From a virus, in the IMG/VR virus record IMGVR_UViG_3300040808_003255, positions 1 through 54,421 of that record: DNA of 54,421 nt. The stretch is one strand, 5' to 3'. Shown here in pieces: positions 1 through 54,421 of the stretch (position 1 is its first letter; every line of letters starts with the position of its first letter). Made by a program: the position numbers and the translations under genes. A model generated the notes under the pieces. It was given only the letters and a program-made list of their open reading frames with translations, was not told where the DNA came from and did no database searches.

Positions 1-99
1 TGACAACTGTACATTATCTATGGTTGTCAGTATCTCTCCTGCATTCCCAATGTGTTTGTTGCCTCCATAACCGGCGCCTAATGGTGTTTTAAATCCCAT
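1..99 (-). CDS. Start of an unidentified structural-type protein (3' end beyond window)
   Basis: An ATG at 99-97 opens a frame that stays open for 33 codons to the window edge, so the stop codon is missing. The peptide begins MGFKTPLGAGYGGN and is rich in Gly and Asn. A purine-rich AGGA lies a few bases upstream of the ATG, and the start is only 11 bases downstream of the preceding propeller gene's stop, so the two are probably co-transcribed. Too little is visible to assign a family. The location suggests another tail or fibre component. Confidence 0.6.
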   Translation of the reverse strand, partial: MGFKTPLGAGYGGNKHIGNAGEILTTIDNVQLS

Positions 100-110
100 A
101 TTTTATTATC

Positions 111-1829
111 CTATCCGCTATATACTTGTGGTGATTGCCAACTTAAGCCTGTTGTGCCAGCAATATCAATGGTTGAATTGTATTTTCTCCAGCGATGTGA
201 TTTACTAATTATATCTCTTGGTCTCATTGGCTTTGTGCCTGCTCTTATCTGTAAATATTCTGCTCCAGTACTGTTTAGTGAATATCCTATTATATTAAAT
301 TCTCTGGAAGTACAATTTTGAGCAACATAATGAGTTCTAGTACCATAATTAGCACCACCTGAGATTGAAAAATCATCCATGATATTATGTGCATGTTGGT
401 TATATGCAATTATGTGGTTATTATTAATTCTGCCCATTGATCTATATCTTCCAAACCCATCATATGTGGATGATGTATTTGGAGGCTCTATATAACTTAT
501 GTATATTCCACTTACTGTATCATATGTAAATATTTTTTTATTAGTATCGTTTGATGTCCCAACAAAAAGATGTGTACCATCTCCTTCGACCCAATTACCA
601 AACCCGTGTACAGTGTCCAATAAACTCATAGGAGGTCCTATTTCACCAATAAACTTTCGACTGAGTGAACTGAACATATATACTGCTCCAATCCCACCTC
701 CTGCAAAAGGAGAACCTACGAATAATTTATCGTCGATTACTTTCATGCACCAACCATATTTGTCGCCAGACTCAACAACCGTTTCGATAGGTGCAAAAAG
801 GGATGGAGGGCTATCTGCATATGGATAAAGACTAATATTTTGCGCTGACAAAGTAAAATTTGGTATATTTGCTCGGTCTGTTAATGAATTAGTTCCTATT
901 CCGAATGGCACACTATATACTCTACCTGAATTATATTTACTAACGGATCCATCAGGGGAAAAACCAGGTGCTCCAATATAAAGTGTGCCGTTACACCACG
1001 CTAACGAGTGCCCAAACTTCATTCCTTCATGTGAAAAATTCGAGTATAAATTATTTGGAGATAGTGTACTTAATAAAACACCTTTTTTATCATACACATA
1101 TACACAACCGGCAGCACCACCTGTTGTAGTATTCGCATTTGCCCAGCGTTCAGACGATCCTAAGCCTCCACCGCTAAGTGTAGTTACTGTAACACCAGAT
1201 GGTTTTCCACCTGGACATCCTACAAATATTTTATTTCCGCCAATGACAACCGATGCGCCGTAATGGGCATATGATTTCTGATCGCCGGCGGGAAGATTAA
1301 GAGTCTCTCGAATACCATAAAGATTAAACCCTGTTGGAGTTGCTGGGTTGTGAACATTACGAGTATAGACAACACCTTCTTCTATATTACCGTTTTGCGT
1401 GGTATGGGGATGTCCAGTAATTAAAGTATGAGTTTCTGTAACCTTTCCAGGTGTGGTCGAGTTTATTTCGACTGGTGTGCCACTACCAGGGACTTGGTTG
1501 CCGCCCCACCAAGGAGCAATATCAAAACAACTACTTCCATATTCTGACATACCACGATGAGAAACACCGTTAACATCCAAGGGTAATTCTTCCAAGTTTT
1601 CTGTGCCCAAAATGTTTTTTGGAAAGTCATTCATTGCTGTAGGTTTACGATTAGTAGAAAAAACTGCAGGTTCACCAGGTTGAGAACCTATAGTAGATTC
1701 AATTAAAACTGAAGTGTCATGATTAGCGCCTTCAAGCCCGACGATGCTTGCATACGCAGAAACCGGACCTCCGCCACTTGAAGTTGGCACATTATTACTT
1801 CCCTGAGTTACTTTTTTAATAAAAGACAT
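111..1829 (-). CDS. FG-GAP-like beta-propeller protein (fourth of four paralogs)
   Basis: This 572-residue protein contains repeated blades of the form FG-x-S-L-x-W...L-x-I-G-x-P...G-x-V-Y, for example FGHSLAWCNGTLYIGAPG, YGWCMKVIDDKLFVGSPF and FGNWVEGDGTHLFVGTSN. These match the FG-GAP/integrin-alpha-like propeller pattern (closest to FG-GAP_2), without clear Ca-binding DxDxDG loops. The first ~170 residues are Gly/Ser/Thr-rich and non-repetitive, possibly an attachment region. There is no signal peptide or membrane segment. The start is set by GGAGGA about 10 bases upstream of the ATG and lies 3 bases after the 88-residue gene. An adhesin or receptor-binding virion protein is inferred from the fold and the fibre neighbourhood, not shown. 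Of the four paralogs it has the most diverged ends. Confidence 0.75.
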   Translation of the reverse strand: MSFIKKVTQGSNNVPTSSGGGPVSAYASIVGLEGANHDTSVLIESTIGSQPGEPAVFSTNRKPTAMNDFPKNILGTENLEELPLDVNGVSHRGMSEYGSSCFDIAPWWGGNQVPGSGTPVEINSTTPGKVTETHTLITGHPHTTQNGNIEEGVVYTRNVHNPATPTGFNLYGIRETLNLPAGDQKSYAHYGASVVIGGNKIFVGCPGGKPSGVTVTTLSGGGLGSSERWANANTTTGGAAGCVYVYDKKGVLLSTLSPNNLYSNFSHEGMKFGHSLAWCNGTLYIGAPGFSPDGSVSKYNSGRVYSVPFGIGTNSLTDRANIPNFTLSAQNISLYPYADSPPSLFAPIETVVESGDKYGWCMKVIDDKLFVGSPFAGGGIGAVYMFSSLSRKFIGEIGPPMSLLDTVHGFGNWVEGDGTHLFVGTSNDTNKKIFTYDTVSGIYISYIEPPNTSSTYDGFGRYRSMGRINNNHIIAYNQHAHNIMDDFSISGGANYGTRTHYVAQNCTSREFNIIGYSLNSTGAEYLQIRAGTKPMRPRDIISKSHRWRKYNSTIDIAGTTGLSWQSPQVYSG

Positions 1830-1832
1830 TTA

Positions 1833-2099
1833 TTACTGATCCTCCAAATCAACAAATGTGGATATAACATTTTCCTTTTGGACAATAAAAAAATCATTTG
1901 TTGTTAATGACCATAATACTGTATTTGAATTATCCGCATTATCGTTAATCGTTTGATATTGCTCTGGCATATTTGTTACGATATCGGGGTGCAAGGTAAA
2001 AAAATCATATTTTGATTCGTGATCATATTCGTTTATTAAATATGATATTGCTAATTTTTTATGTGCCTTAGCAGGGATTAAAATTGCTTCTTTTTTCAT
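1833..2099 (-). CDS. Small hypothetical protein between propeller genes
   Basis: An 88-residue acidic protein beginning MKKEAILIPAKAHKKL. I do not recognise a family. It is soluble by composition, with no signal peptide or membrane helix, and has an Asn/Asp-rich middle followed by a hydrophobic beta-like segment (TVLWSLTTNDFFIVQ). It lies between two FG-GAP-like propeller genes, 3 bases upstream of one and 33 bases downstream of the other. A GAGG-type ribosome site precedes the ATG. An AATAAATA box ends about 20 bases upstream, so it may head a late transcript. It could be a small adaptor or chaperone for the neighbouring propellers, but nothing in the sequence proves that. Confidence 0.65.
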   Translation of the reverse strand: MKKEAILIPAKAHKKLAISYLINEYDHESKYDFFTLHPDIVTNMPEQYQTINDNADNSNTVLWSLTTNDFFIVQKENVISTFVDLEDQ

Positions 2100-2118
2100 T
2101 TGTAATACCTCAATATTT

Positions 2119-2126
2119 TATTTATT
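2119..2126 (-). promoter_or_regulatory. Putative T4-type late promoter (AATAAATA)
   Basis: The minus strand reads AATAAATA in the gap between the 573-residue propeller gene and the 88-residue gene, about 20 bases before the ATG at 2099. It fits the NATAAATA late consensus of T4-like marine phages. The match is short and the region AT-rich, so the support is positional. Confidence 0.4.
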
Positions 2127-2132
2127 ATTTCT

Positions 2133-3854
2133 CTATACATCATAGAGGTATGTATAAAAACCTTGAGCTAATATATTGGAACCATCTGATTGATCTGATA
2201 TTTCCACCCTCATATCTGCTCCAACATTTGACCCACTTGCAGACCAGTATATTTTTCTGTCTTGTGTAAAATCGTGCCAAACATCTATTGCGTCGCCGAT
2301 GTCAGGATCATCTCCTGATAATTTGGTAAATCTCACATAGTATGTTCCTAATGGTGGATTACTACTACACCAAGTACCTCGTTGTTTATTTACAAGTCCT
2401 GTCTTGCCCCAAACAGTACCATTTGATTTAAATTCCCAACCGCCATCAAAATTTTCCAATTGTCTATTTTCAAGAAAGCCACCATATAGTGCAATGGTCT
2501 CAACAACATTGTCAAATAATTCTTTAGGTTTTCTTTTATACTCTTGGTCGATGTTATTATATGCGTCTTTGAGAGCTGGTGTATTATAAAAGAAAACCTG
2601 ACCCTTATCGCCTTGCACGGGTGCGGTCCCAAGAGGATCACCAAATATTACCAAGCCGTCGGCTGCAGCAAATCCTTCTCGAATCATTACAGTATCAGAT
2701 GATGAATATACTAATCCGTCTCCAGGAGAAACCAAATTAGTCATTGGTATTGTTCCAATAAAATTACCTTCAAGATCATATACAGAAGGTTCGGTATCTG
2801 CTCGTTTTTTGATATAAATTCGTCCATCACCAACACCGACCATACGCCCCCAACCTCCCGTTGCGGTAGGATTTGGATCTCTAATGATATTTAAAAAATT
2901 ACCATCGTAATCAAAAATAGCAACAATACCTTCTTGGAATAAACCACCAGCAGGAGAAAAATAAGAGCAACCAATTGCTAGAATACCATTTCCCATAGAA
3001 ATATGATCACCAAATGGTAATCCATCACCGCCACTTAATCCCAGTGGTATGTCTGCTAACCCAATACTTTTAATTAAGACACCGGATAAATCATGTAGAT
3101 TAACATAGTCACTTTGTGATGGTAGAGGATAATCTCCTGAAGGCGGCGCACTTGAAAGACGGACAGGAATTGCCAGTCTATTGTGAGAACCATCTATTGG
3201 TTTTGTTAGACTAAATTTGTCTGTTCCAGGAGTATAGAATTTTGTAATATATTCGCCATCAAGATCAAATACATATACGGCAATGTAATAGTCCGGACTG
3301 GCATTTCCACCGTCAGTCGAACATAGTACATAAATTCTTCCACCTATAATTTTTATGCCGGTTCCAAATGCTCGGCCTTTGGAAACCAAAGTGGGTGGTT
3401 CTGGATGCAGGACCTTTTTAATATATGCTTTACTTACAGAATCCCAGAGATGAAAAGCACCATTCCAAGCATCGGTACCACCAATTCCATCATCTTGCTG
3501 CTCACTTACTACTATTCTTCCGTAACCAATATCCACATGTCTTGCAAACTCATCGCCTGCAATCACACCTGGTCGTTCAAGTACCTCTCCATAATTTCCT
3601 TCAAAGTCAAACAAATATGCAAAACCAGAGTTATCATCACTGGATGTACCACTTGGACTACCAATTACAACTTTACCATCACCTATTGCTATTGCCTGTC
3701 CAAAACTATACGATCCAGGTGAGGATCTAATATTTTTTAATATAGGCATCTGCAAATTATTATAGCCTTTTGGAAAGCTAAAATCGGAATCAATAACCGT
3801 TCTGTTTTGGTCCACATAATATGTTGTAATTTGATTGTTTACTTTAATTGCCAT
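2133..3854 (-). CDS. FG-GAP-like beta-propeller protein with extra C-terminal domain
   Basis: This 573-residue protein carries about seven propeller blades over residues ~45-430. Clear blade cores are FGQAIAIGDGKVVIGSPS, FARHVDIGYGRIVVSEQQ, FGTGIKIIGGRIYVL, FGDHISMGNGILAIG and WGRMVGVGDGRIYIK, each followed by a strand of the type VYVFDLDGEYI. These are FG-GAP_2-like repeats. Unlike its paralogs it has a C-terminal domain (residues ~440-573) containing WEFKSNGTV and YYVRFTKLSGDDPDIGDA, a module I associate with phage structural proteins. The order blade domain then C-terminal domain suggests a virion adhesin with a separate tip or attachment unit. It starts 9 bases after the upstream paralog ends. 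Confidence 0.78.
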   Translation of the reverse strand: MAIKVNNQITTYYVDQNRTVIDSDFSFPKGYNNLQMPILKNIRSSPGSYSFGQAIAIGDGKVVIGSPSGTSSDDNSGFAYLFDFEGNYGEVLERPGVIAGDEFARHVDIGYGRIVVSEQQDDGIGGTDAWNGAFHLWDSVSKAYIKKVLHPEPPTLVSKGRAFGTGIKIIGGRIYVLCSTDGGNASPDYYIAVYVFDLDGEYITKFYTPGTDKFSLTKPIDGSHNRLAIPVRLSSAPPSGDYPLPSQSDYVNLHDLSGVLIKSIGLADIPLGLSGGDGLPFGDHISMGNGILAIGCSYFSPAGGLFQEGIVAIFDYDGNFLNIIRDPNPTATGGWGRMVGVGDGRIYIKKRADTEPSVYDLEGNFIGTIPMTNLVSPGDGLVYSSSDTVMIREGFAAADGLVIFGDPLGTAPVQGDKGQVFFYNTPALKDAYNNIDQEYKRKPKELFDNVVETIALYGGFLENRQLENFDGGWEFKSNGTVWGKTGLVNKQRGTWCSSNPPLGTYYVRFTKLSGDDPDIGDAIDVWHDFTQDRKIYWSASGSNVGADMRVEISDQSDGSNILAQGFYTYLYDV

Positions 3855-3863
3855 ATTCGTGTC

Positions 3864-5318
3864 CTATGTTACTCTCTCATCCATATTAATATAAGTACTC
3901 AGTAATGTTTCTGTCGCACTACCAACTGTCTGTGGTAGTTTATATCTGTAAACAAAACCACCTTGCCCATTAATTTCACCACATATGAATACATAGCCAT
4001 CAGCTATATTAACTTGCTCTACTACGTGTGGTTGGTTGTTTTTCAAAGGATGAATATTAAATGCTTCTATAAGATTGTGGTCCTTAAGCGACCAGACATT
4101 TACACGAGCTGTGCCATTAGTTGAATGTGCTGCATTTGCAGTACCGACAATAAATCCACAACCTATATCAAAATCACCATCTACTGATGTACCATCACCT
4201 TTTGTTCCGAATGCACCACCATTAGCTCTTGCATTTACCATTTTAATTGGGCCGTGCATTTTACCAGAGTTAATTTCCCAATAAACTATGCCGCCAGGGT
4301 TTAAAACAGGTTGGTGCCATTGATCACCTGATGAACCATCTAATGTGGTACCTACATACCCAGAACCTACTCTAATTCTTCTTCCCATGTTTTCAGGATA
4401 AGATGTACCAGGTAGTTCATATGAAGGATAATAGTAATTTCTCATCCATTTTCCGTCAGTAGTCCAAGCAGAAACACCACCAGTTCTATTCCAAGTTTCT
4501 GACGGCCCACCAAGATCATTAACTTGGTATCTCATATCCTTATCGGCAATGAAAAATCTACCTTCACCGTGGGCAATGGCATTCCCAAATGAACTATCTT
4601 GAGCATCAATAAAGGTATTTCCTAACTGATCTGTCCACCATTCTGAAGGTCTTATAAACGTATTAGCAAGGGCAAACGGTAAATTTGATGTATTCTTTGC
4701 ATCCATAAATTCAACCGAAAAGCCTGTTTGGGCAGCAGTACCTTGATATGATTTAGTCAGTGGAGATCCAATTACTGCTATGTCATCATTGCCTACCGTA
4801 AATGTATTCTTTGATCCTGTTTTGCCTTCATTCTCATTTCTAGCATTAAGTCGAATTATAGAAAAACGGTAGTTTCCAAAATGATCTCTTACTTCAATAT
4901 TACCTGGATTAGTAAAACCATTGTGATCAGCCTCGGGTTGGCCAATTAGTATTTTACCTTGCCCTAATTCAATGTGTTCACCAAATCTTGTGGCTCCAGC
5001 TGCATAAAGAGATGGTGTTAGGTTTTTCCAAAGTTCACCAGAATAATTTGTAATCCATACCTGACCGGACGTTACATCCTCTGGGTTTCCAATTACAAGT
5101 TTTCCAGCCCCTACAGCAACTGAAGTAACTTTTCCAAATTCGTTTGATGCTGGGTTCCAAAGATCCCATTGCAGTTGTGGATTTATTTCAAAAAGAGTTG
5201 CTTGAATAGTTGGTACATTTGGATAAATGACCGAAGGACCATCAGATGCTATTTGTGAATTGGTGGAATCATCATATACCGCACCATTGGCATTATAATT
5301 GTTTATAAAAACACTCAT
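3864..5318 (-). CDS. FG-GAP-like beta-propeller protein
   Basis: This 484-residue paralog has blade cores such as FGKVTSVAVGAGKLVIGNPE, FGEHIELGQGKILIGQPE, FTVGNDDIAVIGSPL and FGNAIAHGEGRFFIADKD, and a loop repeatedly mentioning GAV/VxV strands followed by DxxG turns. The pattern predicts a single propeller filling almost the whole protein. Its ATG overlaps the upstream paralog's stop codon by one base (TAATG), so translational coupling is likely. No enzyme motif, signal peptide or membrane segment is visible. It is probably a virion or fibre-associated propeller. Amino-acid identity to its paralogs looks low apart from the blade cores, which suggests old duplications or fast divergence. Confidence 0.75.
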   Translation of the reverse strand: MSVFINNYNANGAVYDDSTNSQIASDGPSVIYPNVPTIQATLFEINPQLQWDLWNPASNEFGKVTSVAVGAGKLVIGNPEDVTSGQVWITNYSGELWKNLTPSLYAAGATRFGEHIELGQGKILIGQPEADHNGFTNPGNIEVRDHFGNYRFSIIRLNARNENEGKTGSKNTFTVGNDDIAVIGSPLTKSYQGTAAQTGFSVEFMDAKNTSNLPFALANTFIRPSEWWTDQLGNTFIDAQDSSFGNAIAHGEGRFFIADKDMRYQVNDLGGPSETWNRTGGVSAWTTDGKWMRNYYYPSYELPGTSYPENMGRRIRVGSGYVGTTLDGSSGDQWHQPVLNPGGIVYWEINSGKMHGPIKMVNARANGGAFGTKGDGTSVDGDFDIGCGFIVGTANAAHSTNGTARVNVWSLKDHNLIEAFNIHPLKNNQPHVVEQVNIADGYVFICGEINGQGGFVYRYKLPQTVGSATETLLSTYINMDERVT

Positions 5319-6646
5319 TATGTTTTTCCTAAAATCTTTTGTCTCAAGGACAATGGGTCAACTAAATTTCTTGTTTTAAAGGAAACTGCACCGGTCGGTG
5401 ACATCAAAGAAGCGTTACCTAATACTCCAGCAATACCATGTTTAACATCAGCTTCTCTTGAAAAGTCATCATTGTCTATCGGATTCGGTCTAAGGTAACC
5501 TATGGTGCCACCTTCTAAATCCCACACAGCAATACCACCAGGCCGAACAAGTGAAGAGTCATTAGCATTCACCCTCATATCGGTTGCATATATTCTTCCA
5601 TTATCAATATAAACTTTTCCAAATCCGTATGATCCAGATGCCCCGGCCTGATTAAAATGAACTAAGGTGTTTATATGATCGCCATTATAATTAAATAGAT
5701 ATATTGCACCTATGTATCCATTTGGGCCCAATACGCTGTTCAGCTCATTGGAAAGTTCTGGACAAGTGACAGCTATAACTCCACCACCTATAGCACAATG
5801 TCTACCAAACTTCTCACCTCTTGTTACATCAGGTTCTGGTGAAACTATTTCCCTTAAAAGGTTTCCGTCTAAATCATATATTCCTACAAAGCCTTCTCTA
5901 TTACTAGAACCGGGAGATGTGCTATCACGTGCAGTACTAACAACCATTAAGCCATCGGCAAAGTCAACACATTCCGGTGCATAAGGAGTTCCATATTCGG
6001 AATTTCGTAAAGTTATTTCCTTTATGAGAGTGCCATCCTTATTGTATAGCCAGGTTCTAGGTATTCCGGCACCGCCTTTTAAAGCTATTCTATCTTCACC
6101 AGCCGCTATATTGTTTCCAAACCTTGTCTCATTGACTGAAATTGGTGAATTAATAATGAATTTTTGAGTACCGTCAAGATTATAAACATGAACTCTACCA
6201 ACAGAGTTATTTGATGGATATCTAACCTCTGAAAAAATAAGTTGACCTTGAGCAATTACAATACTGTTCATACCAAACGGCCCAACATAGGACCCAATAC
6301 TACTGGTATTCGCATCTGATATGATTATTTTGTAAAGAAGTGCTTCTGGGTTTTCGGCGCTTTCCAATATGCGTTCGGCATCATATACTCTTATGGTTTT
6401 GTTGTCTGGATCTCCTATTGCAAGTAAGCCATTACCAGCACCAACAGAACCTTTTCCAATTATAACACCATCATCATAAAGATATGTTGGCAGTGAGGAA
6501 TAACCTGGCTCGACTTGACGGCCTGAATAATTAATTGAATCAGGATTGGTTAGGTCGGGTGCTACTCCACCACCAGAACCATATAGTGCTGGTTTACCAT
6601 TAGCTGTACTTAAATATTTTTGAGAATCAGCTACTTTGAGTGCCAT
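5318..6646 (-). CDS. FG-GAP-like beta-propeller protein (first of four)
   Basis: This 442-residue protein is the shortest of the four propellers and shows seven blade-like units: cores include GSVGAGNGLLAIGDPD, FGNNIAAGEDRIALKG, FADGLMVVST, FGRHCAIGGGVIAVTCPE and FGKVYIDNGRIYATD, each followed by a xVYNLDGxxxxxI-type strand. A short N-terminal leader (MALKVADSQKYL) precedes the blades. It follows a strong TATAAATA box and a 7-bp stem-loop, with GGAG about 8 bases before the ATG, so it probably leads the late transcript for the whole propeller block. Function as adhesin or tail decoration is inferred from fold and neighbours. Confidence 0.77.
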   Translation of the reverse strand: MALKVADSQKYLSTANGKPALYGSGGGVAPDLTNPDSINYSGRQVEPGYSSLPTYLYDDGVIIGKGSVGAGNGLLAIGDPDNKTIRVYDAERILESAENPEALLYKIIISDANTSSIGSYVGPFGMNSIVIAQGQLIFSEVRYPSNNSVGRVHVYNLDGTQKFIINSPISVNETRFGNNIAAGEDRIALKGGAGIPRTWLYNKDGTLIKEITLRNSEYGTPYAPECVDFADGLMVVSTARDSTSPGSSNREGFVGIYDLDGNLLREIVSPEPDVTRGEKFGRHCAIGGGVIAVTCPELSNELNSVLGPNGYIGAIYLFNYNGDHINTLVHFNQAGASGSYGFGKVYIDNGRIYATDMRVNANDSSLVRPGGIAVWDLEGGTIGYLRPNPIDNDDFSREADVKHGIAGVLGNASLMSPTGAVSFKTRNLVDPLSLRQKILGKT

Positions 6647-6658
6647 TTGTATCTCCGG

Positions 6659-6687
6659 ACAATAGGTTGTAAACTACTTTCTATTGT
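6659..6687 (-). other. Stem-loop in the leader of the propeller transcript
   Basis: The arms ACAATAG (6681-6687 on the minus strand) and CTATTGT (6659-6665) are perfect complements with a 15-base loop. The hairpin sits directly downstream of the TATAAATA box and upstream of the GGAG ribosome site, so it would form at or close to the 5' end of the late mRNA. It may protect the transcript or tune translation. It lacks a following U-run, so it is not an obvious terminator. Confidence 0.4.
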
Positions 6688-6695
6688 TATTTATA
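6688..6695 (-). promoter_or_regulatory. T4-type late promoter (TATAAATA)
   Basis: The minus strand carries an exact TATAAATA, the T4 late -10 consensus, ending about 40 bases before the first propeller ATG. It overlaps the stop codon of the nucleotidyltransferase-cupin gene, and its position at an operon junction supports it. Confidence 0.6.
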
Positions 6696-7464
6696 CACGG
6701 CGTTCGATGTCGTCCTCTGATAATACATCACCCATCCATACCTCAATTACCTTTACTGGTTTGTTTCCCACGTTTATAGCCTTATGCCATGTTCGCTTAG
6801 GTATATCTATACTATCGCCGGTTTTATAGATCTTTTTAGTTTCATATCCATTTGGAAATTCCAAATTCATTCTTAAATCACCATCGACGATATGCCAATG
6901 TTCAGAACGTACAAAGTGTCTTTGGTCTGACAATGATTTACCAACATCAATGGATAATTCTTTTACCTTCCAATGGCCATTATGATCTAATTCTCTGTAT
7001 TTGCCCCATAGTCTTTCCGTGGTTGGTTTATCCCAATTTTTTAAAATCCAACTGGAACTATTTGCTTTATTTGTCCCACCAACACCAAACTCAAATATTA
7101 CATCATCACTGAATACCATCTCGGGTATATTTTCTTTTGTTCGATCTCCGCCATTGCAAAATACAATACGACATTTGGAATATTTTTCTAAAACTTTTTT
7201 AATGCAATCAATTGCCGTGTCATCAGAATCATCAAACTCTATAATTTCATCAACCATGTTTAAATGTTCAATGATTGTTTTACGTTCATTATAAGGCATA
7301 AATTCACGGCCTTTTTTTCTTTGCAACCAAGCATCAGAATTAATACCGACGACCAGCCAATCGCATAGTAAATTAGCATGATTCAGATAATGAATATGCC
7401 CAGAATGTACTGGGTCAAATCCACCAGTTACGATTCCTACAGTTTTAATTTCTTTCATTGCCAT
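6691..7464 (-). CDS. Nucleotidyltransferase fused to a type II mannose-6-phosphate isomerase-like cupin
   Basis: The 257-residue protein has two parts. Residues ~8-145 are a cytidylyltransferase-like HIGH-superfamily domain: GGFDPVHSGH carries the HxGH nucleotide-binding motif (H20, H23), and NGGDRTKENIPE is a downstream family motif. Residues ~170-255 are a cupin resembling the C-terminal isomerase domain of ManC/AlgA enzymes, with EHWHIVDGDL, IPKRTWHKAIN and the typical GDVLSEDDIERR end. The first domain should transfer a nucleotide to a phosphorylated sugar or polyol; the cupin may isomerise or bind a hexose phosphate. The substrate is not readable. It follows the TPR-FkbM gene by 16 bases. 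Similar genes occur in marine T4-like phages, where their role is unsettled. Confidence 0.8.
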   Translation of the reverse strand: MAMKEIKTVGIVTGGFDPVHSGHIHYLNHANLLCDWLVVGINSDAWLQRKKGREFMPYNERKTIIEHLNMVDEIIEFDDSDDTAIDCIKKVLEKYSKCRIVFCNGGDRTKENIPEMVFSDDVIFEFGVGGTNKANSSSWILKNWDKPTTERLWGKYRELDHNGHWKVKELSIDVGKSLSDQRHFVRSEHWHIVDGDLRMNLEFPNGYETKKIYKTGDSIDIPKRTWHKAINVGNKPVKVIEVWMGDVLSEDDIERRV

Positions 7465-7480
7465 GGTTTATTTACTCTCC

Positions 7481-8698
7481 TTACATTTCCATAAAACCGT
7501 GCATCATATAATCCCATACGAAATTTGACTCCTCATTAGAAGTTTTCATATGCTTTTTAAAATATGAAGGATGCACCCACCAATCTTCGTATGTTTGCTT
7601 ATCATCAAGTGCAATATCATTAGCACATAAAATATAACCTGCCTTTTCTAGGTGTTCTCTGGCTACAGTTTTAATTTCGTCACCCCACCAACATGAATTA
7701 TGCTGAAACTGAATGACTGAAAAATCATATCTTTTAAATGGAATTTTTAATAATGTTTTTAATGATGCTTCCTCACAATTAATTCTTAGGAAATCAATAT
7801 GTTCTTCCATACAATGACTTTTAAGTAGAGCTTCATAATCTATTTCTTCAGCGTTGCCTGTAATGATTGTAGAATTTCTTGTCTGTGCATGTTTATAACA
7901 TGTTTTTTCATTAATGTCAACAGAAATTCCTTTCCATCCAAATGTCTTTTCCAGTAATGCAGTAGCATTCCATGTAAATGGCTCACCGGATCCAAGCTCG
8001 ATAAATGATCCACGTTCCTTTCCATCCAATACCGAGAGCACAAACATATCCTGAAAGTGTCTAGCATAATTTTCAGTTACTTTTCCAAGACCTTTAAATG
8101 GGAACTTATAAAGGCTTTTATCTTCTCTGTTATATTTTAATGAGCTTGGATAACCTACTGTATCCAAAGTACTATTGACTTTTGTTTTTAGATCTTTATC
8201 AGAAATAATATCTTTATATTTTAAATTAAATAGAGCCTGTTTACCCTGATCCTTACCATTATCTTTCCATAGAGCCAATGCATTTAAGTATTTAATTCCA
8301 TGCATTCCTGGATAATCGACATCCAAATCATTCTGATCTTTTAATGATAGACCAATACCTGAGTACATCAATGATGGTCTCCATTGATCCATATCCTGGT
8401 GCCACTTTGCAAGAAAATAGTATGCCTCTGGTCTTTGGGGTAAGACACCAACCGCATTTTCCATAATGGATCTTGCACTCTGCCACCGACCTTTAGCTCT
8501 ATAATAGATCTTGCTTAATTGAATTAGAGACTTATATTGCAATTCCTTATCTTCATATTCATAATCTGCAGCACGAAGATAAAATGTTGCGGCCGCGGCA
8601 CCTTGTTCGAGCCGATCATATTCTTTAGCAAGAGCAAACATTTTTTGTGTGTTATGTGTATCTAACACGACGTCATTTAATAATTCTTGTAAAACCAT
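7481..8698 (-). CDS. TPR protein with FkbM-like SAM-dependent methyltransferase domain
   Basis: The N-terminal ~170 of 405 residues form helical TPR-like repeats (for example AAAATFYLRAADYEYEDK and PEAYYFLAKWHQDMDQW). The C-terminal ~200 residues resemble FkbM methyltransferases: GSFIELGSGEPF is motif I for S-adenosylmethionine, GWKGISVDIN is the following acidic-tip strand, and IDFLRINCEEAS sits where FkbM proteins usually have IDFLKIDVEG, so the acidic residue pattern there is altered. FkbM enzymes O-methylate sugars or polyketides. The TPR part may hold the enzyme to a protein or glycan partner. Three bases separate it from the upstream GH130-like gene, and it is probably translated with the nucleotidyltransferase-cupin gene. 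Confidence 0.78.
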   Translation of the reverse strand: MVLQELLNDVVLDTHNTQKMFALAKEYDRLEQGAAAATFYLRAADYEYEDKELQYKSLIQLSKIYYRAKGRWQSARSIMENAVGVLPQRPEAYYFLAKWHQDMDQWRPSLMYSGIGLSLKDQNDLDVDYPGMHGIKYLNALALWKDNGKDQGKQALFNLKYKDIISDKDLKTKVNSTLDTVGYPSSLKYNREDKSLYKFPFKGLGKVTENYARHFQDMFVLSVLDGKERGSFIELGSGEPFTWNATALLEKTFGWKGISVDINEKTCYKHAQTRNSTIITGNAEEIDYEALLKSHCMEEHIDFLRINCEEASLKTLLKIPFKRYDFSVIQFQHNSCWWGDEIKTVAREHLEKAGYILCANDIALDDKQTYEDWWVHPSYFKKHMKTSNEESNFVWDYMMHGFMEM

Positions 8699-8701
8699 AA
8701 T

Positions 8702-9736
8702 CTATCCCTTAGTAATAAAATCAAAAAATACCTGCTGTGGCATTCTTAAAATATATGATGCATTATCTACAAGACCATATGAGATTAAAATATCACCGTT
8801 TAAAAAAGTAACCCCGGTTGCAAATTCAATGTTATATTCTTGACCTGAAACAATGTCGTTATGAGAGCCCATAAAATGGAATTCTTTTGAAGAGTAAACA
8901 ATATTCCAATCATTATCCCAAATAATTACACGGTGTGCATAGTTACCATCCTTACGACCAAACGCATCTCTCCAAAGATTTGTTTCATGTGTGATAGCCA
9001 TTCGTTGTGTTGGGTTGATTCTAACTACCTGAGAACCACCTCTAATATCTCTAGGAAAATTATATTTGTTTTCCTCATCCAACACAGCGGTGGTTGTTTC
9101 TTTAGTTTCAATATTATAATGTGCAACCTGTGTAGGATTACACCACTTTACAAAGTGCCAGGGCATATCCAATACTGGCATCCAGTTCTTTTCACAATAA
9201 CTGCCATCACCATCTGGAGCAGGAATAGGGTTGCGAGAGACCTCAGTCCATATCCCATCCTTAAGTTCAATTTCACACATTTCCATTCGACCTGTGCCTT
9301 TGTCGTCATAACAATCACGGCGAACTCCACAGAGAAACATTCTATCATCCCAGTTAAAAAGTCTGGCATCCTCCAGTCCAACAAAATTCCATGTTGGTTT
9401 TGTATCCAATGTCATTTTTACTCGATGAGATGAAAGAACATTCATATCTTCATCCAACTCACACATTACGTTATGAGTAGATAGCGATACATCGTTCTCT
9501 GGATGTATATACACCAAAGGGCCCCATGCATGAGGAAATTGCTTTGTCTCGCTGTGGTATAGGATATAGTTTATGTGGCGAACATTTAAGTATATTTTAC
9601 CCTCGTGTTGAAAAATCGAGGGGTTCATTATACCAGTTTCAGTGCCAAGAACTTCTTTAGGAATGGTAATGGGGTGTATGCTGCCACCCCGTTTTAAAGC
9701 ATATGCGGATAACCCGCCAGATCTCAAGTCGTTCAT
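8702..9736 (-). CDS. GH130/GH43-like five-bladed propeller protein (possible glycosidase or glycoside phosphorylase)
   Basis: This 344-residue protein has the layout of five-bladed propeller carbohydrate enzymes. It starts with MNPSIFQHEGKIYLNVRH, a first-blade pattern, and carries FVGLEDARLFNWDDRMFLCG at about residues 117-137, matching the GxEDxR-plus-strand motif of GH130 and related families. Later blades include MAITHETNLW and FATGVTFLNGDILISYG. No signal peptide is present. Activity on a beta-linked sugar or glycan binding is plausible, but catalytic residues cannot be confirmed by eye. It heads the cassette with the methyltransferase and the nucleotidyltransferase-cupin, which supports a glycan-related role. 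Confidence 0.65.
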   Translation of the reverse strand: MNDLRSGGLSAYALKRGGSIHPITIPKEVLGTETGIMNPSIFQHEGKIYLNVRHINYILYHSETKQFPHAWGPLVYIHPENDVSLSTHNVMCELDEDMNVLSSHRVKMTLDTKPTWNFVGLEDARLFNWDDRMFLCGVRRDCYDDKGTGRMEMCEIELKDGIWTEVSRNPIPAPDGDGSYCEKNWMPVLDMPWHFVKWCNPTQVAHYNIETKETTTAVLDEENKYNFPRDIRGGSQVVRINPTQRMAITHETNLWRDAFGRKDGNYAHRVIIWDNDWNIVYSSKEFHFMGSHNDIVSGQEYNIEFATGVTFLNGDILISYGLVDNASYILRMPQQVFFDFITKG

Positions 9737-9768
9737 AATAACCTCAAATTATATAAAATTATTTCAAT

Positions 9769-10098
9769 TTACCAAGGTACAGTACGTGTAGTAACATCCT
9801 TTTCAGCTACTTTTCTAGCCAGATTAGCATTAATTGTTTCTACTCTTTTTGGGGATTGAGTGGCCTCTACCCAGGCAATCACATCTGTTTCGACAAGATC
9901 ATCATAAGAAATAAAATTACTTTCCGTAGTATTTGTGGCATCAAGAACATCATTACCCATAGTAGACACTTTTATACCAGCATCGGTTGTTAATGTTTTC
10001 TGCCACCTAACCTTTATAACTGCATTTTCCAAAACAACTCCATCAGAATTTGTCTGATCGGTTGTAAATAGATTAAGAATTTTCCATGAATAACTCAT
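9769..10098 (-). CDS. Small conserved phage protein (DUF7936-like), paralog of its neighbour
   Basis: A 109-residue protein beginning MSYSWKILNLFTT, with VIKVRWQKTLT and the segment YDDLVETDVIAWVEA. It shares with the next upstream protein the plan of (F/Y)xWKV at the start, a central strand with a Trp, an acidic L-x-E-x-D-V-x-A-W helix, and a C-terminal amphipathic helix. Proteins of this layout are common beside tail and fibre genes in marine T4-like phages and are usually annotated as hypothetical or DUF7936. Function is unknown. It lies 17 bases downstream of its paralog. Confidence 0.65.
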   Translation of the reverse strand: MSYSWKILNLFTTDQTNSDGVVLENAVIKVRWQKTLTTDAGIKVSTMGNDVLDATNTTESNFISYDDLVETDVIAWVEATQSPKRVETINANLARKVAEKDVTTRTVPW

Positions 10099-10115
10099 GT
10101 TAGTATCCTACCTTA

Positions 10116-10550
10116 TTAAGCTTCTGGGTCCGTAAAGTCACCTGAATCTGCATCCGCAGATTCTGGTGTTGGTGTTACCGCATCCTCTGCTGTAGACCAT
10201 GGGAAAGAACCTTGGTTTATTTCAGTGACGACTCCTGATTTATCCTCAATCTGTTTTTGGATCTGTTCGTCAATATGTACTTTATATGTTCTGTCCCCAT
10301 TTACTCTATTTTGAATCCATGCCAAAACATCAGCTTCAGTCAGATCTGCAAATGCCTTAAATGAACCAGCTGGAACATTCTCAGCAGTAAATGGTGTAGC
10401 ACCAGAGAAAGTACCATCGACACCATCAGCATTAGCACCAGTACATTCCCAATATGTTTGAACCACAGCACTAGGTAATGTCTCACCATCTGCGTTCACT
10501 TGATCACGAACTTTAAGTCCACGAACCTTCCAAGTATATGTAAAATCCAT
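10116..10550 (-). CDS. Small conserved phage protein (DUF7936-like) with acidic tail
   Basis: A 144-residue protein with MDFTYTWKVRGLKVRD at the start, VVQTYWECTG in the middle, and FADLTEADVLAWIQNRVNG, the same L-x-E-x-D-V-x-A-W block as its downstream neighbour. It differs by an acidic, low-complexity C-terminal tail of about 30 residues rich in Thr, Pro, Asp and Glu. GGAG precedes the ATG, and an AATAAATA box lies about 32 bases upstream. The pair probably arose by tandem duplication. A structural or assembly role is inferred from location only. Confidence 0.65.
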   Translation of the reverse strand: MDFTYTWKVRGLKVRDQVNADGETLPSAVVQTYWECTGANADGVDGTFSGATPFTAENVPAGSFKAFADLTEADVLAWIQNRVNGDRTYKVHIDEQIQKQIEDKSGVVTEINQGSFPWSTAEDAVTPTPESADADSGDFTDPEA

Positions 10551-10581
10551 TATTATTCTCCGATTTTAGTTTAATATAAGT

Positions 10582-10589
10582 TATTTATT
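10582..10589 (-). promoter_or_regulatory. Putative late promoter (AATAAATA)
   Basis: AATAAATA on the minus strand lies at the junction between the 145-residue gene and the 144-residue gene, about 32 bases before the latter's ATG, and overlaps the last bases of the former. It matches the NATAAATA late consensus. Confidence 0.4.
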
Positions 10590-11025
10590 AATCTTCCACT
10601 GCGTCTGCAAAGTACGTTGTGGTCTTTAAGAAATTGTATGCCTGGGTAAGTTCACTCGGTGCACCTTCTGATGTATCTAACATAAAGCATGGCTCATACC
10701 CTTTCCACATTTGCCCGAAATCTGAATCCATAGGAGCATCTGTAGGTGCAGAACCAATCATCCCAAGCGGCTCAGATCCATTTTCTCTTGCATCTTTTGA
10801 AACATAAACAGTTATGGTTACCTTGGCAAGATATCCCGCCTTCCATTCACGTTCATTATCTGGTCTCTGCTCGCCACCATTTGTCAAGCCATCTTGTCTT
10901 CCGGCATCACGTGGATCTTTAATATCAGCAACCCTTTTTTCCACATCAACTTTGGTTATAATGTGATATGCATTAGGTACCGTAAGTCCGGTATTTTTTA
11001 TTACGAAATCTTGAATTAAAGCCAT
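10588..11025 (-). CDS. Hypothetical structural-region protein
   Basis: A 145-residue soluble protein, MALIQDFVIKNTGLTVPNAYHII at its start, followed by a charged loop with two Arg/Asp-rich turns and a strand AKVTITVYVSKDARENG. The C-terminal part (PSELTQAYNFLKTT) looks helical. I do not recognise a family, although small proteins with this opening occur beside fibre genes in marine T4-like phages. Its ATG overlaps the giant fibre's stop codon by one base (TAATG), so it is probably translated by reinitiation after the fibre. That coupling suggests a fibre assembly or tip-associated role, which is inference. Confidence 0.65.
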   Translation of the reverse strand: MALIQDFVIKNTGLTVPNAYHIITKVDVEKRVADIKDPRDAGRQDGLTNGGEQRPDNEREWKAGYLAKVTITVYVSKDARENGSEPLGMIGSAPTDAPMDSDFGQMWKGYEPCFMLDTSEGAPSELTQAYNFLKTTTYFADAVED

Positions 11026-14000
11026 TATTTACTCTCCATTAATTTATATACCATTTCTTTCAATTTGTCAATCTCTTTTTGTTGATTATCAAGTTTTTGT
11101 TCCTGTTTATTTATCAAATCTTGTTGGTCTTTTGTAGCTTCAATAAGCACACCGACAAGTTTATCATAAGCTACACCGTAACGATCATTTTCATCATCAT
11201 AGGTAATAACCTCTGGAACGACCTTTGCTGTTTCCTGAGCAATGACACCCATATGGCGTCTATGCTCTTTATCTTCAGGCTGCCATTTCCAATTATAATA
11301 AACACCACGCAAATTCAATACCTTGTCTAAGGCATTATCAATTGTTACAATATTTTCTTTGTGTCTTTCATCTGAGAAAGCAACAATATCACCCGTTGCA
11401 TAAATGTCACCAGAAACATAAAGTTCATATGTGGACGATGTAGTAGAAGAACCGATACCCAAACAGGTATTATTTGGATTATAGAACCAAGCCCAACGAC
11501 CCAAGCCTTGATAATAAAGACCGCCATAACCACCGTCTGTACTTCTAAACATCCAGTGAATGTCATTGGATACCTGCGACATTGCAAATCCATAATAGTT
11601 ATTACGATTTCCAAGTAGGTTCATTGAACCGTATGAGGTAGATGAGTTCGGATAAATGTGCCAGCCATTAGTACTAGAATAATAGCCAGATGTATTGGTT
11701 AACTGCCAAGCAGCTTTATATGTATAACCAGATGTGTTATTATTGAACGTCCAATTTAATGTATTGTTATTATAATCTCTTTCAATACGGATACCACCAT
11801 AACCACCATAGGCCGCCATGGTAATACCAGTGTGGTATTGAAGTACTAGATCTGGGTACGGGCTAGACCAAGCTCCATTTTCTTGGAAGCCCCAACCATA
11901 TGGCCAATCACTACGATCATAACTACCTCCACTGTTAGATCCATTATACGGTGAATCATATACATTAGCCTCGATGACATTCATCCGTGAGGTTGATGCA
12001 AAATTACCGTAGTAGCCATCATTATTATGATCATAAAAGATGGGTGAGCGGAAGCTACCGTCAGCGTAACCATTACCTACAACATGAAGATCATATGAAG
12101 CAGTACCTGTATCACCTGTGCCACCACCAACTTTAAATGTATCCGCAACAACAAGTCTACCTTGTGTTGTCAGTGACATAGCACCTTGTGCAGTGTTGTG
12201 ACCCGTGTCACCCCACCAGAAGCCGCGATCATCCTCATCATTGAATTGGAATGTCATAGCCCAGTCATTCAGACCACCATATGTAATCCCTGACTGCATA
12301 CCGATAGCAAAGTCTGAACTATCATATACACGAATCTTATCACGAGTACTGTTTGAAGGACCGTCTAGTCTGTTGAAATCCATTGTATTAATATTGGAAT
12401 TTCCAGCCATATTCATGTAATAGGTGTCGTCATCCGTATCATAGAATAGTGGCGCACGGAATGATTGAGATGCATAAACATTACCATTTGCTCGAGCCTG
12501 GAATCTCCATTGATTGGCAATATCACTAGAACCCGCACCATGTTGTCCTAGATACAGCCCGGAATTTTCATCATTATTATTATTTGAATCAATGTTTATG
12601 AATACATTATTATATGAGTTAATCCTGATATCATCTGAAGCGTCACCCGCCGCATTTCTTGATGTAATACTGTGGTTGGTATTGTCATTACCGTAGAATG
12701 TAATATAATCACCTTGGTCCTTCATATTAAACCGATCAGCTGTAATCGTATTCATAATTGATGTAGAAGCTGGATCTGCATAGAAAGCAGGATCATTAGT
12801 ATCATAATAACGGCCAGCATACATCGAGCCGCCGTTTGAACTATTTTCATCAAGAACAGGAATTGTTCTCCAAGCTCTAAACGTATTACCCCAAGTTGAG
12901 CGGAACCGAAGGTTTGTAATTGGTCCACCAACCATTTGCCAACCATAGCGGTTAGTTCCGTTTGAATAGTGATATGCCTGAACACCGACCCAGTGTGATG
13001 TACCTGAAGGCTGGTTACCCGGGTTAGACCAAGAATCAATAAAGCCAGATCCCCAGTCAGCAACCACCGTTGTCATATCTTGCTTGCCCCAGCCCATTGC
13101 ACCTGACCAATAGTTGGTATCAGAGGTAATCCGAGGTCTTGCTCTATAGTACTCACCAGAATCTCTTGTGTGCCCTGGCAAAGCCATATAAGCCATGGTT
13201 ACATTATTCACACCTTTAAAACGTGTAGAGTTAATAGATACCGGATTGAAATACCAATTACTATCATCTGTATCTCTAAAGATAGGAGCACGCATATCAT
13301 TATTGGCTTCAAAATAACCATTTTGTGTACGAGCCTGCTGACCACCGTTATAGTAAAGAATGGTACGAGCATTTCTTTCTAAGTAAATCTGCCAATCATC
13401 GTCAGGTGATTTAAAGCCCCAGTGACTATCTTCATCAAAGTAAATACGACCACAGTTAGTTGAGTTACTATCGCGGAAAATAATTTCACCGTGGTCAGAG
13501 TCATTTGAACGAATTGACATTGTGTCTGCATCGTCATCGTAAATATCCCAGCCGTTATCCAAGCTGTACACATTAGCAATGATTGTATTCATTCTAGATG
13601 TGCTAGCAAAATCACCGTAGTAAGCCGGATTGTTATAATCATAGTAAATGGTAGCATACATTGATGTATTGTAGTTACTAGCATTATTAGTTGTAAGAGC
13701 CATAGACGCTGTGCGAGTCTGTCGAACGGTACCATAATCGCCATTGCCGCGGAACCCTACGGTCCATCCATTGCCCCAGTCGGTAGAAAAACTACTATAA
13801 CCTGTGTGTACATTTGTAACAGAAACCTGTGGATATTGCCAACCTTTATATTCACCGATACAAACAATATGACGAGAGCCATCAGTACCAAATCTAAAGT
13901 TTACACGGCCATAATCACTGTCTGTAAGTTGAGTAACAGAAACGTTGGTCCACCGGCCACTAGAATATGCATATCCACCAACTCTAAATGTTGACATTCT

Positions 14001-17000
14001 ACCGAAATTATATTCGTAAACATTAACATCAAAGTGAAGCATTGTATTGCCGCTATAACGGCTGGTTGGAAGATAAATTGTCAAAACACCATTTACTGTA
14101 GATGCAGACGTTGTATAAGTACCACCATTAGGCATTGCAAACCGACGAGTTTGGCCATCATATACATTGTTTATTCTAGCATAATTCATCAACGTTGTCG
14201 AAGCAAAATCACCATAGTATGCAGGATTATTGCGGTCATAATATCTATCAGCATATGCATTACCATAGATTTCAGTAGTACCGCCATTTGTTCTTAGCGC
14301 CCATTGGCTATCGGCTGAGTTGCGGAATCCGATATTATTACTGTTATCAGCACGGATATAACCTCGAGCACTATTACCTGTAGTAGTAAACAATATCTGT
14401 GAGGTTGCCTGAGTAGAATACAATCTAAACCGCTGGTTAGTATCAGAATACCAATGCATTGCTGTTGCTTGGTTATATAGACCTTCACCACTATTATCAT
14501 TTCTGAACCAGTTACGAGCATAGAATTCAGTTGCGCGTATACCAGTACCCATATTTGAGAATCCAGCAGGATCAGCATAATATGCAGGATCATTGCGGTC
14601 ATAAAAAATTGGAGAATCAATTCTGTCATTGATTAATGTTTGGCCGTTTCCACGGACAATCATATTCCATTGGCCACCTACACCGCCATCACGGAATGAG
14701 ATATCCTCACCACCTGATGTTGCAATAATTAAGTGAGCATCATTAGTTTCTGTTGCTTGGATGTAACCACGGGTACTTCCAGATGACGTTTGGAAGTTTG
14801 CAATTCCACCTGCAACATGAGTGGTAGTATTTACATTAATTGCGTTCATCCGTGAAGTTGATGCAAAATTACCGTAGTAGTTAGGATCATTACTGTCGTA
14901 GAAAATAGGTGCCCGTACACTATTATGTGCATCGTAACGATTAGCAATATTTGGACTATCATAATCGTGTGTTATGCTAGCCGCATTATTAAATGTCATA
15001 CGTTGTGATTTGCCAGGTATGATTAGGCGACTGTTTGCCGGAGCAGAAGTGCTACCTTGATCATTCTGAATTGTCTGGCCATTTCTATAAATCCAGCGCC
15101 ATCTTGCAAATGAGTTCCAGGCAGCACCTGAGAATCTAAGATACACGTTCCGAGCATTATCAATATAAACCTCTGGGCTAATTTGCCCATTTGAGCTTTC
15201 TAGATCATGCTGAATGGACATACCTGAACTTGCGTATGTTGCCATATGCACAGTACCTTTAACGGCACCAGGGTAATTAGAATCACGTTTACAATAATAT
15301 TCAATTGCGCCAATTGAGGTAGCGCTAGATAATGTTGCGACACGGATATAATAATATGAAAGGGCGGAGCCGTTCCAGCTATATGGCGTTCTTGAATACC
15401 ACTGACCTTGTTGTGGATTGTTCTGATCAAACCCACCTAATGTCAATGTATTCAGATAGGATCTATCACCTGGTTCAGTCCAATAAGATGTAGAGGATCT
15501 ATCTGTAAATCTATTTGCATATATTGTATTTTCTGCATATACGTGTCTGTCGTTTTGCAGCCAGAACATTGCTTCGTTATTACCAGAGGACCAACCTCGG
15601 CCAATCCCATAGTGTGGGTTAGTGTTGTTAGGTGAGTAACCAAAACTTAGTCTTGTTGAATTTGTGCCAGAGGTGCCAATTACCCAATGCTTAAAGTTAC
15701 CTGTAGAGGCGTTAGCACTATCATACCCCATAAATCGTAGAGTAGGTCCATGTGTAGAATTATTAATTCGAGATGATACAAGATTTATTTGAGGATATTG
15801 TCCTCTTAATGTAAGGTCTGGTCGTCTACTTTCGGATAATAGACCATTGGTTTTATTTGTTTCATCACCTAATTGAATCCGCGCAGGTTGACCACCAGAA
15901 CTATTATAACCGGCTGTGGGCACCAATTGAATTCTTTGCATACGTGATTCAGAAGCAAAATTACCGTAGTAGTTAGGATCATCATTATCGTAGAAAATAG
16001 GAGAATATATATTCCCTGGTGTCGTTACTCTAGTAGTACTCCAACCAATATTACGACCAATGTAAAGATCATCAGTTCCATCGTAGAATAGGAATGATTT
16101 AACAGCATCACCAGAATCGTGGCCCACAAATTCCCATGTCTCTGAGAAGTTTGCCATAAGTCCAGCGCGAATATCTGATGCCCAAGTGCCAGCACTGAAG
16201 TCATAATTGGTATCGGTACGACCAATATTTAATGCACCAGGTTGCATATTTCCAACTGAATAATTGGAGTTAGCAATTTCACCGTAAACTCTCATAGAGA
16301 GATCGGCATTACCATCCCAAATATATGCATTATTATCTCTATCTACAATTTTACTTACGTTGACCTGGTTCATTACCGAGGTGCCAGCAAAATCACCATA
16401 GAAACCTGTGTTATCTCTATCTCTAAATACAGGTGCGTCTGCATTACCTGATACATCAAGATCACCAGTTACAAAAATATCATCCGAGCGAATACGACCT
16501 TGTACATTTGATCTTTTTAGAATTGGTGGGCCGAACTCACGAAGAGCACCGGCACTGTTGTAGTTCATTAAGATACGAATACGTACAAATCTACAGCCAC
16601 CGCCATCTGAACCATTATAAGGTGTGTGCGTTGTCGGAATTGTTGTAAAGCCACGATATGTATTCCAACCAGTACTTGTATAGTTTACAGCACTTGCAAC
16701 AAAGTATGTAGTACCAGTATTACCAGCAATCGGCTTTTTATCTTTATCAAATCGTTCAATACCATAGTAAAATAATCCACCAGAACCAGAAACATATCTG
16801 ATTGCCATTTCACCATAAATTTCTTCACCAGGTTCAACAGCAATATAATCTGAATAGAATTGACGATATGCAGATGTCCTTACGACATAACTCGATGCAG
16901 TTGGTGAATCGCTGCTCTTAGAATAATCACCAGTTTGAATATTATTGGTTTCTGAACCTTGTAGAACATTAACAACACGGCGATCCCAATATTCCGATCC

Positions 17001-20000
17001 ATCAAAGAGTGTATCATCAGCAAGACCTGTTCCGTAGTGCTTAAGTAGACCAAGATCCTCATTGCCACCATTGATAGCAAAACTACCAGCGGATAGTGTG
17101 CCTTGGAAATATGCATTGCCGTTATCAAGATCAATAGAAGCTCTTAAGTTTCCGCTACCGACAAATACAAGCTCATTTGGATTACTTGTAGAAAAGTGTG
17201 AATATGCAGGATTATCATTACCGGCCCAGAAAATACCCCAGTTAGTAGCAGTTCTCCAAACCCAGTGTGAATAATCCTGAGCATCAAGGAAGATATTATT
17301 ACTTCCGTCACCAGATGTAGCAAAACCAGCGCGTTGGATATAACCAGGAACTCTTAAAGCTCTATCTGCATTGGCTACATCAAGATCTAACCAATAGGAT
17401 GTCGAAGATGGTGCATAATAAATTGGAGCCCGCATTTGGTTAGTGGCAAGGAAATAACCGTTTTCAGTTTCTGCCTGTTTTGTACCATTAAAATATAAAT
17501 CGGTTCCGGCATTTCTAGTAAGGTACATCGCCCATTTATTGTCAGTATCATTATAGATACCAGCTTCAGATGGACCAGATGACATGAATACCCAGTCATC
17601 ATTAATTGCGTAACCAGCCCAACTGTTTGTAGTACCGCCAACTCTAATAGAACCATAATCACCAGTAATACCATCAATAAAATATGTGGAACTATCTACT
17701 TCAAATTTTTGAGCTCTCATAATATTCGTAAGAGAGGTTCCAGCAAAATCACCGTAATAATTTACGTCGTTGGAATCTACAAATTTTGGTGCTCTAAATT
17801 CAGTAGGTGTGTAAACGTGATCAACATAAGCAATTAAATTATCACGGGTATTATAAGGAGATGTGGTCTTTTTAAACCTCATTCTAATTGATTCATTGCC
17901 ATCAAAATCATCTTCTGATTGAAGAATCAATGCACCCGTGTCTGTCCCAGATGGGCTTTCACCATAGATTTTCCAACCGTCATTATCACCGGTCTGTTGG
18001 CCGATATAATAAGTTGGCTGAGTAGATGTTGTGGTATATGATGTACCCACTGGGTTCTGAGGCATCGTAATCCGAGCCATAACAGATGTGCCAGAGAAAT
18101 TACCATAGAAATTATTATCATCATAATCGTAATAGATTGGAAAATATGCATAATCATTTGCACTATATGCACCAATACCACCACCGTCGAATTCTGTAAA
18201 TCTATTAAAATAAAACTTAGCTCTATCTGTTTGGAAATGAGAATAATTTGTATTCATCGGGCCAATATCTACATAACCCGATGGTGTTGTTAATCTCCAT
18301 GCATTACTTGTTTCTGGTGTCCAGGAATAATCATTATTACTAATATCAATAAATGAATTACCGTAAATATTATTCGCACCAAAATGTTCATATGCATTAC
18401 CTGGATTGTTTCTTGCAACAATACGGCCTGTGGACTCAATACTGAGCTGAGAAGCAACTACACCACCCCAATGAAAGGCTAGATGTGGAGGTGTTGCTGC
18501 GGCGGTTCCAGTATAATTGGATTCACGAAGTTCAATAGCAGCAGTTGAATATGACGTACCTGTAGACGTGGCTGCAACCTCAAAATTACCTTTTAATTTA
18601 CCACCTGCGGTAAAGTCCATGTAGAAGGTTTGATCATCACTGTCTTTAAATATATCAAAAATCGCATCACCAGTAGAATAAACATCAACGTTATTCCGTA
18701 CGCGTAAATAGTTGGCATCTTCCATATACCAACCAGAACCCCAACCAAATGCAAGTTCCTCATCTTTTAAGAATGATGCAGTTCCACGGCCAAAGATAAT
18801 ACCGTCATCATTACCATTCAGATAAATCGAGCCACTCACATGAAGTTTTGGATTACTTGGAGTAGTCGTTAGTGCTGTATTGTCACCACCATCTGTATAT
18901 GTTACAGAGTCACCATTAACAATAACATCGCCACCGTTTAGAATTGCGGCTCTAGCGGACCCACCGCCACTATACCAATAAACATCACCGTCTGTATCAG
19001 ATACATTATATACGTTTCCATTAGCGGCGCCTCTGACGGTGAACGTCTGAGTACCATCAGTATACAACGATATGTATCTGTTACTATCGTTGAAAGGGTT
19101 TTGTCCTAGGTCTATGCGGTTTAAATACATCAATGAGTAGCCGCCGTTTGAGCCACTCATAGCGAATGTTGTGTTCTGTCCTGCGCCAATAGATCCATGA
19201 GGAGCAATTGCCAGACCACCATTGCCCGTAGTATCAGCCCATCTTGACGCGTCCGTAATAGTGCCAAATAGCCCTTTACCTGCGGCCGTCAATGATGTGG
19301 TTGTATCTGCCGGATTTAAATAATATGAATTATTATCATAATCTGTAAACTTTGGTGCTCTCAGTTCATTTGTAAATTCACTGAAGCCGTTTGTGACTCT
19401 AAACCGTTTATTGTTATTAGTAAATACCTCAAATTCATCCGTAGCAGGGAAATGAATATATGTGTCAATATTACTATCTCGTCTAATTTTATCAACAAGA
19501 TTAATTCTTCTCATTCTTGAGGACGATGCAAAGTCACCATAGTAGGTAGCATCGTCGTTGTCATAATAGACACCCGCATACATATTTAATGCGCTTACAT
19601 CGCCACTAAAAGTTCCACCAACGGCTGTGATATCACCAGTGAAGGTTCCATCATCAGCAGAAATATCACCATTAAAAATACCATTGTTTGCGGTGATATC
19701 ATCTGAAAGTGTAATATCAACACCAGTAACAGTGCCGGCAAAATTAGCCGCATTTAATTCGGAGGTCCCAGCTGGGTCAAGAAAATATGTGTCATCGTCC
19801 GAATCATAGAATTTTGGTGCATATACATCTACAGAAAAATCTGCAGAATCAGTATCAATACTTAAGCGTTCAGTATTATCTGTAAATAACTTATATGTAT
19901 TATCGGCAGAAAATCCAAAATATGTAGTTTGATTGTTATTGTGTAAAATCCAATCATCAATAACAATACTTGACATTACAGATGTACTTGAAAAATCGCC

Positions 20001-21863
20001 ATAATAATTTAAATTATCACTGTCAACAAACGCCGGAGCCCGCATATTTGTTACAGATTCAGAATATGTATTTGTTACATTAAATCTATTTGTCCCACCA
20101 GTCGTGATGGTAAATGTATCCGCTGCACTGAATCCAATATATGTATCTGTATCACCGTCATGAAAGATTTCACCGACCAATGAAATATCATTTATTCTAG
20201 AAGTTGTTGCAAAATCACCATAGAAGTTTAAATTGTCACTGTCATAATAGACAGGAGACCGCATTTCAGTATTAGCGGTTACAATATTTCCAGTTGCAGT
20301 TCCTGTTACATCAAGATTACCAAAGACATCAACTCCAGTATTGTTGACTGTCATTCTTGTTGAGCCGCCGGTATCAATATTAACTATATTACCCGCAGCA
20401 TCAAATGTAATTTTTGTATCAACATCGCCGTTATGAATTATTGAATCATCAACATAAAGATTTGGTGCGTATACGTCTACAGTAAAGTCTGCAGAATTAT
20501 TGTCTATGCCAAAACGCTCGACGCTGTTTGTTTGAAAACTAATGTCATCATTTGTAAATGATATCTTTGTACCTTCATCACCATTGTGTGATAAATCAGC
20601 ATCAATTCCTATGTTATTAAACACAGAACTGCTAGCAGGGTCTACGATATATGTATTATCGTCAAAGTCAATAAATCTCTTACCAATTACATCAGCTTGG
20701 GATGAAATATTTCCTACTGCACCTATCTCACCACCGGCAGAAATATCATCTCCCGCAATAACATCATCACCTGCAATTACATCAGAAGTAGCATTTACAT
20801 TTCTCCCGGCAATTACATCCTGGCCTGCTTCTACGTCTGTACCAGCAATAACTTTATTTGTAGCATTTACACCATCGGTATTTGTATTTGCACCTACGAT
20901 CCAGTTATCATACTGATCCGAATAAGCAGCATAATTAAGACCCGAATTGAGGAAACCAACATCTCCATTATTGGAGTAAATAATTCTATTTGAACCAGCA
21001 CCGTCTAAATAAATTTGAGCAGGACCACCATTATCACCTATGGTCAGATCCCCCAGGATGGTAATGTTACCATTTGCAGTATCGTCTACATCTGAACGTA
21101 AGAATTGTGCCGCTTCTAAGCCATCAACTGTATCAGCATCAAAACCATTACCGGAACCTTCGTCTGCAGTTGTAATGATACGACCAAGATCTGTTTCTGT
21201 GCCACTGATTAGTTTCCAATAATCACTACCCTCGTCCCATAAAATTTGTGGAGTTCCAAGGGTACCGCGCTCGATTTCAATACCAGCATTTTCTGTTGGT
21301 GAACTGCCTGTATAATCTGCATTAAGAGTGATAATATTATCTGAAAGGAGAATAGTTTCTGTATCGACATATGTGGTAGTACCTGATACAGTCAGGTTAC
21401 CAGTAATGATAAGGTTACCGTCGAATGTGTCATCTTCATCACTGCGAAGGAATTGGAGTGAATCAATCCCATCGAGTAAATCCGCATCAAGACCAGAACC
21501 GGTCCCATCATTATCTGCGTACCAAATTACGCTTCCGTTGACTGTGGGTCCTATTTTAAAATCGGGCCCGGTGGACGTAATTTCAAATTGTGTGGCATTA
21601 TTATATTGGAATTCTAACCCATCTGAACTAGGGTGAAAAATAATTCCATTATTCTGTTGTGAATTGTAGACACTAAAAATATCAGCACTTAAATTTTGAA
21701 TATTTAATGTTGTGGCTGAACCTTCAATGGAAAGAGTTCCATCAATATTTGTATTTCCAGTTACTTGAAGTATATCTGATGTGTTGTATGTGGTCGAGCC
21801 AATAACAACACTTTCTTGCGTCAGAAGACCATTTTTTACTATGAATTTCTTATCATTAGCCAT
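11025..21863 (-). CDS. Giant tail fibre with ~21 YYGDFAST-type repeats and S74 chaperone end
   Basis: A protein of about 3612 residues. An in-frame GTG lies 9 bases further upstream, but GGGGAG would be only one or two bases from it, whereas it lies 10 bases from the ATG at 21863, so I take the ATG. The N-terminal part has fibre motifs (GLDADLLDG, FLRSD). Then about 21 copies of a ~30-residue unit with core (F/Y)YDxxDxxYYGDFASTSRMN are spaced irregularly by beta-rich modules. The C-terminus (from about residue 3497) is a peptidase S74 domain: FSDERHKENI, MGVIAQE, YDKLVGVLIEA, then a coiled coil. S74 domains fold trimeric fibres and cut themselves off before the conserved Ser. Host-recognition fibre is the likely role. 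Confidence 0.85.
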   Translation of the reverse strand: MANDKKFIVKNGLLTQESVVIGSTTYNTSDILQVTGNTNIDGTLSIEGSATTLNIQNLSADIFSVYNSQQNNGIIFHPSSDGLEFQYNNATQFEITSTGPDFKIGPTVNGSVIWYADNDGTGSGLDADLLDGIDSLQFLRSDEDDTFDGNLIITGNLTVSGTTTYVDTETILLSDNIITLNADYTGSSPTENAGIEIERGTLGTPQILWDEGSDYWKLISGTETDLGRIITTADEGSGNGFDADTVDGLEAAQFLRSDVDDTANGNITILGDLTIGDNGGPAQIYLDGAGSNRIIYSNNGDVGFLNSGLNYAAYSDQYDNWIVGANTNTDGVNATNKVIAGTDVEAGQDVIAGRNVNATSDVIAGDDVIAGDDISAGGEIGAVGNISSQADVIGKRFIDFDDNTYIVDPASSSVFNNIGIDADLSHNGDEGTKISFTNDDISFQTNSVERFGIDNNSADFTVDVYAPNLYVDDSIIHNGDVDTKITFDAAGNIVNIDTGGSTRMTVNNTGVDVFGNLDVTGTATGNIVTANTEMRSPVYYDSDNLNFYGDFATTSRINDISLVGEIFHDGDTDTYIGFSAADTFTITTGGTNRFNVTNTYSESVTNMRAPAFVDSDNLNYYGDFSSTSVMSSIVIDDWILHNNNQTTYFGFSADNTYKLFTDNTERLSIDTDSADFSVDVYAPKFYDSDDDTYFLDPAGTSELNAANFAGTVTGVDITLSDDITANNGIFNGDISADDGTFTGDITAVGGTFSGDVSALNMYAGVYYDNDDATYYGDFASSSRMRRINLVDKIRRDSNIDTYIHFPATDEFEVFTNNNKRFRVTNGFSEFTNELRAPKFTDYDNNSYYLNPADTTTSLTAAGKGLFGTITDASRWADTTGNGGLAIAPHGSIGAGQNTTFAMSGSNGGYSLMYLNRIDLGQNPFNDSNRYISLYTDGTQTFTVRGAANGNVYNVSDTDGDVYWYSGGGSARAAILNGGDVIVNGDSVTYTDGGDNTALTTTPSNPKLHVSGSIYLNGNDDGIIFGRGTASFLKDEELAFGWGSGWYMEDANYLRVRNNVDVYSTGDAIFDIFKDSDDQTFYMDFTAGGKLKGNFEVAATSTGTSYSTAAIELRESNYTGTAAATPPHLAFHWGGVVASQLSIESTGRIVARNNPGNAYEHFGANNIYGNSFIDISNNDYSWTPETSNAWRLTTPSGYVDIGPMNTNYSHFQTDRAKFYFNRFTEFDGGGIGAYSANDYAYFPIYYDYDDNNFYGNFSGTSVMARITMPQNPVGTSYTTTSTQPTYYIGQQTGDNDGWKIYGESPSGTDTGALILQSEDDFDGNESIRMRFKKTTSPYNTRDNLIAYVDHVYTPTEFRAPKFVDSNDVNYYGDFAGTSLTNIMRAQKFEVDSSTYFIDGITGDYGSIRVGGTTNSWAGYAINDDWVFMSSGPSEAGIYNDTDNKWAMYLTRNAGTDLYFNGTKQAETENGYFLATNQMRAPIYYAPSSTSYWLDLDVANADRALRVPGYIQRAGFATSGDGSNNIFLDAQDYSHWVWRTATNWGIFWAGNDNPAYSHFSTSNPNELVFVGSGNLRASIDLDNGNAYFQGTLSAGSFAINGGNEDLGLLKHYGTGLADDTLFDGSEYWDRRVVNVLQGSETNNIQTGDYSKSSDSPTASSYVVRTSAYRQFYSDYIAVEPGEEIYGEMAIRYVSGSGGLFYYGIERFDKDKKPIAGNTGTTYFVASAVNYTSTGWNTYRGFTTIPTTHTPYNGSDGGGCRFVRIRILMNYNSAGALREFGPPILKRSNVQGRIRSDDIFVTGDLDVSGNADAPVFRDRDNTGFYGDFAGTSVMNQVNVSKIVDRDNNAYIWDGNADLSMRVYGEIANSNYSVGNMQPGALNIGRTDTNYDFSAGTWASDIRAGLMANFSETWEFVGHDSGDAVKSFLFYDGTDDLYIGRNIGWSTTRVTTPGNIYSPIFYDNDDPNYYGNFASESRMQRIQLVPTAGYNSSGGQPARIQLGDETNKTNGLLSESRRPDLTLRGQYPQINLVSSRINNSTHGPTLRFMGYDSANASTGNFKHWVIGTSGTNSTRLSFGYSPNNTNPHYGIGRGWSSGNNEAMFWLQNDRHVYAENTIYANRFTDRSSTSYWTEPGDRSYLNTLTLGGFDQNNPQQGQWYSRTPYSWNGSALSYYYIRVATLSSATSIGAIEYYCKRDSNYPGAVKGTVHMATYASSGMSIQHDLESSNGQISPEVYIDNARNVYLRFSGAAWNSFARWRWIYRNGQTIQNDQGSTSAPANSRLIIPGKSQRMTFNNAASITHDYDSPNIANRYDAHNSVRAPIFYDSNDPNYYGNFASTSRMNAINVNTTTHVAGGIANFQTSSGSTRGYIQATETNDAHLIIATSGGEDISFRDGGVGGQWNMIVRGNGQTLINDRIDSPIFYDRNDPAYYADPAGFSNMGTGIRATEFYARNWFRNDNSGEGLYNQATAMHWYSDTNQRFRLYSTQATSQILFTTTGNSARGYIRADNSNNIGFRNSADSQWALRTNGGTTEIYGNAYADRYYDRNNPAYYGDFASTTLMNYARINNVYDGQTRRFAMPNGGTYTTSASTVNGVLTIYLPTSRYSGNTMLHFDVNVYEYNFGRMSTFRVGGYAYSSGRWTNVSVTQLTDSDYGRVNFRFGTDGSRHIVCIGEYKGWQYPQVSVTNVHTGYSSFSTDWGNGWTVGFRGNGDYGTVRQTRTASMALTTNNASNYNTSMYATIYYDYNNPAYYGDFASTSRMNTIIANVYSLDNGWDIYDDDADTMSIRSNDSDHGEIIFRDSNSTNCGRIYFDEDSHWGFKSPDDDWQIYLERNARTILYYNGGQQARTQNGYFEANNDMRAPIFRDTDDSNWYFNPVSINSTRFKGVNNVTMAYMALPGHTRDSGEYYRARPRITSDTNYWSGAMGWGKQDMTTVVADWGSGFIDSWSNPGNQPSGTSHWVGVQAYHYSNGTNRYGWQMVGGPITNLRFRSTWGNTFRAWRTIPVLDENSSNGGSMYAGRYYDTNDPAFYADPASTSIMNTITADRFNMKDQGDYITFYGNDNTNHSITSRNAAGDASDDIRINSYNNVFINIDSNNNNDENSGLYLGQHGAGSSDIANQWRFQARANGNVYASQSFRAPLFYDTDDDTYYMNMAGNSNINTMDFNRLDGPSNSTRDKIRVYDSSDFAIGMQSGITYGGLNDWAMTFQFNDEDDRGFWWGDTGHNTAQGAMSLTTQGRLVVADTFKVGGGTGDTGTASYDLHVVGNGYADGSFRSPIFYDHNNDGYYGNFASTSRMNVIEANVYDSPYNGSNSGGSYDRSDWPYGWGFQENGAWSSPYPDLVLQYHTGITMAAYGGYGGIRIERDYNNNTLNWTFNNNTSGYTYKAAWQLTNTSGYYSSTNGWHIYPNSSTSYGSMNLLGNRNNYYGFAMSQVSNDIHWMFRSTDGGYGGLYYQGLGRWAWFYNPNNTCLGIGSSTTSSTYELYVSGDIYATGDIVAFSDERHKENIVTIDNALDKVLNLRGVYYNWKWQPEDKEHRRHMGVIAQETAKVVPEVITYDDENDRYGVAYDKLVGVLIEATKDQQDLINKQEQKLDNQQKEIDKLKEMVYKLMESK
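11980..20690 (-). repeat. ~21 coding repeats of the YYxDFAxTSxM type
   Basis: Inside the giant fibre the unit (R/Y)APxFYDxxDPxYYGDFASTSRMNxI recurs. Good copies are NPAYYGDFASTSRMNTI, DPNYYGNFASTSRMNAI and NDGYYGNFASTSRMNVI; variants end YYLDPAGTS or YADPASTSIMN. Intervals between copies range from about 50 to 300 residues and hold different beta-rich modules. The same unit occurs twice in the 1471-residue fibre (for example NPNYYMDPHSESRVN), which points to shared, exchangeable modules. Confidence 0.75.
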
Positions 21864-21911
21864 TCGGTTCACTCTCCCCAGTTAGGCTTTAATTAACCAA
21901 TTATTTTAGTT

Positions 21912-21919
21912 TATTTATT
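21912..21919 (-). promoter_or_regulatory. Putative late promoter (AATAAATA) for the giant fibre
   Basis: AATAAATA on the minus strand lies about 50 bases before the giant fibre's ATG, just outside the upstream gene's stop codon. It matches the NATAAATA consensus; the flanks are AT-rich, so chance is possible. Confidence 0.4.
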
Positions 21920-21920
21920 A

Positions 21921-24503
21921 TTATTCAACAAGGCGAGCAAAAATCTTATATGTCGTGGGCGTTGCAGATGCATTTACTGCTACTACATTTACATTGCCAG
22001 AACCCAATCCAACATCGAACGACGCCAGATCATTTGCGGTGGTTGAAATATTACCAAATTCCGTTGCGTATGCTGTAGTCCCATCATGAACTATAAGCAT
22101 TTTAGATATCTGAGTACCTAAACTTGTTGTGGCGGTGATGGTCAATTCTCCGGATGAATAATCCGAGCCGGTCCATTGTAAAATTAGAGCAGGAAAGACG
22201 GATGATGAACTTGCAGTTAATGTAATAAGTCTTGCATAGTCCTGAATAATATCTGCCTGGACTTCAAGATCACCAGTCATTGTATCGCCGGTTACATTTA
22301 CATATCTGGCATCTGCGGTTGCTTGATCTAAATAATTTCTAATACCTTTGGTGACAGAAACGACATGCCCGAAGTCATCAAAGGATACTGATTCAATAAA
22401 TTCTGGTGCCAAGGAAGTATTTGCAAACACAACATTTGCTTGTGATGAAGTATCAGCATGACTTATGGTTCTGCTTGCACTTAAATCACCACCACCAGTG
22501 AGACCATTTGCCCCAGTAATGGTAATTGTTTGGAAGGCAAACCGACCATCACTTTCCGTTTCTGTATAATACCTATTGTCTAATTGACCATTGTCAAGTT
22601 CTGTTTCCGTGTAATAACGAGTATCAAGATCAATAGACGACACACCGACAACGTGGCCAAATGTATCAAAATTAATATCCTGTAAAACACTACCATCTGC
22701 ATTATCAACATTTGCTTGAGCAGAAACATCTTCATGGTTAATGGTAATTACTTGATTTGTAAACTGGTTGGTAGTAAATGTGCCGCCACCAATGAGTGCG
22801 TCACCTGCGACAATTTGAATGCTGCCGTCACCAATTTGAGATGCAGCGCTATTTGCTGCCTGTGATAAAATTTCTGATGCATGTAGGCCATCCAACAAAT
22901 CAGCATCAAGTCCTGACCCAGTACCGTCTACAGTTTTAATTTGATTTAAAACAAAAGTAGCATCTGGAACATTCGTGAAATTTGAATATTCAAGATAATA
23001 GTCACCGTTGGCACCATCCAACAAATCAGCATTCAATCCAGAACCTGGACCATCTACCGTTTTAAGTGCATTTAAAATTTCAGTAGCAGTTTGATCCGCA
23101 GTTGCGCCATCTTCAATTAAATCAAGTTTGGCACCATCAACCGAAATGTCTCTACCGTCTACATCGCCGGTGACTATAATATCACCATTAACTGTTAGGT
23201 TTGTAAAATTATCTACATTTACAAATCGTACTGTTCCATCACCAGTTTCAAGTCGTAATGTATTATTTGCAGTTTCCCATGTAAAACTTTCCACACCGGC
23301 AACAGCAGTATTTGATAATAGCGTTACACGACCATCTTCATCAACTGTTATAATAGGAATCTGTGATGCAGAACCATATGTCCCGGCGATTACACCAGTA
23401 TTTGCAAGCTCAGTGGTGATATCAATAACACCATTATTTGAAACCGCAGATCCTGTAACTTTACCAGAAAGATTAACAGTGGTTGTTGCCGATGCAAGCC
23501 CATCAAGTATAATACCGTCAGCAGCAATATCTCTACCATCAACTGTTCCAGTGACTGTAATATCACCATTTACAGTGAGGTTTGTGAACTCATCTATTGG
23601 TGTTTTAAATACACCACCATCTGCTGTCTGAATTACAAAAGTATTATTAGCGACATACCAATTTGTAGCTGATACCCCAGCAACCGATGTAGTATTTGCA
23701 ACTGTAATTCTACCATCTTCATCAATCGTAAGAATAGGAACAAGAGATGCAGATCCATAGGTCCCAGCAGTCACGCCAGTATTTGCAAGCTCAGTGGTTA
23801 ATGTCATTACGCCTGTATTAGAGAATGCATTACCAGTGACCTTACCATTAAGTGTAAGATCTAAAGTGGCCGGTGGTACGTTTGTAAAATTATTATAATC
23901 TAAATAATATTCACCAGATTGACCGTCTAAAAGATCTGAATCCAATCCTGAATTAGCACCATCAACAGTCTTAATTAAATTTAAAATGTCTTGTGGGTCA
24001 GCAGAAAATTCTACGATTGATTCTGTTACAGTCCCTGATGAAACAGTAATAGTTCCAACCATACCAGAATGAACGGAACATTGATAATAATAGGTCCCTA
24101 CCTGATCTGGATTTGGAATCCATACAACATCTGATCCACCTTGAGCACCCTGTCCAATGGCATTAAAAATCTGATCATCAGTTCCTGTGCCAGCGACAGT
24201 TTTTAAATATAAAGGATGGCCAGATGCGTTATTAGTAATAGTGAGAGTATCACCAGCCTGAATGGAAATATTCCCATCAAGGCTTACAATAGGGCCTGTT
24301 CTATCAGTACCCTGTACGATCCAATCTGAACCACCTGAATTTAAAAATGAAACCGCAAAACTAGATGTGTTTGCAAATTCTGCTTTTTTAATGAAAAGTT
24401 TGCCGTCAGCAGTATTAAGAGCGGCTTCACCAAACTCTAATTGCCCAGTCGTGGGGACACGGCCGGGTGTATTAGTCTGTCTGAGTTTGATAAGCGTTGT
24501 CAT
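21921..24503 (-). CDS. Tail fibre protein with N-terminal cupredoxin domain
   Basis: An 860-residue modular fibre. Residues 1-45 hold TGQLEFGEAALNTADGKLFI, an N-terminal fibre module also present in the 547-residue protein. Residues ~58-155 form a cupredoxin with a complete type-1 copper set: H96 (SGHPLYLK), then C142, H145 and M148 (CSVHSGM). After this come two copies of a NTGVTAGTYGSAS...DEDGRIT fibre repeat, GLDSDLLDG motifs, and LQDINFDTFGHVVGVSSIDL modules. The C-terminal ~110 residues (from about SSSVFPALILQW) are a beta-rich domain without an S74 end, possibly the receptor-binding tip. It is likely a virion fibre or decoration; whether it binds copper is untested. Confidence 0.8.
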   Translation of the reverse strand: MTTLIKLRQTNTPGRVPTTGQLEFGEAALNTADGKLFIKKAEFANTSSFAVSFLNSGGSDWIVQGTDRTGPIVSLDGNISIQAGDTLTITNNASGHPLYLKTVAGTGTDDQIFNAIGQGAQGGSDVVWIPNPDQVGTYYYQCSVHSGMVGTITVSSGTVTESIVEFSADPQDILNLIKTVDGANSGLDSDLLDGQSGEYYLDYNNFTNVPPATLDLTLNGKVTGNAFSNTGVMTLTTELANTGVTAGTYGSASLVPILTIDEDGRITVANTTSVAGVSATNWYVANNTFVIQTADGGVFKTPIDEFTNLTVNGDITVTGTVDGRDIAADGIILDGLASATTTVNLSGKVTGSAVSNNGVIDITTELANTGVIAGTYGSASQIPIITVDEDGRVTLLSNTAVAGVESFTWETANNTLRLETGDGTVRFVNVDNFTNLTVNGDIIVTGDVDGRDISVDGAKLDLIEDGATADQTATEILNALKTVDGPGSGLNADLLDGANGDYYLEYSNFTNVPDATFVLNQIKTVDGTGSGLDADLLDGLHASEILSQAANSAASQIGDGSIQIVAGDALIGGGTFTTNQFTNQVITINHEDVSAQANVDNADGSVLQDINFDTFGHVVGVSSIDLDTRYYTETELDNGQLDNRYYTETESDGRFAFQTITITGANGLTGGGDLSASRTISHADTSSQANVVFANTSLAPEFIESVSFDDFGHVVSVTKGIRNYLDQATADARYVNVTGDTMTGDLEVQADIIQDYARLITLTASSSSVFPALILQWTGSDYSSGELTITATTSLGTQISKMLIVHDGTTAYATEFGNISTTANDLASFDVGLGSGNVNVVAVNASATPTTYKIFARLVE
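24038..24335 (-). other. Cupredoxin domain with type-1 Cu ligands, copy in 860-residue fibre
   Basis: The ligand pattern is His (codon 24216-24218), then Cys 46 residues later (24078-24080), His at Cys+3 and Met at Cys+6: the C-x2-H-x2-M spacing known from amicyanin. YYYQC before the Cys is typical of the cupredoxin strand preceding the ligand loop. Confidence 0.7.
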
Positions 24504-24543
24504 ATGTTTTTATTCTTTCTATTAAACCACATATTATTTAGGT

Positions 24544-27500
24544 TTAAAAAGCACCACCGTTAATTTGAGAAACTGTCACCACACCTGCGCTCACATTAAA
24601 GTTAGCGGCAGAAAATGCGGCGGCACCAATATTTGTTGTACTTGCTAATTCTGCAGAAATTGTTATTTCATTATTAGCATGACTTGTGTCAATCCCTTCA
24701 CCACCAACGAGTGTTAGAGTTTCACCTAATCTAACTTCATCAGCAACTCCAGCATCAGATCCAAAGTTAATAAAAGGATTTGTTACTCTAAATTCGGTTC
24801 CGGTAATGCTTAAACCATAACCTGCAGTATATGTTCCGGCACCTGAGAACTGATACCAATTAATATCATCACTATTAAGTGTAAAGAGTTCAGCATCGTC
24901 TACCTGTGCTACCCAACCTGTTCCATTATTAACCGTGCCGTCAGTTACAAATACAAACGATCCAGGAATTTCATCACTCTCGTTGAAGTACTCACCTCTG
25001 GTTAATATCCAAGGCCTTGCAGGATCTACTGCATTACCGTCCTGAGTAAGAACATATGCACCATTTTGAATCGGATCTGTTTGATCCTTTACAAGTACCC
25101 GGTCACCAATTTCCCAATTAGTTACACCGTCCAATGCAAAAGGTGTATTGGTTGGGCCAGTTATTGTTCTTAAATCACCATCAAAAGTACCACCTAAATC
25201 AGTAGTCGTTGCCGCCAGAGCAGATGGTATTACGCGTAAACCTTGAGCAGTAGCATCAACATAGGCCTTGTTTGCAGCATCAGTACCTGCTACAGGTGAT
25301 AAAAGATTTGAAATAAGACTTGAATTAACATCCACTACATTGGAAGCTGGATTTAAACTTAAATCGCTTTCACCAACCGTGGCAATTTCATTAGTCGTAA
25401 GTGTTAAATTACTATTAACTTGCACACTAGTGCCAGCATCAATAGTTGTTCCTACAGTTAAACTATTATCTATTTCTAGTTCATTTAGAAGTGAATCAGT
25501 TCCAGCAGGGTGTAGGAAATATGAAATATCATCAATGTCAACAAAACGTTTTGCTTCCACATCACCATCCGGAACAACCCAATTACTGGTTGCACGTTCT
25601 GCATATGCTGTGTAGTTAAACGAGTTATTAAGGAACCCAACCCTACCGCCGGCAGCATACATTGTTGATACAGTACCTGAGCCATCTGTAAACGATAGCT
25701 GAGTGGTTGACCCACCGTAACCGAAATGCATTCTATTAACTCTGGATTCACTATGCGGATCCATGTAATAGTTTGGATTATTTGAATCAATGAATCTAGG
25801 TGCTGAAATATTACCTGTTAAAACACCACCAGCTAATGAAAGATATCTTGCATCTAGGTTTATTGCTGCTGCGGTCTGAACATGGCCGTAATCATCAAAT
25901 GTTAAATTTTGGATCACGGTCCCATTTACAAAACCCGTATCACCCATTACAGATGTATCACCGTGCATAATCGTGGCGGTAGAGCCTACACCTTGACTAT
26001 GAAATACCACAATTGAACCGTTAGCTTCACCCTGTACATCATTTACAAAGTTAAAATTAGCGGTTAATGGAATTGTTACGTCGGAAACACTGAGTACGGT
26101 ATTTGATCCTACCATATCTCCAGTTACATTAATTACAAAATCATCAATAGTTGAATTGATAACACCGTTGGCGGATGCATCTTCATATGTATATGAAATA
26201 CCCTGATGAGTACCAAATCTGAACTGAGAGGCTGTAATATCTTGTGAAGCTTCTTCAAATTCCACAATCGCATTTGATTGTAATACAAATGGGACCTCAG
26301 TAGCATCAATGATTCTACCAAAACCATCTACTGTAAATCTAGGTGTATAGCCATCATTACCATATCTACCGGAGGAAACACCAGACGGTGCCAGTTGGAT
26401 TAGGAGTGCGTTATTTACAAATTCTGCATTAAGCCCAAGACCAATCTGAAATGTTGGATCATTTTCCAATAGGGTCATATTATAAGTATTGGATCCTTCC
26501 AGAATATCTAATGTTCTGGTAAAGTCACCATTTTCCAAATAGTCAAATGTTACAACATCGGTATTAGATGTAGGATTAGCAACATTGGTGATCTTTGTTC
26601 CTGATGCATTAACCGCACCATTTGCTTCCAAAAATAAATCTGCATTAGACGTTATTTTTGTGTTGACATTTAGCTCACCGGTGTTATAATTAATTATGAC
26701 CTTATTTAAACCATTACCAAATCGTACATCACCTGATGAATCAATCCGTGCTCTTTGTACACCAGCGGTAAAGAAATCCAATTGATCGTTGTCGGCATTG
26801 GGACTTGATTCTGCAACAATCTTTGTATCTTGATCTACATCAATGACGGACCCTGCAAGGCCGGCCCAAATATTTCCATCATACCCTTCAAATCTACTGT
26901 CAGTAGTATTATATCGGATCATGCCTGTTTCGGCTGAAGGTCTATCACCAACTGCACCAACAGGAAGTTTTAATGCACCAATAGTACCAATGGAAACAAC
27001 TTCGGAATCACTCTTAATCTCAGGTGTAAAGATTCTATTCCATTGTTTACCGATTGCACCAAGATTATAAGTTAAATCAGCATTAGGAACTAGATTACTT
27101 GTAAAGTCGGCAACGACTTCGATTGTATCAACATTGGCATCACCAATTGTAATATTTCCACCGAGGGTAAGATTACCAGTAATGTCGGTGTCGCCGTCAA
27201 CTGTAAGTGTAGATCCATCAAACCGCAATGTGTTGCTATCTATAAGTGATCCACCAGAACCAACAAAGATAACTCTATTTTCTGTTAGGTTTCCAGCTGA
27301 AAGTCCTGAGCCTCCAATGCCTCCACCGATTGAAAGAGTACCACCAATATTTGTATCACCGGTAGCCCAATCAATTGTAAACTTATTTAAGCCATCACCA
27401 AATTTAAAATCACCGTCTGCATCTAATCTTAATGTTTGATTTCCAGAGTTGAAAAAATCTAATTGGTCGTTATCAGTACCAGCACCACTTTCAGCAATAA

Positions 27501-28959
27501 TTTTTGTATCTTGGTCAACATCAATAACACCACCAAGACCTGCCCATGCAGTACCTTTATAACCTTCAAATTGATTATCAGTGGTATTATATCGGATCAT
27601 ACCTTGTTCAGCAGTTGGCCTATCATTAGTAGTACCAACAGGCAAAATTAATCCACCTGCACTGTTGACATCAACGACATTTGATGTTATAATAAGACTA
27701 TCGTCTTTACCAATAATATTATCAAATGTTTGAGTGTAGTCTACCTCAAATTCGGTTCCTAATGAACCAGTTAAGGTAAGACCTCTACCGGCCGTAAATG
27801 TACCGGTACCTTGGAATTGTGAGTAAATAATACCATCAGAATCTAATTCAAATGTCTCTGCATCTGCAACGGTGGCAACCCAACCGGTTTGTCCATATGT
27901 ACTACCATCAGTTACGAATACAGGGAATCCAGCAATTTCTTTTGTTTCATCTGTATAAATTGGTCTTTGGAAAATCCAATCAGAAATACCATCACCAACC
28001 TGAATTAATTCATAACGGCCGTTTTCTATTGGATTGGTTTGATTTTTTACAAGAAGACCATCACCAAGACTCCAATTAGTTACCCCATCGATATCTAAAA
28101 TAAGAGATCTTGGAATTGTAAGAGTTGATGAAACATTTGTATTTGCTACCGCATCAAATGGATTTTCAGCATATGTTGCGCCCAGATCACCAGTCGTGGC
28201 AGCTATAACAACAATTTTTTCAAATATATCTTCTTGAACTAAGTCTACATATCTTTTGTTAGCTGGATCTGTTGGATCGACCGGATCATCTAGTACTCTG
28301 AAACTGATTGTTAGATCATCAATCGTATTATCTAAATACCGTCTATTTACTGCATCCTGTGCATTTTCCGGATCATAGATATTGGATATTCTGTGGTTGT
28401 TTACATCTACCACACCACCAATTCTTGGGCTTAATGAGATATCTTGTGAACTTGTAATACGATTTTGAGTAAATGTAAGTTTGCCAACTTCAAAAGTATC
28501 TAGTCCTAAAAGAACATTTGATGATTCACCTGCGGCAATGGATGTATTACCAATAGTAAAATCTTTTGATCTGATTATGTTGCCGTTGGGTCCTGACTGG
28601 ACCTCGAAGTGATATGACCAAAAGGTGCTATTATCAAATTGAGTAATATGACCAAATTGATCTATATCAATATTTGTAATAAAATCAAGTGGGTCATTAA
28701 CTGTGCTAACGGCTGTAGTAGTATTGGCGTGGTGGATTACTACGTTTGCAGACTCAATACCGGTATTACCAGATACTGTGATACCTCGACCAGCTTCGAG
28801 ATCTCTAATATAGCTTCCTACAGTATCGACACCAAGGGTAACTGAATCAGGTGTGATTACAGGTTTTGATTGACCCTGTGCAACAATAGATCTTGTAGTA
28901 TCCTGTTTTGGTGTAGCCCGTATAGATCTCGAGCCGCCAACTTTAACCTTAATACTCAT
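24544..28959 (-). CDS. Tail fibre protein with duplicated internal modules
   Basis: This 1471-residue protein is a mosaic of fibre modules. After a short basic leader (MSIKVKVGGSRSIRATPKQD) it contains two copies of a module with ANK(R/A)YVD, ATTxDLG, DGVTNW, GD-x-LVK-x-QT and GTxTAGxGLxxTG (residues ~228-395 and ~1224-1385), and two copies of a module with LPVG-x2-DRP, RYNTTD, FEGY, DVDQDTKI and NDQLDFF (residues ~437-545 and ~660-768). FDDYGHVQ and YYMDPHSES-type units are shared with other fibres here. There is no S74 chaperone, and the C-terminus is short and Ala/Gly/Val-rich. It starts about 40 bases after an exact TATAAATA. A virion fibre is the best call. Confidence 0.8.
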   Translation of the reverse strand: MSIKVKVGGSRSIRATPKQDTTRSIVAQGQSKPVITPDSVTLGVDTVGSYIRDLEAGRGITVSGNTGIESANVVIHHANTTTAVSTVNDPLDFITNIDIDQFGHITQFDNSTFWSYHFEVQSGPNGNIIRSKDFTIGNTSIAAGESSNVLLGLDTFEVGKLTFTQNRITSSQDISLSPRIGGVVDVNNHRISNIYDPENAQDAVNRRYLDNTIDDLTISFRVLDDPVDPTDPANKRYVDLVQEDIFEKIVVIAATTGDLGATYAENPFDAVANTNVSSTLTIPRSLILDIDGVTNWSLGDGLLVKNQTNPIENGRYELIQVGDGISDWIFQRPIYTDETKEIAGFPVFVTDGSTYGQTGWVATVADAETFELDSDGIIYSQFQGTGTFTAGRGLTLTGSLGTEFEVDYTQTFDNIIGKDDSLIITSNVVDVNSAGGLILPVGTTNDRPTAEQGMIRYNTTDNQFEGYKGTAWAGLGGVIDVDQDTKIIAESGAGTDNDQLDFFNSGNQTLRLDADGDFKFGDGLNKFTIDWATGDTNIGGTLSIGGGIGGSGLSAGNLTENRVIFVGSGGSLIDSNTLRFDGSTLTVDGDTDITGNLTLGGNITIGDANVDTIEVVADFTSNLVPNADLTYNLGAIGKQWNRIFTPEIKSDSEVVSIGTIGALKLPVGAVGDRPSAETGMIRYNTTDSRFEGYDGNIWAGLAGSVIDVDQDTKIVAESSPNADNDQLDFFTAGVQRARIDSSGDVRFGNGLNKVIINYNTGELNVNTKITSNADLFLEANGAVNASGTKITNVANPTSNTDVVTFDYLENGDFTRTLDILEGSNTYNMTLLENDPTFQIGLGLNAEFVNNALLIQLAPSGVSSGRYGNDGYTPRFTVDGFGRIIDATEVPFVLQSNAIVEFEEASQDITASQFRFGTHQGISYTYEDASANGVINSTIDDFVINVTGDMVGSNTVLSVSDVTIPLTANFNFVNDVQGEANGSIVVFHSQGVGSTATIMHGDTSVMGDTGFVNGTVIQNLTFDDYGHVQTAAAINLDARYLSLAGGVLTGNISAPRFIDSNNPNYYMDPHSESRVNRMHFGYGGSTTQLSFTDGSGTVSTMYAAGGRVGFLNNSFNYTAYAERATSNWVVPDGDVEAKRFVDIDDISYFLHPAGTDSLLNELEIDNSLTVGTTIDAGTSVQVNSNLTLTTNEIATVGESDLSLNPASNVVDVNSSLISNLLSPVAGTDAANKAYVDATAQGLRVIPSALAATTTDLGGTFDGDLRTITGPTNTPFALDGVTNWEIGDRVLVKDQTDPIQNGAYVLTQDGNAVDPARPWILTRGEYFNESDEIPGSFVFVTDGTVNNGTGWVAQVDDAELFTLNSDDINWYQFSGAGTYTAGYGLSITGTEFRVTNPFINFGSDAGVADEVRLGETLTLVGGEGIDTSHANNEITISAELASTTNIGAAAFSAANFNVSAGVVTVSQINGGAF
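24805..25290 (-). repeat. Second copy of the ANKxYVD/DGVTNW module
   Basis: About 160 residues that parallel 27775-28280, sharing ANK-x-YVD, ATTTDLGGTF, LDGVTNWEIGD, LVKDQTDPIQNGAY, FVFVTDGT and TGWVAQVDDAE. The copies are diverged at the base level, so the duplication is old or selection keeps only the fold. Confidence 0.7.
26660..26975 (-). repeat. Second copy of the RYNTTD/DQDTKI module
   Basis: About 105 residues that parallel 27340-27650: LPVGAVGDRPSAETGMIRYN and then FEGYDGNIWAGL, DVDQDTKI, NDQLDFF and a FGNGLNK strand. Base-level divergence is moderate. Confidence 0.7.
27340..27650 (-). repeat. First copy of the RYNTTD/DQDTKI module
   Basis: It contains LPVGTTNDRPTAEQGMIRYN, FEGYKGTAWAGL, DVDQDTKI, NDQLDFF and FGDGLNKF. 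It is paired with the copy at 26660-26975. Confidence 0.7.
27775..28280 (-). repeat. First copy of the ANKxYVD/DGVTNW module
   Basis: It contains ANKRYVD, AATTGDLGATY, IDGVTNWSLGD, LVKNQTNPIENGRY, FPVFVTDGS and TGWVATVADAE, matching 24805-25290. Modules of this type are widespread in phage fibres. Confidence 0.7.
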
Positions 28960-28996
28960 TTGATGATCCGTCTCTAAAAATTGTGTTTAATTAAAT

Positions 28997-29004
28997 TATT
29001 TATA
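28997..29004 (-). promoter_or_regulatory. T4-type late promoter (TATAAATA)
   Basis: An exact TATAAATA on the minus strand lies in the gap between the 547- and 1471-residue fibre genes, about 38 bases before the latter's ATG. Confidence 0.6.
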
Positions 29005-29015
29005 CACCTGATCTA

Positions 29016-30659
29016 TTATGCCATCTCCTTAATGTACATTGTATCGCCACAAATTCCAAATTGCATCCGAGCGGATTCGTTGCTATAAGCACTCATATCT
29101 ACCCTAAGTTTATATGCAACAATATCTCCGGCATTACCGCCGTGTGTATCAACAAACAAAAAGTGTTGAGAACCATAATATGTGCTAGATGGTGGGAACA
29201 CAAACTGTTTTAAATCAGTAGGATTTTGCCCGTTAATATTTCGTTCCAAAACAACAACTATTTCAGACGCGTTGTTTGTCACGTTTGCGATTGATGCATC
29301 CAATTCAACTTTAATCCGAGTAAACCCTTCTGAAACTGTTAAACTAGTTTGTATATTAGGTCCGAGTCCATTATCGCCCGCGACAGCCTCACCTCTTAGA
29401 TAACTACCAGATGTTGTAGTGATACCAGCAGAAAAGGTTGTACTCTTTCCGACAATTCTGGAATCCTCATTGAATCTTTTTTGAAGTGGTAACCAACTAC
29501 CACCATTGGAGAAAAATACCTCCTGGTCCGCATCACTTATTGCTACAGCACCATTATAGGTATTTGCACTAGGGAAAGCAAGTTGCGACCCATATTCAAA
29601 CGGAATAACAGCGGTTGTGGTTGTGGTATTTCCTCTGGATATAACATTATCTAATGTGCTTGTTTCTGTATAGCTTGTGAGATAGCTAGATAAATCTGCA
29701 GGAGTAAATGTAAACACCCCATTGGCAGAATCATATGTAAGTGATGATGTACCAGCAGCGGCATTGGATACTGTGATTGACTTAATACCATTCACAAATG
29801 AATATGTTCCAGCACCGTTGGTCCCAAGAACTTGATCAGCACTACCTTCAGAAATTTGTATATCTGTAAGAGTAGTAGTTCCTGCTGGTAATGCATCTGT
29901 AATACCATAGCCTGCAAGTGTCGTTGGTGTGTTATTGGCATTTGCCCAATCCACATAGTAAGCACCATGTTGACCATCTAATGTATCCGCGTTTGTGTCA
30001 CCAGTATCAACACCTGGCCCCCAGCTAGATCCACTCCATTTTAAAACCTCACCGACCTGTGGCGCGGTATTTGCTACATTTGATATATCACTTAATGCTA
30101 CAGGTATAAAAGGTGTGTCCGTTAGGTCATTATATGATCCACTGAATGGAACCAAAATACCAGATGTGTCAGTTAAATCTGTAAGATCAACAGGAATAAA
30201 TGGAGTATTAGCAAGATCACTATAATCTCCACTGAATGCATCAGTAATTCCATACCCTGCAATAGTGGTCGGTAAACCTATAAGACTAGTAAATTGACCG
30301 TCAAATAAATTTGGTGCATTATAAAGATTATTATAATCACCATTGAATGCATTTTCGATTAGCTGATATAATGTTAAATCTGGTTTATCAGTAAGATTAT
30401 CATAATCGCCGTCAAATGCATCTGTGATTCCATAACCAGCTATTGTTGTAGGTTTGTTTAAAACATCAATAAAATCTGTCTGTGCTCCGGAAAGAGAAGA
30501 TAATAATTTGACTACTGATTCAACACCATCAACATCTTTTTTCATATAAAGCTCACCGTCTCTTGTATTAAGAGCGATTTCACCTAATTCAAGTTGAGCG
30601 GTAGTTGGTGCTTTGCCAGCCTGAGCACTTCTTTTATGTTGGATTGTTATATCAACCAT
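29016..30659 (-). CDS. Tail fibre protein with AGYGITDA repeats
   Basis: A 547-residue fibre. The N-terminus, IQHKRSAQAGKAPTTAQLEL followed by GEIALNTRDGELYMK, is the module shared with the 860-residue fibre and probably anchors the fibre. Residues ~55-260 hold short tandem repeats with (K/L)PTT-x-AGYGITDA and GDYxNLxxxPxL, a known tail-fibre repeat style, then a LDGQHGAYYVDW unit. The C-terminal ~150 residues (from about FNEDSRIVG) form a beta-rich globular domain ending in MQFGICGDTMYIKEMA, which could be a receptor-binding or trimerising tip. No S74 end is present. It lies 15 bases after the 137-residue gene, likely on the same transcript. Confidence 0.8.
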   Translation of the reverse strand: MVDITIQHKRSAQAGKAPTTAQLELGEIALNTRDGELYMKKDVDGVESVVKLLSSLSGAQTDFIDVLNKPTTIAGYGITDAFDGDYDNLTDKPDLTLYQLIENAFNGDYNNLYNAPNLFDGQFTSLIGLPTTIAGYGITDAFSGDYSDLANTPFIPVDLTDLTDTSGILVPFSGSYNDLTDTPFIPVALSDISNVANTAPQVGEVLKWSGSSWGPGVDTGDTNADTLDGQHGAYYVDWANANNTPTTLAGYGITDALPAGTTTLTDIQISEGSADQVLGTNGAGTYSFVNGIKSITVSNAAAGTSSLTYDSANGVFTFTPADLSSYLTSYTETSTLDNVISRGNTTTTTAVIPFEYGSQLAFPSANTYNGAVAISDADQEVFFSNGGSWLPLQKRFNEDSRIVGKSTTFSAGITTTSGSYLRGEAVAGDNGLGPNIQTSLTVSEGFTRIKVELDASIANVTNNASEIVVVLERNINGQNPTDLKQFVFPPSSTYYGSQHFLFVDTHGGNAGDIVAYKLRVDMSAYSNESARMQFGICGDTMYIKEMA

Positions 30660-30674
30660 GTTTTTATCCTTATA

Positions 30675-31088
30675 TTAATACTGCCCACCATCCAAATTAT
30701 CTCCATCGGTGATGCCGTTAGCATCGCCACCGATAATTGACCCAGATGATAAGTCGTTTGGATTTGTTATTGTTTCAATCACAAACGCAAGTCCCTCAAC
30801 CACTTTAACCATTTCACCAGAAGTCTTTTTCATTAATACATCATACTGATATTTGCCTGGTTTCATAGAGCCAGTTACTTCATCGGATAAAATTAAGGTA
30901 ATCGTAGCGTTAACAGTATCTTTTTCGATTGTAAAATCTGCGACCTTTGTGGACGAATACATTTTTCTTATTGTCGAATAAAATGTATAAGAGGCAATCG
31001 GCAGGTTATCTCCGTCTTCGTCATCCAATTCAATAACGATACGGAAATCCGAACTCTGATCTATATAAACATTTGCTCTCGATGCCAT
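30675..31088 (-). CDS. Conserved small virion-type protein
   Basis: A 137-residue protein beginning MASRANVYIDQSSDFRIVIE, with SYTFYSTIRKMYSST, an alternating strand region, KPGKYQYDVLMKK, and a final VVEGLAFVIETIT. This order (N-terminal strand pair, IRKxYSS, PGxYxYDV, ExxVxVxPxIT) is that of small beta-sandwich proteins found next to fibre genes in T4-like marine phages, similar in outline to the N-terminal domain of baseplate or upper-fibre proteins. The C-terminal ~25 residues are Gly/Asp/Asn-rich and probably flexible. It follows the terminator and late promoter at 31112-31147, so it begins a new late transcript. The exact role is unknown. Confidence 0.7.
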   Translation of the reverse strand: MASRANVYIDQSSDFRIVIELDDEDGDNLPIASYTFYSTIRKMYSSTKVADFTIEKDTVNATITLILSDEVTGSMKPGKYQYDVLMKKTSGEMVKVVEGLAFVIETITNPNDLSSGSIIGGDANGITDGDNLDGGQY

Positions 31089-31111
31089 TTTTTAAATCTC
31101 TTTTTTTCTTA

Positions 31112-31119
31112 TATTTATA
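31112..31119 (-). promoter_or_regulatory. T4-type late promoter (TATAAATA)
   Basis: An exact TATAAATA on the minus strand lies about 24 bases before the ATG at 31088, immediately downstream of a hairpin terminator. Confidence 0.6.
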
Positions 31120-31147
31120 AACAAAAGGGCATCAAAAAGATGCCCTT
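31120..31147 (-). terminator. Rho-independent terminator of the collagen-like fibre transcript
   Basis: On the minus strand AAGGGCATC, a TTTTT loop and GATGCCCTT form a perfect 9-bp stem, followed by TTGTTT. It sits about 32 bases after the collagen-like gene's stop. It is the clearest terminator in the window. Confidence 0.8.
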
Positions 31148-31179
31148 CCATGTACTATATTATAGGATGAACATTTGAA

Positions 31180-34100
31180 TTATTCTGATTTCAAATCCTC
31201 AACTTCCCCTTTGAGTTCCTTAATAGCTTCAATCAGAAGTCCTACCATATTACCATAGGCAACTGATTTCATTCCATCATCTTTTTCGGAGACAACCTCT
31301 GGTAAAACCGCTTCAACCTCTTGAGCAATTACACCGGCATGAGTTCTTCCGTCATCACTGTTAATCTTGGTAAATGTTACACCTCTCATTGCGTTAACCT
31401 TGTCAAGCGCATTTTCGATGGTTTGTACATTTTCCTTAACTCTAGCATCAGATTCAGAAATAATGTCACCAGTTGCGGTAAAGTCACCAGTACCCATATT
31501 CATGGTAAACTTGGCAGAACCAGCGACACCGAATTTAATATCGTAGCTATCGTTTGCTGTGTCAAAGTTAAGATGTGAACCATCAAAGAATAAGTCATAA
31601 TCTGAACCAGTACCTAGTTCTAAATTAACATTATCATTAAGTTGAATTGCCGTTGCAGGATCAAGACCACCACCGCCTCCAGCAGGAGCAACAGTGAAGC
31701 TTGTAAATGCCCAATTATCAAAATTATCACCTGAAGCGTTATCCTGTTGAATTTTAATTTCAACACCAGCTGGTGAATCAAAAATGACAGCAGTACTTGC
31801 AATCGTTTGCAACGTTGCTATTTCAAGTTCTTTCTTATACCATACGTTTGAAACATCAGCAACGCCAGAAATAACACCAAGATCAATCCAGCTTGCATCT
31901 CCTGTATTTTTTGCATAAAGCTTAAGATCTTCACCTGCTTCAGGGGAGTCGCCCCATCCACCACCACCTTTATTACTCCAGAATACAAGCTTATCAGAAC
32001 CGACAAAATTAACTGGAATAGTATATTCAAGGGATCTTGCACCAGTACCGGAGCCATTCATGGTGACAATAGGAGTTCCTGTCGGAACCGTGTCAGTAGG
32101 AGCCAGGCCGCTGACAGCGGATACAGTTGTAAAGGTCATCGATCCAGCTGAAATTGTCCAGTAATTTTCATCCTCAACAGATATATCAAACCCACCAGAT
32201 GGGCCGGAATCAATACCAGTTACCGTACCATTTACTGTAATATCATTAACTACAAGATTACCTTCACCGCTTAGAGATGCAGTAACAGTATCTGCTGTAT
32301 TTCTAAAGTTCATTGTGAAGTTTGAGTTATTAAAGGCAGCATTCATATCGGTGCCGTCAAAATACATTTCAAAGTCGTCACCGGTTCCAAAGAACAATTT
32401 AGCATTATCAACTAAATTTATGGTTGCGGTAGAACTATCAATATCGACACTACCATCAACTGTAATCTTATCATAAGTATGTATGTTCTCAACATTTAAT
32501 TCATCAACCGAGGATTGATAATAGAAGTTTGAATCACTACCTGGGTTTGGACCAATGGTTGCATACAAGTCTCTCGGATTTGCCGCTGTTCCATCAAAGA
32601 ATGGAATAAACATGTTGGTTGACTGAACGGCAACTGTCTGATCATGGATATTAGTAACAAAGATTGCGTTAGCAGATCCATCAGCACCCTGCACACCTTG
32701 GAAACCGTCATAACCTTGTAGACCAGCCTCACCTTGTAGACCTTGAAGGCCTTCACCATCAACACCAACAGTACCTTGAATACCTTGTGCACCTTGTATA
32801 CCGGTAATACCTTGCACACCTTGTATGCCAGTAAGACCTTGAATACCTTGGAAACCAGTAAGACCTTGAGCACCATCCTCAGATACAAGAGCATTTTCAC
32901 CTGCTTCACCTTGCATACCTTGCATACCCTGGAAGCCATCAATGCCTCCACCGGTATAACCTTGAATACCCTGAATACCGTCATTACCTTGGACACCTTG
33001 AACGCCACTGCCAACAGTACCCTCTTCACCTTGGACACCTTGCCAACCTTGCATCCCTTGGATACCTTGGGTTCCGCCACCGTCATTACCGGTAAGACCT
33101 TGGACACCCATTCGACCCTGGACACCTTGTGGTCCTTGAGTACCTTGAATTGCCTGGTCACCTTCGATACCTTGAACACCTTGAACACCTTGAACACCTT
33201 GAATACCTTGAGTCCCTGGATCACCGGCACCGTTCCCACCCTGGAAACCAGTAATACCTTGGAAACCTTGGAAACCCTGAACACCAGGATCACCAAATCC
33301 AGGAACACCTTGAGTACCTTGGAAACCTTGGAGACCTTGAGTACCATTGCCTTCAGGACCTTCCTCACCGATCAAGCCTTGGAAACCTTGTGTACCTTGA
33401 GTACCTTGGAAACCATCCGAACCAGTACCAAAGCCACCTTGTACACCCTGTATACCTTGGTTACCGTCATTACCTTGGAAGCCTTCATTACCTTGAGCAC
33501 CATCAGATCCTTGGAAACCTTGAGCACCCTGGACACCTTGAGCGCCTAACCCAGCACCACCGTCATTACCTTGGAAACCTTGGATACCAAGATCACCTTG
33601 AACACCTTGGATGCCTTGTGGACCTTGGATACCAGGTTGACCCTCGCTACCTTGGAGACCTTGGAGACCTGTAACACCGTCACCAGCCTCACCTTGGAGA
33701 CCTTGAGTTCCTTGCACACCTTGTATGCCTTGAAGGCCTTCGCCGACAATACCTTGAACACCTTGAACACCCTGGACACCTTGTACACCTTGTACTCCTG
33801 GATCCCCAACAAAACCTTGGACACCCTGAACACCACCGCCGCCTTGAATACCTTGCGGGCCTTGGATACCTTGAGTACCTTCACCAGGAGGTCCTTGTAA
33901 ACCCTGTACTGATTGTGTACCTTGTGGGCCTTGAACACCTCGGTCACCAATATCACCAGTTCTAGCAAATGTAATTCTTACATCTGTTCCATCTGGTAGT
34001 GATGTGATTGAGCCACTTAAATATGTAATATCAATTACGTGGTATGAACCAACCTCAGTTGAAGCGGAAATTGTACCAAGTGCAAAGTTTTGTGGGTTTG

Positions 34101-37100
34101 CACCTTCAGTTAGTTTCCAGTGACCTTTAATAGTAGAGGTAGAATCATCAATTGTTCTAAGATAAGATTCAATAGAGGTAAAGTTATCATCTCTTTCGTT
34201 CATTACCAACAATGAAGCTGAGGACCATGTAGAGTTATTAAATCTTAATTTACCAACACCCGGATCGCCTACAGCAGTACTTGAAGAGAATGTATAGTCA
34301 AATGATACACCACCAAAGCTACCTGAAGGTCCTTGAGGACCTAAGTCACCTTGAACACCCTGAACACCCTGAACACCTTGAGGACCAAGATCAGAAATAT
34401 CCATTTGGCCAACCATTGTGCCATGGAACTGACATTGATAATATAATGTGTCAGGTGCGTCACCAGGAACTTTAAAGAATATTTGTCCTACCTGCGCACC
34501 GTTATTGGTAACACCATTGTTGTACTGGTCACCTGTACCTGTACCTGGATCTGTTTTAATGTAGAATGGGTGGCCCGAAGCATTTACATTAAAGACATAT
34601 GTAAAGCCTCTTAAAAGCCGTAATGTTGGATTGTTGGTTACACCATCAATTTCCCATGCAGAACTTCCATCATTAACAACCTGATATGTTCTGTTGCCTT
34701 CAAGACCTTGGAACCCCTGGAAGCCTTGTGTTCCTTGTGTTCCTTGGAAACCTTGTGGGCCAAAGTCACCTTGGACCCCTTGGTTACCCTGCACACCAGT
34801 ATTACCTTGAACACCCTGTGCTGATTGGACACCTTGAACACCTTGTAAACCTTGGAAACCAAGATCACCTTGAGCACCCTGTATACCTTGTACAGATTGA
34901 GGTCCTTGAGCACCCTGGAATCCCTGAGTACCTTGTATGCCTTGTGTTGCCTGTACGCCTTGTACGCCTTGTGTTCCTTGGTCACCAGTTCTTGTAAATG
35001 TAACTACTACTTCAGGATTGGTTGTAAAGTATGCCGATGTTCCGTTACCAGCAATAAATGTACATCCAACAGTAAAATATGTTGGTACTTCTGACAAGCT
35101 ATCAATTTGGTAAATCACAAAGATTGAAGGATCTACTACCGAAATAACTTTAAAGTAACCTTTGACTCCACTTGTGGAATCATCAATGGTTCTTAAAAAT
35201 GCATCCAAATCATTTCCGGTTGCATCCTCATCTGATATCCGCATATTTGCCGCAGTGGCAAGTACTGCATTATCAAATTTAAGATTACCAGCTAATGGAT
35301 CTGAAACCGCAGTATCAGATAGGAAGTTATATTCAAAGGTCATCCCACCGTAGGCGCCAGTATAGCCTCTAAGGCCTTGTGTACCTTGGATACCTTGAAC
35401 ACCCTGGACACCAGTATCACCCTGGATACCTTGAACACCTTGGATGCCTCGGTTACCTTGGAAACCCTGAGTACCCTGAGAACCTTGAAAGCCTTGGACA
35501 CCCTGGTTACCAGTGAAACCTTGGACACCTGTATCACCTTGAACCCCTTGCGGACCTAATGTACCAGCAGGGATAAAGTTAATAATAGTGCTATTACCAT
35601 ATACATTAGCAGCACCAGTGTTCCAGTTAGTTCCTGGAGAAGCGTCTGTTCCACCTAATAGCGAACTTGCAACCCATTGAACATCAAAATGACCCCAGTC
35701 CTTACCAGTTCCGGTTGGACTCCATGTCCAGTCAAGAATGTTATAGATTACAAATTCGTAATCATCAGTAGATTGATCTTTTAATGTTCTTACAAAAATT
35801 TGACCTTTTGCAGGATTACCAGCAATTGAATCAAGATAATCAAATAGACCATCGACTCTTCTACCAGTTTCTGTAAGATCATCAATGTAGAGTTTATCAG
35901 CTGTTGTAACATTAGTATTGTTAAGTAACCAACTATTTAATCCTGGGAAACCTTCACTAGTTGAAGAATTCCAAATCCAAGTAAATGTTAGACCACCGTT
36001 ATAACCTGTATGTCCCTGGATACCTTGGAAACCATCAAAGCCCTGAATACCAGTATTGCCTTGAACACCTTGAACACCTTGTGGTCCTTGAATACCATCG
36101 AAACCTTGAATACCAGTATCACCTTGGACACCTTGAATACCTTGGTCGCCAGTTCTGATAAACGAAATTCGTACGTCAGTACCATTGGCAAGTGATGCGG
36201 CTGCGCCGATGTTTGTTGTAACATTAAGTACGTGATAACCTGCTGAGGAAGTACCTGTAAGAGAACCACTTACTATTTCGTATACAAAATAATTATATAC
36301 GTTTGTTGCATCAGCAATCTTTAAATAGCCTTTACTATTTGGATTGGATGACTCGTAAAATTCTTGTAGCAGTCCGTGTACGTTAACACCATCTGCATCT
36401 TCAACATCAATATAGAGTTGTGTTGAATCGCCAAATACACCGTCGCTACCTTTAATGATTCCAGCGCCTGGGTCTGTATTTGTAATATCTGTCTGATTAT
36501 ATGTATATCTTAAGCTTACGCCACCGTATTGACCGACGACTCCTTGAATTCCTTGAGTGCCATCATAGCCTTGAATACCAGTATCACCTTGGACACCTTG
36601 TACTCCCTGAACTCCTTGGACACCTTGAAAACCTAATGAACCTTGAATACCCTGTGTTGATTGAACACCTTGGATACCTTGCACACCTTGGTTACCTCTG
36701 ACACCTTGGTTGCCTTGTACTCCCTGGAGACCTTGCACACCTTGGTTACCACGATAACCTCGTGAGCCTTGGATACCTTCTTCACCAATTGTACCTTGAT
36801 TGCCTTGAACACCTTGTACACCTTGGAAACCTTGAACACCTCTAAAGCTACCAATGTTAACCCAAGTACTTCCGTCATAAATCCAAAGTTCATCATCTGC
36901 TTGGTCAATAACACCTTCGCCAAGATTAGCAGATGGGAAAGCAGTATTTAAAGTCGCTTGTGGATCACCACCAGCATCAACATCAGGAACAGACCCTATA
37001 ATAGTAAAACCAGGGCCATAATCGCCCTGAACACCTTGGTTGCCGTCATTACCTTGTATACCTGTGGTACCTTGCGGCCCTGCCCCAAGATCCACCCATG

Positions 37101-37251
37101 CAGTTCCGTTGGAGTATTTTAAATCTCCATTTTCTGCATAAACGATAGCACCTTCAAAGGGTACCGGATCTAAATTGATAGGAAACGCCTGGGGTATTCC
37201 ATGCCCAAGCGTTTGTGATCTTCCTCGTAGTGACTTAAATCTGCTTGCCAT
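31180..37251 (-). CDS. Collagen-like tail fibre with cupredoxin insert and S74 chaperone
   Basis: A 2023-residue fibre. After a ~55-residue head with GAIVYAENGDLKYSNGTAW it alternates collagen-like (Gly-x-Gln)n stretches with four related globular modules (residues ~245-362, 418-560, 635-755, 978-1100), each with GG-x-(S/T)-F-x-Y at the start and a TFxRTGDxG end. A cupredoxin domain (residues ~854-955) has ligands H894, C940, H943 and M946. The longest collagen run is residues ~1100-1525. Then come beta modules and an S74 domain from about residue 1933 (ESDARVKENV, AGVIAQEVEAVLPEVV, YGNMVGLLIEAIKEL). Collagen-like trimers with S74 ends are known phage fibres. Its ATG overlaps the previous stop by one base. 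Confidence 0.88.
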   Translation of the reverse strand: MASRFKSLRGRSQTLGHGIPQAFPINLDPVPFEGAIVYAENGDLKYSNGTAWVDLGAGPQGTTGIQGNDGNQGVQGDYGPGFTIIGSVPDVDAGGDPQATLNTAFPSANLGEGVIDQADDELWIYDGSTWVNIGSFRGVQGFQGVQGVQGNQGTIGEEGIQGSRGYRGNQGVQGLQGVQGNQGVRGNQGVQGIQGVQSTQGIQGSLGFQGVQGVQGVQGVQGDTGIQGYDGTQGIQGVVGQYGGVSLRYTYNQTDITNTDPGAGIIKGSDGVFGDSTQLYIDVEDADGVNVHGLLQEFYESSNPNSKGYLKIADATNVYNYFVYEIVSGSLTGTSSAGYHVLNVTTNIGAAASLANGTDVRISFIRTGDQGIQGVQGDTGIQGFDGIQGPQGVQGVQGNTGIQGFDGFQGIQGHTGYNGGLTFTWIWNSSTSEGFPGLNSWLLNNTNVTTADKLYIDDLTETGRRVDGLFDYLDSIAGNPAKGQIFVRTLKDQSTDDYEFVIYNILDWTWSPTGTGKDWGHFDVQWVASSLLGGTDASPGTNWNTGAANVYGNSTIINFIPAGTLGPQGVQGDTGVQGFTGNQGVQGFQGSQGTQGFQGNRGIQGVQGIQGDTGVQGVQGIQGTQGLRGYTGAYGGMTFEYNFLSDTAVSDPLAGNLKFDNAVLATAANMRISDEDATGNDLDAFLRTIDDSTSGVKGYFKVISVVDPSIFVIYQIDSLSEVPTYFTVGCTFIAGNGTSAYFTTNPEVVVTFTRTGDQGTQGVQGVQATQGIQGTQGFQGAQGPQSVQGIQGAQGDLGFQGLQGVQGVQSAQGVQGNTGVQGNQGVQGDFGPQGFQGTQGTQGFQGFQGLEGNRTYQVVNDGSSAWEIDGVTNNPTLRLLRGFTYVFNVNASGHPFYIKTDPGTGTGDQYNNGVTNNGAQVGQIFFKVPGDAPDTLYYQCQFHGTMVGQMDISDLGPQGVQGVQGVQGDLGPQGPSGSFGGVSFDYTFSSSTAVGDPGVGKLRFNNSTWSSASLLVMNERDDNFTSIESYLRTIDDSTSTIKGHWKLTEGANPQNFALGTISASTEVGSYHVIDITYLSGSITSLPDGTDVRITFARTGDIGDRGVQGPQGTQSVQGLQGPPGEGTQGIQGPQGIQGGGGVQGVQGFVGDPGVQGVQGVQGVQGVQGIVGEGLQGIQGVQGTQGLQGEAGDGVTGLQGLQGSEGQPGIQGPQGIQGVQGDLGIQGFQGNDGGAGLGAQGVQGAQGFQGSDGAQGNEGFQGNDGNQGIQGVQGGFGTGSDGFQGTQGTQGFQGLIGEEGPEGNGTQGLQGFQGTQGVPGFGDPGVQGFQGFQGITGFQGGNGAGDPGTQGIQGVQGVQGVQGIEGDQAIQGTQGPQGVQGRMGVQGLTGNDGGGTQGIQGMQGWQGVQGEEGTVGSGVQGVQGNDGIQGIQGYTGGGIDGFQGMQGMQGEAGENALVSEDGAQGLTGFQGIQGLTGIQGVQGITGIQGAQGIQGTVGVDGEGLQGLQGEAGLQGYDGFQGVQGADGSANAIFVTNIHDQTVAVQSTNMFIPFFDGTAANPRDLYATIGPNPGSDSNFYYQSSVDELNVENIHTYDKITVDGSVDIDSSTATINLVDNAKLFFGTGDDFEMYFDGTDMNAAFNNSNFTMNFRNTADTVTASLSGEGNLVVNDITVNGTVTGIDSGPSGGFDISVEDENYWTISAGSMTFTTVSAVSGLAPTDTVPTGTPIVTMNGSGTGARSLEYTIPVNFVGSDKLVFWSNKGGGGWGDSPEAGEDLKLYAKNTGDASWIDLGVISGVADVSNVWYKKELEIATLQTIASTAVIFDSPAGVEIKIQQDNASGDNFDNWAFTSFTVAPAGGGGGLDPATAIQLNDNVNLELGTGSDYDLFFDGSHLNFDTANDSYDIKFGVAGSAKFTMNMGTGDFTATGDIISESDARVKENVQTIENALDKVNAMRGVTFTKINSDDGRTHAGVIAQEVEAVLPEVVSEKDDGMKSVAYGNMVGLLIEAIKELKGEVEDLKSE
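32675..33950 (-). repeat. Long collagen-like coding repeat (Gly-x-Gln/Gly-x-x triplets)
   Basis: About 420 residues are almost continuous Gly-x-y triplets, most of the form GVQGxQGxQ. At the base level this is a 9-base quasi-repeat (plus-strand ACACCTTGA-like). The repetition also opens long spurious frames on both strands. Length change by recombination or slippage is plausible here. Confidence 0.85.
34390..34695 (-). other. Cupredoxin domain with type-1 Cu ligands, copy in collagen-like fibre
   Basis: His (codon 34570-34572, SGHPFYIK) is followed 46 residues later by Cys (34432-34434), then His at +3 and Met at +6 (CQFHGTM). The ligand spacing is the same as in the 860-residue fibre. The domain sits between two collagen-like stretches. 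Confidence 0.72.
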
Positions 37252-37673
37252 CAGACATCATCCTCTTCCGATTGGCCAAGGGTGAATGATAGAGTACAAT
37301 CTACGTGTAGGTTTTTATCTGCTTTTATCTCCAATGTATCACCGGATTTAAAGAATTGTCCGTTGATAGGAATAGGAATTGTATCATATGAAGGAACTGG
37401 TAAATTTCTTAAAATGTACCATGAATCGTTTTCGACATATCTATATGCCTTAAGATCAACATATGCAGTATTTGCAGTTGTGTTGCAGAGAATGAGTGGT
37501 GAGATAACTTCACCAACTCCAGGCTCGACAGTCGTAGATCCACCAAACACAAGTTCTGGAACCTCGTAGTTAGGAACATCGATAAGTATTTGCCAGTTTG
37601 TGGTCAACGTTTTGTTCACATATACCGGTTTGGCGTCCGGTGCCTGTGTTGTTGTAATAGTTGTAATAGTCAT
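37251..37673 (-). CDS. Small beta-rich virion-region protein
   Basis: A 140-residue protein beginning MTITTITTTQAPDAKPVYVN, followed by TLTTNWQILIDVPNYEVPE and several alternating strands (VISPLILCNTTANTAYVDLK, DTIPIPINGQFFKSGDTLEI). The pattern predicts a beta sandwich. The acidic C-terminus is EEDDV. It overlaps the stop of the 3382-residue gene by one base (TAATG) and the start of the collagen-like fibre by a few bases, so three genes are coupled. No known family is recognised; a small head, tail or fibre connector is possible. Confidence 0.65.
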   Translation of the reverse strand: MTITTITTTQAPDAKPVYVNKTLTTNWQILIDVPNYEVPELVFGGSTTVEPGVGEVISPLILCNTTANTAYVDLKAYRYVENDSWYILRNLPVPSYDTIPIPINGQFFKSGDTLEIKADKNLHVDCTLSFTLGQSEEDDV

Positions 37674-40600
37674 TATACGATCGCCCTACTGTTGGATGCT
37701 CTTCTTGCGAGTTTTCTTACTGATGATGTAAACGGCCTACCTTCAATTCGCCCTGTTCTACCATTAATCCTCAATCCTCTAGCGAAGTATTGGTTGTTCA
37801 ATTCGTCAGCACCTGACCAACGAACTCTACCACCATCTTCAGAGAGAACAGAAGCCAAGGCCGAAATCGGAAGACCAATGTTTCTAAAGTTTAGAGGCAA
37901 TGCCGTTCTATTTACACCAGCGGATGCACCGTTAAACTGGTGGGCAATAGATTCAACCAACGAACCGAATTGCAATGTGTTAGGTCTTAAAACATTTCCA
38001 AGTATAATATCATTAAACAGGCCATTAATCATTGTGTTTTCGTCCGCTCCCCCATTCAAATTAGTTGTAATATAATCTCTCATTTTTTCCCATGATTTAT
38101 AAAATGCATATAAGAGTTGATCATTGTTAGCACCATCATTAACCCAGATTGTTCCGTTCCAATAATATACTGTTCCTGAATATCTGTTTGTGTTGTTATC
38201 TGTTGGTACTATGTAAGCATCATTCCTCTTAGTTTCATTAGTATCAACATTATTTATATCAGTAGTGGTGCCCTTAAAGTTCAATCCTCTCGTTGTTGGA
38301 TTAAATACAGGGAATACATGAGTACCGTCATAATTAAAGAATGAAGCAACAAATGTTCTTGTAGCTTTAGACGAACCTTTACCTTCAATTCCACCATAGC
38401 CTGGTGCACTAGTAATTGCTGTATTAATGAATCTGAAATCATTAGCAATAGTATATAACAAGTTTAGAGAATCACGTCTTGTTAGATTTATATCTATGAA
38501 ATTATATTCTGAATTTACAAATCTTACAATCTCTGACTGCAATACTCTTCTCTTTGCAACCAAAATGTCTCTTGAGAACTTATGAACACCATCGGCTGCA
38601 TAATCAAAATCAGGTAAATCAAGTGCCGGTAATCTCTTAGTATCATTATTTAGGAGTGTTTCATACAAGATATTAGCAAGATATTTGACCTTAGTTCCTT
38701 CGACTGAACTTGCAACTTCTTCAACCACCACCGCTTCTGGGTCTTTACCTAAAACAATGGCTTCACAAATTTCACCAAGCTGACGATATGCTTTTGCAGT
38801 TGGAATTCTTTGATTCTCAGGAAGTCTTAAAATGTTATTCCAGTAGTAGAAATCTGCATTCCATCTTGTAGCTGCATTACCGCCATAGTTAAGGTCAAAG
38901 CTGAATGCAGGGATGATGTACTGTTGAACATCTCTGCGACACTTAGCTTTATTATAATCAAGAACCGTAAACTCTTCTCTGAGCCATTCTTGAACATCAT
39001 CAGCCAACATATCTTTATTATTGTCAATAGCGTCTGCTGCCCATATTTTACTTGCCTCGACCCATGAAAGATCAGGTTCAACAAGTTCAGGAATTACCGC
39101 AGTACTGTCTGCTCTAATTACGTCCTCAACTATTCCGATAAGATTTTTAACTTCAAGTGCAGTAGCACCATCTGATGGTTCATAAGTAAAGTCTTGGCCT
39201 GCGCCAGTATTAGCCTCAAGAACAATATCAGACATAAGATTACCCATTTCAAGATAAACATCTGCTGTTTGTATTCTTGTATCAACAGGTAAAACACTAA
39301 TTCCGTTTTCAAAGTAAATTTGAGCAGATATTCTTGAAGCATGGTTTGTCTGATAGTTAATATCATGTGAAACCGCATCAACAAGATAACCCATATCTCT
39401 GCGACATTTATCTCTTGGGAAACTCAAGCCATTGTATTCAGTTGAGATATATGAAATCATATTTTCTACAAGAGTGACTGTATTGTCCTCAATAAGATCT
39501 TTTGAAGCAACAAAGTGATCATCAACCCAAGTAATAATAGGATCAATTCTTTGTGGGATATTAGATGGATCTTCATCATCAGCGATTGAGGAAATAATCC
39601 AAGCCAAATCTCTAGCTTCGGTTGCAATCTCAGGTTTTGCAGGGTTTGCACCAGGCAGACCCATAAGATCAGGAACCAATGTATTTTTACCAGATGGAGT
39701 AACTGTTTCACGTTTAATCAGTTTTTCAATTACCTCACCGAGATGAGCAAATGCTCTTCTTGTAGGTTCTCTTTGATCTCTATCCAAAACATTAACTGCA
39801 TTTTTAAAGTAAATTTCAGCACAGCCATGAATTGCCGCATTACCACCATATTGAATATCGTGTGAGATAGCATCAACAATGTAACCAGTGTCTCTCCGAC
39901 ATTTATCTTCATCATACTCTAGGAAGTTATATTTTTCATTTAGGAATGGAACAATGTCAGCTTGAATTTTAGACTTAAGATCATTATTGATTGTGTTATA
40001 TGCATTTTGGAATTCCAAATCGTAGCCTGTAGCATTTACACCTGCAGCATCAATATTTGTTACCGCTGGTAATTCTCTCAAGCTATCCGCTGTAATCACA
40101 TCCGAAACAATTTCAAACAGAGCCTGTACATTATCACCAACGGCCGCAGTGGTTGCACCGAATGAAACTGTATCTTGAGTTTCAGCATTACCTGCACTTT
40201 TGGTTACTGGTTGTTTAAGTACCAATTGTTCTGCCACTTCAGCAAGCCGTACAAAGGCAGCCGCAGTTGGAGCTTTTTGATCATCTGGAAGAACACTTAC
40301 TGCATTTTCAAAATACAGTCTAGCAACATCACGGATACCTGTATTGGTATTATGTCTGATATCATATGTTACAGCATCCACCATATAACCTACATCACGG
40401 TAACATTTATTTTGGTCATATGTCAATCCTGCAAAGTTAATTCCAAGCCAGGCAAGTACCTCAGCCTGCATGAATGTTCTGTTTGCAATTAAGCCTTGAG
40501 CAGCATTAAGGTTCGATGTACTTGCGTTTGCAGATCCAAAGACATATGCAGGAGCAGCATCAACACCGTCAGTAAGGACATCAAATAGAGCAGTGAATGA

Positions 40601-43600
40601 AGCTTTTGATCTATCTAGTGCGTTACCAGTAATCCCGTCCTCAATCTTTCTTTGAACAAACTTAAAGCCTTCGATTGTTTCTGATAATTGATCGTCAATA
40701 ACCTTATCAGCACCTAAAGTACCAATACGATATGCCCGACCTGCATAAACAGAATTATAATTACTACCAGTAAGAATATCTCTAGCAATAGCATCTACAA
40801 TGTAACCAGCATCTCTGGCACATTTGCCTTCCTCGAAGGTAAAGAATACATCGTTGATATATGAAACTATTTCTTCTTGTAGGAAAGGTTTATTTCTCTG
40901 AATAATGTTTCTAGCAAATGTTCTCTTCGGCTCATATGTTGGAGCACCAGAGATTGCAGGAAGATCGGAAGGTTCTTTATATTCATCAATTGCATTAGCA
41001 ATAATGAGTACCAAATCCTTGGCTGCCTGTGCGGTTGTTGCATCAGCGGCAATTCCATCTACATTTTGATATGGACCTTCACTGATTGCATTAGCAACAG
41101 CAGAGATAAATGTGTGTGCATATTGCCCTGTACCACCAGTCCCTACATTCATTGTAATGGAGGTTCCTGTTACACCAGTAATTGTAACCGGTTTTCTCCA
41201 GAAAGGATGGTGAGCTTGAGGTGCAGTTGATTGCTGTGGGCCACTTCCTGCATCACATTCGAATGTAAAGCCTTCGTCCTTAAGATAAACTGTTTCACCA
41301 ACTCTAAGTGAGTGTGATCCGATGGTTGCAGTAAATACACCTGTTGCAGGATCATAAGTGGCGCCTGTTGGAGTGTATTGAGTATATGATGGGGTGACAG
41401 CAATTTCTTGAGCAATATCAGAAATAACATCTGCCATATGGAGGTAAGCTTGTTTTGTAGGCTCACGTTGATCCTTAGGCAGTGTATTGATAGACTTGAT
41501 ATAATCAATATAATTTGTTTCGTTACTGTTTGTATCCAATGTAGAAGCAGGTCTTGTCTGCTTTTCTGGATAAGCTTCACTCAGTTCAAGTGCTGCCTCA
41601 AAGTATTCTTTAACTGCAGTAATTGTAGCTTCATTACCACCGTATTCCATATCTTGAGCAATGGCATCAACAATATAACCCACATCACGTGAGCATTTTT
41701 CTTGATTATATGATAGTCCGTTATATGTTTCTGAAATAAAGTTCAGAATTTCAAACCCATATTTTTCTCTAACACCATTAATATATTCATATGCTTCCTG
41801 TTCAGCAACAGCAGCAGTAACAGTTGGTTCCTCATATGCAGGAAGATCTGCAAATTCATCACCACGGATCATGTCAGATACAATGGCAAATAGATCCTGT
41901 GTCCGTTGAGAAATACTCAGAGCAGAATCCTTAATTGCATCAGTAGTTGCCGAGATAAATGTATGAGCACCAGTGTAACCATTTGCATCACCGACATCAA
42001 GTGTGATAGATGTTGAGGTAACAGATCTAATTGGAACTGCCTGGTCATAAATTGGATCGGTTGCTCTTGGATGCGAAATCTGTTGAGCAGGTGAACCACA
42101 TTCCCAAGTAATACTTTCCAAACCAAAGGTAACTCTATCACCAGCCACAAAGTTATGAGCACCAATGGTGACTTCCATAATTCCAGTAACTGGATCATAT
42201 GTTCCGCCAGTTGGAGTAAATCCTCCTGGAACAGTCACATCAGCATTCTCTGGGTTGGTATTTGTTTTTACAACTGGTTGACCTCTGACAATTCTTCCAG
42301 CAAGTGCAGCAATTCTTTCAAACACTTCAGCTGTAATTATCTTTTGTGCTTCCGGTAATACACTTACTGCATTGTCAAAGTAAAGTCTTGCATTATTTAC
42401 AGCCGCAGTATTTGAACCGTGTTGAATGTCGAATGAAATTGAGTCAACAAGATATCCTACATCTCTTTCACATTTGGCAACATCATATGAGAAGGCAGGG
42501 TAATTGGCCGCAAGCCAGGCTGTTGCCTCTGCTTGAAGGAATGCCTTATTGGTTTGCAATGCAATTCTAGCATTTGTGTGACCAGTACTTACGGTAGGTG
42601 TTCCAAATGTAATTGCGTCGGCATTACCTTGACCAGCATTCATAATGTCAATGATTTCATCAAATGCAGTATTTGATCTTGTGAGTGCAGTACCAGTAAG
42701 ATTGGCACCAATTTCACCTTTTAACCAGGTAATAGCACCAACTGTTTCTGTAAGTTGGTCAGTTATTACAAGATCACCGCTTGATGTTCCAGCACGGTAA
42801 GCCAGTCCAGCAAACACTGAGCTGAAATTAGACCCTGTCAGTACATCTCTTTTGACTGCATCAAGAATAAGCGCCGTATCACGTGAGCATTTTGCGCCGT
42901 CATATGTGAAATAATTATTGTTTAAATACCCAACAACTTCATCTTTGATGAGCTGTTTATTTGCCAACAATTGTCTTCCTGTAAGTACACCGCCTTTTGT
43001 CGCTTGGGTGTGTATAACACTACCAGCAGAAGCACTTTCAAATGTATGTGCACCTGAGTAACCAGCGGCACCAGAGTTAAATGTAATTCCAGTAGCTGTA
43101 GTCGAGGTAATTTCAATAGGCACACCATAGTTTGGCTCACCTATCCGTGGATTTGAAATATATTCTGTTGGCGATCCACAAGACCAAGTAAGGCCATAAG
43201 GTGCAATTTCAACAAAATCACCGGTTTCAATAGCATGTGTTCCGATTTCAAGAGTTGTGACACCAGTGACTGGATCATATGTACCATTGGTTGGTGTATG
43301 AGTTTCAATTACCTTAGCAGGATCACTCCAGTAAATTGCATCAACATTAACAGCACCTGTTTCAGCACTTACAAATGTGTGAGTACCAGTGTAACCATTA
43401 GCATTTCCAACATATACTTTAATTGTTGAGCCATCCACATCATGAATTCTTACTGGAGTCTGATATGGGCCCTCAGTAGGTCTTGGGTGTGTAATTGTTA
43501 CTGGGTTTGAGTTGGCATCAAGACATGAGAATGTAATGCTGCCAGGTTTAAATTGAATCCAGTCACCTTGCTTAAGGTTGTGTTGGCCAATTGTAACAAC

Positions 43601-46600
43601 CATTTCACCATTTACAGGATCATATGTTGATGTTATAGGAGTATAGGAACCTGTATATGTTGCCAATTTAAATGAATCAGCATCGGCACTCACCAGAGTG
43701 TGCGCACCAGTGTATCCACCCGCGTCACCAACGTTCATTGTAATAGTTGTGTTGGTAACCTCAACAATTGTTTGTGGTGTTCTATACGCTGGATCTGACG
43801 GTCTTGGATGTGTAATTTGCACCGCAGGTGAGCCACATTCCCATGTCATGCTTTCATCGGCAATCAATATTTGTTGACCAACCTGAAGATCATGTGTACC
43901 AATAGTAACTTCCATGACTCCAGTTGTTGGGTCGTATACGGCACCTAGTGGTGTATATACTCTGCCGGCATTTTCCATAATGCTGACAACTTCATTAAAT
44001 GCATTATTTACTCTTTGAATAGATTCTGCGTCAGTTAAAACCGTATTTGCAACTTGATCTTTAAGATGTCTAATTGCTCCGGCAGTCTGTGTTAATTGGC
44101 TTCCGACAACTTCACTAGCAGTTGCTGTATAATAAGCAACACCAGATTGAATTGAGTTGAAGTTTGTGCCGAGGAGCATATCACGCTCTACAGCAGGTAA
44201 GATATATTCAATTGTGTCACGGCGACACTTATCACTATCGTATAGGAAATAGTTATCATCAATCCAGTTTAACATATAATCCTGTATATAGGTTCTGTTA
44301 GCCTGAAGTTGTTTTCTGGCATTTCTATTTACAGCTGGGATTGAAGCATCATTGCTATAAGTAATTTCCGAACCTACAACCGAGATACATTTTTTGGTTG
44401 ATCTTTCAAACTTATGTCTAAAGTTAGTAGAAGTACCTACGAACACTGTAAACCCAGTCACAGTTACTGCTGTAATAGGCAATGGTCGTTGGTAAGCAAC
44501 TTTATCAGTAGGTCTTGGATGTGCAAGTTCTGTTACAAAATCATCATCCTCACATGTAAAGATCATGCTACCTGGATCAATAACTATTCTTGTTCCTACA
44601 GTCAAGTCATGGAAACCAATTGTTACTGTCATGGAACCAGTGACTGGATTATAAGTTGCATCTACTGGAGTATATTTACGTCCAGCATTATTTAAAATGT
44701 CAACAATCTCATTGATTGAATCCGAGGCACCAACTTCACCAGCAGATGAGTTGGCCGATAGTAGATCCGCGGTTTGAGTTCTTAATCTTTGATAAGCAGA
44801 AACCGTTTCATTTCTTTGTTCACCAATAACTTTTCTGGCAGTATTCATATAGTATGCATTGCCAGCAGTTACCGCATTGTAGTTTGTGTCCAACAGCATA
44901 TCATATTTTGCTGCAGGTAAGATATAGTCCTGAATATCTCTGCGACACTTGTTGCTATCGTAAGCATAGAACTGATCGTTATCTTCAATCCAATCAATAA
45001 ACTTTTCAGTAATATGATCTGTATTGTTCATCAGAAGCTTACGTGCTGCGGTTCTGGAAACAACACCAGTATCTTCAAATACCAGTGGAGCCGCATAGTC
45101 TTCGCCGTTTTCAAGAATATCCAGTGTTGCATTGAACGAAGTATTTGCTCTTTCCAGAACTGATACATCTGAATTTCTAAACAGGTAGTCAACTTCATCT
45201 TTCAGATGTCTAATTGAACCTGCAGTCTCATTTAACTGTTCACCATATACACGTTGTGAAATTGGGCTACGATATGTAAGGCCGTTTAAGCGACCCCAGT
45301 AGTTTGTGTTTAATGCAACATCATAACCTACACTATCAATGATAATGCCCGTGTCACGCTTACATTTATCTGAATCATATTCCTGTAGACCTAACCCACC
45401 GTTTGCAGTGTTTGCCGTGAGATAGTCAACCATATCCTCAATGATATCTGTTGCTCTATTTTCAATCGAATCCGCAAAGTCAGTATTGCCAACCAGATTT
45501 GCAGTTGTATCTTGTGGAGCAAAGATTGTAGTACTACCTTTTGCTCTCATTGAAATATCACCAAACTGAGTACCTGAGTTGTTCAGTGTCATTTGACCAC
45601 CGTTCAGAGCATAGAATGCTACACGAACAAAGATTGACAATGAACCAATACCGTTTACACCAGCACCATCACGTGCAACGTAACCGATACCGTTTTGGGT
45701 ACGAGGTGTAGCACCAAATGCAAGGAAGTAAGTATAAAGTGAGTCAGTATCTAGCTGTCGTCTATCCGCAAGAATTACACCGCCACCGCGGCCAACCAAT
45801 GGGTTAGGGAAATCATCAATACCCAATGCATTGACTTGACCAGTACCACCGGATTGCGCATAGACATAATCACCAACTTCTACTGTGCCTTTTAAGTTCC
45901 GAACAAAGATTTTATTGTTGGTTGCAAGATCAGGATCTATGCCCTTGGCAGTATCTAGTGAATCATCCCATGAAAGGAATCCATAAGCGCCATTTGAGAA
46001 TGTAACCTCATCGCCTTCATTAAACTCACCAGAATGGCCAACCTCCAAGATAACTTCTTGACCTAGATCGGCAACAGTACCTTTTGAGTTAAATGGCTGC
46101 AATGGTGGCTCGACATCTAGTCGATTAAAGTTTGAAAGCTGAGATGAGTCACGCACATATGGTGAACGTAAGATTTTTGCACCAGGGCGATATGCATAAG
46201 CAAATCCGCCTTCAGGGTAATCAAAGTTATCTACTTTCCAGTTGAAGAATGAGAAACCTTGAGCATAACAACCAGAACCTAGTAGGAAACAGTTCTCAGA
46301 TTCATAACCAGGTAATGCTTGGATAACAGTTGCGTATTGACCAGATGTTGATGTAATCGAACAATCGTCAGGTAATTTAATATTACCTTTTGTATAGTGG
46401 GTACCTGGCCCAACCGAGATATGAACTGCATCATTTAAACCGTTTCTGTTAAATGAACCCCCCGCTTTTTCAAGTGCCAGTTCCGCAGCTCTTTCCAAAG
46501 TACCAACTGGTTGTAAAATGGTACCTGGTGCGTCATCATCACCATCAATGGCAACATGGACCTTGAGTGCTTTTTCTGTTTTTCTAGCAATCTCGTCAAA

Positions 46601-47821
46601 GAATTGTCTATATGAAATCTTTTCAGTTTCATCAGTTTTGACATTTTTAATGGCGAAGTAACTGTCTTCGTCCATATTTGGTTCCCACTGTTTGGTGAGT
46701 TCCATATCAAAGTCTTTGATTTCACTATCAAGAATTTTTGAATTTCTTATTACAACATTATCAAGATCAAGATCTTCAATAACTGAATTCGCAATTGTTG
46801 AATCCTCAATCCGACCTTGGAAAGTTGATTCAGTAATACCTGTATTCGATGCAGAGGAGCTTGTAATTACAGCATCATTAATTGTTACGTCATTCAGACC
46901 ACCTTGGAAATCTGTATTAGCAATTACAGAATTCTGAATTAAACTATTATCGATGGTTGAGTTTGTAAGTGTTACATTATTACCCGTGCCGTCATTAAAT
47001 TCAGAGCTTGTGATAACAATGTTATTTGCATTTGAATTTGTAATAGTACCTGCAGTAAATGTTGACTCACCAATCTGTGCGTTGGTAATTGCACCATTTG
47101 CAAAATTTGTATCAACAATTTCACTGTTTGAAATAATTACATCTTCAAGTGTTAATCCGTCAATCTGTACGTTTGTAAGAATAGTACCGTTCGCAACACC
47201 ACCTTCAATGGTAGGGTTGTTAAAGAATGAATCATCAATACGAGAATTTGTAAATACATCATTATTACCAGTACCGTTACTAAAATCAGAACTAGTAATT
47301 AAAATATTATTTGCATTTGAATTAATTACATCACCAGCATCGAATACTGAATCTGTAATATAACTCGATGTTACATTAGATTGGTCAAGGACCGAAGCTG
47401 TGATGTCGAGGTTGTTACCCGATGAGTTGGTGAGTTCACCAGCATCGAATACTGAATCTGTGATCTGAAGATTGGCGCCAGTTGAATCTGTTAACTGACC
47501 GTCATCAAATGTGGATCTAGCGATGTCACCATCATTGAAGTCTGATCTTGCAATAACTGATCTATCAATGTCACCAGCAATAAAATCGGATGTATTGATA
47601 GTCACATTATTCAAGGTAGAGTTAGACATTACAACATTAGCAATTGTCCCACCCGTGATTCGGATACGAGAAAATTGCTCGTATTGAATAGCCTCTACAA
47701 GTTCTCTTCTGGTGATGTTTTTAGTACCGTCATCACCTTGTACTAGATTTACAATAACAAAAAGATCTTCAGTTCTAGTATTAGCACCGGTAATAGGACC
47801 TAATTCTGAAATCTTTGACAT
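37673..47821 (-). CDS. Very large modular virion protein with Cys-helical and beta modules
   Basis: The 3382-residue protein has three regions. Residues ~40-375 are short repeats such as ITSSxFxxGxGNN and TNSxIxxSxF, a beta-helix or pentapeptide-like stretch. Residues ~420-770 resemble a pectate-lyase-like region (VHVAIDGDDDAPGT, HISVGPGTHY). From ~800 to ~3140, about 150-residue helical modules recur around KCxRDxGYIVDAIxxDI-x-x-G-x-N (11 copies plus one degenerate). Six are followed or preceded by ~100-residue beta modules with YDPVTG, VTIGxH, HPRPTDP and GYTGAHTF. Related repeats occur in virion proteins of marine T4-like phages, without a known function. No enzyme site or S74 end is seen. 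A late-promoter-like CATAAATA precedes it. Confidence 0.8.
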   Translation of the reverse strand: MSKISELGPITGANTRTEDLFVIVNLVQGDDGTKNITRRELVEAIQYEQFSRIRITGGTIANVVMSNSTLNNVTINTSDFIAGDIDRSVIARSDFNDGDIARSTFDDGQLTDSTGANLQITDSVFDAGELTNSSGNNLDITASVLDQSNVTSSYITDSVFDAGDVINSNANNILITSSDFSNGTGNNDVFTNSRIDDSFFNNPTIEGGVANGTILTNVQIDGLTLEDVIISNSEIVDTNFANGAITNAQIGESTFTAGTITNSNANNIVITSSEFNDGTGNNVTLTNSTIDNSLIQNSVIANTDFQGGLNDVTINDAVITSSSASNTGITESTFQGRIEDSTIANSVIEDLDLDNVVIRNSKILDSEIKDFDMELTKQWEPNMDEDSYFAIKNVKTDETEKISYRQFFDEIARKTEKALKVHVAIDGDDDAPGTILQPVGTLERAAELALEKAGGSFNRNGLNDAVHISVGPGTHYTKGNIKLPDDCSITSTSGQYATVIQALPGYESENCFLLGSGCYAQGFSFFNWKVDNFDYPEGGFAYAYRPGAKILRSPYVRDSSQLSNFNRLDVEPPLQPFNSKGTVADLGQEVILEVGHSGEFNEGDEVTFSNGAYGFLSWDDSLDTAKGIDPDLATNNKIFVRNLKGTVEVGDYVYAQSGGTGQVNALGIDDFPNPLVGRGGGVILADRRQLDTDSLYTYFLAFGATPRTQNGIGYVARDGAGVNGIGSLSIFVRVAFYALNGGQMTLNNSGTQFGDISMRAKGSTTIFAPQDTTANLVGNTDFADSIENRATDIIEDMVDYLTANTANGGLGLQEYDSDKCKRDTGIIIDSVGYDVALNTNYWGRLNGLTYRSPISQRVYGEQLNETAGSIRHLKDEVDYLFRNSDVSVLERANTSFNATLDILENGEDYAAPLVFEDTGVVSRTAARKLLMNNTDHITEKFIDWIEDNDQFYAYDSNKCRRDIQDYILPAAKYDMLLDTNYNAVTAGNAYYMNTARKVIGEQRNETVSAYQRLRTQTADLLSANSSAGEVGASDSINEIVDILNNAGRKYTPVDATYNPVTGSMTVTIGFHDLTVGTRIVIDPGSMIFTCEDDDFVTELAHPRPTDKVAYQRPLPITAVTVTGFTVFVGTSTNFRHKFERSTKKCISVVGSEITYSNDASIPAVNRNARKQLQANRTYIQDYMLNWIDDNYFLYDSDKCRRDTIEYILPAVERDMLLGTNFNSIQSGVAYYTATASEVVGSQLTQTAGAIRHLKDQVANTVLTDAESIQRVNNAFNEVVSIMENAGRVYTPLGAVYDPTTGVMEVTIGTHDLQVGQQILIADESMTWECGSPAVQITHPRPSDPAYRTPQTIVEVTNTTITMNVGDAGGYTGAHTLVSADADSFKLATYTGSYTPITSTYDPVNGEMVVTIGQHNLKQGDWIQFKPGSITFSCLDANSNPVTITHPRPTEGPYQTPVRIHDVDGSTIKVYVGNANGYTGTHTFVSAETGAVNVDAIYWSDPAKVIETHTPTNGTYDPVTGVTTLEIGTHAIETGDFVEIAPYGLTWSCGSPTEYISNPRIGEPNYGVPIEITSTTATGITFNSGAAGYSGAHTFESASAGSVIHTQATKGGVLTGRQLLANKQLIKDEVVGYLNNNYFTYDGAKCSRDTALILDAVKRDVLTGSNFSSVFAGLAYRAGTSSGDLVITDQLTETVGAITWLKGEIGANLTGTALTRSNTAFDEIIDIMNAGQGNADAITFGTPTVSTGHTNARIALQTNKAFLQAEATAWLAANYPAFSYDVAKCERDVGYLVDSISFDIQHGSNTAAVNNARLYFDNAVSVLPEAQKIITAEVFERIAALAGRIVRGQPVVKTNTNPENADVTVPGGFTPTGGTYDPVTGIMEVTIGAHNFVAGDRVTFGLESITWECGSPAQQISHPRATDPIYDQAVPIRSVTSTSITLDVGDANGYTGAHTFISATTDAIKDSALSISQRTQDLFAIVSDMIRGDEFADLPAYEEPTVTAAVAEQEAYEYINGVREKYGFEILNFISETYNGLSYNQEKCSRDVGYIVDAIAQDMEYGGNEATITAVKEYFEAALELSEAYPEKQTRPASTLDTNSNETNYIDYIKSINTLPKDQREPTKQAYLHMADVISDIAQEIAVTPSYTQYTPTGATYDPATGVFTATIGSHSLRVGETVYLKDEGFTFECDAGSGPQQSTAPQAHHPFWRKPVTITGVTGTSITMNVGTGGTGQYAHTFISAVANAISEGPYQNVDGIAADATTAQAAKDLVLIIANAIDEYKEPSDLPAISGAPTYEPKRTFARNIIQRNKPFLQEEIVSYINDVFFTFEEGKCARDAGYIVDAIARDILTGSNYNSVYAGRAYRIGTLGADKVIDDQLSETIEGFKFVQRKIEDGITGNALDRSKASFTALFDVLTDGVDAAPAYVFGSANASTSNLNAAQGLIANRTFMQAEVLAWLGINFAGLTYDQNKCYRDVGYMVDAVTYDIRHNTNTGIRDVARLYFENAVSVLPDDQKAPTAAAFVRLAEVAEQLVLKQPVTKSAGNAETQDTVSFGATTAAVGDNVQALFEIVSDVITADSLRELPAVTNIDAAGVNATGYDLEFQNAYNTINNDLKSKIQADIVPFLNEKYNFLEYDEDKCRRDTGYIVDAISHDIQYGGNAAIHGCAEIYFKNAVNVLDRDQREPTRRAFAHLGEVIEKLIKRETVTPSGKNTLVPDLMGLPGANPAKPEIATEARDLAWIISSIADDEDPSNIPQRIDPIITWVDDHFVASKDLIEDNTVTLVENMISYISTEYNGLSFPRDKCRRDMGYLVDAVSHDINYQTNHASRISAQIYFENGISVLPVDTRIQTADVYLEMGNLMSDIVLEANTGAGQDFTYEPSDGATALEVKNLIGIVEDVIRADSTAVIPELVEPDLSWVEASKIWAADAIDNNKDMLADDVQEWLREEFTVLDYNKAKCRRDVQQYIIPAFSFDLNYGGNAATRWNADFYYWNNILRLPENQRIPTAKAYRQLGEICEAIVLGKDPEAVVVEEVASSVEGTKVKYLANILYETLLNNDTKRLPALDLPDFDYAADGVHKFSRDILVAKRRVLQSEIVRFVNSEYNFIDINLTRRDSLNLLYTIANDFRFINTAITSAPGYGGIEGKGSSKATRTFVASFFNYDGTHVFPVFNPTTRGLNFKGTTTDINNVDTNETKRNDAYIVPTDNNTNRYSGTVYYWNGTIWVNDGANNDQLLYAFYKSWEKMRDYITTNLNGGADENTMINGLFNDIILGNVLRPNTLQFGSLVESIAHQFNGASAGVNRTALPLNFRNIGLPISALASVLSEDGGRVRWSGADELNNQYFARGLRINGRTGRIEGRPFTSSVRKLARRASNSRAIV
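38440..45480 (-). repeat. ~12 Cys-containing helical modules (KCxRD type)
   Basis: The motif occurs near residues 820, 957, 1198, 1645, 1783, 2043, 2335, 2473, 2641, 2808 and 2961, with a degenerate LTRRD copy near 3115. A leading helix (ANRxFIQxEVxxWI) precedes each. Two flavours exist. One continues GTN-x5-AG-x-AYY...LxETxGAI; the other continues GGNxAxxxxAxxYFxNAVxVLPxxQ. Confidence 0.8.
41050..44680 (-). repeat. Six beta modules (YDPVTG...GYTGAHTF)
   Basis: Copies begin near 44675, 43960, 43645, 43300, 42215 and 41375. Each shows (Y/F)TPxxxxYDPVTGxMxVTIGxH at its head, a W/F-x-C Cys strand near the middle, HPRPTDP-x-Y, and an end like GYTGAHTFxSA. The second, third and fourth are nearly back to back. 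Confidence 0.75.
46700..47680 (-). repeat. Beta-helix-like short repeats at the N-terminus
   Basis: About 330 residues of short repeats, mostly pairs such as ITDSVFDAGELTNSSGNN and ITSSEFNDGTGNNVTLTNS, with Asn, Ser, Thr, Ile and Phe at recurring positions. The period is near 10 or 20 residues. This suggests a right-handed beta helix or pentapeptide-like stack. Confidence 0.6.
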
Positions 47822-47843
47822 ATAAAGTCTACCTTTTTTCTTT

Positions 47844-47851
47844 TATTTATG
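47844..47851 (-). promoter_or_regulatory. Putative late promoter (CATAAATA)
   Basis: CATAAATA on the minus strand lies about 23 bases before the 3382-residue gene's ATG. A second similar box, GATAAATA at 47869-47876, overlaps the upstream stop codon. Both fit NATAAATA. Confidence 0.45.
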
Positions 47852-47867
47852 AATATCAATTCAAGAA

Positions 47868-49268
47868 TTATTTATCACAAGCGCACTTACATGAATTTTT
47901 TTCTAATTTTTCAATTTTAGTACTTAACTCTTTTATCGCTTCGACCAGCACAGGAACAATATTACCATATGCAACATTCTTATATTTATCGCTATCTTCT
48001 GTAATCACCTGAGGTAAAATGGCTTCTAATTCTTGAGCAATAAAACCAATTTTTTCCTCTGTGTCTCCAATTTTATTATAGGAGACACCTCTCATTTGAT
48101 TAACTTTATCTAATGAATCCGAAAGATCCTTAATATTTTCCTTGACACGTTTATCAGAAAGTGTTATAAGGTCACCACCGGCCTGTATATTGCCGGTCGC
48201 CGTTACAGAACTAGCATTAAAAGTGCCGTCAATATCAATGTTACCAGTATTGCCTTCAAGTGTGATTTTAACATTATCACTGGTGTTTTCCAATTCAATA
48301 TTGGCTCCATTCCGAACCCGTAATTTATTTCCAATAGTGCCATCTTCATTGACAGTAGTATTAAGACCTGAAGTAATAGTACCCTCTACGTTGAAGGATG
48401 TTTTACCACTGTCTGTCCCTAAACCATTTGTTGCCTGGTAAAAAGAAGCACCAGCTACTGTAGGTGTGCCAGACAGATCATCTTTTAGAATAAAATCAAC
48501 ACGGCGATCTGTAGATCTTTCCTCACCGTGGATATACATCATTACATGACCATTATTTTCAAAAATTGTCTGGCCGTTTCTTGCACCAGACTCCGACATG
48601 TGATCAAAACGTATTCTTGTATCTGCATCACCTTGGTGAGAAACTTGTCGAGGCACCACAATATCCAAACCAGTGCCGTCATATGACTGTCCAGCAGATA
48701 TTTCAATTTGATTATTCGCATCTGGTCCAGTGAAAACAATATTATCACCAGCCTTAAATGCACCATGTGCAATATCTACTACAGAACCACTAGCACCCAA
48801 TGTTGTGTTGCCAGTGACCTCAAGATCAGTTAAGGTAAGTTTACCATTTGGAGAAAGTTTAAACGGTGTGGTTGTAGATGTTTTAATAACAAAATTAGCA
48901 TCAGTATTATTATCTAGGCCGATGTCCCAGTTAAAAACATTATTTGTAAATCTTGCCTGACCACCACTTGCTCCATATGCAAAAATAGCGGTAACCTTTT
49001 GGCCCGAGCTAAATTCACCAGGTTGTGAAAATGTAATATTTGCAGCAGTATTTGCAGCCGCAAAAGTATCTGATGATATGGTGCCGGTTGCCTCAAAATT
49101 GGTTGCGGTAAAATCCCCAATAAGGATGGCGTCACCCGTGGTGGTATCACCAGCCGGGGTTGCAGTCACAATTTCCGTTTTCAGGATATCAATAACATCG
49201 TTGGTTTTATCAAACCAATTCTGAAACGTTTGTGACGTTTGTAAATTTGTAATTCCAGGTTTAGCCAT
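47868..49268 (-). CDS. Tail fibre protein with S74 chaperone domain
   Basis: A 466-residue fibre. The N-terminal part is helical (QTSQTFQNWFDKTNDVIDIL), probably the attachment end. The middle is beta-rich with fibre-type turns (LTLTDLEVTGNTTLGASG, RVDFILKDDLSG, GNIDIDGTFNAS). From about residue 371 there is a peptidase S74 domain with LSDKRVKENI, the partner strand MRGVSYNKIG, IGFIAQELEAILPQVI and AYGNIVPVLVEAIKEL, then a short coiled coil and a Cys-rich tail (CKCACDK). Self-cleavage before the conserved Ser would release the chaperone from the trimer. Its start overlaps the small coiled-coil gene by eight bases, so coupling is likely. Confidence 0.85.
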   Translation of the reverse strand: MAKPGITNLQTSQTFQNWFDKTNDVIDILKTEIVTATPAGDTTTGDAILIGDFTATNFEATGTISSDTFAAANTAANITFSQPGEFSSGQKVTAIFAYGASGGQARFTNNVFNWDIGLDNNTDANFVIKTSTTTPFKLSPNGKLTLTDLEVTGNTTLGASGSVVDIAHGAFKAGDNIVFTGPDANNQIEISAGQSYDGTGLDIVVPRQVSHQGDADTRIRFDHMSESGARNGQTIFENNGHVMMYIHGEERSTDRRVDFILKDDLSGTPTVAGASFYQATNGLGTDSGKTSFNVEGTITSGLNTTVNEDGTIGNKLRVRNGANIELENTSDNVKITLEGNTGNIDIDGTFNASSVTATGNIQAGGDLITLSDKRVKENIKDLSDSLDKVNQMRGVSYNKIGDTEEKIGFIAQELEAILPQVITEDSDKYKNVAYGNIVPVLVEAIKELSTKIEKLEKNSCKCACDK

Positions 49269-49452
49269 GTTTATGCTTCTTTTCCAGTGCGTCTATTCTT
49301 TCGCAGATCCTAAGTAGAGTCGATTTAATTTCAGAAACATCATCCTGAAGTCTATCAACACGCTTGTAATAAAGCCTTTCCGTTTTATATTTATTCAAAG
49401 CTTCAAGGTCGGTGCTGATAATCGCTCTACTATTCGGATCTCTTTGTATCAT
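49261..49452 (-). CDS. Small coiled-coil protein before an S74 fibre
   Basis: A 63-residue protein beginning MIQRDPNSRAIISTDLEALN and followed by a heptad-like helix (VDRLQDDVSEIKSTLLRI, CERIDALEKKHK). It starts inside the end of the DUF4815-like gene with an ATGA overlap and ends inside the start of the S74 fibre, so the three genes are tightly coupled. A small assembly or fibre-attachment factor is possible; no family is recognised with confidence. Confidence 0.65.
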   Translation of the reverse strand: MIQRDPNSRAIISTDLEALNKYKTERLYYKRVDRLQDDVSEIKSTLLRICERIDALEKKHKHG

Positions 49453-52400
49453 GTTAATGCTATTCCTCTATAATCTCTCAACGATGGTGCATTATAAGCA
49501 GTCGAGGAAAGCATTTCAATTTTTACTGCAAATCTTCTATATCCTGTAAAGGTTCCAGCATCACTAGTATATTCCAAAGCCCCATCGGCATTTTTAGCTG
49601 AGTCAGGAACTGCAAATTTAAATTCCTTATAATCTTCTATATTTACCTTAGATGAGAATATATTCTTACCTTCGATAATTTCAAGTTCGATCCAATCAAT
49701 ATTCTCAAAACCTTCACTGTCATAAACATTCTGAGGTTTGATATAACATTTAATATCAGTACCTTGAGGTCTATATCCAGTAATAATAAGTTGGAAATCC
49801 TCAGCATCAAAGCTTTCAGCAAGTTCAACTCTCTTTGAGATATACTTAGCTGTAGTACTTGAGCTGTTTGTAATTTTCCATTGATATGCAATGAGTTTTG
49901 ATAACTCAACATCAACAAGCGGCGATGATGTATTTGAGCCAGCCTGTTTTTTCATATCAACAATAATTTCAAATTTCTTAGTATCCGTCAAGTCATTTGA
50001 TTTACTGTAAATCACTGCTCCGGATTTGGAGAAGTAATTGTTACTATTAAATTTTAATTGTTGTTCGTAGTAAGTATTAACATCATTGGGTGAAGTGAAA
50101 CGACCCGTCAACGATGTAGAGGTCGTACCATCATTGGTTCTATTAATGAATGGTTGTATATAGCTTATGTTAATATCATCGATGGAAGCCGTATTAGCTT
50201 GCGACCCAGACGAAAGTCCGTATAAGAATACACCTTGGTCAAACTTTCTACCTTCTCTTGCAGAACTGCCTTCGAGGTACATTTCACCTGGGTTTCTTTT
50301 ATCATAGTGCGATAATTTACCAGAAACAACAGGCAGACCAGAGCTTGATACAAAATCATATGGTGTCTGTTTGTGGGCGACCATTCTTGTAGCCGACGTA
50401 ATGTCTGTAATTCTGAAAATGTCCTTATTAGTTGAATCGTTAATAAGAATCTCATCATTAATTGCATATGTCGTATCAAGTCCGGACCCTGTAATTACAT
50501 TATTGCCGACTTCCATTGATACCACATTACTTGTTCCAACAGCAGGATCTTTTAATTGGTAAACATCTTCGTTAAAGTTAAATCTTCCTGAGATATCATT
50601 TACAGATAGGAATTCATGATCATTATTCTTAAGACGGATGAAACCTTGATTCTCGTCAAAGCTGTGTCGTCTCAGTTCAAATTTAACATCTTCGTCCTGA
50701 TATGATTTCCATGCACGGTTATTGGTAGACGTAAAGAGAACACCGTCTCCCCAGTCCTGCACAATTGTTTGGCCTTGAGTATCACCAGGTGATAAATCAA
50801 GTCCACCTACCTTTGATGTATAGATTAAATAATCTGGATCATTCCCATCTGGCATTACAACAAATGCATATTCTCTTTCTGAATAGAGTCTTATTGGAGC
50901 CTCAAATTGGAATGTAGTAGCTGCAGAAGCATCATCAGAAACATTTACTTGATCTTTTGTATAGTGAACTTTCGAGAAAGGAATAATATTACCAGAAGGG
51001 TATCCATTATCTGTTTCACTCAAGTATAGAGTAATACCATTCACCTCTGATTTACGCTTGAAGTACACATCAAGTTCGGATACAAGCAATGATTCACCGC
51101 CCTCGACCATACCTTTCTTAATATAGAAGGTTTGTGCAAGAGGGTCGCCTTGCCGTGGGAAGGTAACTGACCTAGCCACAACTGTCTCGTTTAAATTAAA
51201 CTCTGGTTCCCTTGTAGAAAGTTCAGTTTTCTCTATTGAGAAATTATATGCTCTATATGTAAGAGAAGTAGAGGATGTTGCAGCCGAATCAATAGAATTA
51301 TATTGATCTACATCTACGACCTTAAGAATTCTATCACCCACAAAGAATGTTGCTTCTGGTATATTAAATACTGCTCTCAGAACACCTCTGGAATCTGTTT
51401 TAAGCCCGGCAGTACCAATCGGATCACCGAATGTTTCAATCTCACCTGGACTATCTGCTGCGGTGCCTGGAACAATATGAGCATTCACATCTACACCATC
51501 AAAGAAGAAATAATGATTTGTATCTGGTCTTAGACCGCCAACCCAAACCTTAAGTTCTCTTGCAGCAATGAATGGATTGAATTCCACATTGGTAACAAAA
51601 TCTCCAACTTGTTCTGCAGCACTTCCGACTTCAAGTGTAGAAAATGTATCGTCAACGATTACAGTACCACCGGCTCTGCCAAATGTGTTTACTGCAATAC
51701 CTTCTTCTGTGAGAACATCCGTAAGAGGTAAGAATTCTTGTAGGTTGTCTACAAAGTCTTCAAACATTGATGCAGTATCAATTGTTAATGGATCTGGGTT
51801 TTGAGTAAAATCGTATGCAATATCATATTCTGGTGATAGTCCTCCCAGTCCATTATAGGCATAATAGTTACTCACACAATTTCTAAATTCAGTAGCATAC
51901 GGCTGATTAAGAACCGTAAGGTTTGAATCCCTTCCTAGTGTCATTACATTAGGATTATTCGTCGGTGGAAATAATTGTGCTCCAGTAGCAGATGAATATT
52001 TAAGATCCAATGCAAACTGTTTAACAGCTGGAGTCAATATTTTTTGGTTGTGCAAGATTGCAGCATTATATTCGGGGTCAGCTATTTCAGCAAATGTAAG
52101 ATCATTAAATGGATCTACAACAAAACCATTTTTAAATCTGGTTCTACCATTTTCGTCAAGTATCGAAAGATTCTGAGTTGAGCTTTCAAGTTGACTTAAT
52201 GATATGTAATAGTTTAAAGAGTTAACCTTATCATCAATTCGTTTGATGTCCTGCATTTTATAACCCTTGTGGGATTTTTTAATAACAGAGACACCATATG
52301 GCCGCATTCCTTTTGCAAGTGCTTCCGCCGGTGTTAAGGCCGGAGAACCTGGAATTTTGACTTCTGCCAAAACCATTTGATCTGGAGATAATGACGGGGG

Positions 52401-54421
52401 TGTAGGTTTTCTTTCCTCGCGACCTTTAATAATATTAAAAGTACCGTATGAATCAACCGTTACTGCATCTACCCTAGCAAGGAAGTGTTCAATGTCAAGA
52501 TTTGCCACACCGCCACCTACTGGTGTAATAGGAACCAATGTTGTAAATGTAGGGCTAGCGCCAACCGCACCACTGACATTAGGTGCTGTTGCTGGATTTG
52601 TTGCATTATAATCTGCAGCTGCCTCTTTATCAGCATATGGTCTAAAATCAAAGCATTCTCTTAAATAATACTTCCGACCACTAGATGATGTATATACAGG
52701 AATATCATCATAATCCAAAGTTGCTGGATAACTATTTACTGCAAAATAATAACTTCTTCCAGCAATAGGATTTATTTCAAACACCTTTAGCTCTACTGTA
52801 AGAGTACTATTCGGTGGAATAGGTCTACCTTGAATATATTCAATATATGAAATATCATAATAGGTGTCTTTTTGGTTTCTGATTAATCGGAAACTATTTG
52901 TATAATCATCTCCATTACTATCGACAATGTCTATAATTTCATATACATCAGGGAAGCCCAGACTCCATCTGTTATTCTGAGTATCAAATACATGTGCAAT
53001 TTTAACATGAGTTTCTTTTGCCAATTTTTCAAATGGCTTTGGTGCTGTATTACCTGTTCTATTTCTATTATAATAGACATGTACAGCTGAACCACCAGCA
53101 CCTTCTGCTGGATCAATTTGAATTCTTAATTGTGTTCCAAGATTTTCAACTACAGAAGACTGAATAGTTAGCTTTGTACCAGTATCCTCAATTACAAGAA
53201 GGTCATCCTGATCAAGATAAAAATCTCCGTCTGACCCCGACGAGATAATAATCTGATCTGTCCCACTGTCAACCGAAGCAGCCGCCACTTCTCTGATAGG
53301 AAGTTTAGTACAGATAGTATTTTTTAGACTTGTCAGCCCGGTTTCAAAAATAAATGCCTGATTATCGGTGCCTTTTAATCTTGCTGGTTCCACTGCGGTA
53401 TTTGCAATTTCAATATAACCAGTAGGAACATCAACGCGTTCAACCGTAGCAAAATTTTCACCTGGATTCATTCTTACACCACTGAGATGAATTCTGGTAT
53501 CAACAATGTTATTAACAAACGCTTCACCAATTTTTGTACTAGAGCTGTTTTTGAGATCAACGGCTGAAGATCTATCAAGATCAATATAGCCGTTCCAATC
53601 CAACACATCTACATATTGGCCATATTTAAAACTTACAGTTTGATCTTCTATAATTTCACTATTTGAAATAGGATCGACGGTAAAAAATTGTTCACCTAGA
53701 TTCTCAATTCTGTAACCTTTAATGTACGCGGTACCTGGACCAATACCTATTTTTAAATCATCTCCTCGTCTTGAGGGGGTGGTCTTAAAATTCTTTACAA
53801 TGTAGTTTCCAGATTCCTCAAATGTTCTTCGAGCCATTTCATCCCCAAGAACATTATACTCTGCAATATCACGTACTGTAACCTGATTACCATTATTAAA
53901 TCTAATTAAGCTAAAGAATGACGCATCTGCATCCGCAGTCTCTTGTGATAATACGGTAAGAGATGGAACTAATTTAAGTCTATCTGCACCAGGTGCATTA
54001 AAGTTACTTGAACCATTAGCATTATCGTAAAGAGTAGGATCTTCAAAGGCGTTTACCAAATTTTCGGTAACCCGATATCCTACAGCTAATTGGTCTGGAA
54101 ATCTTGTATATTTACTAACAATAAGAGTCTGTGATTCCGCAAATAGGAAATGTCCTTTTTGGAATATGACACCGGATTCTGCTCTAAGACCATATGATTG
54201 TCCTACATGATTAGATAAATCACTGACATCAATTTCTGCTTTAACTGCGGTGGTCTGAATTGGATTTGTTTCGCCGACATCCAAGCCACCTACCTTAAAT
54301 TTCTTTTCAGAAACTGTAAGCTTTTCACCAGCAATGAATCTGTTATATAGATTTAATGAGGTATCGGTATTAGTGTACCCAATAAAGAATGTATTTAAAT
54401 TTGGCGGTGCGGATGAAAAGC
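49449..54421 (-). CDS. DUF4815-like large virion protein (5' end beyond window)
   Basis: About 1656 residues are visible and the frame is still open at the right edge. A TTG at 54284 could look like a start, but the frame reads on upstream (...TVSEKKFKVGG) without a stop, so the real start lies beyond the window. Recognisable parts are GPGTAYIKGYRIENLGEQF, a pre-coil block KGYKMQDIKRIDDKVNSLNY followed by YISLSQLESS, and a later module with QTFYIKKG, SELDVYFKRKSE, YLSETDNGYPSG and REYAFVVMPDGNDPDYLIYT. These match the order I know from DUF4815 proteins of T4-like marine phages, which are baseplate- or fibre-associated virion proteins. It precedes and overlaps the coiled-coil gene by four bases. 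Confidence 0.8.
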   Translation of the reverse strand, partial: FSSAPPNLNTFFIGYTNTDTSLNLYNRFIAGEKLTVSEKKFKVGGLDVGETNPIQTTAVKAEIDVSDLSNHVGQSYGLRAESGVIFQKGHFLFAESQTLIVSKYTRFPDQLAVGYRVTENLVNAFEDPTLYDNANGSSNFNAPGADRLKLVPSLTVLSQETADADASFFSLIRFNNGNQVTVRDIAEYNVLGDEMARRTFEESGNYIVKNFKTTPSRRGDDLKIGIGPGTAYIKGYRIENLGEQFFTVDPISNSEIIEDQTVSFKYGQYVDVLDWNGYIDLDRSSAVDLKNSSSTKIGEAFVNNIVDTRIHLSGVRMNPGENFATVERVDVPTGYIEIANTAVEPARLKGTDNQAFIFETGLTSLKNTICTKLPIREVAAASVDSGTDQIIISSGSDGDFYLDQDDLLVIEDTGTKLTIQSSVVENLGTQLRIQIDPAEGAGGSAVHVYYNRNRTGNTAPKPFEKLAKETHVKIAHVFDTQNNRWSLGFPDVYEIIDIVDSNGDDYTNSFRLIRNQKDTYYDISYIEYIQGRPIPPNSTLTVELKVFEINPIAGRSYYFAVNSYPATLDYDDIPVYTSSSGRKYYLRECFDFRPYADKEAAADYNATNPATAPNVSGAVGASPTFTTLVPITPVGGGVANLDIEHFLARVDAVTVDSYGTFNIIKGREERKPTPPSLSPDQMVLAEVKIPGSPALTPAEALAKGMRPYGVSVIKKSHKGYKMQDIKRIDDKVNSLNYYISLSQLESSTQNLSILDENGRTRFKNGFVVDPFNDLTFAEIADPEYNAAILHNQKILTPAVKQFALDLKYSSATGAQLFPPTNNPNVMTLGRDSNLTVLNQPYATEFRNCVSNYYAYNGLGGLSPEYDIAYDFTQNPDPLTIDTASMFEDFVDNLQEFLPLTDVLTEEGIAVNTFGRAGGTVIVDDTFSTLEVGSAAEQVGDFVTNVEFNPFIAARELKVWVGGLRPDTNHYFFFDGVDVNAHIVPGTAADSPGEIETFGDPIGTAGLKTDSRGVLRAVFNIPEATFFVGDRILKVVDVDQYNSIDSAATSSTSLTYRAYNFSIEKTELSTREPEFNLNETVVARSVTFPRQGDPLAQTFYIKKGMVEGGESLLVSELDVYFKRKSEVNGITLYLSETDNGYPSGNIIPFSKVHYTKDQVNVSDDASAATTFQFEAPIRLYSEREYAFVVMPDGNDPDYLIYTSKVGGLDLSPGDTQGQTIVQDWGDGVLFTSTNNRAWKSYQDEDVKFELRRHSFDENQGFIRLKNNDHEFLSVNDISGRFNFNEDVYQLKDPAVGTSNVVSMEVGNNVITGSGLDTTYAINDEILINDSTNKDIFRITDITSATRMVAHKQTPYDFVSSSGLPVVSGKLSHYDKRNPGEMYLEGSSAREGRKFDQGVFLYGLSSGSQANTASIDDINISYIQPFINRTNDGTTSTSLTGRFTSPNDVNTYYEQQLKFNSNNYFSKSGAVIYSKSNDLTDTKKFEIIVDMKKQAGSNTSSPLVDVELSKLIAYQWKITNSSSTTAKYISKRVELAESFDAEDFQLIITGYRPQGTDIKCYIKPQNVYDSEGFENIDWIELEIIEGKNIFSSKVNIEDYKEFKFAVPDSAKNADGALEYTSDAGTFTGYRRFAVKIEMLSSTAYNAPSLRDYRGIALT

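Follow-up and report, generated by a model that had tools for sequence, protein, structure and literature searches.

The window analysed here, a stretch of 54,421 nucleotides of viral DNA (IMG/VR record IMGVR_UViG_3300040808_003255), contains a giant fibre-type ORF on the minus strand (37673..47821; 3382 aa, ATG start). The question it raises is what its repeated modules are and what they do for the virion. A sequence-only reading had described a giant virion protein of fibre or baseplate type made up of two repeat families, about 12 helical and six beta modules behind a beta-helix-like N-terminus, and these points are all supported. We counted 12 helical and six beta modules, and a self-comparison of the ORF placed the repeats far above chance (residues 1610–1860 against 2300–2560, E 1e-78), with beta-versus-beta matches reaching 9e-36. 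The N-terminus (residues ≈46–380; 46682..47686) is a pentapeptide-repeat beta-helix region (Pfam Pentapeptide_4, PF13599, E 2.9e-13; 50.1 bits against a cut-off of 38), best matched at residues 216–282. It is followed by a region that is conserved in orthologues and possibly forms a right-handed beta-helix (residues 381–780; 45482..46681); this region, previously termed “pectin-lyase-like”, had no sequence relative in the PDB. The conserved C-terminal domain (residues 3251–3382; 37676..38071) was found in 86 ORFs and also occurs inside S-PM2 p091. All features described here lie on the minus strand.

The ORF sits in a baseplate/fibre gene cluster. It is adjoined by a tail fibre with a Peptidase_S74 chaperone (47868..49268; PF13884, E 1.4e-16), a collagen-like tail fibre with Peptidase_S74 (31180..37251; PF01391, E 2.1e-89; PF13884, E 2.2e-18) and a VrlC-like baseplate-region protein that is cut by the contig end (49449..54421; phrog_358, E 6e-224; S-PM2 p087), for which the nearest match is that of Sinorhizobium phiM12 (34%). 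Profiles of the whole protein matched PHROGs 701, 5342 and 4527 (virion structural / tail fiber), annotations that carry neither a fold nor a link to phycobiliproteins. The relatives that had been suggested among marine T4-like phages were found: the same helical modules occur in the cyanophage virion proteins S-SM1_102 (T4-GC969), P-SSM4 gp7 (T4-GC397), S-PM2 p091 (T4-GC830) and a “short tail fiber” (T4-GC734). These proteins are annotated merely as structural, baseplate or fibre proteins, their genes lie in baseplate/fibre clusters, and several have beta modules too, but they contain 3–8 helical modules rather than the fixed 12 found here. S-SM1 T4-GC969, which carries three helical modules, was detected in virions by mass spectrometry (PMC3037559). 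The product of the window ORF is predicted to be a tail-fibre or baseplate-linked virion protein.

The two flavours of helical module claimed earlier are real and differ in spacing, the next module following after ≈139 residues in flavour A and after 150–170 residues in flavour B. Flavour A comprises modules 1 (45086..45496; KCKRD, Cys820), 2 (44669..45079; KCRRD, Cys959), 3 (43949..44359; KCRRD, Cys1199), 4 (42611..43021; KCSRD, Cys1645) and 7 (40544..40954; KCARD, Cys2334). Flavour B comprises modules 5 (42194..42604; KCERD, Cys1784), 6, which has an insertion (41417..41827; KCSRD, Cys2043), 8 (40127..40537; KCYRD, Cys2473), 9 (39623..40033; KCRRD, Cys2641), 10 (39128..39538; KCRRD, Cys2806) and 11 (38663..39073; KCRRD, Cys2961). 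In module 12 (38204..38614; LTRRD), Thr3114 replaces the Cys, while the Arg and Asp are kept. The beta modules are found in gap 2 (module 1, starting at residue 1057; 44384..44662), gap 3 (module 2, residue 1296, 43670..43942; module 3, residue 1400, 43349..43633; module 4, residue 1515, 43016..43291), gap 5 (module 5, residue 1875; 41930..42211) and gap 6 (module 6, residue 2156; 41084..41368). For the beta module, sequence comparison gave no relative of solved structure, and no fold match could be trusted.

The helical module, previously taken to be without a described fold, is almost certainly homologous to the phycobiliproteins. A profile of 66 diverse modules, when searched against the PDB, reached a characterised domain of known structure, phycocyanin alpha (E 2.9e-5), with the module Cys placed on the bilin Cys, and the best 60 matches listed were all phycobiliproteins. 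Conversely, the phycobiliprotein profile PF00502 matched 18 of the 66 modules at a relaxed cut and three at E < 0.001 (best 8.5e-8). Profile–profile alignment of the modules with 11 phycobiliproteins in hhalign gave 96.0% (E 4.5e-9, 102 columns; control 0.1%), and 229 of 879 modules scored >10 bits with a phycobiliprotein HMM, compared to none of the shuffled and one of the reversed sequences. The single helical modules of the window all fell below the Pfam cut-off for PF00502, with weak matches for module 1 (E 0.052 over 6–111) and module 4 (E 0.18), and PF00502 alone, scanned over the window, gave no match even at E 10. Thus, the relation is visible only with family profiles. The alignment begins at phycobiliprotein residue ≈33–39 (33 in hhalign), and helices of the preceding module could take the place of the N-terminal helical hairpin of a full-length domain.

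An AlphaFold model of helical modules 4 and 5 with beta module 5, built from phage sequences only, had a pLDDT of 85.7. In Foldseek, it matched smURFP (TM 0.74, 2.8 Å), the ApcE bilin domain (TM 0.68, 2.2 Å) and CpcA (TM 0.61); the TM to target was 0.54–0.74 overall, with a probability of ≈1.0. From this model, we confidently predict a globin-type phycobiliprotein fold for the helical module, with the helix B to E region in common with CpcA, the ApcE bilin domain and smURFP (PF00502). The phage unit is shorter (≈137 aa, compared to ≈162 aa in phycobiliproteins) and, unlike phycobiliproteins, is repeated 12 times in tandem within a protein of 3000+ aa. In a first model of six modules from 27 sequences, the pLDDT was 66 and the top matches were noisy, yet the phycobiliprotein lead was visible; the second, deeper model settled it.

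The KCxRD of the modules aligns with the bilin-attachment motif C84-x-R86-D87. CXRD is the chromophore-attachment motif (PMC10151467), and BBAG-1 and BBAG-3, to which we liken the modules by description, are likewise CXRD bilin-binding globins outside the phycobilisome, although they are single-domain cellular proteins encoded in bilin gene clusters (PMC10151467). Across the 561 modules of the orthologues, conservation was 100% for C84 and D87, 99.8% for R86 and 86% for K83; other phycobiliprotein traits that are kept include Asn47 (71%) and the Gly at 102 (68%). In contrast, position 93 is Asp (78%) or Pro (19%), and position 97 is Tyr in only 19%, whereas R93 and Y97 are invariant in the aligned phycobiliproteins. 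We take R93 and Y97 to be residues of the alpha–beta subunit interface, so that the interface residues expected of a phycobilisome subunit are absent from the modules. The retention of C84, R86 and D87 together with the loss of R93 and Y97 indicates that the pocket was kept and the interface was not. We infer that modules 1–11 may bind bilin.

The sequence-only reading had offered disulphides or metal binding for the module Cys. However, 475 of the 561 module windows contain a single Cys, that of CxRD, which aligns with the bilin-attachment Cys84, and the column survey revealed neither a second conserved metal ligand nor a conserved His. Since most modules have a lone Cys, for which no conserved partner was seen, we rejected both roles. 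The same observations weigh against a pocket in which Cys, Arg and Asp hold another tetrapyrrole (heme or non-covalent biliverdin), a metal or some molecule of the host. We consider such a ligand improbable, although the globin fold and the non-canonical conserved residues would suit it, and bilin specificity varies among the BBAG relatives (PMC10151467).

The earlier proposal that two ancestral units had been shuffled does not apply to the helical modules. Their count was 12 in 58 of 59 full-length ORFs, and across orthologues they shared 60% identity at the same index, but 32% at different indices. The beta modules, on the other hand, varied from 3 to 12 among full-length ORFs and were confined to certain gaps. 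With helical number and order fixed and only the beta modules differing in number and place, we conclude that shuffling did not shape the helical array. The idea of a new helical fold whose Cys residues form disulphides and whose two ancestral units were shuffled is very hard to sustain: two flavours do exist, and each beta module also has one Cys, but the homology and fold match to phycobiliproteins and the fixed order and number speak against it. The “invariant” Cys stands for modules 1–11 (561/561 in 51 distinct orthologues), but not for module 12, in which all 51 have Thr, with TxRD in every case.

This pattern bears on the main competitor to bilin binding, a scaffold of phycobiliprotein-type globin descent that has lost its pigment, in which Cys, Arg and Asp would belong to a polar network with a structural role, within a rigid stalk of helices. 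Module 12 retains Arg and Asp without the Cys in 51/51 orthologues. Moreover, the phage modules, unlike the aligned phycobiliproteins, have near-invariant Asp98, Tyr (column 64) and Thr80, so that the conserved set could form such a network; Asn104 is likewise a near-invariant polar residue particular to the phage modules. Many module-bearing phages, placed near phages of heterotrophs, also lack bilin genes. We regard this scaffold as a serious contender with somewhat less than an even chance, since a partnerless Cys kept in 561/561 modules, in spite of ≈30% identity between modules of one protein and loss of the interface, is hard to explain structurally.

The bilin genes ho1/hemO, pebS, pcyA/pcyX and cpeT occur in cyanophages and some other marine phages, and their benefit has been credited to the host antenna without direct proof. 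In alphaproteobacteria phages, their role has openly been termed speculative (PMC11480375). Of nine cyanophages examined, seven had the lyase-like cpeT within ≈2 kb upstream of a module-bearing fibre gene, the exceptions being P-HM2 and S-SCSM2R; inherited synteny may account for this arrangement. Two module-bearing non-cyanophage contigs (G001 and G011) have adjoining genes for heme oxygenase and bilin reductase, but bilin genes were missing from most module-bearing contigs. Only one of 14 long bilin-reductase contigs had modules, a count of low power because all 14 are fragments, so that G001 and G011 are the sole contigs we take as support for this linkage. Two phages speak against a bilin role: Pelagibacter phage Mosig encodes both heme oxygenase and bilin reductase but no modules, and S-CREM2 has a bilin lyase, but its long fibre and gp122 are both without modules.

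The best single explanation, which we give about an even chance, is a bilin-carrying fibre. Its body would be a fixed series of 12 tandem phycobiliprotein-homologous globin modules, interrupted in some gaps by beta modules that would act as variable spacers or have an adhesive role. Modules 1–11 would bind bilin or another open-chain tetrapyrrole, probably through a thioether to the Cys. The tetrapyrrole would come from the host or be made by the phage’s own heme oxygenase and bilin reductase, and in cyanophages it would perhaps be loaded by phage CpeT. The pigment might serve mainly as a structural cofactor that stiffens the fibre; light-dependent behaviour is possible.

In the literature searched, which left most subscription papers out of scope, we found no earlier report of a link between phage fibres and phycobiliproteins. 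The broader proposition is rather unlikely in our judgement: that marine T4-like phages, including those of heterotrophs without phycobilisomes, bear virion fibres with up to 11 covalent bilins per chain, and that phage heme oxygenase, bilin reductases and CpeT partly pigment the virion rather than the host antenna. Nevertheless, since 11 of the 12 modules keep the pigment-attachment site, the virion may carry pigments and the phage pigment genes may serve the phage itself; virion proteins that preserve the bilin-attachment triad offer these genes a possible target inside the phage. A predicted fold can now be put on some of the sea’s largest unannotated virion proteins, and the bilin-binding globin family is extended to viruses.

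The ORF at 37673..47821 (minus strand) encodes a protein of 3382 aa. Besides a pentapeptide-repeat N-terminal part, a region with no family label (residues 381-780) and a conserved domain at the C-terminal end, it contains twelve modules of a helical type and six of a beta type. The module counts and coordinates of the sequence-only reading were correct, and in a self-comparison both repeat families stood far above chance. The source record is a virus fragment of 54,421 bases. In reading order, the gene for the 3382-aa protein comes after those for a VrlC-like protein truncated at the edge of the contig, an ORF of 63 aa and an S74 fibre; it is followed by an ORF of 140 aa and by another S74 fibre, which is collagen-like. 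This order is partly like that of p087-p091 in S-PM2. The same cluster contains a second giant ORF (11025-21872, 3615 aa, GTG start) and, at 6691-7464, a fusion of a cytidylyltransferase-like domain with a cupin of the mannose-6-phosphate isomerase type. At 21921-24503, the window encodes an 860-aa fibre-type protein with a Pfam Copper-bind (plastocyanin/azurin) match over the cut-off at 24.8 bits.

A Pfam scan of the whole 3382-aa protein gave no match to the helical modules, and PF00502 by itself had no match in the window. We gathered relatives from viral contigs, cut out their modules by HMM and kept 66 diverse ones. Against all PDB sequences, the profile of these modules matched phycocyanin alpha (E 2.9e-5); all 60 matches listed were phycobiliproteins, and the bilin Cys was aligned with the conserved Cys of the module. 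Scanned singly, 18 of the 66 modules matched PF00502 at a relaxed cut, three of them at E<0.001 (best 8.5e-8), while no other Pfam family matched more than one. When aligned by hhalign to 11 phycobiliproteins from cyanobacterial plasmids, the helical modules scored 96.0% (E 4.5e-9, 102 columns) and the beta module only 0.1%. Furthermore, 229 of 879 modules exceeded 10 bits with a phycobiliprotein HMM, compared to none when shuffled and one when reversed.

Modules 4-5 and one beta module were modelled with AlphaFold from an alignment of phage sequences only (pLDDT 85.7, pTM 0.77). Foldseek against the PDB matched this model, with probability about 1 but modest E-values (0.05 to 0.6), to smURFP (TM to target 0.74, 2.8 Å, 134 columns), the ApcE bilin domain (TM 0.68, 2.2 Å) and CpcA (TM 0.61). 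Fused haemoglobins were also among the top matches, as expected from the globin-type fold. An earlier, weaker model pointed in the same direction. The helical modules are almost certainly homologous to phycobiliproteins.

The 381-780 region and the C-terminal domain occur together in 59 ORFs, of which 58 contain exactly twelve helical modules. The exception, L094, has ten and no beta module; on its 77-kb contig, heme oxygenase and bilin reductase genes adjoin each other. Across 51 distinct orthologues with twelve modules, the Cys is present in every copy of modules 1-11 and a Thr in every copy of module 12; the beta modules, 3-12 in number, are confined to gaps 2, 3, 5, 6, 7, 9 and 10. Helical modules are 60% identical at the same index versus 32% at different indices, and the same index gave the best match in 64-100% of pairs, with the minimum at the middle modules. 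Because the orthologues share ancestry, none of these counts represents independent events. Related giant ORFs on four contigs (L053, L058, L069, L039) have 18-20 tandem beta modules and few helical ones; thus, the length of the beta array is highly variable. On contig L155, a stop divides the giant ORF (2-4954 and 4958-7468), with four helical modules before it and five after, reflecting a sequencing error, a pseudogene or a real split.

Three helical modules occur in S-SM1_102 (T4-GC969), which was found in purified S-SM1 virions (PMC3037559). Between 3 and 8 modules are present in P-SSM4 gp7, S-RIM8 gp160 and S-PM2 p091, as well as in several proteins annotated as "short tail fiber". The 3382-aa protein is very probably a fibre or baseplate protein of the virion. 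In S-PM2, ACG-2014h, Syn1, S-RSM4, Sf-CH1b, S-CAM3 and AG-345-P14, a cpeT gene lies within about 2 kb upstream of a module-bearing gene on the same strand, with P-HM2 and S-SCSM2R as exceptions. In RefSeq, sixteen tRNA genes fall within the span of S-PM2t009 (NC_006820 165928-177267), a fibre gene that bears modules and has an open reading frame.

Only one of 20 module-bearing records has psbA, and that one is the cyanophage S-RIM8 itself. The capsid proteins of two contigs with 12-module orthologues, G001 and G003, are closest to Methylophilales and Sinorhizobium phages (63-67%), and the VrlC-like protein of the window to Sinorhizobium phages (34%). The host of the window's phage is therefore probably a heterotrophic proteobacterium. 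Contigs L169, L170 and L171, which come from a single "Rhodobacteraceae Water_Bin34" assembly, each encode a different 12-module protein, and are either binned phage contigs or a hint to the host. Heme oxygenase and bilin reductase genes are adjacent in G001 and in G011, another module-bearing contig. However, Mosig has this gene pair without modules, and among 14 long contigs with a bilin reductase just one carries modules, so we do not claim strict linkage.

The chromophore Cys of phycobiliproteins and of the bilin biosynthesis-associated globins BBAG-1/-3 lies in a CXRD motif (PMC10151467). In phycobiliprotein numbering, 561 orthologous modules retain K83 in 86%, C84 in 100%, R86 in 99.8% and D87 in 100%. 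In contrast, R93 and Y97, which are subunit-contact residues, are invariant in the aligned phycobiliproteins and lost in the modules, indicating a constrained attachment triad and free interface positions. However, Asp98, a Tyr and Thr80 are fixed to the same degree in the phage modules only, which weakens a simple reading. That the protein carries a bilin in the virion is a proposition we consider evenly balanced.
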